A stretch of 64,000 bases of DNA. Origin: Tildeniella nuda ZEHNDER 1965/U140 (lineage in GTDB: Bacteria > Cyanobacteriota > Cyanobacteriia > Leptolyngbyales > Leptolyngbyaceae). Within the stretch, counting starts at the first letter, position 1. Every line of letters starts with the position of its first letter. The notes beneath the pieces were generated by a model. The model was not told the DNA's origin. It did no database searches and saw only the letters and a list, made by a program, of their open reading frames with translations. This document shows, piece after piece, positions 1 to 64,000 of this stretch. The stretch is from NCBI GenBank assembly GCA_019358895.1, contig JAHHIG010000003.1, positions 358,804 to 422,803 of the forward strand, read 5' to 3'. The translations under genes were made by a program, and so were the position numbers.

Positions 1-1
1 T

Positions 2-115
2 GCTCAATACGAAAACACACTTGGCTATGCTCTTACCATTAAGCAGATGTTGGAAGCGGCTGGTAGTCAACGGAGCATTTTTGAGGCGGTTCTGGAACAG
101 AGGAAAAAGTTATAA
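2..115 (+). CDS. 3' end of an unrecognised gene (partial)
   Basis: The window opens inside a reading frame that runs from base 2 to a TAA at 113-115. It gives a 37-residue C-terminal tail rich in Glu, Gln and Lys (contains TIKQMLEAAGSQ and ends EQRKKL). The tail looks helical and soluble. No family can be named from this fragment. It lies on the transposon side of the right-end junction at 15828, so it is probably cargo, but that is inference because the left end is not in view. Confidence 0.4.
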   Translation, partial: AQYENTLGYALTIKQMLEAAGSQRSIFEAVLEQRKKL

Positions 116-355
116 ATCTTTACATCAAATTTCTTACTGGAAGTCATACACTCTTTGTCTTGACCTTCAGACGTAGCTTTTCTATTGTGGAAGTTGCTTT
201 GAAAATGCATTGAGTGCCGTCGGTAGAAAACCAATAATCAGCTAAAGCTTCTAGGGGTTAGCTGAAATTTTGCCATGGCACTATGAGAGCGATCAGCGCA
301 TCGCTTGCCATCAAATGAGTCATGTCGATCACTCAACCATGTGTGCTTAGAGCCT

Positions 356-907
356 ATGAACCCGATTATTTACGCTTGTTGCCAGACGGAAGATCGCCTC
401 AAACGTTCTGAAGCACCCTACCGTTTGGAGTGGTCCACTGTCGCTCCTCAGCTAGGCACAGTCATCTCAATGGGAGCTCAAGCGCGTTGGAGTGTTGTAA
501 AAATAACGGTTTATCGCCCCGAGACGGCTCAAACAGTGGCTAGTATCTACTTAGTTTATGTCCATCCAGAAGGGCTTTCCGTTCCACCAGATTCAGAATG
601 GGATAACGACTTCATCATGGACTCAGAGCATGGTCTTTATCTTGAAGTTGTGGCCATCGGCGAAGAAGAATTAGCACTCGGCGCACTTGGAAGTTCGCGT
701 ATACCCAAGGTCGGCGATCAGGTGGAAAGCGATGTTGATCCAATGGACGCAGACATCATTATTTATGATCCACCCAAATTTTGGACTATGCGTCAAGTCG
801 TGTCTTACTCACCAGTGATGGAAATGCGCCTCGTAACCTCAGAGGAAATTAATGCAAGGGCTTTTTTGTGTTGGTGTGAACCTACAGAAGTAACTTCAGC
901 CTCTTAA
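356..907 (+). CDS. Hypothetical protein, 183 aa
   Basis: I do not recognise this protein. The frame is open from 305, but the ATG at 356 is the likely start (MNPIIYACCQTE). The product is acidic and apparently soluble, with no signal peptide or membrane span and no repeats. It contains the stretch DPMDADIIIYDPPKFW and a mixed alpha/beta composition. It stands alone, flanked by intergenic DNA on the left and a decayed transposase on the right, as expected of transposon cargo. A plain hypothetical gene is the safest label. Confidence 0.4.
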   Translation: MNPIIYACCQTEDRLKRSEAPYRLEWSTVAPQLGTVISMGAQARWSVVKITVYRPETAQTVASIYLVYVHPEGLSVPPDSEWDNDFIMDSEHGLYLEVVAIGEEELALGALGSSRIPKVGDQVESDVDPMDADIIIYDPPKFWTMRQVVSYSPVMEMRLVTSEEINARAFLCWCEPTEVTSAS

Positions 908-1065
908 ACCAAGAAGTGGTTAGGCGAAGTTTTGCTCTGCGTGCAAATTTTCATCAACTTCGGGCTCTTGTCCACTTTTAATACTGCTGGTGAAATATTG
1001 CTTAACCTGTGCTGTATTTCCACAACTTCGTGAAAATTTGCAACTTGCCAACGGAGTCACGAGCC

Positions 1066-1750
1066 TTACGTACTGAGAAACCCGAGTCTTTGCTTGTGGA
1101 TTTCAACTAGCCAATTGAAAATCCGCTTCAAGTTGATCGCTGTGGCGGTCATCAAAGGCTGTAGATGGATTTTGGCTAGACCCACATAGCGAGCATGACC
1201 GAGCCCATCAACACAAACCCCTTCCGAGAGGGTGCCTTCGATCCCTGCACAACAGGCATACTCTTTTTTATAGTCAATTATTGTTTCTCGTTGTCGAACG
1301 GTCTGTAATGCTTTGTACTGTTGTTCTAGACGGATAGTGATTGTCCGTCTTTATCGCTTGCTCTGAGTATAGAAGGATAAACTGGGACAAACCGAGCAGT
1401 CAGCACGCAAGAACTCAACTTTGATCACCTCGTTATGTCGACCAGCGATCGCGGGTATCCAAGAGGGGCTGGTCTTTCCTCCAGGGCTGGTCACGACTTG
1501 CTGTTGCCAGTCGACCGTAAAGTCATTGGCTGCAAATCTTTTTGCTTGCTTCGATTGTCACCAATGGTTGAGGCGAGTCGGTCCGAGTAAATCTACTTGA
1601 TAATCGGCTTAAGCGGTGACTAACAACTCAGCGTCGAGACAGCCAGTAAGAAGCGGTATGGTAACGGAACGTAGTCACTTCTTTACGATCTCCTGCACGT
1701 CTCACGGAATGTAAACGCCTGTAGCAACAGCCCCTGACGTATCAGTCATG
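1066..1750 (-). pseudogene. Decayed IS1182-like DDE transposase, C-terminal part
   Basis: Reading the minus strand gives the C-terminal part of an IS1182-family transposase. A cysteine pair (CSVCPS) is followed by QSKR, then an in-frame TAA, then RRTITIRLEQQYKAL, and further on the diagnostic block YACCAGIEGTLSEGV, RYVGLAKIHLQ and TATAINLKRIFNWL, ending at a stop at 1066-1068. The frame is broken upstream and no N-terminal half is recognisable. The element is a dead remnant. It marks the transposon's presumed cargo region as a place where other mobile DNA has landed and decayed. Confidence 0.75.
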
Positions 1751-1782
1751 ACCATATCTTGCCCTTATAAAGAGGTACCCGC

Positions 1783-2289
1783 ATGACAGACCTACAGTTT
1801 GATCTCCTTGGCGCTGACTATCGACGCATCCACCACTTTCTGATCGAGCAGCGCACAGAGGGCAATATCGTCATTATCACGAGCAACATTACCCGTGATG
1901 TCCACGGTAATCCCATTAACACGCCTAATCCACAAGCTGGACAGGACATCTGTCACCACACTAGCGACCTGCTGTTACCCAGTCGAGCCTACTGGTCACC
2001 GCGTCAGTTTAGTGGCTACAACTACCGCCTCAGCTGGCGCAAAAGCCGAGACGATTACGACACACTCAACCCCGAATACGAGCGGCTGAAAGACTTACTG
2101 GCAAGGGACGGTCAGATCCCAGACTACGAATACACGCTCTATCGCACAGACGGTGCCTTGTGTCGCTATCAAACCAGCTATTTCCTGTGTCAGGACTACT
2201 TGGGTGATGCCGTCAGGATTGGTGTCAGTCGTCCGCAAGACTGGCAACTGCTGGAAGCAGCACCCACCGCACCCACACCTGAAGCTTAA
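1783..2289 (+). CDS. Hypothetical protein with possible PAS-like fold, 168 aa
   Basis: The ATG at 1783 has only a weak ribosome-binding site. The product contains EGNIVIITSNITRDVHGNPI near its N-terminus and, towards the C-terminus, YRTDGALCRYQTSYFLCQDY followed by LGDAVRIGVSRP. That second stretch has the alternating pattern of a PAS-type beta-sheet core, and similar sequences occur in cyanobacterial hypothetical proteins. No kinase or output domain is attached. It sits between two dead transposase genes and is probably cargo. The PAS suggestion is tentative; another small ligand-binding fold would fit equally well. Confidence 0.4.
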   Translation: MTDLQFDLLGADYRRIHHFLIEQRTEGNIVIITSNITRDVHGNPINTPNPQAGQDICHHTSDLLLPSRAYWSPRQFSGYNYRLSWRKSRDDYDTLNPEYERLKDLLARDGQIPDYEYTLYRTDGALCRYQTSYFLCQDYLGDAVRIGVSRPQDWQLLEAAPTAPTPEA

Positions 2290-2418
2290 GTCGCACTATC
2301 AGAGGTGTCAGGCGAGCCTTAACAGATGAGCAACGTGGAACCTTAATGCTTCTGAACCAGTGGGGGTGTCACTTTAGCCATAACGGGCTTACTACTCGTG
2401 TGGTCATAGCTATTATCC

Positions 2419-3405
2419 TCATTCACAGCACCTGAACTGTTTGCCGCCAACGAAGCCGTCACGATCTTCCTTGCCAATGTCACTGTCATTTCTGTCAATC
2501 GGTAGCGTCGTCAGCAAGAGCCAGCGAATGGGCTTACCCTCGGTTGGTGGAGTGACTTCTTCGACCAACAGCACATTTAAGGTCACTGGTTGACACTGCT
2601 TGGGCTGTTTGTGATGACGTGGCACTTCAATCGTTACCTGCAGCCCACGCACCGTTAAGGTCGCACTTCGAGCCGGTCGTTCAGGGTTGCGCTCCAGTGT
2701 CAGCGTCTGTTGTCCCAGCACGGGCGCTTGCTCAATCGCTGGGATGAGATAGCCCAACTCGTGCTGGACTTTGCGGTTAGACTCAGCGCGAATGAGCAAG
2801 GCACTGTTGGCACGCCTGGGTTGGACAAAGAGGTCGTAAATGTCGGCTTCGCGGTCCCCTACATGCACTAGGCACACCGTCTCATCAATCCCTTGTTCGG
2901 CGGCTGTTAACGTGTCGAGCCAACGCTGACTCTCCTTCTCACGGGTGGCTTTTTTGCGCCGTTCTCCCCGCTTGCCCGCTCGTGCCGCTCGGGTCCAGGT
3001 GTGCTGCGGCAAGAGTCCCAGCGGTGCGCCACTGCCATTGACGGCAAAGCAACTATGTACTTTAAGCCCTTGCTGCTGGCTCTGGTTGATAAAGCCCAAG
3101 CCGCTGGTCTGCTTCAAACCACTGAAGTCTAAGTCCGTCGTGTCTTGAATCGCCAGCACGACCCCTGCCGCCTTAGCCCGCTCCACTACACTGCCACGAT
3201 GACTCGCCAAAATTTGTTCCGGCTGCACCCGCTCATTCGCCCAAAACCGATCGATACTCTGACTCTCAGCATTGCTCCCACTTGCTTGTGGCACACTCGC
3301 TTCCGGCTGCTCAGCGAACAGGCGCACTGTTTCCCGTAAGCGTTGCCCATGCCGAAAATCACCGAAGGGATGACTTTTGCTTGCTTAGCGTGCCCAATCT
3401 CGCAT
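2419..3405 (-). pseudogene. Truncated IS4-family (Tn5-like) transposase
   Basis: The minus strand encodes an IS4/Tn5-type transposase. The N-terminal block HPFGDFRHGQRLRETVRLF is followed by the first DDE region (AIQDTTDLDFSG) and by VHVGDREADIYDLF, which carries the second catalytic Asp. The natural start appears to be the ATG at 3405 (MRDWAR), but codon 7 is TAA (3385-3387), so only an internal start at 3327 stays open. After LLTTLPIDR near 2490 the family's YxxR-E-YH block (with the catalytic Glu) is replaced by unrelated sequence. With a nonsense codon near the start and a lost C-terminus, the gene cannot be active. Confidence 0.8.
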
Positions 3406-4908
3406 GATGCCCTCTTGCTAGATTATCCAACAACTTCAATTAAAGCTCTCACACCCGATGCTCCTAAGCCATGCCCTGTAATGCTTCTATGCACTTGTGC
3501 TTAATGGATAGCTCTAAGAAGCCCTGTGATCTTTAGTAGAACACTCAGTTCCTTAGATTTCGTCTTTTTCAGCAAGCACTAACGAAACTGGTCAGCCTCC
3601 ACTTGCGATCGCACTCAAGTATCGCAATGTTTGTTCTCATCGACACTGCTCACCACAGGTTTATGTCACTGAATGATCAATTTAACCGTGTTTTCCTCAT
3701 CGCTTAAGTAAAAAATATTGCTCGTCGGCTACATAGAATCAATTTAATTTAATTATTGCGCTAGAAAAACAATTCTTCAAAGCCATAAGGCTTCATAGTT
3801 TAATCCTTTTAAAGCAATTTTTTCTCGTAAATCAAGAGAGGTTCCCTCGTTAGACGAGGAGCATTACCAAAGCATTGCCAAGCACTTATTTGAGGTCTCT
3901 CAACTATAGTCACCTCTTCAGACTCCTACTGGAAGCCAGATACAAGTTTTTGCGAAAACAAAGAAATTTCATTATTTTCTTGACAACTTCTAGAAGAATC
4001 TCTATGTTTATGGAATGATTCAATTAACAAAGCGCGTTTCAGCTATGCATTAATTAAGGCATCTAGAATGAGTTCTACTTACATGTTTGAGTCCTACCGA
4101 CTTGTAAGCAGGCAGTTTACCTCCCAAGACATGGCTCCTTCCTTTGAAGAGAAAGGTTAGAGACTGAACTGAATTGAACTTTATTTATTCATGCCTCTAA
4201 ACTTTCTGAAGAGCTAGTCTTTTCTTTGATAAGAGTTCTCTCTGGCTCATCTTAGAAGCCTGGAATGTTAACCCATCCAAGCAGCTAAATTTGAGGTTTT
4301 TAAGTCTTCTACTGTCCTAAAAACTTATTGAGCTATAGATGATGATTAGTAGTTGATCTAAAGTTTGTCTCTGTTGCTCAGTAGATGCTTTTCTACTAGA
4401 AGAATCGGAGCTTATCAAACTTGCATATGAAGTTTTAGGTTAACTCGTAGAACTTTCTTACGCTTGATCTAAAACTACGCTTGGCTAGCTCTAGCTGAAG
4501 TTTTTAAAGCTGGTTTTTTTCCCTTGACAACGACTTTAGCTAGAAGGAGAGACGAGGGATTGTGAGGCGAAAAGCCTTCTGTAATCACTGTTCTGCTACT
4601 AAAAGCAAACATCCAGTGGCATCAGTCTGGTTCTAGTTTAACTACCTTCCATCGCTACTTGGCAGAAAGGTTTTTAGAAGCTAAACGCTTTTACTATGCA
4701 CAATCAGATCCCTAGAGAGCGGTTATAAAAACGTCAAAAAAATTAGAAATCTAGCTAGTTAAAAAAAGACGCCAGCCTGCATTCCATTTTTGGTTAATTT
4801 AAACCTATTCGCCTAATGTCCTTAAAGTTGCCAGGAGTATTGATAACAGGAAGCCATAAGGGGCAGAGCCTTGTCCAATAAAAATAGCTCTACTAAAGGT
4901 AACTAAGT
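3406..4908. other. 1.5-kb AT-rich intergenic region before cas6
   Basis: No gene, RNA gene or recognisable repeat could be supported here. The stretch is AT-rich with scattered short open frames on both strands, none with a convincing start or composition. A TTGACA-like hexamer near 3980 and another near 4524 could belong to promoters. I looked here for the other transposon end (TGT plus repeats resembling those at 15764-15828) and for the missing 3' part of the ssb-like gene, and found neither. The last few hundred bases must hold the promoter of the cas operon. Confidence 0.4.
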
Positions 4909-5571
4909 ATGACCTCAAGTGTTTGGAAAACGACGTTGTCAAATCATTTGTCTTCCAATAATAAATATCAGCTATTAAATCAAACTTATGCAGATTTGGT
5001 TTTTGAGCTAATAGGACAAGAAATAAGCCGCGACTACGGTTACAAGTTATATGCTGCACTTTCACATTGTAAGCCTTTATTGCATTCCCTTGAGAGCATC
5101 AGTATTCAGCTAATCAACGGTTCCCCTACTCAAAAGTCACGTTTACGAATGCGATTACCTGCTGATCACATTCCGAATTTTTACTCTTTAGCAGGCAAGA
5201 CACTTTCAATCGGCGATCGAAAAATTCGTTTGGGTGTTCCTCAAATCCATCCTCTAGAAGCGGCACAGAATCTTTACTCACCCATTGTGGTAATTAGAGG
5301 TTACCAAGAACCATCATCATTTCTAGAGGCGGCATATCGACAATTTCAAAAACTTGGTATCGAGGCAGAAATGAACCTCCTAGTAAATCGTAATAGTGAA
5401 CCCAGCCGGAGAGTAATGCGAGTCAAGCAGTTCACACTTGTAGGGTTTGGTCTTGAAGTAACTAATCTTTGTGAGCAGGATTCTTTACTTTTACAAGTTC
5501 ATGGCATAGGCGGAAAACAAAAAATGGGCTGTGGTTTCTTCACTCCTCAGCTAAAAATTGGCAATCGCTAA
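4909..5571 (+). CDS. cas6: Cas6 CRISPR RNA endonuclease (Cmx6-like)
   Basis: Cas6 cuts the repeat RNA of the CRISPR transcript to make crRNAs and usually stays on the 3' end of the guide. The 220-residue product opens, after a short N-terminal extension, with LVFELIGQEISRDYGYKLYA, the pattern of the Cmx6 branch. Two ferredoxin-like halves follow, and near the C-terminus is a glycine-rich loop (GIGGKQKMGCGFF) like the G-loop of the family. Several histidines lie in the first third, but the catalytic one cannot be assigned by eye. It is the first gene of the cas operon, with cas8 starting 14 bp downstream. Its substrate would be the array at 8933-9112. Confidence 0.85.
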   Translation: MTSSVWKTTLSNHLSSNNKYQLLNQTYADLVFELIGQEISRDYGYKLYAALSHCKPLLHSLESISIQLINGSPTQKSRLRMRLPADHIPNFYSLAGKTLSIGDRKIRLGVPQIHPLEAAQNLYSPIVVIRGYQEPSSFLEAAYRQFQKLGIEAEMNLLVNRNSEPSRRVMRVKQFTLVGFGLEVTNLCEQDSLLLQVHGIGGKQKMGCGFFTPQLKIGNR

Positions 5572-5585
5572 ACCAGAACAATTCT

Positions 5586-7094
5586 ATGAGTATCAGATTG
5601 AGGATTGACTGCCCTGCAATGACACTTTTACACCTTGCTGGGTTTGTGGGGCTTTGGATGACACTCAGAAAGCTACAAGAAAATTACCCTACGGAAAACT
5701 TAAGGCCAGGTAGGTTAAATTGGTCTCTCGCTCCCAGTGAGATCTGCATCACCTGGAATGGGGAAGACTTTGAAGTTTTAGATTGGTTGCTTAATCGAGC
5801 TTTTCAAGTAGACAATAAAGGGCTCATAGTTTTAACGGGTCTGTACTCAGATCAGATGAGTATTGAAGCCCAATTAGCACGCCATCAATGTCTAACGAGA
5901 ACCTTCTTGCAGCACAATAAGTCTATAAGTTCAGACGGACAGGGAAGTGAGTTTATTCGATTAAGTGGTCGCGATGTTGAAGTTAAATATAAAAAAGTGA
6001 AAAGGTATGGACATCAGGACTTTGCAAAGAAGCTTTGTGATGAGAAAGGAATGCTGAGAACGGAACCAATAGGCATTGTGAGTTGGCTATATCCAGGATT
6101 AACAGTACGTCATTATGCCTTTAAAGAGCATACTAAATTTGAAGAGCCTGTGGAATTGATTTTTGTTTTACTCTTTGCTATTGTTGCTTGCAAGTATTTC
6201 ATACTTCTAAATAGCGCCGAAGGAAGCAAGAGGCAATACGCTTTAGTCATTCCTGAATTTACTGATTTGGAAGGCTACCTTGGAAATCAAAAACAAGCTG
6301 AAAAACTTAGTTATGGAGACTTTTTTGCTTTTGGTTTAGGTGATGCTGGATTGAAATCTATTACTTGTCAGCCCGGAAAAGAGTTTTCGGAAGAACTTCA
6401 ACCTTATCGAGGTCAAGTTATCTTATTTAATCAAGCTCCTTGGTCACTGCAGCAGAATACTCGCAGCATTATTTTACATTTATGTATCAGAGAAGAGACT
6501 TTAAGCCCTTACAGCGTTTTTCGCGAGTTTGATTTGCAAACAATGGTCTGGAACTGCACTAGCCAAAGAAGCAAATTGGCTTATAGTTTTGCTGGCAAAA
6601 TAATTACAGAAAATTTAGCAAATAATCAGCCTTGGTGGTCTAGTTTCTCTGAATATTCTCAGAATGAAGAATTTTTCCAGCTTATTTTAGATGCAAGGAA
6701 AGTGTTGCTCTATATGTTGAGAAAGACAAAGCATGATAGTAGAGCAGAAGAATTATTTATCCAGGCTTGCCATGAAACGTTTAGAAGAATCTACGCCAAA
6801 ATTTACGATCGCACTCAAGACGGAGAGTTTGCTCAGATTGAACGGAAAAATCAGCAACTTCGCTATCGACTAAGGCTTTGTAAAAATGAAGATGCTTTTC
6901 GAGGGTTTCTCACGGGCTTTCTTGCCGAAGCCGTTCCGAACTCAGTTGTTGTAAATAATCAGACTGAATTGATGCCAATTCTTACAGGTCAAATTGATTG
7001 GAAGCTCACAAGAGATCTCTTTCTACTTTCAATGGTTAGCTACAAAAAGGTTGGAAATTTAGCAGAAGAAAGCGTATCTCAGAAAGGTGAGTAG
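5586..7094 (+). CDS. cas8: Cas8 large subunit of type I-B Cascade (Cmx8-like)
   Basis: The 502-residue protein sits between cas6 and cas7, where the large subunit belongs. Cas8 recognises the PAM and starts R-loop formation. The sequence resembles the Cmx8 branch: it opens MSIRLRIDCPAMTLLHLAGF and includes the motif HQCLTRTFLQHNK near residue 100. Assignment rests mostly on position and size. An internal ATG at 6714 (residue 377), with AAGGAAAG upstream, would release a helical C-terminal piece of 126 residues, the size expected of the small subunit Cas11 that type I-B systems make from inside cas8. No nuclease or helicase domain is present and no cas3 lies nearby, as expected for an element that uses Cascade only for targeting. 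Confidence 0.8.
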   Translation: MSIRLRIDCPAMTLLHLAGFVGLWMTLRKLQENYPTENLRPGRLNWSLAPSEICITWNGEDFEVLDWLLNRAFQVDNKGLIVLTGLYSDQMSIEAQLARHQCLTRTFLQHNKSISSDGQGSEFIRLSGRDVEVKYKKVKRYGHQDFAKKLCDEKGMLRTEPIGIVSWLYPGLTVRHYAFKEHTKFEEPVELIFVLLFAIVACKYFILLNSAEGSKRQYALVIPEFTDLEGYLGNQKQAEKLSYGDFFAFGLGDAGLKSITCQPGKEFSEELQPYRGQVILFNQAPWSLQQNTRSIILHLCIREETLSPYSVFREFDLQTMVWNCTSQRSKLAYSFAGKIITENLANNQPWWSSFSEYSQNEEFFQLILDARKVLLYMLRKTKHDSRAEELFIQACHETFRRIYAKIYDRTQDGEFAQIERKNQQLRYRLRLCKNEDAFRGFLTGFLAEAVPNSVVVNNQTELMPILTGQIDWKLTRDLFLLSMVSYKKVGNLAEESVSQKGE

Positions 7095-7137
7095 ATGTTT
7101 GAAATTTCAAAAGTGGTTAAATATTTTGGAGACAAAG

Positions 7138-8049
7138 ATGAGACATCTGTTTGGAAACTTTTTAACTCATTATGGGATTGCCGCTAATAATCGTGGAGAG
7201 AACGAAGGTAATCTAGCTACCCTGCAGAAGATTTTATGGAAGGGTGAAGTCCATTCGACAGTCTCAGGGGAATCAACTCGATGGTCACTTAGGTACAGTT
7301 TGCAAAAAAGAGGCTATGACGTCAACCGTGAGTGGAATGATGACACTTGCAGCTTTACTCTAAAAAACCCTGATTATGATAGTGAAGCTTATGCAGATGA
7401 TGACATTTTCGGCTTCCTGCGCTTAGAGGCAGCAAAGGTTGATGGCTCTGATCAAATTCAGCAGGAATCAAAGTCCAAAGCTAGTAAATCAAAGCTCACT
7501 CAAGAGCCCAAAGGCACAAATATTTCTAGAAGAGGTGCATTAGAAGTAGCTCGCGCCGTTTCCATAAATTCTTTTATGGGAGATACCATTTTCAACGCTA
7601 AGTCTGGCGAGAAGGGGCGGAATTCTCTTTACAGCACTGAGGTTCACGCGACCAAGTACCAATATGGTTTCGCCTTAACTCCTGATCATCTAAAGGACAA
7701 ATCTCGTGCCTTTGCCGTACTTGACTGTCTCATCTCACTCAGCCAGGTTGGGGGAAATCACGCTCGGTTTCTCTATGATTTCTCTCCTAGTAGCCTGGTT
7801 TTGCGCTGGACACATGATTTTGCACCTCGTCTTTTGTATTGCTTTGAAGAGGATGAGGATGGGAATATTTCTTCTCAGAACTTAATTCGACAAATCTCCT
7901 CTGGAGATATAGATCCAGAGGAGTTATGGGTCGGTGGGCTTTGCTCTGAGGCTTTAGCTGAATGTGGCGCTCACGTTTTCCCAGGTGTAAAGGCTGCTGT
8001 CGAAGCAATTAAAAACGTCATCGCCAGAGATTTACAGGTATCACTATGA
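7138..8049 (+). CDS. cas7: Cas7 backbone subunit (DevR/Cst2-like)
   Basis: Cas7 polymerises along the guide and forms the backbone of Cascade, flipping out every sixth base of the guide. The frame is open from a GTG at 7087, but the ATG at 7138 fits the family start: MRHLFGNFLTHYGIAANNRG, then EGNLATLQKILWKGEVHS. GGAG at 7128 gives a ribosome-binding site. Later motifs include RRGALEVARAVSINSFMGD and STEVHATKYQYGFAL, typical of the DevR/Cst2 form. A Lys- and Ser-rich insertion lies near residues 105-130. The length of 303 residues is normal. Its stop overlaps the cas5 start by ATGA, so the two are translationally coupled. Confidence 0.9.
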   Translation: MRHLFGNFLTHYGIAANNRGENEGNLATLQKILWKGEVHSTVSGESTRWSLRYSLQKRGYDVNREWNDDTCSFTLKNPDYDSEAYADDDIFGFLRLEAAKVDGSDQIQQESKSKASKSKLTQEPKGTNISRRGALEVARAVSINSFMGDTIFNAKSGEKGRNSLYSTEVHATKYQYGFALTPDHLKDKSRAFAVLDCLISLSQVGGNHARFLYDFSPSSLVLRWTHDFAPRLLYCFEEDEDGNISSQNLIRQISSGDIDPEELWVGGLCSEALAECGAHVFPGVKAAVEAIKNVIARDLQVSL

Positions 8050-8684
8050 TTGCACTCAGAGTCGAAGTACCGATCGCTTGCTTCCGTCAATCACGCGCTA
8101 GGGAATATATTGAAACTTATCTTGTACCACCGCCTGCTACAGTCTACGGGATGCTGCTTTCGATAACCGGGGAAACCAACCGTTATTTGCACTGCGGTAC
8201 TCAATTAGCGATCGCTCTTACTAAAGAACTAGAAAAATCTACTGTGGTTCGGACAGTGCATCGCTTTAAGACAAGAGATGTTGCTGATTCCAGTAATATT
8301 CGGCTGGACTATCAGGAGTTAGTCACTGGTGTTGAGTTAATTGTTTGGGTTGCGGCTGGTTCTGACAAATCTCGCCCGACTCTACCAGAACGCATACAAG
8401 AAGCCTTTGCTAATCCCGCTTTAATCACTCGGTTTGGTGGCTTATGCTTGGGTGAAAGCCATGACTTAGTAAATGCTATCAATATTGTAGGAGAAGAACA
8501 GCAAGAGGCATTATATTGGCTGGTTCAAAGTAAAACTGGCTATCTAACCTTACCGTATTGGGTCAACCATCTTGGCTTGAAGGGCACATACTGGAAGCGT
8601 TATGAGTTGCAGAAGCTTATGCAGCCATATCCTTCAGCTAACGCTTGGACAGAGATTCAGTCCTATCAATATGACAGCTCGTAA
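8046..8684 (+). CDS. cas5: Cas5 subunit of type I-B Cascade (DevS/Cmx5-like)
   Basis: Cas5 holds the 5' handle of the crRNA and sits next to Cas8. The 212-residue product begins IALRVEVPIACFRQSRAREY and continues ETYLVPPPATVYGMLLSITG; the PPPAT-YGML block is the conserved Cas5 N-terminal motif. A second conserved stretch is RFGGLCLGESHDLVNAI, with the glycine-rich turn seen in Cas5 proteins. The start overlaps the cas7 stop. It is the last cas gene; the CRISPR leader and array follow after about 250 bp. Confidence 0.9.
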   Translation: MIALRVEVPIACFRQSRAREYIETYLVPPPATVYGMLLSITGETNRYLHCGTQLAIALTKELEKSTVVRTVHRFKTRDVADSSNIRLDYQELVTGVELIVWVAAGSDKSRPTLPERIQEAFANPALITRFGGLCLGESHDLVNAINIVGEEQQEALYWLVQSKTGYLTLPYWVNHLGLKGTYWKRYELQKLMQPYPSANAWTEIQSYQYDSS

Positions 8685-8932
8685 ATTTTTGCAAGCACCT
8701 TCGGCAGTTGACATTCCTGAGTAGCTTTGAGATTAGAAAGGTTCTCTGACAAAGCTTTACAGCTTTTGATCCATTTCAGATGCTTGCAAAGTATCAAAAG
8801 CTTCTACAGTACGGACTGCACAAGAAAATGACTCCTAGGAAACCTGAAACATCGAATACTTTTATCTTCTTCTAGCAGGTGCTTGCAAATCAGAGTCAGA
8901 ACTCAGTAGCGGTAGGAGTTTCAATCACTGCT
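8685..8932 (+). promoter_or_regulatory. Putative CRISPR leader
   Basis: This AT-rich stretch between cas5 and the first repeat has no open frame of note and is placed where a leader with a promoter would be if the array is read on the plus strand. The word GCTTGCAAA, or its complement, recurs at about 8689, 8784 and 8881, which may be a regulatory motif. No promoter hexamers stand out. The call rests on position and array polarity. Confidence 0.4.
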
Positions 8933-9112
8933 GCGCAATGAGCTGAGATGTCGTAAGGCGTTAAGAACAGCCAGCTAGCGCTGAACGACTTTTTCGTCGG
9001 CACGCGCAATGAGCTGAGATGTCGTAAGGCGTTAAGAACGCGAGTGTTGGCTTGAATAAATGGATTGTGAGTGGCAACTTGATGAACTGAGATGTCGTTA
9101 GGCGTTGAGAAA
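8933..9112 (+). CRISPR. Short CRISPR array: two exact 36-nt repeats plus a degenerate third
   Basis: Two identical 36-nt repeats (8933-8968 and 9004-9039) begin GCGCAATGAGCTGAG and end GTAAGGCGTTAAGAAC. A third copy (9077-9112, clearly conserved only from 9082) is diverged and ends GGCGTTGAGAAA. Spacer 1 is 35 nt (8969-9003). Spacer 2 is 37 nt (9040-9076), with target homology continuing to 9081. The degenerate repeat lies at the downstream end and the 3' ends (TTAAGAAC, TTGAGAAA) resemble type I-B 5' handles, so transcription on the plus strand is most likely. The match between spacer 2 and the host ssb-like gene fixes the same polarity. The array lies between cas5 and tnsA and has no adaptation genes. 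Confidence 0.9.
9040..9081 (+). other. Homing spacer matching the host ssb-like gene
   Basis: In frame, this spacer encodes A-SVGLNKWIVSG, and the next six bases add N-L. The minus strand at 15915-15874 encodes S-SVGLNKWIVSGNL directly after the ssb ATG. Over the first 37 bases there are 8 differences (spacer positions 1, 9, 12, 15, 18, 21, 30, 33), all but the first at third codon positions. The bases 5' of the protospacer are ATG. The guide was therefore taken from, or selected to match, an orthologous ssb gene. It is the leader-distal spacer next to the degenerate repeat, the position of homing guides in other CAST types. Confidence 0.9.
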
Positions 9113-9254
9113 TGGAAGGTTGTAGTGGGAGCATCCCAATTTTGTAAAAACATCCTTGTCTAATGGCGAAATAATTATGCTGCCGTTAGACAAAAAGGCA
9201 TATTGGCAAAAGTGAGATGATCCCGATTGTAGTTAATCTGACTCCAACAGATTT

Positions 9255-9282
9255 ACGCCTTATTGATAATATCGTAAGGCGT
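9255..9282. promoter_or_regulatory. Inverted repeat upstream of tnsA sharing a core with the CRISPR repeat
   Basis: ACGCCTTA (9255-9262) and TAAGGCGT (9275-9282) form an 8-bp inverted repeat about 60 bp before the tnsA ATG. The right arm lies in TCGTAAGGCGTT, identical to 12 consecutive bases near the 3' end of the array repeat. It may be an operator for the tns operon, a hairpin in its leader, or a remnant of a further repeat. No regulator gene is visible in the window. Confidence 0.4.
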
Positions 9283-9340
9283 TTATTCCTTTCAAGTCCT
9301 CATAGCAGACCTTCTTTAGCCTTTAACATGGTGAAATACA

Positions 9341-10195
9341 ATGAGACCCGATCGTGATTGGAGTGAGAAAAAATACGAGAAATACCTTAAGGAAGGACGA
9401 GGGGATGGTTGTGGTAAACAATATATACCTTGGATACAGGTGTATAAGTTCCATCCTAAAACTGGAAGGACGCGGATACCTGGTTGGACAACAGGTAGAG
9501 AACATCACTTGCTATCATTCCTAGAGCAGAAATTTTTCTTGCTATTGGATTGGTCGGATATTGTTTTTGATATTCAGGAACAGTTTCCCATGCTCGATTA
9601 TGAGCTAGCCCAGAAGATTGCGAAGGAGTTGAATTGGAAATACCCTATCAATTCTAGAAGTAACTTCCCCTATATCCTTACGACTGATTTCCTAGTTAGT
9701 TATAAGGAAAACGGGAGGGAGAAAAAGATTGCTATAGCTATCAAGCCTTCATCCGCCCTTAAGAAATGGGATAAATCCTGCCAACCTGATGAGAAAAATG
9801 TTCTTTCAAGACTTGAACTTGAATATCGTTACTGGGAGCTAAAGAAGATTGAATGGAAACTCGTCACTGAAAGACAACTGCCAGAAGTTTTGACATACAA
9901 CCTTAACTTTATACATGGTGACCTTCATTTAGAAGCGACCACTCAAAATAGTATTGAAGAATTGCAGATTGCTGTCCCGACAGTTAAAGAACATTTTGCT
10001 AAATTTCAAGGTTGTGAAAAGTCTATTTATTCTATTACAGATTATTTAGATAGAACCCTCAAATTACAGGAAGGCACGGCTTTTCGTATCTTCAAGCACT
10101 TGATTGCCTGCAAGAAAATTATAGTTAATCTGGAGACATTTCAACTTGATGAGAATCCTTCAATGACTTTAGTTAAACAAGTGGTTTTTAGTTAA
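9341..10195 (+). CDS. tnsA: TnsA endonuclease of Tn7-like transposon
   Basis: TnsA cuts the 5' strands at the transposon ends and works with TnsB to give cut-and-paste movement. The 284-residue protein has the restriction-endonuclease-like core: GREHHLLSFLE (candidate Glu54), DIQEQFPM, then TTDFLVSY (Asp116) and KKIAIAIKP (Lys135), spaced like the E-D-K triad of Tn7 TnsA. A winged-helix-like C-terminal part follows. Unlike some type I-B CASTs, it is not fused to TnsB; tnsB follows at once. All catalytic residues appear intact, so the element may still be mobile. Confidence 0.9.
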   Translation: MRPDRDWSEKKYEKYLKEGRGDGCGKQYIPWIQVYKFHPKTGRTRIPGWTTGREHHLLSFLEQKFFLLLDWSDIVFDIQEQFPMLDYELAQKIAKELNWKYPINSRSNFPYILTTDFLVSYKENGREKKIAIAIKPSSALKKWDKSCQPDEKNVLSRLELEYRYWELKKIEWKLVTERQLPEVLTYNLNFIHGDLHLEATTQNSIEELQIAVPTVKEHFAKFQGCEKSIYSITDYLDRTLKLQEGTAFRIFKHLIACKKIIVNLETFQLDENPSMTLVKQVVFS

Positions 10196-10210
10196 TTGCC
10201 AACATACGAA

Positions 10211-12562
10211 ATGAGCATCTACTTGACAGTCAACCGACTAATTGAATGGAATAATGAAGCTGGGGAACCAATCATAGAAAGAATTTTGTGGGTTGCGCCA
10301 GATTACACAATACTCTTTGCTATTGAAATTTTTGGTACATCGGCTCTTCCAACGAAGCGGCGAACTTATGATGTTGAAGCGGCTCTATCTGAAGGACATG
10401 CTCAGCTTCTAGATGATGATCCGTTTGCAAAGTATATTTCTGAGGAGAGCTTAGCTACTCAACAGAAGAAAGGAAAGAAGAAGGGAACGGAAGAATTAAG
10501 TCGTGATAAAGCTATTCGTGACAAGAACTTTGAATTAATCTCCTCTCTTGTCGGCTCTGAAATGGAGCCCGATATTTTTCTTGCTGATAAACGAGGACCT
10601 CTAATTGAAGCGATCGTTGAGATGCATAATGCTGGTAAAGAGAAGGGCACGAGGAGGAGCAAGAACAAAAGCAGAGTAAGTGCAAAAACTATTTATGTAA
10701 ATCTTAAAAAGTACTGGCAAAGAGGTAAGAATAAGAATGCTCTTCTACCTGATTATCCTAATTCTGGAGGCTTTGGTGTTCCAAAAGCAGCAGGTGAAAA
10801 AAAGAGAGGACGTCCTAGAAATCCTGAATTAGTTAGTAAGTTTGGAGAAGGGATCAACGTTTGTGAATCTATTAGAAAGATTATCAGAGTTGGTTTTGAG
10901 GAATTTTTCAATAGCACGCGTAAGAATCCACTAAGAACGGCGTTTAAGCTGACCAAAAGAAAATATTTCATTGGAAGAGAAATACTTGATGAAAAAGGTA
11001 AAAAAAGGAAAGAAGAAATCCCACCCAGTGAGCGGATAACATTTGAGCAGTTTGAGTATTGGTCCCAGAAGGATATTGATATTGAGAAGACTGAAAAATC
11101 CCGAAGAGGTTCGATTGCCTATGCTCGCGATGTCGCTCCACATTTAGGGTCAGTTAAGGCACCTGGTCCAGGCTACCAGTATCTCATTGATGCTGTCATT
11201 CTTGATGTCTACGTAATCTCACAATTTAATTCAAACTGGATTGTGGGAAGACCTGTTGCTTATATTGTCATGGACGTTTACAGCCGACTAATTGTTGGCA
11301 TTTATGTTGGCTTAGAGGGTCCATCATGGATGGGTGCAATGATGGCATTAGCTAACGTGGCAGAAGATAAAGTTTCATTCTGTAAAAAATATGGCTTCTC
11401 CATTACTGAGGAGGAGTGGCCATGTAGAGAAATGCCGTACGAAATTCTTGCCGACAATGGTGAGATGGCAGGCAAAAAGCCAGACACTTTAATCAATAAT
11501 CTCGACATTAGAGTTGTCAATGCTCCACCTTATCGTCCTGACTGGAAAGGGGTTTTAGAGCGTTATTTCAGAACGATACAGAAGTATGTAGAGCCTTTCT
11601 TGCCAGGTTATGTAGTACCCCGTAGAGAGGGTCCGGACTATCGTTTAGATGCAAAGCTAACGCTTAAAAGTGTTACAAAGATAATGCTTAAAATCATTGT
11701 CTGGCATAACAACTTCCACCGAATAAAAAGCTATTCTCGAACTGAGGAGATGATCGCAAATGATGTACCCCCAGTTCCAATTAAATTATGGAATTTTGGA
11801 CGTAGATATACCGGAAACCCTAGATATTTCCCTGAGGATATAGTCAAGCTAAATCTTTTGCCAACCGCTCAAGCAAGGGTTACACCTAGAGGCATCGTAT
11901 TCAAGGGTAGGAGGTATTATTCTGAAAGCCCTCAAATCAAAAAGCTGATCCAACTAGCCAATGTAGGTTACCTGACAGAAGGGGAGAAGAATTTAGACAT
12001 CTCATTTGATCTAAGGAGACCTGACGTTATCTATGTTAGGGAAGAGCGGGGAAGAACGTATGAGAAATTGTTTCTCCATCCATCTGAGAAGAAATACTTT
12101 GGAAAATCTATCGAGGAAATCGAGTATTTGATCAAACGAGAAAACCTTGATCACAAATTGGGCGAAGAAGATGAGTTTCAAGGTGAAGCTCAATTAATGG
12201 ATCAGATTGAGGCAGAAGTTGCCGAGACAAAATCTGAGGCAAAAGCTCAATATGATCCAAGTTTAAGTAAGACAAAGAAGCTCTCTGGTATAAGCAACAA
12301 CCGAGGGCGCGACAAAGATGCTAATCGAGCCGTTGAAGGTGAGGAATATGAGTTTGGTGATCCAGAGCCTTTAGGCTTGCTTGAAGTTGAACAATCACTA
12401 GAATCTTTAGGTGCAGTTGGATCTGAGCAAGAAACTAAAATTGGTCATTCAGATTCTACCGAAGCTCTTGATGAATCAAAAGTTCAGCCCGAACCTTTAT
12501 CAGCTCGTGCAAGGCGTAGGAATTCCATCAAACAGGCTAAGGAGAAAGCAAATGGATCCTGA
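10211..12562 (+). CDS. tnsB: TnsB DDE transposase
   Basis: TnsB binds the end repeats and joins 3' ends to the target. The ATG at 10211 is taken as start (783 aa); a TTG at 10196, directly after the tnsA stop, is the alternative. The rve core is complete: Asp327 in YQYLIDAVILDVY, Asp415 in YEILADNGEM, and Glu450 in WKGVLERYFRTIQ, together with IVMDVYSRLIVGIYVGLEGPS, a TnsB signature. The N-terminal third carries helix-turn-helix-like DNA-binding segments and the AT-hook-like KKRGRPRNP near residue 200. The acidic, low-complexity tail after about residue 650 fits a TnsC-contacting region. Its last 11 bp overlap tnsC. Confidence 0.95.
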   Translation: MSIYLTVNRLIEWNNEAGEPIIERILWVAPDYTILFAIEIFGTSALPTKRRTYDVEAALSEGHAQLLDDDPFAKYISEESLATQQKKGKKKGTEELSRDKAIRDKNFELISSLVGSEMEPDIFLADKRGPLIEAIVEMHNAGKEKGTRRSKNKSRVSAKTIYVNLKKYWQRGKNKNALLPDYPNSGGFGVPKAAGEKKRGRPRNPELVSKFGEGINVCESIRKIIRVGFEEFFNSTRKNPLRTAFKLTKRKYFIGREILDEKGKKRKEEIPPSERITFEQFEYWSQKDIDIEKTEKSRRGSIAYARDVAPHLGSVKAPGPGYQYLIDAVILDVYVISQFNSNWIVGRPVAYIVMDVYSRLIVGIYVGLEGPSWMGAMMALANVAEDKVSFCKKYGFSITEEEWPCREMPYEILADNGEMAGKKPDTLINNLDIRVVNAPPYRPDWKGVLERYFRTIQKYVEPFLPGYVVPRREGPDYRLDAKLTLKSVTKIMLKIIVWHNNFHRIKSYSRTEEMIANDVPPVPIKLWNFGRRYTGNPRYFPEDIVKLNLLPTAQARVTPRGIVFKGRRYYSESPQIKKLIQLANVGYLTEGEKNLDISFDLRRPDVIYVREERGRTYEKLFLHPSEKKYFGKSIEEIEYLIKRENLDHKLGEEDEFQGEAQLMDQIEAEVAETKSEAKAQYDPSLSKTKKLSGISNNRGRDKDANRAVEGEEYEFGDPEPLGLLEVEQSLESLGAVGSEQETKIGHSDSTEALDESKVQPEPLSARARRRNSIKQAKEKANGS

Positions 12563-14300
12563 AAATCAATGGATTTTACTTCCTAGTGGAATTTATGCTC
12601 ATGTAGCAGACTATAAATTGCATGGGGTACCAGAGTACGATTGCAATCCCTTGCTCCAAGCACTTCCTGCAGTTCTAGAGGAGCATGAGTTTTTTGAGAG
12701 GGTACAAAGCTATCCCAGTTCTACTAGCGAGGAACGGAATCAATCACCTAGGACAAGGCACCAATTTGTGCATCGATTGACTGGACCCATACCAAACCTT
12801 CACTTCTACCATCTCACTCCAAATCTTAAGCCTGTAGTGAATGGATATTTCCATCCACTTCCTGAGCACATTGGCATATATGATGCCATCAATGGAGCTA
12901 TTATGCAGGGCTATATAGCGAGAGGGATTTACTCTCCTAAGGATGCAGAGCGTGCACAACAGATTCATGGAGCAGCTGTCCAGAAAGCTGGGCATAATCT
13001 CGCTCAATTTATTTCAGCTTCTTCTTCTGCACATGGAAATATTTTGATTGGGCTCTCCGGATGCGGTAAAACAACGGCTGTTCTCCGCGCTCTTAGTGTT
13101 TATCCTCAGGTTATCTATCATCCTGAATATGATTTTTTGCAGCTTGTCTACCTCGTAGTTAACTGTCCCCATGCAGGCTCTATTAAAGAATTGTGTCTGT
13201 TTGTTTTTCGGGAAGTTGATAGAACATTTGGATTAGCTGGCAAGAAAAGTTACGCCAATAAATATAGTATAAGCACTACTTCTGAAGGAACTCTCCTTGC
13301 TGAAGTTGCAGCCATTGCAGACAAGTATCGGTTAGGTCTTTTGTTTATCGATGAATTGCAAAACCTTACTGCCGCTAAGAAAGAACTCCCAGAACGAATG
13401 CTGAATTATTTCGTTAATCTTGTAAATATCGGCATTCCAGTCTTTCAAGCTGGTACTAGAAGAGCTGCGAAACTGCTTCGAGGAAGCCTTAGCAAGGCGC
13501 GGCGAGCAGGAGGAGTTCAGTGGGGACGAATTTTAGATAAGGAGGATTGGTCTAATTTTATTCAGAGTCTATTTGAATCACAATGGACAAGAACACCAAC
13601 GCCTTATACAGCAGAAATAGGTGAGGCTTTCGTTAAAGAATGTAAATTTATTCCTGACCTTGCTATTAAACTGCATAAGGCATGTCAATGGAGAGCAATT
13701 GCTGATGGAGGAGATGAAATTATTACTGCAAAGTTGCTCGGTGAAGTTGCACAAGAAATCTTTATTAACCTTCGACCCTTACTTGATTCCATTCAAGATA
13801 ATAATTCAGAGAATATAGATTTGTACGAGGATTTATTAGATAACTTCGACATTGAAGAATTTCGAGAAACTTGCTCACAGAAGACTAAGAAGAGGGAAAG
13901 CGATGAGCTTCATAGGAGATCAAAGGAGCGGCGAAAAAAAGAGGAAGAGATTGTTCTCAAACAGCAATTCCTCACTAAAGCCCTCTACGAACTTGATGAA
14001 ACTCTCGATTCCTTCTTAGTCAAAGCTTGTGTGGAAAAGGCATTAGAGTCGAATCCTAAGGAAGAGGACTTACAGTCTCTTATTACAGCAGCTCATAAAC
14101 TAGCGCTAGATAGTTTGGTCTCAAAATTCAGCAATGTGGCGAACAAGAAGCAGAGTAAAGCAGTCTTAGAATATCGGGAGAATGACCTTAGATTAATTAC
14201 TAAGAAAGCCCAGGAAAGCAATATATCTGAGTTTGAAGTTTTGCAATCTTATGGAATTTTTATGGATCCTGTAGAGAAATTTCTTGTTCAAAATGGTTGA
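12552..14300 (+). CDS. tnsC: TnsC AAA+ ATPase target regulator
   Basis: TnsC links the target-finding complex (TniQ-Cascade) to TnsA/TnsB and is an ATP-dependent oligomer on DNA. The start at 12552 follows AAGGAG and overlaps tnsB by 11 bp; upstream codons in this frame lie within tnsB. Walker A is GLSGCGKTT (residues 167-175) and Walker B is LLFIDE (Asp267, Glu268). The 582-residue protein has a long charged C-terminal region after about residue 430 (KKRESDELHRRSKERRKKE), probably coiled coil. This is longer than the compact TnsC of type V-K and in the range of Tn7-type TnsC. Confidence 0.95.
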   Translation: MDPENQWILLPSGIYAHVADYKLHGVPEYDCNPLLQALPAVLEEHEFFERVQSYPSSTSEERNQSPRTRHQFVHRLTGPIPNLHFYHLTPNLKPVVNGYFHPLPEHIGIYDAINGAIMQGYIARGIYSPKDAERAQQIHGAAVQKAGHNLAQFISASSSAHGNILIGLSGCGKTTAVLRALSVYPQVIYHPEYDFLQLVYLVVNCPHAGSIKELCLFVFREVDRTFGLAGKKSYANKYSISTTSEGTLLAEVAAIADKYRLGLLFIDELQNLTAAKKELPERMLNYFVNLVNIGIPVFQAGTRRAAKLLRGSLSKARRAGGVQWGRILDKEDWSNFIQSLFESQWTRTPTPYTAEIGEAFVKECKFIPDLAIKLHKACQWRAIADGGDEIITAKLLGEVAQEIFINLRPLLDSIQDNNSENIDLYEDLLDNFDIEEFRETCSQKTKKRESDELHRRSKERRKKEEEIVLKQQFLTKALYELDETLDSFLVKACVEKALESNPKEEDLQSLITAAHKLALDSLVSKFSNVANKKQSKAVLEYRENDLRLITKKAQESNISEFEVLQSYGIFMDPVEKFLVQNG

Positions 14301-14377
14301 AATTCGACTATACTTTGTCTTTTTTCATAAGTGCCCTTCTCAAGATATGTTCTGTTTTAGTGGACAACCTATTTTCA

Positions 14378-15334
14378 ATGGGATACCTTATTCTCAATAT
14401 TAAGCCTTATCCAGACGAACTGCTGTGTAGCATCATTGCCCGCTATCATATAAGAACTGGAAACGAAAGCTTTTCACGAACTCATAAAGAGTTCTTTGGG
14501 AAATCATCTCAACAAACAAGAGACTTTTTTTTACCTTGTGACATAGGTGATTTCGTCTCAAACTTGTACTTAAAAAAATATACTGTAGACGGAATTATCC
14601 AAAATCATACTTTGTACCCCTTCTACAAAGCGTTTTTGACAGATGCAGAGGCTTGGCAAGTTAGACGATCAATGGGTGGAGTGCAAAATCGCTCTATCTC
14701 GGAACTAGCACGAATTTCTCTCATCGAAGAAGCATATTTTCGAAAATTCTTGCGATTCTGTCCAAATTGTCTACAAAATCACTTAGAGCAATATGGCGAG
14801 TCCTATTGGAATAGACTTCACAACATTCCTGGGATTTCTGTCTGTCTAGTTCATGGCTCCCATTTGCTAGATAGCAAAATTAAAATTCAAACACAGAAAA
14901 TAGAGTATCAAGCAGCAAGCTTAGAAAACTGTGTTTTTAGCGATCGAGTAAGCAGCTATAGAGAAGAAACTTTGCAGGCTTTGTTGAGCTTTGCAAAGGA
15001 TACTCAATTCATCATGAACCAAAGTTTTGTCTTTAAGGGCTTTTCGTGGCTTCGTAAAAAGTACAAAGCGTATTTGGTTGAGAAAGGTTATTTGAGGTTC
15101 TCCAGAATGGGAGAGGCTAATTTTGATGCCCAGAAGTTTGCGGAGGATTTTACAAGCTATTACGGGCATGATTTCTTAGAAAGCACTCATCTTAGTTTGA
15201 GCAACAAACCGGAGGTGTACCTTAGTCTTTGCTTGCTTGCTTGCGATATACAACCAGCAATTGATCGCATTGCTCATATCTTACTAATAAAGTTCCTTGT
15301 TCCTTCCATCACAGATTTTATATCTGATGCTTAG
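14378..15334 (+). CDS. tniQ: TniQ, Cascade-associated target selector
   Basis: TniQ bridges Cascade to TnsC. The ATG at 14378 gives MGYLILNIKPYPDELLCSII, the normal TniQ opening; a longer frame from TTG 14297 would add 27 hydrophobic residues that the family lacks. The zinc-binding region is clear: FCPNC (Cys128, Cys131), then His148, then CLVHG (Cys156, His159). At 318 residues it is the short RNA-guided form rather than a TnsD, which is usually much longer with a DNA-binding C-terminal half. It is the only TniQ-family gene in the window, so no protein-guided homing factor is seen here. Confidence 0.92.
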   Translation: MGYLILNIKPYPDELLCSIIARYHIRTGNESFSRTHKEFFGKSSQQTRDFFLPCDIGDFVSNLYLKKYTVDGIIQNHTLYPFYKAFLTDAEAWQVRRSMGGVQNRSISELARISLIEEAYFRKFLRFCPNCLQNHLEQYGESYWNRLHNIPGISVCLVHGSHLLDSKIKIQTQKIEYQAASLENCVFSDRVSSYREETLQALLSFAKDTQFIMNQSFVFKGFSWLRKKYKAYLVEKGYLRFSRMGEANFDAQKFAEDFTSYYGHDFLESTHLSLSNKPEVYLSLCLLACDIQPAIDRIAHILLIKFLVPSITDFISDA

Positions 15335-15763
15335 AGTTAATGGTTGGTTTAGTCTTAAAAGGTATGGATAGAATCGACACTAACCTTCTCAATTGCCTCT
15401 GGAAAGAGAGAGCTAGAACTTCAGACGCTTTATACTCTGAGTTGTATTTTTGAGCTGCAAATAGGATAGGTGTTACCTTCTACAGAGAAAAAAAAGAAAA
15501 GCCCTGACGTTCTGCCCTAAAAACAGAGCTTGACAGGTATGTATGACTTTTTTTCCAATAGGGTGATGATGATATAGCAGTTCTCTGTCAAATGAGATAC
15601 AGGTGAGACGATACAGGGCAAGGGTTTGAGCCCCTAGCTTGTACCTTACGGGAGCTGGAAATGCCATGCATACCCTTGCGAACATTTATATGCAAAGGAA
15701 TATGTGTATTTCATCACTAAAAGTCAATCCACTTATTGTAGCATCTTTGTCAAGACTCCAAAT
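15335..15763. other. Non-coding inner part of the transposon right end
   Basis: About 430 bp between tniQ and the terminal repeats hold no gene I can support; the short frames on both strands have no recognisable family or good start. A stretch near 15617-15635 (AGGGTTTGAGCCCCT) looks like a lone tRNA T-arm but no other tRNA part is present. Further, weaker TnsB sites could lie here but are not evident by eye. Confidence 0.4.
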
Positions 15764-15828
15764 TGTTTTACTTTTTTATCCTATGTTTTACTTTTTTATC
15801 CTGTGTTTTACTTTTTTATTGGTTAACA
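15764..15828 (-). repeat. Transposon right end with three putative TnsB-binding repeats
   Basis: Read inward on the minus strand, the end is TGTTAACCA followed by three copies of ATAAAAAAGTAAAACA at 15804-15819, 15784-15799 and 15764-15779, spaced exactly 20 bp. Tn7-like ends begin 5'-TGT and carry several TnsB sites, so ACA at 15826-15828 is taken as the terminus. The next bases outward (CTCGC, 15829-15833) would be one copy of a 5-bp target duplication; the other copy lies with the unseen left end. Confidence 0.85.
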
Positions 15829-15918
15829 CTCGCCACTGCGGAGATCAACAGTCTTGATTTCTGCATCGGCTGCCAGATTGCCGCTGACAATCCACTTGTT
15901 TAAACCCACACTCGACAT
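15823..15918 (-). pseudogene. ssb: 5' fragment of a host ssb-like gene cut by the transposon
   Basis: A strong ribosome-binding site (CCAGGAGG, minus strand) precedes ATG at 15918-15916. The frame reads MSSVGLNKWIVSGNLAADAE, then IKTVDLRSGE, after which the transposon end supplies TGT TAA. The pattern NKWIVSGNL-AD-E----SGE is the first strand of the single-stranded-DNA-binding OB fold (compare N-x-hydrophobic-G-N-L-x-x-D-P-E). Only about 30 of an expected 100 or more residues remain, and the rest is not in the window. It is divergent from crtO. Which ssb-like paralogue this is cannot be told from so short a piece. Confidence 0.8.
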
Positions 15919-16086
15919 AAAAACCTCCTGGTAGAAAACCTTTATTGCAGAATTCCCCGGCTAATAAAAAATGGAACAGGCAGGTTCAAAAATTTGCTCT
16001 AAAAAAATCAACAATTCGGTCGATGGCTCGTCCGGCAGCGTTATCTAACCTAAACTTACGAAATGTAAGCCTCTGGAGTGGTACGA

Positions 16087-17781
16087 ATGCAAGAGTACGA
16101 TGTCGTCGTCATTGGTGCGGGGCATAATGGGCTGGTATGTGCGGCGTATCTGCTGAAAGCTGGCTATCGTGTGTTGCTGCTGGAGAAGCGATCGGTGCCC
16201 GGTGGAGCCGCAACGACCGAAGCAGTGATTCCAGAGTTGCCTGATTTCAAGTTCAATCTCTGCGCGATCGACCACGAGTTTATTCATCTCGGTCCTGTGG
16301 TCGAAGAGCTGGAGCTAACAAAGTACGGGCTGGAGTATCTCTTTTGCGATCCAGTCGTCTTTTGTCCGCATCCGGATGGGAAGTACTTTTTGGCGCACCA
16401 ATCGATCGAGAAGACCTGTGCCGAGATTGAACAGTTCAGTCCACGTGACGCGAAAAAGTACGCTGAGTTTACAAATTACTGGCAGCGGGCGATCGGGGCG
16501 ATGATTCCCATGTTTAACGCGCCGCCGAAGTCGTTGATTGATATTGCAGGCAACTATGACATTGCCAAGATTAAAGATTTGTTCTCTGTGATTGGTTCGA
16601 CCGACAAAACGCTGGACTTTATTCGCACAATGTTGACCAGCGCGGAAGATATTCTCAATGAGTGGTTTGACTCAGAGTTTCTCAAAGCGCCCCTTGCCCG
16701 CCTGTCATCCGAATTAGGTGCGCCACCATCCCAAAAAATGCTGGGCATTGGAGCCATTATGATGGCAATGCGGCACAATCCTGGTATGGCACGACCCAAA
16801 GGCGGTACGGGTGCGCTGGTAGAGTCATTAGTCCGATTGATTAAAGCGCTGGGTGGTGACATTCTCACAGAACAGCACGTTGCCAAAATTTTGGTGGATG
16901 ATGGGCGTGCGGTGGGTGTGCGCGTGGCAAACGGCACAGAATATCGTGCGACCAAGGGCGTGATTTCTAACATCGACGCGCAACGCCTGATGGTGCACAT
17001 GGTTGATCCTGCCGATTTGAATGCGGCTGACCCTGAGCTACGAGAACGTTTACAGCGGCGCATTGTGAACAATAACGAAACCATTCTCAAAGTTGATTTG
17101 GCAATGGATGAACCGCTGCGCTTTGAGCATCACCATCATCGCGATGAGTATCTGATCGGTTCGGTGCTGATTGCTGATTCGGTGCGACAGGTGGAAATTG
17201 CCCATAGCGAGCCGTCGATCGGCAACATTCCCGACGCTGACCCATCGTTCTATCTGGTGCAGCCGACGATGCTAGACCCCACAATGGCTCCCGATGGCAA
17301 ACACACGGTTTGGATTGAGTTTTTCGCGCCCTACAAAATTGCGGGGCTGGAAGGCACCGGGCAGCATGGCACTGGTTGGACGGATGAACTGAAGAACAAA
17401 GTCGCCGATCGCGTGATCGACAAGCTGGCAGACTACGCGCCGAACGTGAAAACAGCGACGATCGGGCGACGCGTGGAAAGTCCGGCTGAGCTAGGTGAAC
17501 GATTAGGTGCCGTCAATGGCAACTACTACCACATCGACATGACCCTCGATCAGATGGTGTTTTTCCGTCCCCTGCCCGAAATTGCCAACTACAAAACGCC
17601 GATCGACGGACTGTTTCTCACGGGAGCCGGAACCCATCCCGGTGGTTCTATTTCAGGGATGCCAGGACGCAACTGTGCGCGGGTCTTTCTGCAAACACAG
17701 CAGCCATTTGTCCAAACGTTGCGCGATGCTAGAGAGTCGATTAAATCGACCGTGCAATCCGTTTTTCGCTTGAATGAGTAG
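16087..17781 (+). CDS. crtO: CrtO-type beta-carotene ketolase
   Basis: This FAD-dependent enzyme adds a 4-keto group to the beta-ionone ring of carotenoids and belongs to the phytoene-desaturase-like family. The N-terminus has the dinucleotide-binding motif DVVVIGAGHNGLVCAAYLL, followed by LEKRSVPGGAATTEA. Other strongly CrtO-like blocks are CAIDHEFIHLGPVVEEL, MRHNPGMARPKGGTGAL, VISNIDAQRL and the C-terminal FAD-contacting GAGTHPGGSISGMPGRNCAR. The length of 564 residues from ATG 16087 matches the family; an in-frame GTG at 16078 is possible. CrtISO-type isomerases are related, but the conserved blocks match CrtO better. Confidence 0.9.
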   Translation: MQEYDVVVIGAGHNGLVCAAYLLKAGYRVLLLEKRSVPGGAATTEAVIPELPDFKFNLCAIDHEFIHLGPVVEELELTKYGLEYLFCDPVVFCPHPDGKYFLAHQSIEKTCAEIEQFSPRDAKKYAEFTNYWQRAIGAMIPMFNAPPKSLIDIAGNYDIAKIKDLFSVIGSTDKTLDFIRTMLTSAEDILNEWFDSEFLKAPLARLSSELGAPPSQKMLGIGAIMMAMRHNPGMARPKGGTGALVESLVRLIKALGGDILTEQHVAKILVDDGRAVGVRVANGTEYRATKGVISNIDAQRLMVHMVDPADLNAADPELRERLQRRIVNNNETILKVDLAMDEPLRFEHHHHRDEYLIGSVLIADSVRQVEIAHSEPSIGNIPDADPSFYLVQPTMLDPTMAPDGKHTVWIEFFAPYKIAGLEGTGQHGTGWTDELKNKVADRVIDKLADYAPNVKTATIGRRVESPAELGERLGAVNGNYYHIDMTLDQMVFFRPLPEIANYKTPIDGLFLTGAGTHPGGSISGMPGRNCARVFLQTQQPFVQTLRDARESIKSTVQSVFRLNE

Positions 17782-17851
17782 ATTTTGGATGAGATTGCCG
17801 ATTGCTTAAGGTAATTGGCAGTTTGGGTGAGCAAATTTTTTAAGTGTAACG

Positions 17852-18973
17852 ATGACAAAGCGAGTGTTAATTCTGGGTGGGCAAGGGCGCATTGGTCGCC
17901 AGGTTGCCGCTGATCTTGCCGCCAACACGGATGCGGAAATTACGATTACTGGGCGCAATGAGTACTCTAAGCAGAATGCTGCTCTGGGCGCACAGGTTCA
18001 ATTTTTAGAGCTGGATTTGGACGATCGCGATACCCTTACTGCCGCCATTCGTGCCTTGCAGACAGACGATCGCCACAGTCGTAATGTCGTCGTGCATTGT
18101 GCAGGACCGTTTCATCATCGTGATGGCAGAGTGCTGGAAGCCTGTATCGCTGCGGGGGTGAATTATGTGGATGTGAGCGATCACCCGTCCTATACACGCA
18201 AGGCAATCGCCTACCGTGAGGCGGCAGAAGCAGCGGGAGTCATGGCGATCGTCAACACAGGTATTTTTCCCGGCATCTCAAATAGCATGGTGCGACAGAG
18301 CATTGAGCAACTGGATACCGCTGAAACGGTGCATCTTAGCTATGTGGTGGCTGGCTCTGGTGGGGCAGGTGTGACGGTGATGCGAACAACGTTTCTCGGC
18401 TTGCAGCGTCCCTTTCAGGCATGGCTGAAGGGGGAATGGCAGGCAGTGAAGCCGTACAGCGATCGCGAAGTCGTCGAGTTTCCCCCGCCTTATGGTCGCG
18501 TTGGCGTGTACTGGTTTGATGTGCCCGAAGCATTCACTATCCCCAGTGCGTTTCCCGTCAAAACAGTCATCACCAAATTTGGCACCGTACCCGACTTCTA
18601 CAATTTTCTCACCTGGAGCGTGGCTCGCTGGTGGCATCCTCGCTTGCTGCAAACGCGCGCTGTTATTGAGTTTTTATCCTACGTCAGCCACTTTATGACC
18701 GATGTGACCGATCGCTTTAGCGGTATTGGGGTTGCCATTCGGGTTGAAGTCAGCGGTGAGAAAGACGGTAAAGCAGCCAAAAGCTACGCCACGCTGATGC
18801 ATGACAATACGGCGATCGCCGCTGGCTATGGCACAGGCAGCGTTACCGAGTTGCTGTTGTCAGGCAAACTCAACAAACCGGGTGTGTGGGCGATCGAAGA
18901 AGCATTGCCCACCGCTTTATTTGAGCAAACCATGCAGAGCCGTGGAGTGAACATTGAGCGGGCTTTACGCTGA
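17852..18973 (+). CDS. Saccharopine dehydrogenase-family NAD(P)-binding protein
   Basis: The 373-residue product begins RVLILGGQGRIGRQVAADLA, a Rossmann motif, followed by a domain typical of saccharopine-dehydrogenase-like oxidoreductases (VVVHCAGPFHHRDGRVLEAC, then YVDVSDHPSYTR). Substrates of these cyanobacterial members are not known, so a lysine-pathway role should not be assumed. The gene starts about 70 bp after crtO on the same strand and may be co-transcribed with it. No membrane segment is obvious. Confidence 0.8.
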   Translation: MTKRVLILGGQGRIGRQVAADLAANTDAEITITGRNEYSKQNAALGAQVQFLELDLDDRDTLTAAIRALQTDDRHSRNVVVHCAGPFHHRDGRVLEACIAAGVNYVDVSDHPSYTRKAIAYREAAEAAGVMAIVNTGIFPGISNSMVRQSIEQLDTAETVHLSYVVAGSGGAGVTVMRTTFLGLQRPFQAWLKGEWQAVKPYSDREVVEFPPPYGRVGVYWFDVPEAFTIPSAFPVKTVITKFGTVPDFYNFLTWSVARWWHPRLLQTRAVIEFLSYVSHFMTDVTDRFSGIGVAIRVEVSGEKDGKAAKSYATLMHDNTAIAAGYGTGSVTELLLSGKLNKPGVWAIEEALPTALFEQTMQSRGVNIERALR

Positions 18974-19150
18974 TACTGCGGAGGCGCAGAGGGCAGGAGG
19001 CAGAGGAAGCAAGGGGAGGCAGGGGAAGCAAGGGAGACAGAAGGCAGAGGACAGAAGGCAACTTCAACTCAAAACTCAAAATTCATAACTCAAAACTCTT
19101 TCCCCACACCCCACTCCCCACTCCCTCTTCGTCAAACGCTGGAATCTCCG
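18974..19150. repeat. Low-complexity intergenic repeats
   Basis: Purine-rich GGGGAGGCAGGGGAAGCAAG units (18990-19050) are followed by ACTCAAAACTCAAAATTCAT and CCCCACTCCCCACTCCC units. The same families recur elsewhere in the window (about 24010, 37620, 42150, 43930, 44040, 47310, 48340, 49090 and 58880). They are short tandemly repeated elements found between cyanobacterial genes. Confidence 0.7.
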
Positions 19151-19202
19151 AGCATTGGGTGGCAAAATGGACGGTACGAATTTAACGAGAAAAAGCACCA
19201 TG

Positions 19203-19949
19203 ATGACTCATCCCGCGCTACAGAATGCTCTGGACAATGGACGCGCCCTCAAGATTATTAGCGGTCTGCACAACTTTGATGCCGATCGCGTGGCTGCTAC
19301 GGTCAACGCTGCCGATCGCGGGGGTGCCACTTTTGTAGACATTGCTGCCGATCCCAACCTGGTACGATTGGCAAAACAACTGACCCATCTGCCCGTCTGC
19401 GTCTCTGCGGTAGAGCCAGAAAAGTTTGTCATTGCCGTTGATGCGGGAGCCGATCTGATCGAAATTGGCAACTTCGACAGCTTCTACGCGCAAGGTCGTC
19501 GCTTTGAAGCGGATGAAGTGCTGGCGCTGACCCGCGAAACCCGCGAACTGTTGCCCACCATTACCCTTTCCGTCACCGTGCCTCACATCCTGACGCTCGA
19601 TAAACAGGTGCAACTGGCAGAAGCATTGGTACAAGCCGGAGCAGACATCATCCAAACCGAAGGCGGTACTAGCAGCCAGCCCACTCACTCCGGCACGTTG
19701 GGACTTATCGAAAAAGCCGCTCCCACCCTGGCTGCTGCTTATGAAATCTCCCGTGTGGTCAAGGTTCCCGTCTTATGCGCCTCCGGTCTGTCAAATGTGA
19801 CGGCTCCACTGGCGATCGCCGCTGGTGCATCCGGCATCGGTGTGGGTGCCGCTATCAACCAACTCAACAGCGAAATCGCCATGATCGCCGCTGTTCGCAG
19901 TTTGGTCGAAGCGTTGGCAACCGTCAGCCGATCCAAAGTTTACGCTTAG
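19203..19949 (+). CDS. Ycf23/DUF561 family protein
   Basis: The product has a TIM-barrel-like pattern and matches the Ycf23 (DUF561) family conserved in cyanobacteria and algal plastids, whose function is uncertain. Motifs are ALKIISGLHNFDADRV at the start, then GATFVDIAADPNLVRLA, VDAGADLIEIGNFDSFY and QTEGGTSS, ending with ASGIGVGAAINQLNSE. Starts at 19200 or 19203 (MMTHPALQ) fit the family best; the frame is open further upstream to 19155. Confidence 0.85.
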   Translation: MTHPALQNALDNGRALKIISGLHNFDADRVAATVNAADRGGATFVDIAADPNLVRLAKQLTHLPVCVSAVEPEKFVIAVDAGADLIEIGNFDSFYAQGRRFEADEVLALTRETRELLPTITLSVTVPHILTLDKQVQLAEALVQAGADIIQTEGGTSSQPTHSGTLGLIEKAAPTLAAAYEISRVVKVPVLCASGLSNVTAPLAIAAGASGIGVGAAINQLNSEIAMIAAVRSLVEALATVSRSKVYA

Positions 19950-20088
19950 CGCGATCGGTTTGTGATACGAAACTTTCTGTCTATTATTCTGAATTGGTAG
20001 ACAGAAAGTTTCTGTCAAAATCTAAAGCATGAGGTGACTGAAACAATTGCTAAGATGAGCAAAAAAGGGTGTAATGTAACGACCTGTA

Positions 20089-20277
20089 ATGCCTACTGCT
20101 GAATAACTAGCGAGTTTGTATCGTATTGGCTATCAGCTAACGTTTACGATGCTTCAACCGATATATTTAATTTGCGTTGATGTGAGAACTCGGAATGTGT
20201 ACATCCTCGCTGGATATGACGAAGAACTTGAGTTCCAAATTCTGCCTAATGGAGCGTTGTCTCATGAGCCAGATTAA
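20089..20277 (+). pseudogene. Small DUF6888-like ORF interrupted by a stop
   Basis: From ATG 20089 the frame reads MPTAE, then TAA, then LASLYRIGYQLTFTMLQPIY and LICVDVRTRNVYILAGYDEE, to a stop at 20275-20277. The pattern (LYR, a hydrophobic stretch, then R-N-V-Y-ILAG and E-F-ILPNG) resembles the small cyanobacterial DUF6888 proteins. A single CAA-to-TAA change at codon 6 would explain the stop. Re-initiation downstream (for example at the TTG of LYR) could still give a product. The 3' end overlaps the next remnant on the opposite strand. Confidence 0.45.
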
Positions 20278-20506
20278 CTATTTGCGATCGTAGCGAATCG
20301 GGCAGTTCTCCTACTCGCCGGTTGAGAAGTTGGAGGATCAACAAGCGAGTTCCGTGTTCAGCACCTTGCTGCATCCCTCGTGCTTCCGTTTGCCGTTCCC
20401 ATTGCAAATAGGCTTGCGATAGAGTTGCCATCGGTGCTTGATCCTCGTTGTCGATCGCTTCACTACCCTCGATTGTAACCTTCCAAATCATCGGCAATCT
20501 CTGCAA
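20246..20506 (-). pseudogene. C-terminal remnant of an Rpn-like (DUF4351) protein
   Basis: The 86-residue frame contains MATLSQAYLQWERQTEARGM and ends with RLLILQLLNRRVGELPDSLR, the DUF4351-like tail found at the end of Rpn/PD-(D/E)XK transposase-like nucleases that are abundant in cyanobacteria. The nuclease domain expected upstream is missing and the first 25 residues do not look like it. A decayed accessory gene is the best reading. Confidence 0.55.
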
Positions 20507-20527
20507 TGCTGCCGCTTAGCGCTTGAT

Positions 20528-21652
20528 TCAGTACAGTTCATACTTCATCAACTGACAGGGCAACGTGCCATTGTAAACGGCAAACCGTTGGGAGGATTTC
20601 AGCCCGATCGACTGCGAGAGTTCCTTATTACCACTCAGCACAAACGCCGTCCAGCCTTTGAAGCGTTGCTTCAGCACATCGCCTAACCGTTTGTAGAACG
20701 CACCCAGATCGCTATCCCGTCCTAACCGTTCGCCATAGGGCGGATTGCAGAACAACACGCCGCTGTCTGAGGGTGCGGCAACGTCTTCAAGGTCGATCGC
20801 CGTGAAATAAACGTGGTTCGACACACCACAGTTGGTTGCGTTGGTCAGCGCTTGCTTAATCACATCGGCATCGCGATCGCTGCCCCAAATTGGTGCGGGA
20901 AGGCTATCTAACTGACTGGTTTCCGCTGCTTCAATCAGTTTTTCTAACAAAGACAAATCTGCGTCCAGCCAGGTTTCAAAGCCAAACCGATCGCGAAACA
21001 GTCCCGGTGCAATGTTGAGCGCTTTCAAACTTGCTTCCAACGGCAACGTACCAGAGCCACAGAGGGGATCGTAAAACATCTGCTCTGGTCGCCAGTCCGA
21101 CAGTTGAACCAAAGCTGCTGCCAGCGATTCCTTCAACGGTGCAGCACCAACCGCTGGACGGTAGCCTCGACGGTGCAGACTCTGACCCGAACTATCCAGG
21201 CTGACGGTACAGGTGTCGCGTTCAAGATGGACGCTGATTTGCACATCTGGTAATTGCAGTTCGACATCAGAGCGATCGCCCGTCCGTTCTTGCTGCTGCT
21301 CGACGATCGCCCGTTTGACCTGAAGCGCCGTGAAATGGGTATGGTTAAGCTGCTCAGTTTTGCCCGTCGTATTGACCGCTAATGTCAGGTCAGGCGTGAG
21401 ATACTGCGACCAGTCGATCGTCTGAATTCCCTGGTAGAGATCCTCTGTATCCCGGCAGGGAAACTCATGCAGTTTCATGAGAATGCGGAATGGTAATCTA
21501 GCCCAGAGGTTCACGCGATACAACAGGGTGCGATCGCCTGCAAACGCAACACCACAAAATCCTGGTACTACCGCATTGGCACCCAACTGCTCTAACTCCT
21601 GCGCTGCCAGCGTTTCTAGCCCCCGCGCCACTGTTGCAAAATACTGATTCAT
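20528..21652 (-). CDS. RlmL-like rRNA (guanine-N2) methyltransferase
   Basis: The 374-residue protein has an N-terminal THUMP domain (MNQYFATVARGLETLAAQEL onward, to about residue 160) and a C-terminal Rossmann methyltransferase. YDPLCGSGTLPLEA binds S-adenosylmethionine, and VLFCNPPYGERLG carries the NPPY catalytic motif of N2-guanine methyltransferases. It would methylate 23S rRNA. It is shorter than E. coli RlmKL because it lacks the second methyltransferase domain, as is usual in cyanobacteria. The gene stands alone. Confidence 0.9.
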   Translation of the reverse strand: MNQYFATVARGLETLAAQELEQLGANAVVPGFCGVAFAGDRTLLYRVNLWARLPFRILMKLHEFPCRDTEDLYQGIQTIDWSQYLTPDLTLAVNTTGKTEQLNHTHFTALQVKRAIVEQQQERTGDRSDVELQLPDVQISVHLERDTCTVSLDSSGQSLHRRGYRPAVGAAPLKESLAAALVQLSDWRPEQMFYDPLCGSGTLPLEASLKALNIAPGLFRDRFGFETWLDADLSLLEKLIEAAETSQLDSLPAPIWGSDRDADVIKQALTNATNCGVSNHVYFTAIDLEDVAAPSDSGVLFCNPPYGERLGRDSDLGAFYKRLGDVLKQRFKGWTAFVLSGNKELSQSIGLKSSQRFAVYNGTLPCQLMKYELY

Positions 21653-22262
21653 GCATGAGGCTCATCACTGTAAGGCACTGCGAAGCTACTGCCCTTCACA
21701 ATTGTATCGATTGTAGGAAGACGTTTTGCTTCAGCTTAAGTAGCTGGGTGAAATTAAACGTAGGATGTGTTAGGCATAGCCGTAACGCATCAAAACCTTT
21801 AGCAGCATGGGTTACGCTTCGCTTTTCTTGAATGCCGAAGGCTATACCCATCCGACGCAGATTTTATATTTAATTGAACCTTCCTACTTAGGGGATTGCA
21901 AGAAAATAAGATACCCGTGGTTTGGGTTTCGGCTACGCTCAATCCGCTATGACTGAAGGTTGAGCGTAGCCGAAACCTGGTTAATTGGTCGGTTATTAAA
22001 CCGCAAAGCCTTAGTACGAGACTTCTAAATCTCCCCGTCCATTCATTGTGCGTCTAAGAGGTTGTTTTAAAAGTCGGTCAGTCCGTAAAGAAGCTCACTC
22101 GGTGTAAGCTGCTTGCAGGATCTATAGCCTAACAACTTCCATCATACGGCTACAAAGACTTTGCGTTTTGTTCCAATCGTATCTGCCGCCACTGATTAGG
22201 AGCGTTAGTTATTAGTTTTTAGAAAGAGCAGTAAGCGCAAGTTTAGGTTAGCAACGATACCC
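21653..22262. repeat. 610-bp intergenic region with repeat elements and a perfect hairpin
   Basis: No gene is supported. An 18-bp perfect inverted repeat at 21925-21942 and 21960-21977 (GGTTTCGGCTACGCTCAA and its complement, 17-base loop) would form a strong hairpin. At 22057-22075 the sequence AGAGGTTGTTTTAAAAGTC matches the terminal inverted repeat of the MITE-like element at 26547-26719. The 21760-21850 stretch (GTTAGGCATAGCCGTAACGC) resembles repeats dispersed in other cyanobacterial genomes. Confidence 0.6.
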
Positions 22263-23591
22263 TTACTTTGCGTCTCCTTCACCATTTCCTACTCCTGCCA
22301 AGTCAGCGCTGAGAAAATCAATAAACTGTCGCGCACTGCGACCCGATCGCCCATTATGTCGCGTTGCCCACTGAAGCGCCTGAAATTCCAACGCCTCTGA
22401 ATCAAGCTGAATTCCTGCTTGCTTGGCGAGATGGTGAATGATTTGCAGATAGGTTTTCTGGTCAGCGGGTTCAAAGGTGAGGGTCAAGCCAAAGCGATCG
22501 CTAAAGGAGAGCTTTTCCTGCACGGTATCCCAGGCGTGAACTTCATCGCCATCGCTGGGACGGGGACGATCGCCAAAGAACTCGCGGATCAAATGCCGTC
22601 GATTGGACGTGGCATAAACCACAACGTTCTGCGATCGTGCGGTCAGATTTCCCTCCAGCACGACCTTCAGCGCCTTGTACGCATCCTCATCCTCTTCAAA
22701 CGACAGGTCATCGACGAAGATAATGAACTTCTGCGGCAGGTTTCGTAGTGGCTCGACGATCGCGGGCAGATCCGTCAACTCCGCCTTTGCAACCTCAATC
22801 AGACGCAGCCCATCATCCCCATAGCGATGCAACAGCCCTTTCACCAATGAGGATTTACCAGAGCCACGACTGCCATAAAGCAACACGTGCAGCGCGGGAT
22901 AGCCCTTGAGCAAAAACGTCGTATTCTTCAGCAGAGCTTCTTTTTGCGACTCGTAGCCCACTAAATCTGTCACCTGGACGCGATCGGGTGAGCTAATGCC
23001 AACCAATCGCCCCGATTGCCACTGCAACGCTTTGTACTGAGCAAACAGCCCGACACCCTGCTTGCGATAATGGGCTGCTAATGGCTCTAGACCCGTACCC
23101 CAGTCGGGTGCCGAGTGGAAGGTCGATCGCAACCAGTCCAGGTTTGCTGCCTCTTCATAGCTCCACACGACAGGTGCTGCTTTTAAATGCGCCGCTACTT
23201 TAACCAACTGGCTCAAGTGTTGGCTGCTAAACGCATAGATCTGCTGCAACACCTGGAGATCATGCCGCGCTGCTGCGACTAGCGCAGGCGATACGTCGCT
23301 CAAAGCAGTTCGCTGTGCCTGCTGCGTGAATGGGTTGTCAGCATGTAAAACTTGGGTAAGCAAATGGTCTTGCCAGCTTTGCTTACCGTCTGCCAGCGCA
23401 CTGAACCAGCCGCCATACGCGTGCAGACATTCCGTATTTTCGGCGGCAGCATTGCGCTCGGCATGACGAATCGCTTGCAATAGTGCTAGAAATGCCTGAC
23501 CAGGAGTGTCACTGAGAACAGCCTGGTAGACCAGGAGAGAGGCTGCCTGATGCAGCAGGGCTTGAACCGGGGCGATCGCGTGCGTACTCAT
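22263..23591 (-). CDS. DUF815-family AAA ATPase
   Basis: The 442-residue protein has an N-terminal helical half and a C-terminal ATPase domain. Walker A is GSRGSGKSS (residues 240-248) and Walker B is KFIIFVDDLSFE, with a sensor-like VVVYATSNRRHLI. The layout matches DUF815 ATPases of unknown function, conserved in bacteria. A Fur-family regulator gene ends 10 bp upstream of it on the same strand, and the two may be co-transcribed. Confidence 0.85.
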   Translation of the reverse strand: MSTHAIAPVQALLHQAASLLVYQAVLSDTPGQAFLALLQAIRHAERNAAAENTECLHAYGGWFSALADGKQSWQDHLLTQVLHADNPFTQQAQRTALSDVSPALVAAARHDLQVLQQIYAFSSQHLSQLVKVAAHLKAAPVVWSYEEAANLDWLRSTFHSAPDWGTGLEPLAAHYRKQGVGLFAQYKALQWQSGRLVGISSPDRVQVTDLVGYESQKEALLKNTTFLLKGYPALHVLLYGSRGSGKSSLVKGLLHRYGDDGLRLIEVAKAELTDLPAIVEPLRNLPQKFIIFVDDLSFEEDEDAYKALKVVLEGNLTARSQNVVVYATSNRRHLIREFFGDRPRPSDGDEVHAWDTVQEKLSFSDRFGLTLTFEPADQKTYLQIIHHLAKQAGIQLDSEALEFQALQWATRHNGRSGRSARQFIDFLSADLAGVGNGEGDAK

Positions 23592-23601
23592 TCACATCCA
23601 G

Positions 23602-24009
23602 CTAATTAACAGACTCACTTGTAGCATTAGCCGCTTGGCATTGCGTGCAAAGCCCAAAGAACTCCAGCATGTGATAGTAGATTTTGAACTGGTACGACTG
23701 GTGCAACTGCGCTTCTAATTCATGCACTGGACACGTGTCGATCGGAATCGAACCACCGCACTGTAAGCAAGTGAGATGATGCTTATCTTCTTGCACCAAA
23801 CTATACAGCGACTCCCCGCCTGCCATCGTCCGCGCCTGCACAGCACCCTCCAACTTCAACGCCTCCAACGCACGATATACGGTCGCCAGACCCATCGCCT
23901 GATCACGGTTCCGTAATTCGATGAACAGATCCTGGGCGGAAATTGCCCGGTTGATGCTTTTCAGAATGCTGATGATTCGTTCCTGGCTACGAGTGCGACT
24001 GGCTTTCAT
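23602..24009 (-). CDS. Fur-family transcriptional regulator
   Basis: The start is set at ATG 24009 (MKASRTRSQERIISIL); the longer frame to 24096 only translates the purine-rich repeat. The 135-residue product has the winged helix (AISAQDLFIELR, then GLATVYRALEAL) and a dimerisation domain with two CxxC pairs (Cys81/Cys84 and Cys121/Cys124) that hold structural zinc. HH at 77-78 and the histidines near 97-113 are candidate regulatory ligands. The metal or peroxide sensed (Fur, Zur or PerR type) cannot be decided by eye. Confidence 0.88.
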   Translation of the reverse strand: MKASRTRSQERIISILKSINRAISAQDLFIELRNRDQAMGLATVYRALEALKLEGAVQARTMAGGESLYSLVQEDKHHLTCLQCGGSIPIDTCPVHELEAQLHQSYQFKIYYHMLEFFGLCTQCQAANATSESVN

Positions 24010-24828
24010 GGAGGAGGTGAGGAGTGAGGAGTGAGGGGAGAGGGGAGGCAGGGGAAGCAAGGGGAGCAGGGGAGGCAGGGGAAGTAGGGGAAGCAAGGGG
24101 AGCAGGGGAGGCGGGGAAGGTTTGAGTTTTGAGTATCGAGCTTAGAGATCGGAGTGTCGAGCTTAGAAATCGAAGTGTCGAGCTTTGAGGTCGGAGTGTC
24201 GAGCTTTGAGGTCGGAGTGTCGAGCTTAGAACTCGGAGTGTCGAGCTTAAAGGTCGGAAGATGGAGGTTTTGGGTCGGAGTATCGAGCTTTGAGGTCGGG
24301 ATGTCGAGCTTTGAGGTCGGAGTGTCGAGCTTAAAGCTCGGAAGATGGAGGTTTAGAGTCGGAGTGTCGAGCTTTGAGGTCGGAGTGTTGAGCTTAGAAC
24401 TCGGAGTGTCGAGCTTAAAGGTCGGAAGATGGAGATTTTGGGTCGGAGTGTCGAGCTTAGAGGTCGGAGTGTCGAGCTTAGAGGTCGGAGTGTCGAGCTT
24501 AGAACTCGGAGTGTCGAGCTTAGAACTCGGAGTGTCGAGCTTAAAGGTCGGAAGATGGAGGTTTAGAGTCGGAGCGTCGAGCTTTGAGGTCGGAGTGTCG
24601 AGCTTAGAACTCGGAGTGTCGAGCTTAGAACTCGGAGTGTCGAGCTTGGAACTTGGGAATTCGAGCTTAAGGCTCGGAGGATTACCTTCTGCCTTCTGCC
24701 TTCTGCCTTCTGCCTTCTGCCTTCTGCCTCCTGCCTTCTGCCTCCTGCCTTCGACCTTCTGCCTCCTGCCTCCTGCCTCCCATAAAGCGATAGCATCAGT
24801 AACGTCAACTCCATTACAGGAAACGAAG
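24010..24828 (+). repeat. Large minisatellite between fur and purS
   Basis: A purine-rich tract (24010-24120) leads into about 550 bp of 21-bp units of the form GAGCTTAGAACTCGGAGTGTC and variants, interspersed with longer units containing GGAAGATGGAGGTTT. Then come about 13 copies of CTTCTGC/CTCCTGC-type heptamers (24684-24780). Because the unit is 7 codons long, one frame stays open through the array (repeating SSLELGV) and runs into purS. This open frame is a by-product of the repeat, not a protein domain. Confidence 0.85.
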
Positions 24829-25104
24829 GTGGCTCAGACATATCAGGCTCAAATCTATGTTACTCTGCGACCGTCGGTTCTTGACCCCGCCGGAACAGCC
24901 GTGCAATCAGGACTGAAGCACATGGGCTACGAGAATGTGGCACAAATCAGAATCGGTAAGTACATCGAAGTGACCCTGGATGCCGCCAGTGAAGAAGCTG
25001 CCCGCGAACAACTCGATCGCATGTGCGATCAACTTCTGGCAAACCCGGTGATTGAGAATTATCGGTTTGATTTGCAGGCAATGTCTATCGGTGTGAGGGA
25101 GTAG
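24829..25104 (+). CDS. purS: PurS subunit of FGAM synthase
   Basis: PurS forms a complex with PurL and PurQ in the fourth step of purine synthesis. The true start is GTG 24829 ([20 protein letters not shown]), giving the normal size of 91 residues; longer frames read the repeat array. Conserved features are [17 protein letters not shown] and VRIGKY-type [11 protein letters not shown], and the C-terminal [11 protein letters not shown]. purQ, which usually follows in cyanobacteria, is not here. Confidence 0.9.
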
Positions 25105-25135
25105 GGAGTGGGGAATTGGGAGTCCGGGGGAAGGA

Positions 25136-25384
25136 TCATGCCCACGGGTTTGGCTCACCAGTGCTGGGAGGTTGGAGGGTTAAGGGTTCAACGTTGAAGG
25201 TATTGCCCATTGTAGAGACACGATCGCCCAACACCAGCTTGCGTCCCCGCCGTGTCTCCACCGTGCCATTCACCTTCACTTCTCCTGCCTGAATCAGCAG
25301 CTTTGCCTGCCCTCCAGACTGCACCATCCCCACCACCTTCAAAAACTGATCCAGCTTAATTGTGTCTGTCGCCGTCATGCTCAA
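25136..25384 (-). CDS. S4-domain RNA-binding protein
   Basis: An 82-residue protein made almost wholly of one S4 domain: IKLDQFLKVVGMVQSGGQAK, then LIQAGEVKVNGTVETRRGRK. This matches the small YbcJ/RqcP-like family, which binds RNA in ribosome-related processes. The probable initiator is the first Met or MTATDTIKL three codons later. It converges with purS; only 31 bp separate the two stops. Confidence 0.85.
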   Translation of the reverse strand: MSMTATDTIKLDQFLKVVGMVQSGGQAKLLIQAGEVKVNGTVETRRGRKLVLGDRVSTMGNTFNVEPLTLQPPSTGEPNPWA

Positions 25385-25444
25385 CCCTAATTTGCACTCA
25401 ACTCATAGCTGAGAGCGTTACCTTTACACTCTACTTCTAACTCT

Positions 25445-26539
25445 CTACTCCCCGCTCCCGCTATCAGCCATCAAGTAATCAATTACCGCTTGAGCAATAG
25501 CTTGATTGCCATCCGTGATGATGGGCTTAGATCGTGGTGGCTGCAACGGCTCATACAAAAAGTCCCAACTCCCTTCAAAAAACTCGGTTGGCGTGAGAAT
25601 TTGCGACGGCACATAGTCTTGAATGCCATCCAGCAAAACGGCAGCTTCGGCAAAGTCATCGCGGGTGATAGAGACGATCGGCGTACCTAACCGACACGCT
25701 TCCGAGAAAGTGCTGTAGCCCGGTTTTGAGAGTAAGCGTCCGCAGGCGGGCATCAAATCAACGGGGCGATAGTGGTTGTCGGTAATTTTGATCAGGTTCG
25801 GCAGGTCAGGCGCAGTGCGATCGAACGTCAAAAACTGCCAGTCCGCAAACTGCTGCAAGTTTTGGTAAGGAATAGCACTCAGCCCCAAGCCGCCAAAGGT
25901 CATCAGCACCGTGCGATCAATATCCGTCTTCAACCCAAAGGTTTCTCGCAGTTGTGCAACGCTGTAGCGGGGTGTGCCGCCAGTCAACCCCACATCGGTC
26001 ACGTTGGGAAACGCAGTCATCGGCTCATGCAGCGGCAGACGAAACAGGCGATCGCACTTGCTAAAGCATTCGGCAATCCAGTCTGCTATGTCTACAAACT
26101 CACCACCCCAGGGACGATAGATAAAGTCCCAGCCAAAATTGCTCATCATCCAGCACGGCACCTGGGCAGCCTTTGCCAGCAGCGTCGCCAACGGTGGAAT
26201 GTCTGCCAGGATTAGCCCCACACGGTTTTGCTTGATAAAGTTCACCTCGGAGGCAATCAGACTATTTTGCTGCGATCGCAACTCCTTAAGACGTTCCAAA
26301 GTTGCTGGCTGATCCATCGTGACGCTATCGGTTTGTAGAATGCCGATGTCAAAGGCTCTGGGGCGGTGGATAAAGTCGGTATGGATGTAAGCTTCCAGCA
26401 GCCAGCGCGGTGCTGTCGTCACCAAGATGATCACGATATCGGGGCACAACCGCTGAATTTCGGCAACTACAGACGCTGCACGGGTGGCATGTCCAAACCC
26501 ATGATTTGTGATCGCAACATAAAGAATTGGTTGTGGCAT
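25445..26539 (-). CDS. Glycosyltransferase-like protein (GT28/MGT fold)
   Basis: The 364-residue protein begins PILYVAITNHGFGHATRAAS, the N-terminal glycine/histidine motif of GT-B glycosyltransferases and of the N-terminal half of arabinokinase-like proteins. The C-terminal half has VLMTFGGLGLS and the donor-binding-like KPGYSTFSEACRLGTPIVSI. Donor and acceptor are unknown. There is no signal peptide. It is monocistronic in appearance. Confidence 0.75.
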   Translation of the reverse strand: MPQPILYVAITNHGFGHATRAASVVAEIQRLCPDIVIILVTTAPRWLLEAYIHTDFIHRPRAFDIGILQTDSVTMDQPATLERLKELRSQQNSLIASEVNFIKQNRVGLILADIPPLATLLAKAAQVPCWMMSNFGWDFIYRPWGGEFVDIADWIAECFSKCDRLFRLPLHEPMTAFPNVTDVGLTGGTPRYSVAQLRETFGLKTDIDRTVLMTFGGLGLSAIPYQNLQQFADWQFLTFDRTAPDLPNLIKITDNHYRPVDLMPACGRLLSKPGYSTFSEACRLGTPIVSITRDDFAEAAVLLDGIQDYVPSQILTPTEFFEGSWDFLYEPLQPPRSKPIITDGNQAIAQAVIDYLMADSGSGE

Positions 26540-27006
26540 GGAGTTAAGAGGTTGTTTGAAAAGTGTCTGGCGGTTAAAACCGCGACTACGTAAACAAAGT
26601 CCGCCTGCGCGGACTACCGCAGAGTAAGGGTTTTATAACCTGCGTAGGCAGGTTTTGTGCGTGTAGCCGCGACTTCAGTCGCCAGAGCTACACGCATCTG
26701 GACTTTTAAAACATCCTCTAAGAGGCGATCGCGGCAATAGGGTGGGCAGCAAGTGACTCACAAACATAGCCAGCTTAACGCCTCAGAAAGGGTAATTCAG
26801 CAATCCAGCCCAGTAACTCGCGTGGAAAAGCGGTGTCAGCACACATTTTTTTGAGCCACAATGATGACAGCGATCGAAGAATAGCCCCAAATGATCCAGA
26901 CATCCCTATTTCAGCGGCAGGTTCATCAGCTAACCATTTGATATCAGTTGGTTAGAAATGGGGTGTTGAAACCGTGATAGTTAACGCTAACTCGATAAAA
27001 TGATCT
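26540..27006. repeat. Intergenic region with MITE-like element (26547-26719)
   Basis: A 173-bp element is bounded by imperfect inverted repeats: AGAGGTTGTTTGAAAAGT at the left and, on the minus strand, AGAGGATGTTTTAAAAGT at the right. Inside are GC-rich hairpins such as GTCCGCCTGCGCGGAC and AACCTGCGTAGGCAGGTT. A truncated copy in the other orientation lies at 34667-34775. No transposase is encoded. The remaining stretch to 27006 holds the promoter region of the next gene and nothing else recognisable. Confidence 0.75.
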
Positions 27007-28239
27007 ATGTCCACGGAAACGTTCTACGCCGATCTGGCACCCCTGGATAACTTTGCCGACATCACCAAAGCGGCAAAATTTGTCCCTGTACCTAACGATT
27101 GGTACGTTTTGATTACTGATATTGTTGAATCAACTAAAGCGATCGAGCAAGGACGCTATAAGGATGTCAATCTTTTAGGCGCTTGTTCGATTATTGCTGT
27201 CTTAAATGTGGCACAAAAGATTGATATTCCTTTTGTGTTTGGTGGTGATGGCGCTTCAATGTTAATTCCACCCATCCTATACACTGCCGCCAAGCAAGCC
27301 TTACTGGCAATGCAGCAACTTGCCCAATCAGAGTTTAATTTGAATCTTCGTATTGGCATTGTCCCCGTATCTACTGTTACAGATGCTAACTATGCCTTAA
27401 AGATTGCAAGATTAAAAGTTTCAGAGAACTATAGTCAGGCAGTGGTTACAGGTGGTGGACTCACTTACGCTACTCAGCTAGTCAAATCGTCTGACGACGA
27501 TAATCTCTATCGGTTGATGCCGTCTGAGACCTTTGAAAATGTTGATCTGTCAGGCTTAGAATGCCGATGGCAAGACCTTCCTAGCCTGCACGAAGAAATA
27601 CTGAGTCTGATCGTTCTAGAAACATCGCAGGCATCACGAAACTCATACAATGTTTATCAAAAGGTGATTGACCAGATTGAAACAATCTATGGCGACGATC
27701 TGAGCTATCATCCAGTTTCCGATCAAAACACTAATCTTACATTTTGCACAGAAGCGCTTATTAAAGAGACCAAGCTACGCGCTAAATCACGCCGCTGGTT
27801 CGACAAACTGCTCTATTTGTGGAAGATTAAGTTAGAGAACTTGCTTGGATTGGTTTTCATGCGCTTCAAGCTCAAGTTCGGTGAAATGGATTGGGGTATT
27901 TACAAAAAAAACCTGACCAATGCTACTGATTACCGCAAATTTGACGACATGCTGCGTTTGGTGATGTCTGGCACTGTCGTACAGCGAGAAGCGCTCGTGA
28001 ACTATCTTGAGGCACAGTATAAGGCTGGCAATTTAGTCTACGGAACGCACATTTCCGATCGCGCTTTAATGACATGCCTGGTTTTTGAACATAACGGACC
28101 TCAGGTTCATTTTATCGATGGTGCAGATGGCGGCTACACGTTAGCAGCAAAAGCAATGAAAGTAAGAATGCACCGCAAAGTGCTGAATTGGAATGCGTAT
28201 GTTTCACTGAACAAGCGACAACAACACCTGTTCAACTAA
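27007..28239 (+). CDS. DUF3095 protein (cyclase-like)
   Basis: The 410-residue product matches DUF3095, a family of unknown function with a nucleotidyl-cyclase-like N-terminal half. WYVLITDIVESTKAIEQGRY resembles the metal-binding Asp region of class III cyclases (F/V-x-D-I-x-x-S/T), and VFGGDGASMLIP resembles the second Asp-containing turn. The C-terminal half is basic. Whether it makes a cyclic nucleotide is not known. Confidence 0.8.
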   Translation: MSTETFYADLAPLDNFADITKAAKFVPVPNDWYVLITDIVESTKAIEQGRYKDVNLLGACSIIAVLNVAQKIDIPFVFGGDGASMLIPPILYTAAKQALLAMQQLAQSEFNLNLRIGIVPVSTVTDANYALKIARLKVSENYSQAVVTGGGLTYATQLVKSSDDDNLYRLMPSETFENVDLSGLECRWQDLPSLHEEILSLIVLETSQASRNSYNVYQKVIDQIETIYGDDLSYHPVSDQNTNLTFCTEALIKETKLRAKSRRWFDKLLYLWKIKLENLLGLVFMRFKLKFGEMDWGIYKKNLTNATDYRKFDDMLRLVMSGTVVQREALVNYLEAQYKAGNLVYGTHISDRALMTCLVFEHNGPQVHFIDGADGGYTLAAKAMKVRMHRKVLNWNAYVSLNKRQQHLFN

Positions 28240-28267
28240 ATAGACAAACACGCTCCTCTCGGCTTCC

Positions 28268-29476
28268 CTAACTCTTTTTCGCTTCAGTTGAGATGAATTG
28301 TCGAATCGACTCTACTAGCTGCTCCACTTCCGCTTCCAGAGTCAGGTAGTGTACACAGGCACGAACGCAATCGGGATCAAGAATGAGGCGAATCATGACA
28401 TTCTTTGCTTCTAAAAATTTCACCAGTTGACTGTGGGAGTTGTCCGTCAGTTGGAATGAGACCAACCCTGTGTCTGGCGGCGACGATCGCAGACAAGATA
28501 CATCCGGTAGTAACCGCAACTGCTGCCACAGTTGCTGGCTGAGTGCTTGCAAGCGCTGATAGCGATCGTGGGCAGTGCCCCATTCATCTTGGAGGGCGAT
28601 CGCAGCTCTGAGTCCTGCATACAGCGGATAGGCAGATGTTGCCATTTCGTAGCGCAGTCCGTTTGGTTTCCATCCCGTTGGATGTCCCGTGCGATCAACG
28701 GTAATGCCCCGCCAACCAGCGAAGGTGGGATGTAACGTGTCTAACGCCTCGGGGCGAACGTACAGCCCACCCAAGCCTTCGGGTCCGCACCACCACTTAT
28801 GTCCTGTAAAGGCGTAGAAATCTGCCTGTAGTTCGTCCAGGGAAAGGGATATCATGCCCACCGACTGAGCGGCATCAACCAGCACTCGCATCGGCTGATG
28901 GCTCGGATAGCTGTGGCAGACGGTGATCATCTCTGCTAAAGGAAGTAACTGCCCTGTGTTCCAAAGAATATGGCTGAGGACAACCAGGCGCGTGTTGGGT
29001 CGCAAATGTTCCGCGAGCACTGCTACCGGGTCGCCCTCATTGAGCGTGGCTTGCAGCGGACAGGTAGAGACTTCGATCGCAAACCGACGCTGAAGCTCTT
29101 GCACTGAGGCAATAACGCTGTGATGTTCGCAGTCAGACAGCAGCAAATGATCGCCCGCCTTCCAGTCAATGCCCCACAGCGCAATGTTGCAGCCTGCGGA
29201 GACGTTTTCCGTCAACGTGATGGTTTGAGGTGTGGTGCCCAGTGCTGACGCGATCGCTCCTCTAGTACGCTCTGCCTCCTCCACAACCCACTCATAGCTC
29301 CGACTGGAGAACGGTCCCAACTGCTGGATTTGAGTATATGACTGTTGAATTGCCTCTAGCGCCACCTGCGGCATCGGTCCCTGCCCACCATAGTTGAAGT
29401 ATGCCTTGTTGGCTAAACCCGGAAACTGTTTGCGATAGTCAGTCAGAGAAATTTGGGAAGCAAAAATGCCTGTCAT
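28268..29476 (-). CDS. Class V aminotransferase (cysteine desulfurase/lyase-like)
   Basis: A PLP-dependent fold-type I enzyme of 402 residues from ATG 29476 (MTGIFASQISL); 17 extra residues would be added by the upstream start at 29527. PLP features are Asp201 in VLVDAAQSVG and the Schiff-base Lys227 in FTGHKWWCGPEG. The N-terminus (YFNYGGQGPMPQVAL) matches the group that includes isopenicillin-N epimerase-like and cystine C-S-lyase enzymes. The precise substrate is unclear. Confidence 0.82.
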   Translation of the reverse strand: MTGIFASQISLTDYRKQFPGLANKAYFNYGGQGPMPQVALEAIQQSYTQIQQLGPFSSRSYEWVVEEAERTRGAIASALGTTPQTITLTENVSAGCNIALWGIDWKAGDHLLLSDCEHHSVIASVQELQRRFAIEVSTCPLQATLNEGDPVAVLAEHLRPNTRLVVLSHILWNTGQLLPLAEMITVCHSYPSHQPMRVLVDAAQSVGMISLSLDELQADFYAFTGHKWWCGPEGLGGLYVRPEALDTLHPTFAGWRGITVDRTGHPTGWKPNGLRYEMATSAYPLYAGLRAAIALQDEWGTAHDRYQRLQALSQQLWQQLRLLPDVSCLRSSPPDTGLVSFQLTDNSHSQLVKFLEAKNVMIRLILDPDCVRACVHYLTLEAEVEQLVESIRQFISTEAKKS

Positions 29477-29568
29477 GGTAACGTACTGGTAGAGACAAAG
29501 CGTTAGCATTCTAGCAGTAGACAACATCTACAACGGTCACCCTGCACTTTTCCTGTTAGCTTGAAAGC

Positions 29569-31032
29569 ATGTTATTGAATGCTGAACTGCTACTTAACTA
29601 TCAGCGCTGTAGCCGACGGGCGTTTCTAGACCTGTATGGCGATCTCAGCCAGCGAGATCCACCCAGTGACTACCTGCTCAAGCTGCTGCAAGATAGCCAA
29701 AGCAACCAGCGATCGCTCCTCGCTGATCAAGAGATTCGTCAGCCCCGCTATGCGTCACGAGACTGGAACGCTGGCGCACAAGCAACGTTGGCACTGATGC
29801 AGCAAGGGGTAGAGCGCATTTACCAGGGGGTGTTGTTAGCAGAAACTCCGCAGGGTGTCACGCTGGTCAGCAATCCAGATCTGTTAATTAAGCGACCAGG
29901 GGAATCGCATTTTGGCGACTGGCTCTATGAACCAACTGAAATTAAATTAGGCAAGCGCCCGAAGCTGGAATACCAGATTGTGACGGCATTTCACATGCTG
30001 GTGCTGGCGCAAGTGCAGGGAGCCTGGTCGGAAACAGCGTGGCTGATGCTGCGAGAACGTGGTGCCTATGCCGTAGACCTGTGGGAAATGGTGCCTCGAA
30101 TGCAGGCAATCTTAGAGGAATGCATTCAGGTGCTGTCGCGATCGGAAGCCCCAGAAGTCTTCATTGCACGTAACCGCTGTAGCTTATGTCATTGGTTCGG
30201 GCATTGCTACGCGATCGCCAAAACCGAGCAACACCTCTCTCTGCTGCCTGGAGTGACACCTACCCGCTATCTGCAACTCCAGGCGTTGCACCTGACGACG
30301 GTGAAAGCCGTTGCTGATATGAATGCGACTCAGCTTGCACCATTACCAGGCTTTGGCAGCGAAACAGCCTATAAATTAGTCCGTCAAGCGCGATCGACCT
30401 TGCACAACCGGGCGCTGCTGATTGAAAGTATTACCAATCCCAATTTTTTAGAAGACATACCGACCGCTCCAGTAGAACTTTACTTCGATATTGAAGCCGA
30501 GCCAGCGCTGAATCTGGTCTATTTGCATGGCGTGCTGGTCATTGATCGCCCCGCTCAAACCGAAACGTTCTATCCACTCCTTGCCGAACGACCTGAAGAC
30601 GAAGTGCTGGTGTGGGAACAGTTTCTCGATCTGGTCTGGCAGTATCCCACTGCTCCCATCTTTCACTTCTGCCCATTTGAAGTCCAGACAGTCGAACGAC
30701 TTGCCAAACTCTACGGCACGCCACCACAACGAATACGTCCTCTCCTAACCCGCTTTGTTGACCTGCACGAGCGGGTTACGCGTATAGTGACACTGCCTGT
30801 CGAAAGCTATGCGCTGAAACCGATCGCCCGCTGGTTAGGCTTTGACTGGCGTGACCCTAGTGCCAATGGTGCCCAATCCATTTACTGGTATGCTCAATGG
30901 CTCTCGACGGGCGATCGCACTTACCTTGATGCCATCCTCACCTACAACGAAGATGATTGCCGCGCGACCTATCACGCCAAAGATTGGCTCGTGAATTTCT
31001 TGCAAGAGACGTATCAGGCAGAACTTGCTTGA
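29569..31032 (+). CDS. TM0106-family RecB-like nuclease
   Basis: The 487-residue protein joins a Cas4/RecB-like nuclease half (residues 1-210; LLNYQRCSRRAFLDL, YEPTEIKLGKRPKLEYQI with E-x-K, and a Cys cluster CSLCHWFGHC), a helix-hairpin-helix-like middle (LAPLPGFGSETAYKLV), and a C-terminal RNase H-fold exonuclease half (ELYFDIEAEP with D-x-E, and YNEDDCRAT). This is the TM0106 architecture, found outside CRISPR loci as well as near them. It lies 14 kb from the CAST and is not part of it. Confidence 0.85.
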   Translation: MLLNAELLLNYQRCSRRAFLDLYGDLSQRDPPSDYLLKLLQDSQSNQRSLLADQEIRQPRYASRDWNAGAQATLALMQQGVERIYQGVLLAETPQGVTLVSNPDLLIKRPGESHFGDWLYEPTEIKLGKRPKLEYQIVTAFHMLVLAQVQGAWSETAWLMLRERGAYAVDLWEMVPRMQAILEECIQVLSRSEAPEVFIARNRCSLCHWFGHCYAIAKTEQHLSLLPGVTPTRYLQLQALHLTTVKAVADMNATQLAPLPGFGSETAYKLVRQARSTLHNRALLIESITNPNFLEDIPTAPVELYFDIEAEPALNLVYLHGVLVIDRPAQTETFYPLLAERPEDEVLVWEQFLDLVWQYPTAPIFHFCPFEVQTVERLAKLYGTPPQRIRPLLTRFVDLHERVTRIVTLPVESYALKPIARWLGFDWRDPSANGAQSIYWYAQWLSTGDRTYLDAILTYNEDDCRATYHAKDWLVNFLQETYQAELA

Positions 31033-31373
31033 GCATCAATCAAATTCACGCGTACAGTAGCTGATTCACTCTAATCGGATGATGCGGTTACTTCATGCAA
31101 CTGACAGCGAGAGGCGATCGCGCTTTTCTCAGTGGGGCGATCGTGGTTAAAGTCATCCTCAACTCCTAACGGTGAAGTTGTGCGGCGACAAGCAACACCG
31201 AAGCGAAGCAATAAAACCCTGCAAGTTCGCTCCAAAGGCTTGTTGGGCTTTCGACCAACCGATCGCTCCTCCATCTTCTTACTCCTACCGATCGCCCCAA
31301 ACCGCACAGTTTAGGGCACTCCAGAGCGATACCAGCACAGCGGCACGAGTCTGATCGGCGCATCTCCAGTCAT
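31033..31373. other. Intergenic region, 341 bp
   Basis: Convergent space between the nuclease gene and the LysR gene. It is rich in CGATCG palindromes. Overlapping frames of 60-78 codons exist on both strands, but none has a plausible start or family. A frame reading NKPLERTCRVLLLRF resembles translated repeats often misannotated as proteins. Nothing firm is supported. Confidence 0.4.
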
Positions 31374-32255
31374 TCAAGACAGTCTAAGATTGAACTCATC
31401 CAGAAGAAAGTTAATAAAGCATTTCACCTTTGCTGATTGAAAACGTCCTCGCCGATAAACAGCGTGAATGGGCAGCGGGTCTATTTCATATTCTGCAAGG
31501 ATAACTTTAACCGCTTGAATTTGTATTTCATGACTGTACGCCCACATCGGTGCTGTGCCAATGCCAATGTCGGTCAAAACCGCTCCACGATGTGCTATGG
31601 AGCTATTGACTTGCAAATTTCCCTGCACCTTTACCGTTGTCCCTCGAAACGGCCATTCATTGCCCGTGGACTGGGGCGTATAAACAATACAGTTATGCTG
31701 CAAAAGGTCTGTGGGCACCTGTGGTTCGCCAAATTTCTTTAAATATTTCACCGATGCTACGGTCACAAATCTAGAGATACCAATCGGTTGTGAGATTAAG
31801 TTATGGTCAACAGAACCGCCAATTCTAATGCCTAAATCAATGCCCTCTCCAACTAAATCGGCAAAGTGCTCAGACATGTTGAGGTCAACTTTGATATCGG
31901 GATAGCGATCGAGAAACTGCTTGAGGCGAGGAAGCAACTGCATCTGTCCAAAAGCTGCTAAGCAATTGATCCTTAGCGTTCCAGAGGGTTTTTGTCGTTT
32001 TCCCACACTAGACTCCGCCTCAGATAACGCTTCTAAAACCTGCTGACAATGCTCATAAAAGCGTATCCCCTCATCCGTCATGTTCATTGTGCGCGTCGAT
32101 CGCACTAGTAGTTGCACATCTAAATATTCTTCTAGGGCAGCAATCTGTTTACTAATGGTGGGCTGACTCGTATTCATCTCTCTGGCTACGGCAGAGAAAC
32201 TACCCGTCTCCACCGTTCGCACAAAACTTTTCATACAAGTAATGAGATCTAGCAT
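31374..32255 (-). CDS. LysR-family transcriptional regulator
   Basis: The 293-residue protein has the N-terminal winged helix (FVRTVETGSFSAVAREMNTS, QPTISKQIAALEEYL) and a periplasmic-binding-like effector domain from about residue 90. It is divergent from the NTF2-like and glutathionyl-reductase genes, with a 140-bp intergenic region. That is the classic layout for a LysR regulator controlling its neighbours, possibly in response to a quinone or other electrophile (inference). Confidence 0.9.
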   Translation of the reverse strand: MLDLITCMKSFVRTVETGSFSAVAREMNTSQPTISKQIAALEEYLDVQLLVRSTRTMNMTDEGIRFYEHCQQVLEALSEAESSVGKRQKPSGTLRINCLAAFGQMQLLPRLKQFLDRYPDIKVDLNMSEHFADLVGEGIDLGIRIGGSVDHNLISQPIGISRFVTVASVKYLKKFGEPQVPTDLLQHNCIVYTPQSTGNEWPFRGTTVKVQGNLQVNSSIAHRGAVLTDIGIGTAPMWAYSHEIQIQAVKVILAEYEIDPLPIHAVYRRGRFQSAKVKCFINFLLDEFNLRLS

Positions 32256-32397
32256 GGAGATTTATTCCATCTAGGAATGAACGATATTCAATTCTACCGT
32301 CTTCTCAAATCCAGAAGAATGAATCATCATAAATCTTGTAGGTTCAATTCAGATGTTTAGTTCAACACCCCAAATCACTTCTAAAAGGAGAAAAATC

Positions 32398-32760
32398 ATG
32401 ATTACAGCGACCGATCTCAGCGCAAACTTTGAAGCTATCAAGAGCCTGGTTTTGCAAGGAAAAACCATGGAAGCTTTCGAGAAATACTATGGCGATGATG
32501 TGGTAATGCAAGAGAATGAAACACCCGCTATTTTTGGGAAAGCTGCGAACCGCAACCGAGAACTGAACTTCTTCTCTAAAGTGACTGAATTTCGTGCAAT
32601 GGAAGTGAAGGCGGTTGCCTATGGTGAGGATGTGATTATTTCTGAATGGTTTGTGGACTATACCCACGCAGAATGGGGCAAAGTCACGCACGATCAGGTG
32701 TCTGTACAACGCTGGAAAGATGGCAAAGTTGTTCACGAACGGTTCTATTACGCGACTTAG
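32398..32760 (+). CDS. NTF2-like/SnoaL-like fold protein
   Basis: From ATG 32398, preceded by AAAAGGAG, the product has 120 residues (MITATDLSANFEAIKSLVLQ). The pattern, with MEAFEKYYGDDVVMQENE and YTHAEWGKVTHDQVSVQRWK, fits the cone-shaped NTF2/SnoaL fold, used by small isomerases, hydrolases or ligand binders. The upstream frame to 32353 is not needed. It is followed by the GST-type gene on the same strand and probably shares a promoter under LysR control. Confidence 0.75.
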   Translation: MITATDLSANFEAIKSLVLQGKTMEAFEKYYGDDVVMQENETPAIFGKAANRNRELNFFSKVTEFRAMEVKAVAYGEDVIISEWFVDYTHAEWGKVTHDQVSVQRWKDGKVVHERFYYAT

Positions 32761-32853
32761 GACGAATAAGTTTACTGCTCGTCTCGTTGAACAAGGCGAG
32801 CAGTAAAAAACTTGCTTTTATCAGAATTACGCCATGACGATTCGGAGGAAATT

Positions 32854-33828
32854 ATGGCATCAGGACTAATGATCCAGGGCAAATGGACAACTGAACGCAA
32901 GGATCAAGATCAGAGCGGTAAATTCAAGGAGAGAACGACAACGTTTCGCGATCGCGTGACTGCTGATGGATCGAGCGGGTTTAAGGCAGAGACAGGACGC
33001 TATCACCTCTATGTTTCTCTGGGATGTCCGTGGGCACATCGCGCGTTAATTATGCGAGAACTCAAAGGGTTGCAGGATGTGATCTCAGTCTCTATCGCCG
33101 ATCCGATTCTTGGCGACAAGGGGTGGAGTTTTTCGGAAGCACCAAGCGCGATGCTTGACTCGGTCAATCACGTTCAATATTTGCAAGAGATCTATGCAAA
33201 AGCCAATCCCAAATTCACTGGACGAGTGACAGTTCCGGTGCTGTGGGATAGGCAAACCCAAACCATCGTCAACAACGAATCTCGTGAAATCATCCGAATG
33301 TTTGACGTAGAGTTTGCAGAATTGGCAACGCAGAAAATCGACTTATACCCACATAACCTACGACAGAAAATTGATCAAACGATCGATGCAATCTACATGC
33401 CGATCAACGCGGGTGTCTATCGAGCTGGTTTTGCGACTTCACAAGCCGCCTACGAAGAGGCGGTGACTGAACTTTTCGAGCATTTAGATCGGTGGGAAAT
33501 CGTTCTGAACAAGCAGCGCTATTTATGTGGCAAGCAACTCACTGAAGTTGATATTTGTCTGTTTACCACCCTATATCGCTTCGACTCAGTGTATTACGGT
33601 CACTTTAAGTGCAATTTGCGGCGAATTATCGACTATCCAAACCTTTGGAACTACGTCAAGGATCTCTATCAGCGTCCTGAGTTCAAAGCGACGTGCAACC
33701 TGGATCATATTAAGCGCGGTTATTACATGAGTATGACTGAGATCAATCCCAATCGAATTGTGCCAAAGGGACCAATTCTCGATTTTGACGAACGGCACGA
33801 TCGCGATCGCTTTGCCCATGCTGGTTAA
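32854..33828 (+). CDS. Glutathionyl-hydroquinone reductase (omega/Xi-class GST)
   Basis: The ATG at 32854 follows CGGAGGAAATT and gives 324 residues. The active-site motif LGCPWAHRAL, with nucleophile Cys58, is the signature of S-glutathionyl-hydroquinone reductases (YqjG/Ecm4 type), which reduce glutathionylated hydroquinones. The C-terminal helical domain carries the usual DICLFTTLYRFDSVYYGHFK. The link to a divergent LysR regulator suggests induction by quinones or electrophiles. Confidence 0.92.
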   Translation: MASGLMIQGKWTTERKDQDQSGKFKERTTTFRDRVTADGSSGFKAETGRYHLYVSLGCPWAHRALIMRELKGLQDVISVSIADPILGDKGWSFSEAPSAMLDSVNHVQYLQEIYAKANPKFTGRVTVPVLWDRQTQTIVNNESREIIRMFDVEFAELATQKIDLYPHNLRQKIDQTIDAIYMPINAGVYRAGFATSQAAYEEAVTELFEHLDRWEIVLNKQRYLCGKQLTEVDICLFTTLYRFDSVYYGHFKCNLRRIIDYPNLWNYVKDLYQRPEFKATCNLDHIKRGYYMSMTEINPNRIVPKGPILDFDERHDRDRFAHAG

Positions 33829-33891
33829 AAACATGAATTCAAGGACACGAAATAGTTGCATTATCCAGTTTAATTTAATGGAGTTAATCCC

Positions 33892-34371
33892 ACGATTCAT
33901 CATATTTCGATCGCTGCACACAATCCTCTGCATGTTAGCCAAGTGCTAGCAGAAGTGTTGCAAGGAACATCGATCCCCTTTCCGGGTTATCCTGGCAGCT
34001 ACGTCGCTCTGGCTTTAGATTCCCAAGGAACCATGATCGAAGTTCACCCATTCGGTACTGCTTTATTCCCTGGTGACGCAGCGAATGAAGCGAGCCATCT
34101 CCGATCCAATCCGGCATCATCCCGTTACTCCGCGAACCATACTGCCATTTCTGTGCCTGTGAGTGCAGCCGAAATTCAAGCGATCGCAGATCGTGAAGGT
34201 TGGCGCATGGTGCTATGTCGGCGTGGTGATGATTATTTCGATGTCATTGAATTCTGGTTGGAAAATCAATTACTGATCGAATTGTTACCTCCAGAGCTTG
34301 TCACACAGTATCTCACCTTCATGGAACCGCGATCGCTGCAAGCATTTGCCGCGCAATCCACAACAGCTTAA
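33892..34371 (+). CDS. VOC/glyoxalase-like protein with a non-standard start
   Basis: The conserved N-terminus of this family (IHHISIAAHNPLHVSQVLAE) is present in frame, but the codon before it is ACG (33892-33894) where ATG is expected; the next in-frame initiator is GTG 33943. GGAG at 33880-33883 is well placed for the ACG. From there the product is 159 residues with GSYVALALDSQGTMIEVHPF, typical of cyanobacterial VOC-fold proteins. Either ACG is used weakly, the GTG serves, or the gene has just lost its start. Confidence 0.6.
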   Translation, partial: TIHHISIAAHNPLHVSQVLAEVLQGTSIPFPGYPGSYVALALDSQGTMIEVHPFGTALFPGDAANEASHLRSNPASSRYSANHTAISVPVSAAEIQAIADREGWRMVLCRRGDDYFDVIEFWLENQLLIELLPPELVTQYLTFMEPRSLQAFAAQSTTA

Positions 34372-34429
34372 TCAACGACACGCTTCAACCTACGTTGAAC
34401 ATCAGGCGGTAGTGCCATTTAGGAAAGGA

Positions 34430-34775
34430 TAGGGGAAATAGGGTGGTTTCGTGCGATTGTGCGTCGCTGTTGCTCGTTGTAGTGATGAATGAAGTTCCAG
34501 ATTGCAGCAATGTGATTGTTCACATCTTTAGAAAAGGACAGCGTTTTTCGCACCAATCGGGACACCCGTTGCCGCAGGGTATTGTTGAATCGCTCAATGT
34601 AACTCGTCAAGCCTGTTCCCTTGCCTACTGCTCGATGCCGCTTACTCGGTAGCGCTACTGGATACGAAACCTGCCTACGCAGGTTCCAAAACCCTCGTGC
34701 TGAGGTAGTCCGCGCAGGCGGACTTTGTTGATGTAGTCGCGGTTTTAACCGCCAGACACTTTTCAAACACCCTCT
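34430..34775 (-). pseudogene. IS1-family transposase fragment joined to a truncated MITE-like repeat
   Basis: The minus strand at about 34430-34666 encodes the C-terminal part of an IS1-type transposase: ALPSKRHRAVGKGTGLTSYI, then ERFNNTLRQRVSRLVRKTLS, then NHIAAIWNFIHHYN. The N-terminal half is absent: beyond 34667 the sequence becomes a 109-bp inverted, truncated copy of the repeat at 26547-26719 (ending CACCCTCT at 34775). The longer open frame is therefore a chimera and not a working gene. Confidence 0.75.
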
Positions 34776-34946
34776 AAGGACGATCGCAATGTCCGAGGTG
34801 ACTCTGCGTGATTCGCTGCTCTCTTGGCGGACAACAGCAGAGCGTTTGGCTCGCATGAAGGAGCCTGTGGAGCGATCGCGCGTCCTCTTCCACTCATTCA
34901 GTCAGCAAAAGGGACATTTGCTTTCTCATTTCGCCTGTTTGCCTTC

Positions 34947-35270
34947 TCATTTCATAGATTGCGTCAGCAAAACGGCAATTTGCTTACTCGTTTTAAGCCT
35001 TTGCTTTCTCATTTCAGTAGATCGCGTACTCGTTTCAATGGATCGTGTAAGCAAAACGGCAATTTGCTTACACGTTTTAAGCCTTTGCTTTCTCATTTCA
35101 GTAAATCGCGCACTCATTTCAATGGATCGTGTAAGCAAAACGGCAATTTGCTTACACGTTTTAAGCCTTTGCTTTCTCATTTCAGTAAATCGCGCACTCA
35201 TTTCAGTGTTCTCTTCAAGCAAAATGATCTTTTGTTCGCTTGCAGAGGCAAGAGTTGCTTTTGTAGTCAC
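34947..35270 (-). repeat. 84-bp tandem repeat with an open frame
   Basis: Three tandem units of 84 bp (AGCAAAACGGCAATTTGCTT recurs at 34966, 35050 and 35134). On the minus strand they encode a 28-residue repeat, TEMRKQRLKTCKQIAVLLTR plus SIEMSARF, within a 107-codon frame. Frames on the plus strand are open too, so coding is unproven. Lys/Arg-rich repeats of this kind could be a genuine small protein or an artefact of repeat length being divisible by three. The region 34776-35440 holds nothing else. Confidence 0.5.
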
Positions 35271-35440
35271 GGCTTCTATTTACCGGATGGAGGGCGTTCT
35301 GCCATGCGGACACGATCACATGAACGCACTAAGTTTTGTTTAAGTAAAGAGGCAACCTTTCCATAGGACTGTATAGTACTCTTGCTCATTCGCCAGCCTT
35401 AGGGTTTGAATGGGTTCTGTAGCTATCGGGGTCAGTCTCT

Positions 35441-37612
35441 ATGGGTTTACCGTTTGTTCTAGATGTTGCGATCGGCTTAATTTTCATCTATTTGATTCTG
35501 AGCCTGCTTGCATCAGAGCTTCAAGAGCTACTCACGACGCTGTTTCAGTGGCGAGCGAAACATTTAAGAGACGCGATCGAGGTTTTTCTGGCGGGTGGTA
35601 TTAGTACCCCTGAAGAAGAACAAGTCAGGGCGTTAGTGAGCAATCTCTATGACGATCCGCTGCTGAAAAACGTTAATCAAGTATCAAAAAGCTTTATTGC
35701 CAGGGGGGCGCGTGCAATCACTCGCTGGTTCATTCCTGGAAACAGAGAGGGTGCGTTTGGTGCTCACCAATCTTCAGGACCGTCTTATATTGCTCCAGAA
35801 ACCTTTTCGACTACGCTACTAGAACGATTGGGGCTGGCAACTTTAGCTAGAAAGCTGACAGAAGTAAGGCTCGAAAAGTTTGCCATCCGAATTGTGGGAG
35901 GCTTCAAGGTGCAAGAGGGTGAAGCGCCGTTGAGCGATTGGGAAAAAGGCAGAATTAGGCTCATTGCTGAGAAGGCTAAAAAAGATTTAACCAGTGATGC
36001 TAACTTCGCAACTCTTGTCGAAGAGTATGCTGATGTTCTCCATGACTTTACTGTGGAAGCCACAACGTTAGCGACCTGCGTTGAGCGTATGGGCGAAAGT
36101 CTGGATGCTTATATTGCCAATTATCCGCTGCCAGCGTCTCAAACGGCTACACCGATCGCGCCATCGACGGTTGCGGTAGATGTGTCTCAGGGTTTTGATC
36201 CGGCAACACCTCAACCTGAAGCACCGGAGCTGGAGCCATCCACTTCATCTAGCGGTGAAGATTTACTTTACTTCTCAAAGCGCTTAAGAGCGTTTAAGCT
36301 GAGTCTTTTTGGTCAGAATAACGAACGGGCGATACTGTCTGGCGGTTTGCGTCCCAGCTTGGCAGAAATCGCTCAATTGGTTGATGAAAGCAGCACTACC
36401 TATCAAGAAGTGGCTCAATCATACAAATCGCTGCTTGAAAAGGCAGTGCCACTTGAAGCTCAAGTGAATCCTGAACTGGAACAACAGCTTTTAGATGCGT
36501 ATCCAGAAGCGATCGAAAAAGAAATTGTGCAGGCATATCCTGAGACGGTTGAAGAGCAGTTGTTGGCGATCGCGCCAGATGTCTTTCAGAGTGTTGAAAA
36601 GCAGTTAACCGATCGCCGCCGCAAGATCTACCGGGCGAGGCTCAATCCACAAATTAATTTATTGAAGCAGCAAAAGCGAACGCTTCATAAAGCATTGAGT
36701 CAATTAGGTGGAGAACAACGGCAGCAAGTTTTGAGTGCTGTTCTCAATCAGTTTGGTGGTGATGAACGGACACTCGTCATCAACAGAAGCCTGGAAGAAC
36801 TGAGCAATGAACAACGGTATGTGGTCATCAACATTGTCTTTGTTAAATTGGGTTTGACGAATGCCGATCGCTCAGTCTATGACAACTATCAGACTTACAA
36901 AACGATTCAGCAGGCATTAGGAGCGTTGCCAAACTCGATCAAAGATAGCTTTTCCATTCTTGCCAGACGAGCACAGTCTAAAGTTGAGCAAGCAAGTCAT
37001 GATCTGAGTCAGTTCCGCCAGGAGGTCGAAGTTTGGTTCGATCGCTCAATGGATCGTGCTTCTGGTGTTTACAAACGCAATGCAAAAGGCGTAGCAATGG
37101 TCATTGGTTTAGTGTTGGCAAGCGTCACAAACTCAGATGCCTTTTTTATTGTCAATCGCTTATCAAACGATGAAAATTTACGCCAGGTCATTACGAACAA
37201 GGCGGCAGAAGTTGTTCCCGTCCGCGATCCTGCAGCACCAGTCAGCCCTATCGATCTGAATGCTTTGAAGCAACAAACCGATGCAGCACTCAAAGATCTA
37301 TCGCTTCCCATTGGCTGGAAACCAGAAAATTTTGTCAGGCAGTTTGATTGCCCCTCGAATGTCGCCGCCGAAAGTGGCAGTCCTTGCGAAGCATTTTCTA
37401 GTCAGCCAGGGTCTTTAAATGCTTCTACGATTGTTCAACTCATTGCGGCGAAACCGATCGAGCTACTCAAGCTCATCATCGGTTGGATTGTAAGTGGGCT
37501 TGCGATCGCGATGGGTGCGCCCTTCTGGTTTGACCTGCTGGGTAAGGTGATGAATGTACGAAACTCCGGCAGCAAGCCACAAACAGCCGCAACGAAGGAG
37601 ACGGCAAAGTGA
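35441..37612 (+). CDS. Large membrane-anchored hypothetical protein, 723 aa
   Basis: I do not recognise a named family. The N-terminus has a membrane span (FVLDVAIGLIFIYLILSLLA), and two further spans lie near the C-terminus (AMVIGLVLASV around residue 550 and LIIGWIVSGLAIAMGAPFWF around 685). Between them is a long helical, Gln/Glu-rich region (residues 60-530) with a Pro-rich linker near 240. Gene order gives no partner; it is followed by low-complexity repeats and the convergent acyltransferase gene. A role in envelope organisation is possible but not supported directly. Confidence 0.7.
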   Translation: MGLPFVLDVAIGLIFIYLILSLLASELQELLTTLFQWRAKHLRDAIEVFLAGGISTPEEEQVRALVSNLYDDPLLKNVNQVSKSFIARGARAITRWFIPGNREGAFGAHQSSGPSYIAPETFSTTLLERLGLATLARKLTEVRLEKFAIRIVGGFKVQEGEAPLSDWEKGRIRLIAEKAKKDLTSDANFATLVEEYADVLHDFTVEATTLATCVERMGESLDAYIANYPLPASQTATPIAPSTVAVDVSQGFDPATPQPEAPELEPSTSSSGEDLLYFSKRLRAFKLSLFGQNNERAILSGGLRPSLAEIAQLVDESSTTYQEVAQSYKSLLEKAVPLEAQVNPELEQQLLDAYPEAIEKEIVQAYPETVEEQLLAIAPDVFQSVEKQLTDRRRKIYRARLNPQINLLKQQKRTLHKALSQLGGEQRQQVLSAVLNQFGGDERTLVINRSLEELSNEQRYVVINIVFVKLGLTNADRSVYDNYQTYKTIQQALGALPNSIKDSFSILARRAQSKVEQASHDLSQFRQEVEVWFDRSMDRASGVYKRNAKGVAMVIGLVLASVTNSDAFFIVNRLSNDENLRQVITNKAAEVVPVRDPAAPVSPIDLNALKQQTDAALKDLSLPIGWKPENFVRQFDCPSNVAAESGSPCEAFSSQPGSLNASTIVQLIAAKPIELLKLIIGWIVSGLAIAMGAPFWFDLLGKVMNVRNSGSKPQTAATKETAK

Positions 37613-37778
37613 GGGATGAGAAGATAAGGGAGCGGAGGGAGCAGAGGAGGCAAAGGAGTTTTTGAGGTTTGGCTTCGAGTGAGTCGCCAACGATTTGTAT
37701 GAATCGCGAATACCAAAACTTGTTTTAGGTTACTTCTTACTTCCCCTGCCCCCTTGCTCCCCCTGCCTCCCCCTTTCC

Positions 37779-39239
37779 CTACTCCCTGACTGCCATCTGC
37801 TCTAATGCTGTTTGTAAATCTTGCGTCAGGTTAACGACGGCTTGCTTGGCGTTACGTCGATTGCTTTTGTAGTCGTCCCAGCGATCGGATACAGAAAGCG
37901 GTTGTCCAATGGTCAAAACTGCTTTGAGTTTGCCCAATTTAGGACGATCGAAGGGATTGCTGCCTTTAATCCGAGCAACCATATCCCACATCAGTAAGGT
38001 GGTTTCGGCAAAGCGCTCGACGCTGGGTTTTTCCAGCACGTACTTGCCTGTGACAGCAACGAAGCTTTCGACGATGCGCATGTGCCATAAGCGAAGATCG
38101 GCTTCTTCGGCAATACGGTCAGCCAGTCCGTGTTCCAGCGATGAAACCTGTTCGAGCGACTTCAGGTCTTCACGATAGATATAATCCCAACCTGCTTGCT
38201 CCAACCGACGACAGCGATCGATGACGCTGCCTTTGGGCTGCAGGTTGAAGTATTCCTCTGCTACTTTCAACGCGGCATCCATCAAGGCGCTCAGTCGGGT
38301 GGCAAACTCTTCGTGAGAAACGGGTGCGGTAAGGTCTGGTGGTGGTGCGGTGCTGCCATCCTTTACTGTCGCTAGAGTCTGATGATAGAAACGGCTGTAG
38401 AACTGCTCCATTACCGATAGCAAGTGTTCGCCTAAACGGTACAGCCGTCCATAAAGTACCTGCTCGTTTGAGGCATCACTGGGATGAATTGCCGTCACAG
38501 CCAACCCTGCATCAACCTCTAACTGGCTCAAGAGTCGATCAATTGCCTGCCAGGGTGGCGTGATGTAGCGATACTGAATGCCGATCGGCACGACCAGCAC
38601 CGTCTCAGACCGATCGGCTTTCGCTAAGTCTTCGGCACACCAAAAAGCAAGCTGGCTCAGTCCCGGTTCTAGCGGACTCACAATCTCAGTATGCCCATTA
38701 GTGGCACCTTCAGGCGCGGCGGCTAAGGGCAACGAGCCATTGACGAACAAATCGCGGGCAGACCGCAAACCGACGCGATCGACCTTACCACGATGAATGG
38801 GAGTGCCGCCCAGACGTGAGTAAAGCCAGCCCATCAACGAGCCAGCCCAAAGTGGAATGCCGCGATCGTACATAAAATGAGCATGAATCGGACGCTTCAG
38901 GGTAACTCCTTGCTGACGCGCGATCGTGGGTACAAGGCGAGAGAGCAAGTACGCCAGTGAAAACGGATCGGTCGCGCTGGGGTGCCGAAACGCCAGCAAT
39001 AATCGGATCTTACCTGCCTGAAATTGGTGAAAAAGGTCAACTAAAACCTCAACATTGCTTGCCTCGACCTGACGAATTGCCGTCCGCGATCGCATGACGA
39101 CAGGCAACAGCCATTGCAACACTCTCACAACTGTCAGATTGAGCTTTGGTGGAATAAATTCTAGCGGCGGTTGAACTTGGCGAATGAAGCGCGGCAAGGG
39201 AGTCTCCTTTTTAGTTGTTGGTTGGAAAGCCTTCGGCAT
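37779..39239 (-). CDS. PlsC-like phospholipid/glycerol acyltransferase family
   Basis: The 486-residue protein contains the acyltransferase H-x4-D motif in AFRHPSATDPFSLAYLL (His86, Asp91) and the downstream substrate motif PEGATNG near residue 178. The long C-terminal half is helical and not part of the basic PlsC domain. Members of this cyanobacterial group are annotated as 1-acyl-sn-glycerol-3-phosphate acyltransferases, but the real acceptor is unknown. Purine- and pyrimidine-rich repeats lie at its 3' end (37613-37778). Confidence 0.82.
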   Translation of the reverse strand: MPKAFQPTTKKETPLPRFIRQVQPPLEFIPPKLNLTVVRVLQWLLPVVMRSRTAIRQVEASNVEVLVDLFHQFQAGKIRLLLAFRHPSATDPFSLAYLLSRLVPTIARQQGVTLKRPIHAHFMYDRGIPLWAGSLMGWLYSRLGGTPIHRGKVDRVGLRSARDLFVNGSLPLAAAPEGATNGHTEIVSPLEPGLSQLAFWCAEDLAKADRSETVLVVPIGIQYRYITPPWQAIDRLLSQLEVDAGLAVTAIHPSDASNEQVLYGRLYRLGEHLLSVMEQFYSRFYHQTLATVKDGSTAPPPDLTAPVSHEEFATRLSALMDAALKVAEEYFNLQPKGSVIDRCRRLEQAGWDYIYREDLKSLEQVSSLEHGLADRIAEEADLRLWHMRIVESFVAVTGKYVLEKPSVERFAETTLLMWDMVARIKGSNPFDRPKLGKLKAVLTIGQPLSVSDRWDDYKSNRRNAKQAVVNLTQDLQTALEQMAVRE

Positions 39240-39358
39240 GGCTTCGCTAGGGTTGTTAGTGTGCAGAAACCAAGTTTAGTGACCAGAAACCGGGTTTCTC
39301 GACGAAATTGTTTGTTCGACCAGATTCCTTTCAGAAACCCGGTTTCTTTCCAGCACTT

Positions 39359-40723
39359 CTAAAAAATAAACATCAACTTCAGTTTCCACGCTTTACCCTC
39401 GCGGATCAGTTCAATTTGGCGGATGAATTCACGGAAGTAGAAGCGGCGTTCGGGTTCAGAAAGGTCAAGCCAGAATTGAGGGATAGAAACAGTCTGAGCG
39501 ATCGCCTGCAAATTGACTGGCGGAAGTTGTGCCAGTTTGCCTTGAAGCACGGCAATTTCAGTCCGTAGTTTGTAGGTACGCAGGTCAGCGGTTTCTTGAT
39601 CCAAAATGCCACTGGTGACCAATGGGGGTAATTGGGCGAGGATGGCATTTTTGGCAGCGATCGCGCCACCAATGCCCTGCTTTATGGTGCCCACATCAGG
39701 CAGATCAACATCGGCGACAGCACGAGGCAGGTCTTCGCAGATGCGTTCGATCGTTTGCTGAAGGATGGCATCGTAGGCGATCGCGCCACAGTTGGGTGTT
39801 TGAGTGCATCCGGTTGGGCGGAGATAGAGATACTCGCGATCGCGGCGTGGAGCAGAAACACGAGTAACCGTCATGGGCGATCGGCATTCATGGCAGATGA
39901 CCAATCCGGCTAAGGAACGCGGTGCGCTGGCAGTTCGGGGTGGCAATTGGCGGTTGCGTCTGAGTAGGCGATCGACTTGCGCAGCTTCTTCACGCGAGAT
40001 GATGGGCGCGTGGGTATCACTGACCAACTCACCATTTTGATATGCCAGATCACCTCGATAAACGGGATTGGTCAGCCAGCGATGCCCTGTAGAAACCGCG
40101 ATTTTCTTACTGTACTTTTTTGCCAGATAGCGGACGGCTCCGCTGAGTGATCCGTAGAGTAAAAACTGCTCGAAGAAATCCTTCACGACTGGAGCCGTGC
40201 TGCGATCGACCACATAACGACTGTTGCTGCGTCGATAGCCATAGGGGGCTTTTCCCGGTGGTGGCAATGCCTTGAGGCGATTCTGGGCGTGCCCCTGACG
40301 AATGCGACGGCTCTGCTGTGCGCGCTGTACTTGCTGCAACAGCTTGAGCAAATCTGCCTGCAAGTCTGTACCCTTGAGAATGGGTTTGTCAGCTAAAGCA
40401 GGATATATCGTGCTGGTTGCTTGCTCCGTCACAATGAGACGAATGCCCAACGCTTCCAGTTCAGCCAGTCGATCGCCCACTGCCTCCACAGAATTACCCA
40501 ACTCTTCCACGCGCCGAATGAGCAAGTAAGCGGCGGGTTCTGCCCGACAGTCTTCGAGCAGTTGCTGCCACTGCTGCCGAACGATCGCGCTCTCTTTCCC
40601 TTTTTTCGGCACGGTGGCGATCGCTAGATCTTGGTAGACGCGGTCAATCTCCCAGCCCCACAGGTCGCGATCGGGCGTTGATTCTAACAAAGGGTCGCTG
40701 TAGAGATAAGCAATAATCTTCAT
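39359..40723 (-). CDS. Serine-recombinase family protein (XisF-like), possibly degenerate
   Basis: The 454-residue product has the large serine recombinase layout: resolvase-like N-terminus (1-130), recombinase domain (YGYRRSNSRYVVDRSTAPVV, then GHRWLTNPVYRGDLAY), zinc ribbon (CHECRSPMTV with a later TQTPNCG) and a C-terminal coiled region. The catalytic core is atypical: the usual Y-x-R-x-S is AYLYSDPL, so the Arg is missing while Ser9 may remain, and the R-L-x-R-S/G-R block reads RRVEELGNS. It may be a domesticated or inactive recombinase. No attachment site or excised element is evident beside it. Confidence 0.8.
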   Translation of the reverse strand: MKIIAYLYSDPLLESTPDRDLWGWEIDRVYQDLAIATVPKKGKESAIVRQQWQQLLEDCRAEPAAYLLIRRVEELGNSVEAVGDRLAELEALGIRLIVTEQATSTIYPALADKPILKGTDLQADLLKLLQQVQRAQQSRRIRQGHAQNRLKALPPPGKAPYGYRRSNSRYVVDRSTAPVVKDFFEQFLLYGSLSGAVRYLAKKYSKKIAVSTGHRWLTNPVYRGDLAYQNGELVSDTHAPIISREEAAQVDRLLRRNRQLPPRTASAPRSLAGLVICHECRSPMTVTRVSAPRRDREYLYLRPTGCTQTPNCGAIAYDAILQQTIERICEDLPRAVADVDLPDVGTIKQGIGGAIAAKNAILAQLPPLVTSGILDQETADLRTYKLRTEIAVLQGKLAQLPPVNLQAIAQTVSIPQFWLDLSEPERRFYFREFIRQIELIREGKAWKLKLMFIF

Positions 40724-40753
40724 CGTGCCGGGTGCGATCAGTCTGTCACACCG

Positions 40754-41116
40754 CTAAACCTCACCCAACTCAATGACATTGCCATCAGGGTCTTGAGTAA
40801 ACAGTGCGGGACGACCAGAAGCACTCATTTGCATCGGGCAATTGTGAGCCAGAAGCCGCTCTTTCGCTGCCTCTAAACTGACAACTGAAAAGGCAATATG
40901 TCGGTTACGCCCCCATTTTTCGGGATTACCTAGTTCACCCGACTTGGCGTTTGCAACCATCAAATGAATCTGAAAGCCAGACACCTCATACCAGGCTCCA
41001 GGGAAGCGGAGAACGCGATCGACTTTCTCTAGCCCCAGCACCGATTCGTAAAAGTGCTGCGATCGCTCCAGGTCTGAAACCAGCAGTGCAGCGTGAAGGC
41101 AGCGAGTAATCTTCAT
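40754..41116 (-). CDS. VOC family protein (glyoxalase/dioxygenase fold)
   Basis: From ATG 41116 the product is 120 residues (MKITRCLHAALLVSDLERSQ, HFYESVLGLEKVDR), a single VOC domain with the C-terminal metal-site strand DPDGNVIELGEV. Residues before this Met in the longer frame do not belong to the family. The substrate is unknown. Confidence 0.85.
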   Translation of the reverse strand: MKITRCLHAALLVSDLERSQHFYESVLGLEKVDRVLRFPGAWYEVSGFQIHLMVANAKSGELGNPEKWGRNRHIAFSVVSLEAAKERLLAHNCPMQMSASGRPALFTQDPDGNVIELGEV

Positions 41117-41157
41117 GGTGGTCAACCTGTGAGCATCAACCTCCAGAATACCGGAAC

Positions 41158-42507
41158 TCACTCCGTACAAGGAGCGTTTTGTGGCATGTGTAGCTCCATC
41201 AAGCATTGTGCAATCCGTTTCGCGGCTCCGGGTGTGCCCATGCGACGGCGACCATTTTCAGCGATCGTTTGCAGCGCATCGGGATTTTGCAGTAAGGATT
41301 GGATGACAGCCGCCACGCGATCGGGTTCCTTCACCAATAGGACAGAGGCACCCAGCAAACGGGTTTGAGCTTCAGCAAAAGCAGGTGTAAACTGCGGACC
41401 TTTCCCTGGCATGATGATCGCAGGTTTGCCCAGTCCAATAAACTGTTCCGTTGCAGTGCCTGCCATCGCGATCGCCACATCGGCTCGATGCAAACACTCG
41501 GCAAACCGCTTTTGCGCCAATACTAGCGTCGATTTGCGATCGCCCAAGCCAACAGTGTAAGAACCTTCTGTTACCTGCTGCCAGCGATATGCCATGAGTG
41601 CTTTGTGGAGCGTTTCTGATTCCAATCCAGGCGCGATCGCCGCTAAAAACGTCAACGGTCGCGGCATCTGGGCAATCATCCCATTCACCGCTTGCAAAAT
41701 TGTTTCCCAATTGGCGTAGGCTTCGGGTGGACGCGAACCAGGCAGGAGGGCGATCGTTAAGGATGAAGGAGAAAGGCTAAAGGCTAAAGCTTGACTTCTA
41801 TCCTTAATCCCTAAGCCTTCATCCTTTTCTTCACCCCAGTCCAACCCATCCATCATCGGATTGCCCACATCAAACGCTGAAATGTCTCGACGTTTGAGGC
41901 TCATTGCGGTGATTGTGTCTCTGGGAAAGACCGCTTTGCAATTGGGATGACTCATGAGCCAGCGTTCCCACGGGTGGTAAATACAGCCTGTCCAACGCTC
42001 AAGGCGATCGTCCCACCAGGACTTTCGTGGCAACCACCCACCCTCATCACGCAGGTAGTATTCCGACTTTGCCGTGCCCACAAACGCGTAGGGAAGCCCA
42101 CTGAGACGGGCGAAGAAGAGGGGAACGATATCGCCGACGGCAAGAATGAGGGAGTGGGGAGTGGGGAGTGGGGAGTGGGGAGTCATGTCTCTGCGTCTCT
42201 GCGTCTCTGCGGTAGTTGCCCAAGTGCGAATCGCGCGGAGTTGTGCGAGGGTAAGCTGGAGCAAGCCGCCCCGAATATCACGTGCAAGCTGTCGCCCATC
42301 CTGGTAGATAAAGCCACCAGAGGGCATGGTTTTGACGGAGCCAATGAGGGGAATACCGCTGTCAGTATAAGCATGACCTTCGCCCACGATCGGCAACGCT
42401 GCGAGTTCTGGTGGATTGGGCTGTTGCTGGAGTTCGCGCAAAATGCGGATGGCGATCGCATCTTCACCATGACCATTGCTAAGACAGAGTATGCGCATGA
42501 GAGGCAT
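41158..42507 (-). CDS. Lipid-A-disaccharide synthase-related protein
   Basis: The 449-residue GT-B protein begins MRILCLSNGHGEDAIAIRIL (three codons into the open frame), the opening of the LpxB-related cyanobacterial family. The C-terminal half includes LLPGSRPPEAYANW, ADVAIAMAGTATEQFIGLGK and PAIIMPGKGPQFT, the donor-sugar site. Many cyanobacteria have this protein in addition to true LpxB, and its product is unknown. A low-complexity GGGGAGTGGGGAGT tract (about 42150-42183) lies inside the coding region and adds a Ser/Pro/His-rich insert. Confidence 0.85.
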   Translation of the reverse strand: MPLMRILCLSNGHGEDAIAIRILRELQQQPNPPELAALPIVGEGHAYTDSGIPLIGSVKTMPSGGFIYQDGRQLARDIRGGLLQLTLAQLRAIRTWATTAETQRRRDMTPHSPLPTPHSLILAVGDIVPLFFARLSGLPYAFVGTAKSEYYLRDEGGWLPRKSWWDDRLERWTGCIYHPWERWLMSHPNCKAVFPRDTITAMSLKRRDISAFDVGNPMMDGLDWGEEKDEGLGIKDRSQALAFSLSPSSLTIALLPGSRPPEAYANWETILQAVNGMIAQMPRPLTFLAAIAPGLESETLHKALMAYRWQQVTEGSYTVGLGDRKSTLVLAQKRFAECLHRADVAIAMAGTATEQFIGLGKPAIIMPGKGPQFTPAFAEAQTRLLGASVLLVKEPDRVAAVIQSLLQNPDALQTIAENGRRRMGTPGAAKRIAQCLMELHMPQNAPCTE

Positions 42508-42591
42508 GAGACTGAGGACTGATGGCTAGAATAGAGCAGATAGACGACGAACACATAGATTAGTGCCCATCACAGAAGGGAGACTGCTCTT

Positions 42592-42891
42592 ATGCCTCAT
42601 CCCACCCTCAGTAGCGAAGAAATTGCTCAACGTGGTGAAAGCCTGCATGAGGAACATATTCGTGTTCATGTCGAGACAGCGGCGAATATTGGCAAGATTA
42701 TTGCGATCAACCTTAGTACAGGTGATTACGAAATCGACCACGATCTGCTTGCAGCTTGTCATCGCTTAAAAGCCAAGCAACCCGACACCGTGACGTGGAT
42801 ACAGCGCATTGGCTATGATGCCGTCTATGCCATTGGTGGCACCTTGACTAGGACAGCAAAGTTGATCAGCGGTACCGTTGTTGAGTTATGA
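42592..42891 (+). CDS. Conserved small protein upstream of yidD
   Basis: A 99-residue soluble protein ([20 protein letters not shown]). ISTGD-like [18 protein letters not shown] suggests a small alpha/beta fold similar to proteins annotated only as hypothetical in cyanobacteria; some resemble toxin-antitoxin-associated or DUF families, but I cannot name it. Its stop overlaps the yidD start (ATGA), so they are coupled. Confidence 0.7.
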
Positions 42892-43136
42892 AGCTTTTGC
42901 TTATGGGGCTGATTCGTAGCTATCGGGTGTTGCTTTCACCGTGGTTGCCGCCAGCATGTCGTTTTCAGCCAACGTGTTCGCAGTATGCGTTGGAGGCAGT
43001 CGATCGCTTTGGTGCCATACAAGGCAGTTGGTTAGCCGCTCGACGCATTTGCCGCTGTCATCCGTTTCATCCTGGCGGTTATGATCCTGTACCTCAGCGT
43101 ACTCAACCTGAACCGTTGGATACAGACACGCTTTGA
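42888..43136 (+). CDS. yidD: Membrane protein insertion efficiency factor YidD
   Basis: The 82-residue protein contains the family block [31 protein letters not shown] and [15 protein letters not shown]. YidD helps YidC-dependent membrane protein insertion and is usually peripheral at the membrane. It normally lies in the rnpA-yidC cluster, but here it sits next to a small hypothetical gene. Confidence 0.95.
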
Positions 43137-43221
43137 GGATCTGGCTATCAGCTATCAGTTATCAGCCTGAACTGACTGCACACTCCACCACGAATTGACG
43201 TTTTAACCGTCTGAGTTTTTG

Positions 43222-43965
43222 ATGAAGCCCTACCAGTCCATTGCGATCGCCGAATGTGGCGAGCCTCTGCTACCCATTCCTGACACACTCTTCGCGTTTG
43301 TGTCTCCCCATCCTTACGAAAAAGTGGGAGCACCCTACGGCAAAAAGTCGCCCTTTTACCTGCGTGAAGGCGTACTCAAGCGGTTGACTGAGGCTCAGGC
43401 TCACTTACAACAGCAGCATCCTGGCTGGCGGCTACAAGTGTTTGATGCGTATCGCCCGATCGCGGTGCAGCAATATATGGTGGACTATACCTTTCAGAAA
43501 GTGGCGCACTCGAAAGGGTTATCGTTAGATTGCCTCACTGAGTCGCAACGTGAAGCGATCTTAGAATTGGTCTATGAGTTTTGGGCAGTGCCAAGCCGCG
43601 ATCCAGCAACGCCACCACCACACAGTACTGGAGGCGCGATCGACTTGACGCTAGTAGACGAGACTGATCGTGAGGTGGACATGGGAGCACCAATTGATGA
43701 ACTCTCGCCTCGATCGTATCCTGACCACTTTGTCACATCTGATCACCTACGCGATCGTTCGTTTCATCAGCATCGTCAACTGCTGCGATCGGTGATGCTC
43801 TCCGCTGGCTTCCAGCAACACCCCAACGAATGGTGGCACTTCTGCCTGGGCGATCAGATGTGGGCATGGCTGACCGATCAGGCAACGGGAGTGGAAACAG
43901 TGGCGCGGTATGGGGCGATCGAGGTAGCGGAGGGGCAGGGGAAGCAGGGGGAGTGGAGAAAGTGA
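43222..43965 (+). CDS. D-alanyl-D-alanine dipeptidase (VanX/M15 family)
   Basis: The 247-residue product from ATG 43222 has the M15 zinc-peptidase motifs: the substrate-binding Arg in QVFDAYRPIAVQQYM, SxGGAIDLTL (HSTGGAIDLTLVD, His and Asp ligands), and EWWHFCLG, with the catalytic Glu and third His. It would cleave D-Ala-D-Ala or D,L-peptides from peptidoglycan turnover. No resistance genes (vanA/vanH) lie nearby, so a housekeeping role is likely. Confidence 0.9.
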   Translation: MKPYQSIAIAECGEPLLPIPDTLFAFVSPHPYEKVGAPYGKKSPFYLREGVLKRLTEAQAHLQQQHPGWRLQVFDAYRPIAVQQYMVDYTFQKVAHSKGLSLDCLTESQREAILELVYEFWAVPSRDPATPPPHSTGGAIDLTLVDETDREVDMGAPIDELSPRSYPDHFVTSDHLRDRSFHQHRQLLRSVMLSAGFQQHPNEWWHFCLGDQMWAWLTDQATGVETVARYGAIEVAEGQGKQGEWRK

Positions 43966-44160
43966 TGAAAGAGCGTTGAGTTGCGCTTTAAATGGTGTTG
44001 CTAGAAGGTGTTGCTAAAAAGTGTTGAGGTTGGACGTTCTCCTTGCTTCCCCTAACTCCCTTGCTTCCCCCACATCCCCTGCCTCCCTTTCTTCCCCTGC
44101 CTCCCCCACTCCTCACAAACCGCTTATCATAAGCATCTAGTTGCTGGTTGCTCCCGCTCT

Positions 44161-46479
44161 ATGAGCTACTGCCTCAATCCAACTTGCCGGAAGCCTCAAA
44201 ATCGAGACAGTATAGAGTTCTGCCGCAACTGTGGTGCAACGCTGCGGCTCAAAGATCGTTATCGTCCGATTAAAGCGATCGGGCAAGGTGGTTTTGGCAG
44301 AACGTTTCTAGCGATCGACGAAGACAAGCCATCGAAACCGCGCTGCGTGGTGAAGCAATTTCTGCCCGCCAACCAGGACGCGCAGCATTTGAAAAAAGCG
44401 GCTCAGTTGTTTGAACGAGAGGCAATGCGGCTGGAAGAACTGGGCAACCATCCACAGATTCCGACGTTGTTAGCCTACTTTAGGCAAGAGCAGCAGCAGT
44501 ATCTAGTGCAAGAGTTTGTGGATGGCAAAAACCTAGCCGAGTTGCTGCACGAACACGGCGTTTTTACCGAAGTGCAGGTGCGGGCAGTGTTGGTTGGGCT
44601 GTTGCCCGTGCTGGAGTTTATCCACAGTCACAGTGTTATCCATCGTGATATTAAACCCTCTAACATCATCCGCATGGCGGTGGGGCAAGCGATCGGGCAC
44701 ACGCCTGTCTTGACCGAGTGGACTGAGCTATTGCAGGCACTCTCGCTGGAAGCCGCACAAGGATACATTGATGTTGCAGTCGATCGCCGCTTTAGCGATC
44801 GGCTCCGTGAGGGCTTTGCTCAACCACCCAAAGCCGTATCGATCGCCACTTATACGCACTGGCAGCAACTGGCAGCACAGTTTGCCAACTACGCCGATCT
44901 GCCCTTTGTTCAGCGGCAACACCTGGTAGCAAACGCAAGTCGCTTGCTGAATGAAAGGCGGCAGCAGGCTGAACGCTCTACGACGACGCACGAATATCAA
45001 CTAGCACTGGTCGATTTTGGCGCGGCGAAAGCTGCTATTGGTACGGCATTAGTCAGAACCGGAACGACGATCGGTAGCCCGGAATACCTGGCACCAGAGC
45101 AAAGTCGGGGTAAAGCGGTGTTTGCCAGCGATTTATTTAGCCTGGGTGTGACCTGTATTCATTTGCTAACCAATCGATCGCCCTTCGATCTGTTCGATAC
45201 CAGCGATAATACCTGGATCTGGCGCAAATACTTGACCATGCCTGTCAGCGAATCATTGGGGCACGTTCTCGATCGCCTTTTGGAACCGGGAGTCAATCGG
45301 CGCTACCAGTCTGCAACAGACGTTCTGCACGCTTTGGAGGCGACACTGCCAGAGGCGATTTCCTCTTCCTCTAACGCACCCTTGCGTTCAATGTCACCGC
45401 TTCAGTCAAACCCGCAGTCAAACCCGCAGTCAAACCCGATCGTGGTGCTTGCTCAACCAGCCCCAGCGCCAGGTACTATGCGCTCAGCCGCATCTGCTGC
45501 GGTACAGGTGATTGCTCAAGCGATCGCGCCCAAGCCGCAACCTGCCAAAGCTGCTTCACCACGGCGCAAAACCTCAAAAGCCAAGCCACTCTGGCACTGT
45601 GTTCACCAACTACTCAATCCTGGGAAAGTCTACGCGATCGCGCTCAGTCCCTTAGAGCCGATTCTGGCAAGCAGCAGCGGCACCACCATTAAGCTCTGGG
45701 ACGTGCAAACTGGGCAGCCACTGCGCACCCTGACCGGGCACCTGGATATCATCTACTGTCTCGCTATCAGCCCAGACGGCAAGGTGCTGATTAGCGGTAG
45801 TGCTGATAAAAGCATGCGGCTCTGGGATTTACAGACCGGACAGCGTGTTGGCACGATCGCCCTACACACCGATACCGTTCTTAGTCTTGCCCTTAGCCCA
45901 GACGGACGGACGCTGGCAAGCGGTAGCCTCTACGACCCCATCAAACTGTGGGACTTGGAGGTGAACCGGGAACTGGCTAGTCTCTCTGGACAAACAGGAC
46001 GCATTGAAGCGCTGGCATTTAGCTCAGATGGTCTCTGGCTTGCCAGCGGTAGTAGTGACAGTACTGTAGCGCTTTGGGATATGAAGCTGGAAAATCTGGT
46101 CACAGGACGAGAACTGCGGCTTCTGAAAGGACACACCTCAACTGTTGCGGCTGTAGCGTTTGAACCCGATGGCAACACGCTTGCCAGCAGCAGTTGGGAC
46201 AGCACCGTCAAACTGTGGAGCACACGCACACAACGGGAGAAACGCACGCTTCAACCAGACGCTGGTCGAGTCACTACGCTGAGCATCAGTCCTGACGGCA
46301 CTCTGTTCACTGGCAGCGACACGCTTAAACTCTGGCAACCTCGAACGGGTAAGGAACTTGCTACGCTGGCTGGACATACCTCAGTCGTATCAGCGATCGC
46401 CCTAACCAAAGATAGCAAAACCCTGATCAGCAGCAGTTGGGATGGCACCATTCGGATCTGGAACAACGGGGATGCGTAA
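44161..46479 (+). CDS. Ser/Thr protein kinase with WD40 repeats
   Basis: The 772-residue protein starts with a zinc ribbon (Cys4, Cys9, Cys21, Cys24), then a protein kinase domain: GQGGFGRTF (41-49), VVKQF with the ATP Lys65, HRDIKPSNI (161-169), DFG (285-287) and GSPEYLAPEQ. About 120 residues separate HRD and DFG where about 20 are normal, so roughly 100 residues are inserted in the catalytic loop. After a Ser/Pro/Ala-rich linker (395-470), six or seven WD40 repeats (LWDVQTGQPLRTLTGH type) form a probable propeller. Such kinases are cyanobacterial signalling proteins; partners are unknown. Confidence 0.9.
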   Translation: MSYCLNPTCRKPQNRDSIEFCRNCGATLRLKDRYRPIKAIGQGGFGRTFLAIDEDKPSKPRCVVKQFLPANQDAQHLKKAAQLFEREAMRLEELGNHPQIPTLLAYFRQEQQQYLVQEFVDGKNLAELLHEHGVFTEVQVRAVLVGLLPVLEFIHSHSVIHRDIKPSNIIRMAVGQAIGHTPVLTEWTELLQALSLEAAQGYIDVAVDRRFSDRLREGFAQPPKAVSIATYTHWQQLAAQFANYADLPFVQRQHLVANASRLLNERRQQAERSTTTHEYQLALVDFGAAKAAIGTALVRTGTTIGSPEYLAPEQSRGKAVFASDLFSLGVTCIHLLTNRSPFDLFDTSDNTWIWRKYLTMPVSESLGHVLDRLLEPGVNRRYQSATDVLHALEATLPEAISSSSNAPLRSMSPLQSNPQSNPQSNPIVVLAQPAPAPGTMRSAASAAVQVIAQAIAPKPQPAKAASPRRKTSKAKPLWHCVHQLLNPGKVYAIALSPLEPILASSSGTTIKLWDVQTGQPLRTLTGHLDIIYCLAISPDGKVLISGSADKSMRLWDLQTGQRVGTIALHTDTVLSLALSPDGRTLASGSLYDPIKLWDLEVNRELASLSGQTGRIEALAFSSDGLWLASGSSDSTVALWDMKLENLVTGRELRLLKGHTSTVAAVAFEPDGNTLASSSWDSTVKLWSTRTQREKRTLQPDAGRVTTLSISPDGTLFTGSDTLKLWQPRTGKELATLAGHTSVVSAIALTKDSKTLISSSWDGTIRIWNNGDA

Positions 46480-46486
46480 GTCCGCT

Positions 46487-48253
46487 TTATTGGCTCAGGC
46501 GATCGCCTTGTGCCAACAGCGGTGCCGCTTGGAGAAGCGCCTGCGTATAGGGATGCTGAGGACGCGTAAAAATATCCTGCGTGTCACCCAATTCAACAAT
46601 TTTGCCTGCCTGCATGACTGCAATGCGATCGCAAAAGAACCGTGCCACCCAAAGGTCATGCGTGATAAACAAATAGGTCAGCTCAAACTCGCGCTTCAAA
46701 TCTCGCATGAGCGCCAAAACCTGGGTCTGTACGCTGGCATCAAGCATACTGACTGGCTCGTCGCAGATGATTAGCTGTGGACGCGTAATCAAGGCACGGG
46801 CGATCGCCACTCGCTGTTGCTGCCCCCCGGAGAGCTGTGCTGGATAGCGATCGTAAAACGAAGCCGCAGGGCTTAACCCCACACGCTCCAGCATGTTTAG
46901 CACCTCTCCTTTCGCTACGTGGGGATCAGCCAACTGATGAATCCGCAGCGGGTCTCCAATACTCTCCCCTACCGTCATCATGGGATTTAGGCACGCATGA
47001 GGGTCTTGAAACACCATCTGCAATTGCCGTCGCTGCTGCCGCATTGCCTCTCGCGTCAACCCGACTAAATTCCGTCCCAAAAACTCGACCTTACCTGCAG
47101 TTGGATGGATTAACTGTAAAATCGCCCGCGAAAGTGTACTCTTGCCACAGCCCGATTCCCCGACCAGCCCCAACGTTTCACCAGGATAAAGATCCAAACT
47201 AATGCCATCCACCGCTTTGATCGTCTGGTCAGCTTGTGAAAACCATCGGGCAATGAAATTCTGCTCCAGCGTATAGTGCTGCTTGAGATTGTCGAGGTGA
47301 AGTAGGGGTGTGGGGTGTGGGGTGTGGGGTGTGGGGTGTGAGGTGTGAATGGTGCGTTCTAAGTTCTGAGTTGCAAATCCCCCACTTCTCTGCTCCCCTT
47401 GCTCCGGCACTCCTGAATCCTCTCCCCTCACTCCTCTCCCCTCTCCCCTCACTTGCTCAACCGCTTGTAAATGCAGGGCAGCGTTCAGCAGCGATCGCGT
47501 GTACTCATGCTGAGGCGTTTGCAACACGTCTTGAGTTGTACCCGTTTCGACAAACTTGCCGTCATACATCACAGCGATGCGATCGCAATACTCGCCAATC
47601 ATTGCAAGGTCGTGAGAAATGATCAGCAATGCCATTTGCCGCTCGTCGCAGAGACGGGTCAGTTCCCGCAAAATCTGGGCAGCGACGGTGACATCTAGAC
47701 TCGTCGTCGGCTCATCCGCCACGATGAGTTTAGGGTTCAGCAACAGTGCCAGCGCGATCGCCACCCGTTGCCGCATTCCACCACTAAATTCATGCGGGTA
47801 CTGTGACCAGCGATTCGCCGGGATGTTAACGGCTTCTAATGTTTCGATCGCCTGCATCTTTGCCTGTCGCCGCGAAAGCCTGGGTTGATGCGATCGCAGT
47901 GTCTCTAAGCAGTGATCCCCGATCGTCATGAGCGGGTCAAGGCGCGTCATCGGGTCTTGAAAAATCAGCGCAACGGCTTCGCCTCGAAACCGACGTAAGG
48001 CTGCCGAGGAGAAGTCAAAAACAGACTGACCTGCAAAAGTGACGCGCCCCTCAACGAGAGTGTCTTCTGACAGTAGCCGCATCGCCGCTCGTCCCAGCGT
48101 GCTTTTACCGCAGCCCGATTCTCCCACTAGCCCCAGCTTCTCCCCAGGGTTAAGGCTAAACGAGACATCATCTACTGCCCACGCGATCGCACTCGACCCA
48201 CGTTGAGGATACGCCACCCGCAAATGTTCGACCTGAAAGAGCGTGTTTGTCAT
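46487..48253 (-). CDS. Fused dual-ATPase subunit of a peptide/nickel-type ABC transporter
   Basis: Two ABC domains lie in one chain of about 588 residues (start at ATG 48253 preferred; 48265 and 48271 are alternatives). The first has GESGCGKSTLGRAAMRLL, FSGGMRQRVAIALALLLNP and LIVADEPTTSLDV; the second has GESGCGKSTLSRAILQL, LSGGQQQRVAIARALITRP and LIICDEPVSMLDA. This DppD-DppF fusion energises import of oligopeptides, as in YejF or GsiA. The linker carries translated GTGTGGGGTGTGGGGTG and CTCCCCT repeats (about 47300-47450). No permease or binding-protein gene is adjacent. Confidence 0.92.
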   Translation of the reverse strand: MTNTLFQVEHLRVAYPQRGSSAIAWAVDDVSFSLNPGEKLGLVGESGCGKSTLGRAAMRLLSEDTLVEGRVTFAGQSVFDFSSAALRRFRGEAVALIFQDPMTRLDPLMTIGDHCLETLRSHQPRLSRRQAKMQAIETLEAVNIPANRWSQYPHEFSGGMRQRVAIALALLLNPKLIVADEPTTSLDVTVAAQILRELTRLCDERQMALLIISHDLAMIGEYCDRIAVMYDGKFVETGTTQDVLQTPQHEYTRSLLNAALHLQAVEQVRGEGRGVRGEDSGVPEQGEQRSGGFATQNLERTIHTSHPTPHTPHPTPLLHLDNLKQHYTLEQNFIARWFSQADQTIKAVDGISLDLYPGETLGLVGESGCGKSTLSRAILQLIHPTAGKVEFLGRNLVGLTREAMRQQRRQLQMVFQDPHACLNPMMTVGESIGDPLRIHQLADPHVAKGEVLNMLERVGLSPAASFYDRYPAQLSGGQQQRVAIARALITRPQLIICDEPVSMLDASVQTQVLALMRDLKREFELTYLFITHDLWVARFFCDRIAVMQAGKIVELGDTQDIFTRPQHPYTQALLQAAPLLAQGDRLSQ

Positions 48254-48353
48254 TGAGTGAGTCATTGGCAATGAGCGTTCAGCATTCAGCGTTCAGCTAC
48301 TCTATCAGTTGTTAGTCATTACAAATACAGCGCTGAGTCAGTATTCTTGCCTT

Positions 48354-48384
<31 letters not shown>

Positions 48385-48427
48385 CCTTCTGTCTTCTGCC
48401 TCCTGCCTTCTATCTTCTGCCTGCCCA

Positions 48428-49012
48428 CTATTTATCACACCGTCGCATCAAATAAGCTACCCCAAAATCACCATTGGGATGCTTTTCCAAAACCTCAGCC
48501 AACTCAAAGATTTGTGCTGCCAGCGCATGACCCAATTTCTCGATCGTCGCGCGCCGTTCCTGAGCCAATTGCTCTCTTTCCCGCGTTCGCGTTTGCCAAT
48601 CATTAGAGAATATGTGGTCAATGACGGTATGTAATCCTAGTGTTTGCAGCGTGTCCCACTCACCGCGATCGCACCAAATGCCCTTACAGTTTGAGCATCG
48701 CTCTACATAAAACGGTGTTTTCACGCTCACCTTTGCCCTTGCCAGATAGGCATTGCATTCGGGGCATAGTGCTGCCCTCGCGTCGAACGGCGATCGCGTA
48801 CAATCCATCTCTAATGCCCGATCGATGAGTGCAGACAGGCTCTCTGCGGTGGGCTGTTGTTCCTGCCAAACCGCATAATCAGCTCCTGTAATCCAGACAC
48901 CAGCACACTCTGAGCAATGATGAGCCGCCAACTGCTTCACCAACTGACGATCGACTAACTCTACCTGTTTATCCTTCGGACACTGCACTCGCGCTCTCCC
49001 CGCTTCAACCAA
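48428..49012 (-). CDS. Zinc-finger (zf-TFIIB-like) protein
   Basis: The 194-residue protein has two zinc-ribbon modules, CPKDKQ...CSECAGVWI and CPECNAYLA...CSNCKGIWCDRGEW, the zf-TFIIB-like pattern of bacterial proteins of unknown function. The C-terminal third is helical and charged (TRERE QLAQERRATIEKL). No partner gene is evident. Confidence 0.85.
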   Translation of the reverse strand: MVEAGRARVQCPKDKQVELVDRQLVKQLAAHHCSECAGVWITGADYAVWQEQQPTAESLSALIDRALEMDCTRSPFDARAALCPECNAYLARAKVSVKTPFYVERCSNCKGIWCDRGEWDTLQTLGLHTVIDHIFSNDWQTRTREREQLAQERRATIEKLGHALAAQIFELAEVLEKHPNGDFGVAYLMRRCDK

Positions 49013-49127
49013 CCCCTCTATTTAACCAAGCAAGCGCCAGAATTTTAGCTTTTAGACGAAGAGATCAGAATCCAGAAGGCAGAACCAACTTCCCACTCCC
49101 CACTCCCCACTCCCTACTCCCCACTCC

Positions 49128-49496
49128 CTACTCTCCCAGCAAAACATCACAGTAACGCTGTAACGTTGCCAGCCGATCGCGCACCTGCTGTCGGCGCTGC
49201 TCAGTCGTGACCGTTTGACGTGCTGCTTGCAAAAACACGATGTCCACTTCTAGTAAACGCAGTTGCTTATCAATTTCTACGTGATAAGACTGCACCCAAT
49301 GCTGTACATCTGAGGAGAGTTCATCTAGCTGTAAACTCAAAATCTGCTCACGGCAAAACCGCTGCAATGCCGTTACTTCAGACCGCAATCTCACCACAGT
49401 ACTATCTGGTAGAGCTAGTGTCTGATAGGCTTCTTCCAGGATCTGCTTCAACGCCCTGTAGCGCGGCTGGTAGCTCAGTGGCAATACTTTTTTCAT
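49128..49496 (-). CDS. patD: PatD-family protein
   Basis: Starting at ATG 49496 (MKKVLPLSYQPRYRALKQIL) the product is 122 residues, mostly helical, matching the PatD family. In Anabaena PatD influences heterocyst frequency and binds FtsZ; homologues occur in non-heterocystous cyanobacteria too, so it does not prove heterocyst formation here. Earlier in-frame Met codons up to 49655 would add an unrelated hydrophobic leader. The region 49497-49865 shows no other gene. Confidence 0.7.
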   Translation of the reverse strand: MKKVLPLSYQPRYRALKQILEEAYQTLALPDSTVVRLRSEVTALQRFCREQILSLQLDELSSDVQHWVQSYHVEIDKQLRLLEVDIVFLQAARQTVTTEQRRQQVRDRLATLQRYCDVLLGE

Positions 49497-49865
49497 TCCG
49501 CGTTTCATTCCACACCGACACATTCGTAAGTTATTGTAAAGAATTTTGTCATTCTTGCTAGGATAGACATTAATAGAAACTAACAACCCCAAAACTAGAG
49601 GTAATTTGGCTTTAGTATTCTTGCTCTTGCCAAAGAATTTCGATAGGGAGCACATTCGTTCCTGCTGATGATTTTGAGGCTGGCTGCTTTTGTTAATCGG
49701 TTTCAGGGTCGCTTACCTCTCGTCTTGTGTGTAACGCCCTAGAAGTTAACTATTCGTTTTTGCACAGCTAAATCGGTTTAACGACCTGCATCAGTTCGCA
49801 CACTGTGCAGTAAAATCAGCCATACAACAAATCTTTCGAGCCTTCCGATTCTTAAGCCTGATAGC

Positions 49866-52148
49866 ATGCACCTAACGGCTCCCGCATCTCCCATAGAATT
49901 TGACGTTCCTGCCTGGTTGCAGGACTGTCTGCACACGCGACGGCTTCAGCCAGATCCGATCGCGCCCGAAACGTCTAAGACCGATGCAGATTTAGTCTGT
50001 AGAGCGTTTGAATTCGCCTACGAGCTGCACAGAGGTCAATACCGAGCCTCTGGTGAGCCTTATATCATGCACCCTGTTGCAGTCGCGGGGCTGCTACGCG
50101 ATTTGGGCGGCGGTAGCGCCATGATTGCGGCAGGTTTTTTACATGACGTGGTTGAAGATACCAATGTCACGGCTGAAGAACTGGGCGAATTGTTTGGCAA
50201 AGAGGTTCAACTGCTGGTTGAAGGGGTCACAAAGCTCTCAAAATTTAACTTTTCTAGCAAAACAGAGCGGCAGGCTGAAAACTTTCGCCGCATGTTTCTA
50301 GCAATGGCGCAGGACATTCGCGTCATTGTCGTCAAGTTAGCAGACCGTCTGCATAACATGCGGACGCTTGAGCACTTACCCGATGCAAAGCGCCGTCAAA
50401 TTGCGCTCGAAACGCGCGAAATCTTTGCACCCTTAGCGAATCGTTTAGGAATTGGACGCTTTAAGTGGGAGTTGGAAGACCTGACGTTCAAATATTTGGA
50501 GCCTGAGTCCTATCGGCAAATTCAAGAGCTGGTGGCAGAAAAGCGGATCGATCGCGAAACAGGACTGGCTCAAATCGTCGATAGCCTCAAACTGCGCCTA
50601 GAACAGGCAAAAATCGCTTGTGCTGATATTAGCGGTCGCCCCAAGCACCTGTATGGCATCTACCAAAAGATGAAGCGGCAGCAAAAAGACTACAACGAGA
50701 TCTATGATGTTGCCGCGATTCGACTCATTGTGAGCGCCAACGATGAATGTTACCGCACTCTGGCAGTCGTCCATGACATGTTTCGTCCGATCCCTGGGCG
50801 CTTTAAAGACTACATCGGGTTGCCCAAGCCTAACCGTTACCAGTCACTACATACCGTTGTCATTGGCAACACAGGTAGACCGCTGGAAATTCAAATCCGG
50901 ACGCTGGAAATGCATCAAATTGCAGAATATGGGATTGCTGCCCACTGGAAATATAAGGAAGCAGGCAGCTCTAGCAACAATACGCATCTGACAACGGCTG
51001 ACGAGAAATTTACCTGGTTGCGGCAGCTCCTCGACTGGCAAAGCGATCTCAAAGACGCGCAAGAATATCTCGAAAATATCAAAGATGATCTGTTTGACGG
51101 TGACGTTTATGTGTTCACACCTCAGGGCGATGTAGTGTCTCTCAGTCGTGGCGCAACCGCTGTTGACTTTGCCTACCGTATTCATACCGAGGTCGGCAAT
51201 CACTGTGCTGGCGTGCGTGTAAATGAACGCATGACAACTCTTGACACGCCGCTTAAGAACGGTGACATCGTTGAGATTATTACGCAGAAGAATTCCCGCC
51301 CTAGCCTTGATTGGCTTAACTTTGTCGTTACGCCAGGTGCACGTAACCGCATTCGTCAGTGGTACAAGCGATCGAACCGCGAAGAAAATATCGCTCGTGG
51401 TCGAGAGCTGCTAGAGCGAGAACTGGGCAAAAATGGCTTTGAGGCATTGCTAAAATCAGTCCCAATGCAGGCAACGGCAGAGCGATGTAACTACCACAGC
51501 GTTGAGGATTTGCTCGCTGCCCTTGGCTATGGAGAAGTGACCCTTAACCTTACACTCAACCGCTTACGTGAAGCTGTAAAAGCGCAGCAACCGCTAGCAA
51601 AACTCTCCGATAGCCTGAGTGCGTCCTCCCAAGAGTTGCCGTTGCTGCCGACAGGTCCCAAACTTCTACCGCTACAACCGCCTAGCAAGGCTCCTATCAT
51701 CGGTGTCGAGGGCTTGCTTCATCACATTGCAGGCTGCTGTACGCCTGTTCCTGGTGAAGCCATCATTGGTGTCGTTACGCGTAGCAGTCGGGGGATCTCG
51801 ATTCATCGTCACGGATGTCCCAACGTAGAGGCTATTCCTGGCGATCGACTGGTGCCCGTTAAGTGGAATACGACCGATCAAGATCAGGGTCGTCCGCAAA
51901 CCTACCCTGTTGATATTCAGATTCAAGTGATCGATCGAGTAGGCGTACTGAAGGATATTCTGTCCCGTCTGACCGACAATAATATCAACGTCCGTAATGC
52001 TCAGGTAAGAACATACCCAGCTCAAACTGCGATTATTGATTTAGGTATTGACATCCGTGACCACGAACAGCTTGAACGTACCTTCAGCCAAATCAGAAAG
52101 TTGAGTGACGTGCTCAATCTGCGTCGTTTAAGCCAGGTAGAAGACTAA
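49866..52148 (+). CDS. spoT: Bifunctional (p)ppGpp synthetase/hydrolase (RelA/SpoT)
   Basis: This stringent-response enzyme makes and degrades (p)ppGpp. The 760-residue chain has the HD hydrolase domain (YIMHPVAVAGLL, then FLHDVVEDT with the HD pair, and KLADRLHNMRTL), the synthetase domain (YGIYQKMKRQQKDYNEIYDV, FKDYIGLPKPNRYQSLHT), a TGS domain (YVFTPQGDVVSLSRGATAVD), the CC region (HHIAGCCTPVPG) and a C-terminal ACT domain. Both catalytic domains look intact. Cyanobacteria usually have one such enzyme. Confidence 0.95.
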   Translation: MHLTAPASPIEFDVPAWLQDCLHTRRLQPDPIAPETSKTDADLVCRAFEFAYELHRGQYRASGEPYIMHPVAVAGLLRDLGGGSAMIAAGFLHDVVEDTNVTAEELGELFGKEVQLLVEGVTKLSKFNFSSKTERQAENFRRMFLAMAQDIRVIVVKLADRLHNMRTLEHLPDAKRRQIALETREIFAPLANRLGIGRFKWELEDLTFKYLEPESYRQIQELVAEKRIDRETGLAQIVDSLKLRLEQAKIACADISGRPKHLYGIYQKMKRQQKDYNEIYDVAAIRLIVSANDECYRTLAVVHDMFRPIPGRFKDYIGLPKPNRYQSLHTVVIGNTGRPLEIQIRTLEMHQIAEYGIAAHWKYKEAGSSSNNTHLTTADEKFTWLRQLLDWQSDLKDAQEYLENIKDDLFDGDVYVFTPQGDVVSLSRGATAVDFAYRIHTEVGNHCAGVRVNERMTTLDTPLKNGDIVEIITQKNSRPSLDWLNFVVTPGARNRIRQWYKRSNREENIARGRELLERELGKNGFEALLKSVPMQATAERCNYHSVEDLLAALGYGEVTLNLTLNRLREAVKAQQPLAKLSDSLSASSQELPLLPTGPKLLPLQPPSKAPIIGVEGLLHHIAGCCTPVPGEAIIGVVTRSSRGISIHRHGCPNVEAIPGDRLVPVKWNTTDQDQGRPQTYPVDIQIQVIDRVGVLKDILSRLTDNNINVRNAQVRTYPAQTAIIDLGIDIRDHEQLERTFSQIRKLSDVLNLRRLSQVED

Positions 52149-52709
52149 ACAGTGCCGCTCTTGCCCTTTGATCAATCGAGTTTAGTACAAAAGGGGATGC
52201 AGGAATGCTGACACGATTACGGCTGCCCTCAGTGCCCATTGACCTCATTCCTACTTTGAAGGAGTCAATCAGCAAGAGCGTCCAGTAAGAAGTCAAAATA
52301 GCTAGACTAAGGAGCGTATTGATCCCAAAAGCAGAACTAGAATAGACAGGCTATCTAAGTAAATTTACTGCCACAGCGTTAACTGTGCCAATAGCAACGC
52401 GTCAGTTTGTGATCGCTCACAAGTCTTTCCACAGCTAATAGTAGAGTCTGAATATTGCGTTTTGTGATTTGAAGCTGGATTAATGTTTATACTCTAAGAT
52501 AAAGTATGGTGATTCTAGTCACAGCCTCTGTCTTTACGCTACGGGTACGATTGGAAGCGGGGAGATGGGAATGGCATCGGAGGGCGCGTGCTAGATATAC
52601 TGCCAGGTCTGCAACAATAGCAATATTCTTTCGTCTAAAAGTGAAGCCTTGTGCGTTGATCAGTACCTTCAGTGCTTGAAGTAGTGAAAATCCACCCTTA
52701 TCCCTGGGC
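52149..52709. other. Intergenic region, 560 bp
   Basis: No gene, RNA or repeat can be supported. The interval is AT-rich and ends at the ribosome-binding region of the next gene. It may hold promoters. Confidence 0.5.
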
Positions 52710-54023
52710 ATGGGAGTTCTAGCCACCGTGAGTACCTGGACACCCAACTTTAATCGACAAATTGACCAAGAGGAGCAGCAGCTATACGATCACTTGCTCC
52801 GACTAGTTCAGTCTGAGCTACCTGGGCAACTCATCGAACGCTTTCGTACTCTCTTTGTCGATGGGGTTGGCTATCCCGATGCAGACATTGCAGCAGCGAT
52901 TAATAAAATTGCGACCTCTAAAGCCGCTGAACAAGAGTTTCGCTTTGTGCTTAACCGCTGCTGCCACATTCTGATCAACCGCTGGCAGACGCGCCCTCAG
53001 CTTCAAGCTGCCATACCGGAACTGATAGCGATTTTTGAGACAACGCCCTCCCGTCCGGTTACTGAGTATTCGCGCTCTCGGTCAGCTAGACGGGTGCGCG
53101 AATTGGTCAAAGGTTTTGTTGATAGTGAGCAATATGTAACACTCCGTCGCTTGTCACAGGTGATGAACCAGACTAGCGACTTGTACGTCCCGCCAGCACA
53201 TGAGCCGATCGGTGCGCTGATTCGGCGCTACCCCTACCTCTACGAGCACTGCCTCTTAACCGATGGCAGCACCTATGAACATCAACAAGCGATTCGACAG
53301 CTTCAGGCAAAAGCACAGCGCCAATATGAAGTTGACTTGTCGCAGTATGTCACCTACCAAGTACGGCGATCGCAAATTGACGGTGACGTGCCTTTGCAAA
53401 CCTATAGCCGGGTTCTTCAGCCAGTTAAGAACCCAACTTTGCTGAGCGATCAAGAGCTATGTCGCGCCCTGAAGCAGTTTGCTGGTAAATCTCAAAGCGA
53501 TGGTACCTATCGCGATTCGGCGCAGCGGTTTCTGACGCACACTAATCAGACACCCACCTTTCAATCATTTAAGGATGACCTCTATCAGTACATTACAGCG
53601 TCGGTAGACTCAGAGTACGGTAGGCGGCAGTTCAACAATCAGCTTTACACGCAACTTAAGAGCACACTGCCAGAAAGCGACGACCAAAAACTCAACGATT
53701 TTCTGCTAGTCAGAACCTGTAGCCAATTGCTTAACTTTCTCGTGGTAGAAAGCCCTCAACGACCGAATCACTTTGTCTTTGTCGATCTGATCTCCAACAT
53801 TGGCTCGACCTTAACGACTGGGCTATTGCTGAAAATAGTGCTGATTTGCCGCAAGGTAAAGCCCTATCTGGAAAAGCGCTTTTCCATTCTGTTTAATCAC
53901 TATGAATTTTGCCGTCGGGATGGTGTTCAGTGGCTCGTTGAAGCCATGGAAACCTTAAATTTGGCGCTGAGCACAAACTTCAGTACGATCGATCTCTCTT
54001 TTATTAACCAAATCGCACGCTAG
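52710..54023 (+). CDS. Conserved cyanobacterial hypothetical protein, 437 aa
   Basis: I recognise no named domain. The protein is soluble and helical, with STWTPNFNRQIDQEEQQLYD at the start, RCCHILINRWQTRPQLQ near residue 70, and a C-terminal block (ISNIGSTLTTGLLLKIVLIC) that is moderately hydrophobic. Proteins of this appearance are common in cyanobacteria without assigned role. It follows spoT on the same strand at a distance of 560 bp and is probably independent. Confidence 0.7.
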   Translation: MGVLATVSTWTPNFNRQIDQEEQQLYDHLLRLVQSELPGQLIERFRTLFVDGVGYPDADIAAAINKIATSKAAEQEFRFVLNRCCHILINRWQTRPQLQAAIPELIAIFETTPSRPVTEYSRSRSARRVRELVKGFVDSEQYVTLRRLSQVMNQTSDLYVPPAHEPIGALIRRYPYLYEHCLLTDGSTYEHQQAIRQLQAKAQRQYEVDLSQYVTYQVRRSQIDGDVPLQTYSRVLQPVKNPTLLSDQELCRALKQFAGKSQSDGTYRDSAQRFLTHTNQTPTFQSFKDDLYQYITASVDSEYGRRQFNNQLYTQLKSTLPESDDQKLNDFLLVRTCSQLLNFLVVESPQRPNHFVFVDLISNIGSTLTTGLLLKIVLICRKVKPYLEKRFSILFNHYEFCRRDGVQWLVEAMETLNLALSTNFSTIDLSFINQIAR

Positions 54024-54328
54024 ACAAGAACTCTAATACGATCGGCGATTCTTTAATTGACTAAGATGCTGACTTATGTAAGCCGAGAAGACGAGAGCAG
54101 TTTTTTATGCTAACGTACGTTTTGAATTGATCTATCGGTAAGCTTGATCGAATGGTCTGTTGTCAAATGGGCTACTCGCTCTTTTAGCGACATCACCTTC
54201 AAAGGCGTAACGTAATCTGTACTGAAAAAGACAACCAACGTTAAAGGGGTTTGTCTGAGCGCAATGTGATTGCTAGTCGATATGTGGCAGTTCGCTCATG
54301 CAGTTATTTTTGGGAGAGACTAAAAAGA

Positions 54329-54508
54329 ATGACCCAGGTAGTTCTTGGTGAAAACGAGGGCATCGATTCTGCTTTGCGGCGCTTTAAGCGTCAGGTTTCT
54401 AAAGCTGGAATTCTAGCTGACTTACGTTCCCATCGACACTTTGAAACGCCGATCGAAAAGAAAAAGCGAAAGGCGATCGGTGCTCGACGCAAACGTCGCT
54501 ACGGTTGA
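54329..54508 (+). CDS. rpsU: 30S ribosomal protein S21
   Basis: The 59-residue protein ([20 protein letters not shown], with [16 protein letters not shown] at the end) is a typical cyanobacterial S21. The ATG at 54329 follows GGGAGAG; earlier codons in frame are not part of the family. S21 helps mRNA selection on the small subunit. The 54024-54328 interval probably holds its promoter and 5' leader and shows no gene. Confidence 0.95.
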
Positions 54509-54767
54509 AGATGCGGATCGCTGCGGGGCTTGCTCTCCTTCGCCACGTGGTGTCCTTATTGAGTTAAAGGTTCAGCAATGTGAATAGCGATTTCGTTCAA
54601 GCTGTCTCGGCTAACCCTCGCTTCTAACAACACGAAGGATTCTTCGACAAAGCTTTAGATGCAAATATTTATTTATAAAATATTTATTGATAAACGTGAT
54701 GAACGCAGAAGCCAGATTAGCTCCTGCGTTCGTTGTTAGAGAATGCGCTTTACGTAGCCTGAGCTAA

Positions 54768-55130
54768 CTAGCCGCCCATTTTGTCTTGAACCTTCTCAAG
54801 GGCACCTTTGATGCCTCTCTCAACAGAAGGAGTGCCTTCAGAGTTCGAGGGGCGTTTCATCTCCTTGAGACCCGCTTTGCCTTGAACTTCGTTGAGACCA
54901 CCGCCTCTAGTTTTCTTTTGCGTTTCGTTCAGATTCGGTGGGTGGTCGGTTGCGATCGCATCGCGTGATTCCTGCTCGTACTCTTTAGCTGCCTGGTTTG
55001 CAACAGCGTTTGGTTCATTCTTGATAGGTGCAGCAAATGCAGGAGTCACATAAGAGAACAGCAAGACAGCACAAAGGCAGATCGTCACAAGGTAACGAAG
55101 GGGACGTAAAACAGCTAAAACATCTTTCAT
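54768..55130 (-). CDS. Exported Lys/Glu-rich protein (low-temperature-induced type)
   Basis: From ATG 55130, preceded by GGAGGAACC, the product has 120 residues. A signal peptide is clear (hydrophobic LVTICLCAVLLFSYVTPAFA, with cleavage after AFA). The mature part is hydrophilic and probably disordered, with LNETQKKTRGGGLNEVQGKA. The pattern resembles small cyanobacterial proteins annotated as low-temperature-induced. The function is unknown. Confidence 0.65.
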   Translation of the reverse strand: MKDVLAVLRPLRYLVTICLCAVLLFSYVTPAFAAPIKNEPNAVANQAAKEYEQESRDAIATDHPPNLNETQKKTRGGGLNEVQGKAGLKEMKRPSNSEGTPSVERGIKGALEKVQDKMGG

Positions 55131-55533
55131 AGCGGGTTCCTCCAGGCTATAGAAGTTAGGTTGAAAAGCTTGTTGCACAACACAACTAAGCCTCTTCCAT
55201 ATACTCAGATCTAGACACCTATCAACATCTACATCTTGACGGATCTATGTCATTGCGTTTAGTAGGTTTTATCTCTCTCTGGGAGGAGTTAAATGGCAGG
55301 ATAGCTGCAACAGACTAGGGCGCGTCATCAATTAGCTCCAAAACCTTGCGGTATCAGTATGATCGCGCCCGCCCCAACACACCAGGCTAGGGGCTGAAAC
55401 CTTTGCTGCAAGCCATGTGTCGTTGTAATTGATGACAGCCCCTAGCGTTGCAAACCGAATCGTCTGCTTACCTGGACTATAAAACCTGTAAAACATTCCA
55501 GCTTGTTAGATGGTTGTTGCGGTCTCAGTCTAA
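55131..55533. other. Intergenic region, 403 bp
   Basis: It holds the promoter region of the exported protein gene and nothing else that I can support. GC-rich segments (GGCTAGGGGCTGAAACC near 55385) could be terminators or repeats. Confidence 0.4.
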
Positions 55534-55839
55534 TTATTTTGAGAGAAACTCAACTTTTGGGAGAAGGGGATCTTGAACAACGCCAACTCCCGTAAAGCTC
55601 CATCGCTTGAGCAAGTTGTCAATTTGTGTACCAGGGATTGATTCGACTGTGAAGCGATCGACAACCCCTGAAGCGTGAGTGTTGAGGTAGCTTAAAGCAT
55701 CAAAATGTTCGCGAAACAAGAGCAAAAAACTTGCACTAGAGCGCTGTTCTTCCTTAGATTTTGCATCAGCATGAGGATGTGCTACTAGATAACTACCGTC
55801 CGCTCTCGATCGAATGAGGTAATAGCTTTGAGAAAACAT
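55534..55839 (-). CDS. Hypothetical protein, 101 aa
   Basis: A small protein starting MFSQSYYLIRSRADGSYLVA. It has several histidines (HPHADAK) and no recognisable family, signal peptide or membrane span. Composition is normal for a coding gene. It may be a real lineage-specific gene; confidence is limited. Confidence 0.5.
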   Translation of the reverse strand: MFSQSYYLIRSRADGSYLVAHPHADAKSKEEQRSSASFLLLFREHFDALSYLNTHASGVVDRFTVESIPGTQIDNLLKRWSFTGVGVVQDPLLPKVEFLSK

Positions 55840-56364
55840 AAGGTAGGGAAATGAGTCGTGAGTAACGCTCGATTAATACGTTTCTTGATGAGGAGACGTT
55901 TACAGGGGTACGAAATCTGCGTTGTACAAGGCAATTGCTGCTCAAGCATTATTCTCCAAAGCGCAGCCATAGTGAAGTTGTGTAGGGACAATCCTCAAGC
56001 CCTGTTTGATTGACTACTTTGGCTGCTAATGATCTCAAGCGAATCGTTATGGTCGAAACGCTCAGCCACGATCAGCGCGACTAGTGCTGTTGCGGCTGTC
56101 GCCATAAAAGTTAGGACATTGGAATTAAAGGGGGTATGGGGGCTTCACCCCCAGCCAGGGGTTTCACCCCTGCACCCCGTCCTAACCCATATGCCTATGG
56201 CTATATGAGGCGAAGTTGTACTTGCCCTAGCCTAACATCCCGTAAAGAGCGACTCCCTACTCTTATATTTTTTTCCCAACCGCCTTCTGTGGTGTACAAC
56301 ATGGGCAGTGCAGTCTCCAGCGAGTTAATATCGCACCGTTACGCGTGAAGGGAAACAGGGGCAG
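55840..56364. repeat. Intergenic region with GC-rich hairpin repeat
   Basis: Around 56130-56185 the sequence GGGGGCTTCACCCCCAGCCA followed by GGGGTTTCACCCC forms two adjacent hairpins, a pattern common to dispersed cyanobacterial repeats. No gene is supported in the interval. Confidence 0.6.
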
Positions 56365-57741
56365 ATGGGACGAATTTTTATTTCAGCAGCGCATGGTGGA
56401 CAGGAAAACGGCGTAACTGATCCAGGAGCCGTGATTGGCGGTACGACAGAAGCCAGAGAGATGATCCTGACGCGTGATCTGGTGGTGACGGAGCTACGAT
56501 CGCGTAGCTTTGAAGTCTTTTCAGTTCCCGACGACCTGAGCGCTATTCAAACCCTTGACTGGATCAATGCACGTTCCCGCAGTGGCGATATTGCCCTCGA
56601 AATTCATACCGATGCGTTCTCTAACCCGTCTGTGCGTGGGTCAGCGGTGTTTTACATTGCTAATAACAGCCAGCGGCAGGCACAGGCTGAAACCCTATTG
56701 TTAGCCCTGCTGCGCCGAGTTCCTCAACTTCCCAATCGGGGCACACGACCTGATACAGCCACCGGGCTGGGCAGCCTCGCGTTTTGTCGGCAGTTAGTTG
56801 CGCCTGCCCTTTTGATGGAAGTGGCAGTGCTATCCAACCCGGACGATCGCTTTATCATTCAAAATCAGCGCCGAAATGTGGCATTGGGCGTTGCTGACGG
56901 TCTTGCTTCCTGGAGTCAGTCAGTATCGCCACCTACGCCTACCCCGACTCCCACGCCCACACCGACTCCCAGTCCGGGCACCTATCCATCCTCCAACATC
57001 AATATCAATGGTCAGATCTACGCCGAGCAGGGCATCGTCGTCAGCGGCAATGCGTATGTACCCATCGATTTAGTCGATCGCCTGGGTGTAGACGTTTCCA
57101 CCGACCCTAATGTGCGTCGCATCACGTATCGCAATATTGTGTATGTACGTGCGGTTGATTTGCGCAATCACCATATTTCAATCATCTGGGATAATGCCAG
57201 TCGCACCGTCTTCTTAAAATCATCCTTTCAAATTTGTCCTGGTCAGTTCGATCGCATTGCAGGCAGGGGAAACACCTCAGAAGTCCAACTGTTGCTGTTC
57301 CTCAAAGCAAACAATGAAGCCGCTTTGACCCGATATCCAGACATCGCCAAGCTTTACCGTGAAGAAGGCAGCATCGAAGGCATCGATTACGATATTGCCT
57401 TCTCGCAGATGTGCCTGGAAACTGACTTCCTACGCTTTAGCGGTGCCGTAAAGCCAGAGCAAAATAACTTTGGCGGACTGGGGTCAGCGGGAGGCGATTC
57501 GCAGGGAGCATCCTTTCCCAGCGCCCGGATTGGCGTGCGCGCACAAATCCAACACCTGAAAGCCTATGCCAATACAGAGCCTCTGGTGCAGGCAGTGGTC
57601 GATCCGCGCTTTAACTTTGTTGCTCGTGGCGTGGCTCCGCTCGTTGGACAACTCAACGGACGCTGGGCAGCCGATCCTCAGTACGGAGACAAAATCCTCG
57701 CCGTGCTGAAGCGCCTGTATGAGTCAGCGGGATTGATGTAG
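56365..57741 (+). CDS. N-acetylmuramoyl-L-alanine amidase with C-terminal glucosaminidase-like domain
   Basis: A 458-residue peptidoglycan hydrolase. The N-terminal Amidase_3 domain (1-180) shows the zinc ligands His10 (ISAAHGGQ), Glu30 in the TEAREM block and the later EIHTDAF, with the catalytic Glu in LLMEVAVLSN. A Pro-Thr linker (PTPTPTPTPTPTPSP) leads to a copper-amine-oxidase-like 'stalk' segment (about 215-290) and then a glucosaminidase-like domain (YDIAFSQMCLETDFLRFSG, NFGGLGSAGG). No signal peptide is evident at the N-terminus, as is often true of cyanobacterial members. It probably works in cell-wall turnover. Confidence 0.85.
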   Translation: MGRIFISAAHGGQENGVTDPGAVIGGTTEAREMILTRDLVVTELRSRSFEVFSVPDDLSAIQTLDWINARSRSGDIALEIHTDAFSNPSVRGSAVFYIANNSQRQAQAETLLLALLRRVPQLPNRGTRPDTATGLGSLAFCRQLVAPALLMEVAVLSNPDDRFIIQNQRRNVALGVADGLASWSQSVSPPTPTPTPTPTPTPSPGTYPSSNININGQIYAEQGIVVSGNAYVPIDLVDRLGVDVSTDPNVRRITYRNIVYVRAVDLRNHHISIIWDNASRTVFLKSSFQICPGQFDRIAGRGNTSEVQLLLFLKANNEAALTRYPDIAKLYREEGSIEGIDYDIAFSQMCLETDFLRFSGAVKPEQNNFGGLGSAGGDSQGASFPSARIGVRAQIQHLKAYANTEPLVQAVVDPRFNFVARGVAPLVGQLNGRWAADPQYGDKILAVLKRLYESAGLM

Positions 57742-57997
<256 letters not shown>

Positions 57998-58852
57998 CTA
58001 AAGACTCCAGGCAATCAAAAAAGAACCACCGACGTAGGCAAACGCTTCAATTAACCCTGCGCCGAGATTTGGGGTCGCTTGATTTACAATCTCATCCGAA
58101 ATTTTTACACCGGGAACCAGCACCCAGTCGGCAATCCAACGAACGATCGCCAGAGCAATCAGCGATAAGCCCAGCACCAAGCCATACTGCGGTAAGCTCT
58201 GCTGCCAGGTTTGAAACTCCGGTACAAAAGCAATGCGTACAATGTTGCCTGTACCAATTAATAACCCTGCTAACGCTACCCCAGCAGCAGGATTGTTGCG
58301 CTTGCAGATTTCACGAAACACGTTGTAATTGGCAACGCGTGGGTAGAGCGAACTGACTAGCACCAGCACTGCCAAACCAACTATCCAGCAGACAATGCCG
58401 ACCACATAGGTGCCGCCCTGCCCACCCAGCGCCGTGCTGAGAATCAGTCCGTTGGCAATGTGGATGCCTGCTTCGACAGCTCCAGCTCCAACATTCTGCT
58501 CTGCCAAAATCTCTCGTGCGCCATTGCAGCGCTGCATGATCAGTCGATCGCCCACCCACGCTCCCACCAGCATGAAGACAATCACGCCTGCACCGTAGCT
58601 GGCTAAGTTGATCGATCGCTCTTGCCAGTTCGCTCCAGTCTTGTCCAACACTCCCGCCAGCGCGATCACAATGCCAAAGTAATAACCAACCAGCGCGATC
58701 GCCACGGCTGGATTGTCCCGCACAAAGAGTTCCAGATTCAGCTCCATGCGCCGAAATAGCTTTTGGTACGCCAACTGCCCCAGCCAGAAAATGCCGAAGC
58801 CGATCGCAATGTCGAGAGCAGTGATGCTGATGGGGAGGAGAAGGTTGGGCAT
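57998..58852 (-). CDS. DUF350 integral membrane protein
   Basis: A 284-residue protein with about eight membrane spans arranged as two repeats of the DUF350 domain (YFGIVIALAGVLD and a similar AGVALAGLLIGTGNIVRI). The family is of unknown function and recurs beside DUF4178 and polyamine-enzyme genes, as it does here. It is the last gene of the cluster that starts at 63546. Confidence 0.88.
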   Translation of the reverse strand: MPNLLLPISITALDIAIGFGIFWLGQLAYQKLFRRMELNLELFVRDNPAVAIALVGYYFGIVIALAGVLDKTGANWQERSINLASYGAGVIVFMLVGAWVGDRLIMQRCNGAREILAEQNVGAGAVEAGIHIANGLILSTALGGQGGTYVVGIVCWIVGLAVLVLVSSLYPRVANYNVFREICKRNNPAAGVALAGLLIGTGNIVRIAFVPEFQTWQQSLPQYGLVLGLSLIALAIVRWIADWVLVPGVKISDEIVNQATPNLGAGLIEAFAYVGGSFLIAWSL

Positions 58853-58952
58853 AGAGAGTGGGTGTGTGGGTGTGGAAGAGGCAGGGGAAGCAGGGGAGGT
58901 GGGGGAAGCAGTTCTGAAGTTTAGCCTTTAGCCTTTAGCCTTTTTTCTGCCT

Positions 58953-59996
58953 TCACTTCTGCCCCCGTTGCAAGAGACCAATCAGCGTGTCGGCAAGGCG
59001 ATCGTAGAAAAAGTAATCATGAGCACCGATCGTAGTGGTAGGAGTACCACCAAACTGGCGTTTGAATTGGGAGAACTTGGCGTAAGGATGGCTGGGATTT
59101 TGGGTATAGCCGTAGAAGTCATAGAGTATGCAGCCTCTGGCTTGGGCGCGCTGCATGGCTGCCCAGTGAAGGGCGTAGTTGGGCATGACGTGGGCATGGT
59201 TTGGGCTACGACCGCCATAGAGGTAAGTTGCACGATCGCCCCAGTAAACCACCAGCATCGCTGATAGTACTTCGCCCCGCCAGGTTGCCAGTCCAATTTC
59301 TGCTAAATTTGCTGCGAACAGCGTTTGACAGAGGTTGATGAAAAAACCGTAGGGTTCGCCAAAAAACTGCTGTCGTGCCACTGTTTCCCAAAACAAATCG
59401 TAGAAGATCGGGATTGTTTGTGAATCCGTGGTGAACTGAGTCGTCACACCATATCGCTGGCTGAGCCGCAGATTATAGCGACCTTTGGGCTTCATGGCTG
59501 CTAGTCGTTCGGCATCCGTTGGGCGTAGATCAATCAAGAGAGTTTCTGAGGGCAACAAATCCATCGGAGCGCGGACAAAGTCTTGAAGAAAGGCGGGTTT
59601 TTTAGCCAGTGAGGGTTCGATCCGAAGGGCGATCGCACCTAGATCTGCTGCTAACGTTTCAGCTTGCTGTAGCAGCAATGGCATAGCGATCGCTTCAAAC
59701 TCAGGCAACAAAAACGGTGCACCGGGAGCAGACAGCAAGTTGGCAGTATGAGGGCGCGGGTAGAAGTAGAAAAGACTGCCGCCGACTAACTGATCCTCGA
59801 CAAAAACGCCATAGCGAAACACCTGATAGCCTTCCAGTTCTTTGAACTCTGACCATGCCCAGGATTGCATAAAGCATCCAGTCGGACTGGATTGTAGAAA
59901 CGTATCCCAGCGATCGTGATCGCCGCTGTTCAGTTGCCGCAGCACCAACCTGCTTTTCTGTGTAGAAGTGTGCGTAGCCGCTTGAATAAACGTCAT
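58953..59996 (-). CDS. FemX-like aminoacyltransferase (GNAT fold)
   Basis: The 347-residue protein has the FemAB/GNAT layout: SPTGCFMQSWAWSEFKELEG, then FLQDFVRAPMDLLPSETLLI, MKPKGRYNLRLSQRYGVTTQ and the C-terminal YDFYGYTQNPSHPYAKFSQF. FemX-type enzymes add an amino acid from tRNA to the peptidoglycan side chain; here the acceptor is not known and a small-molecule conjugate is possible. The start overlaps the stop of the synthase-like gene (ATGA), showing coupling. Confidence 0.82.
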   Translation of the reverse strand: MTFIQAATHTSTQKSRLVLRQLNSGDHDRWDTFLQSSPTGCFMQSWAWSEFKELEGYQVFRYGVFVEDQLVGGSLFYFYPRPHTANLLSAPGAPFLLPEFEAIAMPLLLQQAETLAADLGAIALRIEPSLAKKPAFLQDFVRAPMDLLPSETLLIDLRPTDAERLAAMKPKGRYNLRLSQRYGVTTQFTTDSQTIPIFYDLFWETVARQQFFGEPYGFFINLCQTLFAANLAEIGLATWRGEVLSAMLVVYWGDRATYLYGGRSPNHAHVMPNYALHWAAMQRAQARGCILYDFYGYTQNPSHPYAKFSQFKRQFGGTPTTTIGAHDYFFYDRLADTLIGLLQRGQK

Positions 59997-61435
59997 TGAT
60001 CGTCCCGCTTAGACAAGTTCCATAGCCACATGCCGCCAATCACCATCGTCCAAAAACCCAACCAGCCAAAGCTGCCATCACCATCAGAAGAACGGTAGCT
60101 TGAGCCGCTGCCAGAGTAGGAACCCTTGGCAAAGACCGCATCAGGGGTCGCTGTATTTGCCATCAAGAGCGTCACCATCAGCATGATCATGAGTTCATTC
60201 GTGTGTTCAGAAACGTAGGTAAACGGTTGTCCTGATCGCACATTTTCTCTCAACTGCCTGAGTTCTTGGGCAAGTTTGGGCGGCAGCTCTTTTGCTCGTT
60301 CTAACAGTGCCGCCAATAGTCGATCGCCCTCAATTTGATTAAGCAAAGAGCGACTGTAGCCCAATCCTTCTTCGGTCATTTTGGGTGTGTGATAACGGTG
60401 TTGCGCTGGCAGCAGTACGTCGGCGGGCAGCAGCGGTTGAGTGGGCTGATGAAGTTGCTCTAGCCACACTTGCACGATCGCATCCAGTGCCAGCAAATTG
60501 GGTGTTTCGGCTAGGCAGAGTTCAGTCTCTTGCACAGCCAGGAAATCTGTAACCTCTGAAGACTCTGATAGCTCAGTCAAAGAACCTGGATTCAGCAAGT
60601 AATAGAGCAATTGGGGTGATGCCAATGTGTTAACAGGAACGGCGTACCGTCGATCGGCAACCGCCTGACGTATCTGAAACGCCTTGATCCAGTCGCTGGA
60701 GAGGGCTTTCAGACTGGCAGGGACGGACAGCGATTCTAATTCTGAGCGATCGATCGCCACGTTGGACGCGAGAAAAAAGCCCCAATCGCCGTAGCCATGA
60801 CGCTGAAAAGACGGAATACTCAATTGCATCGGTTTGACATCCAGCGCTGCCGATCGCACCGTTTGGTAAAGACACCAAAAGCCCAGCGTGCGTTGTTCGA
60901 TCGACACACCATTCGTACTCATCACACCACCGTTGACCAGCACCCGCGCCACCTGCTGAAACCACTCGCGGCTATAGATCTGCGTGTCTTCGAGAGACGT
61001 GGGATAAGTAAAGTCGCAAATAATGACATGAAAGCAGGCATCGGGTAACGCAGCAACAAAGGCAAACGCGTCTTGGGTGTAAACCGAAACGCGATCGGCT
61101 CCCAAGGCTGATTGTGGTTCACCCGTCAAACTGCCCTGGTTATAAGGCTTAAAAACAGTTCTGCCCAGTTCCAGCACCTCAGGGCTGTAGTCTACCAGGG
61201 CAACTTCACTGACTTGGGGAAAGCGCAATACATCTCGTGCTGCTAAGCCATCACCACCACCACAAAGCAGCACTCGCAAAGGAGTATCAGGAAAACGTTG
61301 TACACCAAGGGCGATCGCAGGCACAACTAGATGCTCGTGATAGATTGCCTCGTCCGCTGTATCAAACTGCAAATCCCCATTGAGGTAGAACGCAAGACCG
61401 TTAGCGGCATGTTCAATGAAAAGCGAGGTAGGCAT
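59993..61435 (-). CDS. Spermidine-synthase-like methyltransferase-fold protein with membrane tail
   Basis: The 480-residue protein has the spermidine synthase core: YLNGDLQFDTADEAIYHEHL, then VLLCGGGDGLAARDVLRFP (SAM-type loop) and VALVDYSPEVLEL, and the catalytic-region VIICDFTYPTSL. A C-terminal extension from about residue 290 ends with a Ser/Gly-rich segment (GSGSSYRSSDGDGSFG) and a membrane span (WLGFWTMVIGGMWLW), with a second hydrophobic stretch (LMIMLMVTLLMA) before it. So the enzyme is probably membrane-attached, unlike canonical SpeE. It overlaps the FemX gene by four bases. Confidence 0.85.
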   Translation of the reverse strand: MPTSLFIEHAANGLAFYLNGDLQFDTADEAIYHEHLVVPAIALGVQRFPDTPLRVLLCGGGDGLAARDVLRFPQVSEVALVDYSPEVLELGRTVFKPYNQGSLTGEPQSALGADRVSVYTQDAFAFVAALPDACFHVIICDFTYPTSLEDTQIYSREWFQQVARVLVNGGVMSTNGVSIEQRTLGFWCLYQTVRSAALDVKPMQLSIPSFQRHGYGDWGFFLASNVAIDRSELESLSVPASLKALSSDWIKAFQIRQAVADRRYAVPVNTLASPQLLYYLLNPGSLTELSESSEVTDFLAVQETELCLAETPNLLALDAIVQVWLEQLHQPTQPLLPADVLLPAQHRYHTPKMTEEGLGYSRSLLNQIEGDRLLAALLERAKELPPKLAQELRQLRENVRSGQPFTYVSEHTNELMIMLMVTLLMANTATPDAVFAKGSYSGSGSSYRSSDGDGSFGWLGFWTMVIGGMWLWNLSKRDDQ

Positions 61436-61441
61436 GGGCGG

Positions 61442-62104
61442 TCAGATACCAAACATCATGAGCAGGAAACCAACAATCACTATTCCCCAAGCGATCGCAT
61501 ATTCTCTAGACCGATCGGCAGCAGCAATCATTGCCGTCACTGGAGCCTCGTAGGCACTCGCAAAGCCAAGCCCCCGCTGCACATCAGTAAAATCCTCTGG
61601 CTGGACTTCGCGGGTCGAATACACTACCAGTCTGTTGTTCGACCAAGCCTCTAGCGCCAAATTCCACAGATGGGGTGCATCCCAATAGTCCCAGGTGATG
61701 CGGAGGCGCGACTCGCCATCGGACGCATAGTCGCCCTCCGTTTTCGACTCAAATTCATAGGTACGGTTAAACAACTTCAGCGTTGGATAGGGTGTGCGCT
61801 GCGATCGCATCTCTGCCGCCAACGTCAACGCCACATCTCGCGCTGATTCTGGCTCATAAAGCGCTGGATTTGTCACTGCTTCTGCTAAAAACCAATGCAC
61901 TGACCCGTCCGGGTTCGCTGGATCAATCTCCCGCAGCAGGTAATACTCCTTTCCCGTCTGCGATCGCAGTAGCCATTCCTCAGTTTCATAGCCGTTGTCG
62001 TCGGTGTAGGTACTGTAGTCGTTGACCTGCCATAGAACACCGTGATACTTCAGGCGATCGTTTTCTCGGAGTTGGCGCAGTTGGGCTTCAGTAAGGGTGG
62101 ACAT
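61442..62104 (-). CDS. DUF4178 protein with C-terminal membrane span
   Basis: From ATG 62104 (MSTLTEAQLRQLRENDRLKY) the product has 220 residues. The DUF4178 domain covers the first 160 residues (LKYHGVLWQVNDYSTY, EEWLLRSQTGKEYYLLREID) and a membrane span ends the chain (YAIAWGIVIVGFLLMMFGI). Its role is unknown. It is 6 bp from the synthase-like gene. In other genomes DUF4178 recurs with DUF350 and polyamine genes, as recalled from comparative genomics. Confidence 0.85.
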   Translation of the reverse strand: MSTLTEAQLRQLRENDRLKYHGVLWQVNDYSTYTDDNGYETEEWLLRSQTGKEYYLLREIDPANPDGSVHWFLAEAVTNPALYEPESARDVALTLAAEMRSQRTPYPTLKLFNRTYEFESKTEGDYASDGESRLRITWDYWDAPHLWNLALEAWSNNRLVVYSTREVQPEDFTDVQRGLGFASAYEAPVTAMIAAADRSREYAIAWGIVIVGFLLMMFGI

Positions 62105-62221
62105 CAGGGTCAAAAGTGGAGGAGTGCCAAAGTGAAGATGCGAGCAATTTTGAGCTGATTTGCATCGGTCTAAAATTGTTGAATACACTCACTTGGGGCG
62201 ATCTAGCCTTTTACCTCCCTA

Positions 62222-62584
62222 TCACCCCATCACCGAGAGATAATGCCAATACGAGCGATCGCACTCCCCTGTCAGCTTCAGGGTCAAAAGCTCGGCGAGT
62301 TTTTCTGCCTTAGGAAGGTTGTTCTGATGATAGTCGCAGACGTGGATATCTACAGCGACTTTGTTACATTCCGTCCAAATGTGCAGGGCAACGTGAGATT
62401 CTTTCAGAATCAAAACGGCTGAAACACCTTGGGGTTCAAAGGTTGAGGCAACATCTCCGACCGCTTCCAGTCCAGCTTGCTCAACCACATCTCTTAACAA
62501 AAGCAGCAGTGCGGTGCTGGAGCATGTAGCGATCGTTCTCGCAATCGGCAGAACGGCAGCAAGATGGTGCGAGTGGATAGTCAC
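62222..62584 (-). CDS. speD: S-adenosylmethionine decarboxylase (SpeD-like)
   Basis: The 120-residue proenzyme has the self-cleavage motif KESHVALHIW, where Ser63 would become the pyruvoyl group, with His68 and Cys83 (VAVDIHVC) as the expected catalytic partners. The enzyme makes decarboxylated AdoMet, the aminopropyl donor for polyamines. The start is GTG at 62584, overlapping the CHAD stop as GTGA, so the two are coupled. Its product is the expected substrate of the downstream synthase-like protein. Confidence 0.88.
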   Translation of the reverse strand: MTIHSHHLAAVLPIARTIATCSSTALLLLLRDVVEQAGLEAVGDVASTFEPQGVSAVLILKESHVALHIWTECNKVAVDIHVCDYHQNNLPKAEKLAELLTLKLTGECDRSYWHYLSVMG

Positions 62585-63546
62585 GCGTAGCGACGTTGTG
62601 CAGCAGGCTTCTCAGTCCCAAAGGTTTCCAGCAGCAGGTAATGCAGGTGCTGGCGAAACCCTGGCTCTAAGTAACGCTCGCGCACTGAATTCCAATCCGA
62701 CAGGGCTTCCGCTTGAGTTTGCTTCACAATTGCCTGGAGATCCGGCAGTTTAGTATGTTTCGACAAGTGCTTTACAAGCAGTGCCTGTAAAACCTGGCTG
62801 TCATGTACCGTCCCTAGCTTAGACTGAATCGTCTTGATATCTTTAATCCATGTCTGAAAAGCTTCGCCATAAAACGGTACAAAAAACTCTGCTTGATAGC
62901 GCACATGCTTACAGGCTTTACGAAGATCGTGCAGCACGTCACTGGCAGCATCAGAGGCATCCGTCTGTACGAGCCAACCTGGATGCAAGAGTAGTGTTGA
63001 AAGCAATGGACTCAGCAAATCTGGGATGAGTGGTAGCAAGCACTGAGTCGCCAGTGGAGTATACCGGGGATGACTCAACCAGGCTTCATAATCAACCTTG
63101 AGGTGCTGATAGCGCGATCGCGTCAGGGCATCTTCCACAGCAGAAAACGCCACTTGACGTTCTTTTTGAAGCTTACCAATCACTTCATCCAGTGATCGCT
63201 GCTCACTTTCGGGCACGTCAGGACGATAGCGCTGTTGCAGGTCTGCGGTCTGCACATCCAAATCGCGCAGCTTACCCAGCACTCTAGACAGTGAGCCAAC
63301 CCGCTTCTCTGTTGCCGCTTTGGGGATAGCGATCGATCGCTCAAATACCTGGAGCGCAGTGCGTAGCCGACGAGTGCCAACCCGCATATCGTGGAGATGC
63401 TCCGGGTCTTTGTCGGCGATCACTTTCTTTTCCTGTTTCACAACAGCCTGATACTGCTCACGAATGACCGTATGTGCAAACTCACCCAGCGTTAGAGAGG
63501 GATCCATTTGAGGCGTTACGGCTGCCTGCTGCTTGGTTGGTTTCAT
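62581..63546 (-). CDS. CHAD-domain protein
   Basis: The 321-residue protein is a single CHAD domain with conserved histidines and arginines: DPEHLHDMRVGTRRLRTALQ, then DVLHDLRKACKHVRYQAEFF and LGTVHDSQVLQALL. CHAD domains bind polyphosphate and are found on polyphosphate granules. It is the first gene of the polyamine-like cluster, so a polyanion or polycation link is suggestive. The N-terminal 20 residues are a flexible leader. Confidence 0.92.
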   Translation of the reverse strand: MKPTKQQAAVTPQMDPSLTLGEFAHTVIREQYQAVVKQEKKVIADKDPEHLHDMRVGTRRLRTALQVFERSIAIPKAATEKRVGSLSRVLGKLRDLDVQTADLQQRYRPDVPESEQRSLDEVIGKLQKERQVAFSAVEDALTRSRYQHLKVDYEAWLSHPRYTPLATQCLLPLIPDLLSPLLSTLLLHPGWLVQTDASDAASDVLHDLRKACKHVRYQAEFFVPFYGEAFQTWIKDIKTIQSKLGTVHDSQVLQALLVKHLSKHTKLPDLQAIVKQTQAEALSDWNSVRERYLEPGFRQHLHYLLLETFGTEKPAAQRRYA

Positions 63547-63875
63547 AAAAATGGCTCATCGCACCCAATGCATCAATTGAGGGTTACTGCTCTGTCATTG
63601 CAGCGTACAGCTACCTAAAGAACAATGAGAAGCACCCGAATCATAGGCGAATTATATCTATTCTCACGAATGGCAGCCTCATCCCGATAACTTTAAGTTG
63701 TGTTAATGATTCGTCTGGCAAATTTATGGGCTTATCCGTATAATCAAAGAATGGTAAAGAAACGTAAATCTTTGCTCACAATTCAGATGCCGATTCTCAT
63801 TTTTAGTGAAAGTGTCTGGAAAGTAAGCAAAGCTTCAAGCCATTTAGTCCTCATTCTTTCATTGGAGCTTGCGCT

Positions 63876-64000
63876 ATGACCATAGCTGTAGGGCGTGCAC
63901 CAGCGAGTCGTGGAGCGTTTGACGTACTCGACGACTGGCTGAAGCGCGACCGCTTCGTCTTTATCGGTTGGTCGGGACTGCTGCTGTTTCCCTGCGCGTA
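63876..64000 (+). CDS. psbD: Photosystem II D2 protein (5' part)
   Basis: The ATG at 63876, with GGAG upstream, begins [20 protein letters not shown], then [20 protein letters not shown], the exact opening of cyanobacterial D2. Only about 41 codons are in the window. D2 binds the quinone QA and reaction-centre chlorophylls in thylakoid photosystem II. psbC would be expected to overlap its 3' end. The 329-bp upstream region (63547-63875) holds its promoter and leader; no other gene is supported there. Confidence 0.98.

Follow-up and report, generated by a model that had tools for sequence, protein, structure and literature searches.

An ssb-like gene of Tildeniella nuda is interrupted by a 94-kb type I-B1-like CAST and is matched by the second spacer of that element's own CRISPR array, and we consider it highly probable that the element homed to this gene by means of a guide RNA rather than TnsD. 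The right-hand part of the element lies in the 64,000-nt stretch of DNA analyzed here (the window). RNA-guided homing to ssb, already proposed in a first-pass annotation of the same DNA, is supported because the guide, the ATG codon next to its target, the spacing between the protospacer and the transposon end, the 5-bp target-site duplication, the conservation of the target as a one-piece gene and the lack of any TnsD found in the 94 kb all fit this interpretation. The features on which the argument rests are collected in Table 1.

Table 1. Features of the CAST, its CRISPR array and its insertion site (window coordinates)
Feature	Position	Strand	Remarks
Right-hand 15.8 kb of transposon	1-15828	+	
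cas6	4909-5571	+	PF09559; TIGR02807
cas8	5586-7094	+	TIGR03485/TIGR03486
cas7	7087-8049	+	TIGR02585; 60-61% identity to Cas7 of three I-B1 CAST loci
cas5	8046-8684	+	TIGR02586
CRISPR repeat R1	8933-8968	+	36 nt
Spacer 1	8969-9003	+	35 nt
CRISPR repeat R2	9004-9039	+	36 nt, identical to R1
Spacer 2	9040-9076	+	37 nt, guide matching the ssb-like gene, starts at the end of R2
Repeat R3	9077-9112	+	degenerate, 28/36 to R1; precedes the apparently split comM guide
5' piece of putative comM guide	9113-9126	+	11/14 to own comM at protospacer start
MITE-like insert	9127-9224	+	98 bp, 18-bp inverted ends (15/18), flanking 9-mers GGTTGTAGT / GATTGTAGT
3' piece of putative comM guide	9225-9256	+	includes the duplicated 9-mer
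Possible terminal repeat R4	9254-9289	+	exact 12-nt core TCGTAAGGCGTT in common with R1
tnsA	9341-10195	+	ORF separate from tnsB
tnsB	10196-12562	+	ORF separate from tnsA
tnsC	12411-14300	+	conserved from about 12564
tniQ	14378-15334	+	318 aa, TniQ plus part of a TnsD domain
PAM-proximal transposon end	15764-15828	-	three tight 20-bp TnsB-site-like repeats, terminus TGTTAACC
Target-site duplication CTCGC	15829-15833	.	second copy C24:280658-280662, exact 5 bp
5' 90 nt of interrupted ssb-like gene	15829-15918	-	
Protospacer in ssb-like gene	15879-15915	-	
ATG start codon of ssb-like gene, in PAM position	15916-15918	-	

The whole transposon occupies C24:280663-374631 (93,969 bp), and its left end falls in L187, beyond the window; a search for this end inside the window with CTCGCTGTTAA gave no match above chance. 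The size of the element and the 5-bp duplication follow from its two junctions, both of which read out beside CTCGC: on the left this 5-mer is followed by TGTTAACCAGTAAAAAAGTAAAAC, and on the right, at window position 15828, it is preceded by GGTTAACA. The two transposon ends have 24 of their 25 terminal bases in common as an inverted repeat, and the TnsB-like sites are tightly packed at the right end (10, 30, 50) and spaced at the left end (10, 75, 141). The distance from the ATG of the ssb-like gene to the transposon end is 87 nt, which places this end approximately 50 bp past the protospacer.

With respect to its class, the element is, judging from its genes, a type I-B1-like CAST with one TniQ. 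The cascade genes cas6-8-7-5 are of the I-B/DevR kind and have no cas3, cas1 or cas2 among their neighbors, no further ORF of at least 80 aa was found on the plus strand between cas6 and the array, and the names of the matching Cas profiles vary (I-MYXAN, I-B). TnsA and TnsB are separate proteins, in contrast to the fused TnsA and TnsB of I-B2 and I-D. A tblastn search over the 93,969 bp for a second TniQ or TnsD detected only the 318-aa TniQ, which matches I-B1 TniQ at 41-44% and TnsD at 31-35% and falls outside the TnsD clade of the TniQ tree; two rows of that tree, L082 and L078, fall beside the TnsD protein and probably represent TnsD. The nearest TniQ detected for the element is P0002 (53%). 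The trees place the element as a long, deep branch among I-B1 elements, which, with no non-CAST outgroup included, is a weak test. In the TnsC and Cas8 trees it joins the TnsD-bearing L079 at a point where long branches meet, and it is not grouped with the comM elements in the TnsC, TniQ or Cas8 trees. The gene order in the window is cas6-8-7-5, array, tnsABC and tniQ, reading towards the PAM-proximal end (4909-15334); L076, L083, L092 and L093 have tnsA on the side of glmS or comM, with the cas genes behind tniQ. The blocks have been reordered.

Spacer 2 matches the ssb-like gene of its own genome at 29 of 37 positions, ungapped and starting from the first base after the ATG. The mismatches are at positions 1, 9, 12, 15, 18, 21, 30 and 33; seven of the eight fall on codon position 3, and those at 12, 18 and 30 are on every-sixth positions. 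Since the match runs in codon frame after the ATG, variation would fall mostly on third-codon bases, and half of these bases are every-sixth ones, which type I Cascades are not known to read. Five of the eight mismatches lie at positions that would be read, one of these being position 1, with both the every-sixth rule and the PAM applied to this element from other systems. At any one place, a match of at least 29/37 has a chance probability of 1.5e-11 (uniform bases), and the ssb-like protospacer is the top ungapped match of spacer 2 in the window, the spacer itself excepted, with a runner-up of 23/37. A target for spacer 1 was also sought, and no convincing one was found.

Both the match to the ssb-like N-terminus with its third-codon pattern of mismatches and the claim that it exceeds chance, as made in the first-pass annotation, were reproduced on recomputation. 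The spacer had been drawn there as 9040-9081; its start holds, but the repeats bound it at 9040-9076, and the terminal residues read as 'N-L' run into R3. The apparently split comM guide at 9113-9256 had been overlooked there, and the far transposon end was out of view. It had moreover been taken for the leader-distal guide beside a degenerate repeat, a feature considered to mark homing guides. The degenerate repeat is indeed present, but spacer 2 is followed by the split comM-matching guide and is not the last one, and because the TnsD-bearing L076, L092 and L094 also have a degenerate terminal repeat, such a repeat is no sign of homing by itself and was dropped as a mark. The last spacers before the degenerate repeat in L092 (12247-12287) and L094 (12240-12280), both in TnsD-bearing elements, are alike at 37 of 41 positions.

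Residues 26-151 of the ssb-like gene are encoded on the same contig at C24:280295-280672, and joining the flanks of the transposon yields a single 151-aa frame that is identical to the gene of G001 at 137 of 151 residues. The gene is present in 30 of the 42 genomes of the order and is split in the host only: 29 of the 41 other genomes show a match from residue 1 in one piece (one of them with a stop inside the match and one with an additional 36-residue fragment elsewhere), and the remaining 12 give no match. Against PF00436 (cut-off 26), the G001 protein scores 23.1 bits and that of L032 27.2 bits; with TIGR00621 the scores are below the cut-off. The insertion looks recent, because the 5' stub shows a single difference from the G001 gene over its first 37 bases and the 3' part contains no stop. 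The target therefore probably looked as it does now when the element arrived, and the eight mismatches to spacer 2 were probably tolerated at insertion.

Aligning spacer 2 with the ssb-like genes of related cyanobacteria, as the first-pass annotation had suggested, revealed matches to 24 homologues (26-33/37; the best in G010, at 33/37, and the intact gene of G001 at 30/37), but no identical source. Since ssb genes are frequent on plasmids and phages, and spacer 2 resides in an ordinary array rather than in a delocalized unit, this spacer could conceivably be an ordinary one against the ssb gene of a mobile element that cross-matches the chromosomal gene and is not a homing guide. We regard this possibility as quite improbable. 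The ssb-like family has no match among 72,556 plasmid records and, in 50,697 phage records, matches only one phage, entered there in duplicate, at 31%; no viral-contig relative was detected; a search with a 27-nt segment of spacer 2 gave no exact match; and in the relatives G010, G019, G027 and G030 the gene is located on contigs of 5-7 Mb.

Relatives of the element provide controls for the proposed homing of the window element by spacer 2. An alignment search with Cas7 yielded 110 relatives, of which 80 were kept; a Cas8 query against the genome contigs found no relative. The motif scan covered 87 sequences, namely the window, six whole-genome loci and all 80 Cas7 loci, with three loci present twice. 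Besides the window, L084 and L093 carry a ComM-like guide (three of the 87 sequences); the ssb-like guide was detected in no sequence but that of the window. This single instance, with no other element carrying an ssb guide among the sequences scanned, counts against the proposal, as do the eight mismatches of spacer 2 to its present target, the lack of an identical homologue and the position of the element beside L079 in the TnsC and Cas8 trees. The scan included 34 Cas7 loci, nearly all of them non-cyanobacterial or short, and these contain neither a ComM-like nor an ssb-like guide; among them, L122 (Xenococcaceae MO_188.B29) is a cyanobacterial Cas7 locus with matches to TniQ and TnsD.

Four I-B1 elements (L076, L083, L092 and L088) adjoin glmS, with GlmS confirmed by profile for L083, L076 and L088 and recognized by eye for L092, and TnsD was found in the first three. 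The fourth, from Nostoc carneum NIES-2107, has a one-spacer array, and a TnsD was not found in its fetched 21 kb. In L084 (Nostoc sp. WHI) and L093 (Nostoc linckia FACHB-104), no TnsD was found in the fetched DNA, the spacer at the end of the array reads as ComM, and the 5' portion of comM, reaching to the transposon end, is included in the locus. The genome of L084 contains comM residues 1-90 and 85-499 apart from each other, with the 5-mer TTTGG at both junctions (by eye); from that of L093, only residues 1-89 and 453-499 were recovered. In the other six genomes searched, the host included, comM is full-length. Furthermore, the protospacers of L084 and L093 start directly after an ATG codon, the distance from this codon to the transposon end (taken as TGT) is 86 nt in L093 and 85 nt in L084, and the tight TnsB-like repeats are at the ATG-facing end in both, as in the window element (3/3).

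Across these elements the selector agrees with the home: four loci are at glmS, three of them with TnsD, two with a comM guide are in comM, and one with an ssb guide is in ssb. The comparison of homes and guides among related CASTs that the first-pass annotation had recommended thus bears out the correspondence for the two comM elements, without adding a second ssb-guide element. Two other genomes of the order, G432 and G005, encode Cas8 matches of at least 35%; both have TnsD beside I-B1-like cas genes and an ssb-like gene in one piece, and the fetched 20 kb of G005 revealed no TnsA, TnsB or TnsC.

The part of the array that follows R3 looks like a second guide, directed at comM and split by a MITE-like insert, because two comM-matching pieces flank 98 bp with inverted ends and a duplication. 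The 9-mers beside the insert constitute a 9-bp duplication with one mismatch, and its inverted ends were equalled by none of 20,000 shuffles, the insert edges having been picked after inspection. A start one base off 9127 was rejected, as it leaves no inverted ends (7/18, with 1,625 of 10,000 shuffles as good). For the 5' piece, runner-up places in comM reach 10/14, hardly worse than the protospacer itself; the stretch 9225-9257 matches the host comM at 27/33, its best place being five bases in, with 17/33 for the next best. The overall similarity of R4 to R1 (18/36) is not significant (358 of 2,000 shuffles). The insert is single-copy in its own genome, and the 42 genomes contain one other copy, in G001 (71% over 97 of 101 query bases). 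This scarcity, the poor discrimination of the 5' piece and the low similarity of R4 count against the split-guide reading. A reading of 9220-9256 as a delocalized comM guide was also discarded, its seed being unmatched and the preceding piece pointing to the insert. The guides at L084:10094, L093:12068 and window 9113-9256 all aim at the same comM stretch, yet the three elements are ungrouped in the TnsC and TniQ trees; the common target may reflect shared descent of the guides, their exchange or convergence.

New spacers are usually added at the leader end of an array. The comM guide would therefore be the oldest of the array and spacer 2 the next, an order from which we infer the sequence of events. 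On this basis, the comM guide would be the older one, no longer working, and the element has probably changed homes from comM to ssb by changing guides. We give about even chances to the full scenario, in which a small mobile insert destroyed the comM guide that the element had inherited and a guide from the host ssb-like gene took over homing, the 94-kb element now being located there. Alternatively, the comM guide might still work, in which case the element would have two homes and no switch would have occurred. Its 5' piece directly follows R3 and its 3' piece still matches comM at 27/33, but only 14 nt of comM-matching sequence, with three mismatches, precede the foreign sequence, and the host comM is intact (C9:189898-191391); a working comM guide thus appears to be an unlikely state of affairs.

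Returning to the homing of the element by spacer 2, we propose that Cas6 would cut the array transcript and that Cascade (Cas5-6-7-8) carrying the spacer-2 crRNA would bind the start of the ssb-like gene, with the ATG read as the PAM. The single short TniQ, which resembles a truncated TnsD, would link Cascade to TnsC, and TnsA together with TnsB would insert the element at the observed distance past the protospacer, with the right end towards the PAM. The spacer-2 guide would thereby have driven the insertion, having become the homing guide once the old comM guide broke. An improbable alternative is that the element reached ssb by another route, be it TniQ alone, a trans-acting TnsD or chance, and only afterwards captured spacer 2 from the host gene. 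Such an origin of the spacer within the host is imaginable, as I-B CASTs are thought to acquire spacers in trans (PMC11406308, available text). Later capture nevertheless fits poorly because spacer 2 is no copy of its own gene, being slightly closer to that of G001, yet fits the ATG position, the spacing (87 nt versus 86 and 85 nt) and the end structure. No TnsD was found in the element, and the genome yields one TniQ-like match at E <= 1e-20.

According to the available text of PMC11406308, a subgroup of I-B1 CASTs gained an att-site spacer, which likely caused the loss of TnsD, and comM is named as a home. These TnsD-less comM-guide elements share with the window element separate TnsA and TnsB, a single TniQ of the truncated-TnsD type, a Cascade without adaptation genes, crRNA homing and insertion within the coding region of a conserved gene; L084 and L093 fit this group, with the ATG position and spacing as in the window. 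The window element differs in its ssb-like home, its apparently split comM guide, the reordering of its cas and tns blocks relative to the ends and its size of 94 kb. Because RNA-guided homing of a TnsD-less I-B1 CAST is already in print for comM, only the ssb-like home is new in the homing idea of the first-pass annotation. AvCAST (I-B1), which homes to glmS by TnsD, has the same kinds of cas and tns genes and a similar spacing and polarity, a review giving 5'-AT as its PAM, 43-49 bp as its spacing and an orientation with the right end facing the PAM (PMC12719977, available text); in contrast to AvCAST and its TnsD-for-glmS arrangement, the window element has no detected TnsD and is not at glmS.

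More distant parallels are found in type I-F3 att-guide CASTs (guaC, yciA, ffs, rsmJ), which likewise combine one TniQ with a guide against a conserved gene but belong to another Cascade and Tn7 branch and are independent, and in type V-K CASTs with homing crRNAs, which also home by RNA without TnsD (PMC11406308, section 7) but use the single effector Cas12k and mostly tRNA gene homes, whereas the ssb guide of the window element is an ordinary array spacer. The available part of PMC11656645 still states that I-B homing uses no guide RNA. The term 'ssb' is absent from the text of PMC11406308, and the available part of PMC10293859 mentions no ssb home. Thus, the ssb-like home and the split second guide appear new in the literature searched; absence from print is not claimed, the key primary paper being outside this coverage.

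The cargo to the left of the window (G000:C24) encodes DISARM-like DrmB, DrmA, DrmMI and DrmD (L188:3711-14657 and L189:1042-10502; PADLOC profiles), together with a PtuA-like ATPase and UvrD-like and restriction-like helicases, and an IetS-like protein (L188:16791-19277). Beside the left end, genes for a PEP mutase, half of a transketolase, an asparagine synthase and an aminotransferase (L187:5921-17550) form what looks like a phosphonate-type biosynthetic cluster. Two reading frames of 402 aa (element positions 48035-49243 and 75243-76451) have identical first 50 residues and are perhaps two insertion-sequence copies. A natural cargo of 94 kb would be large, provided that the element is mobile in its intact form.

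Through the present analysis, an ssb-like gene joins the list of probable RNA-guided CAST homes. Two adjacent guides, one split and the other matching the site that the element occupies, may provide a view of a natural change of home, and suggest that an ordinary array spacer is able to become a homing guide. The case also bears on the tolerance of I-B1 CASTs for wobble mismatches in coding targets, a property discussed for the att guides of I-F3 (PMC11406308, section 22). Furthermore, it bears on whether homes are chosen because loss of the gene helps the element: comM and the ssb-like gene are both DNA-processing genes, and insertion into either may therefore weaken natural transformation and shield the element from being recombined out.
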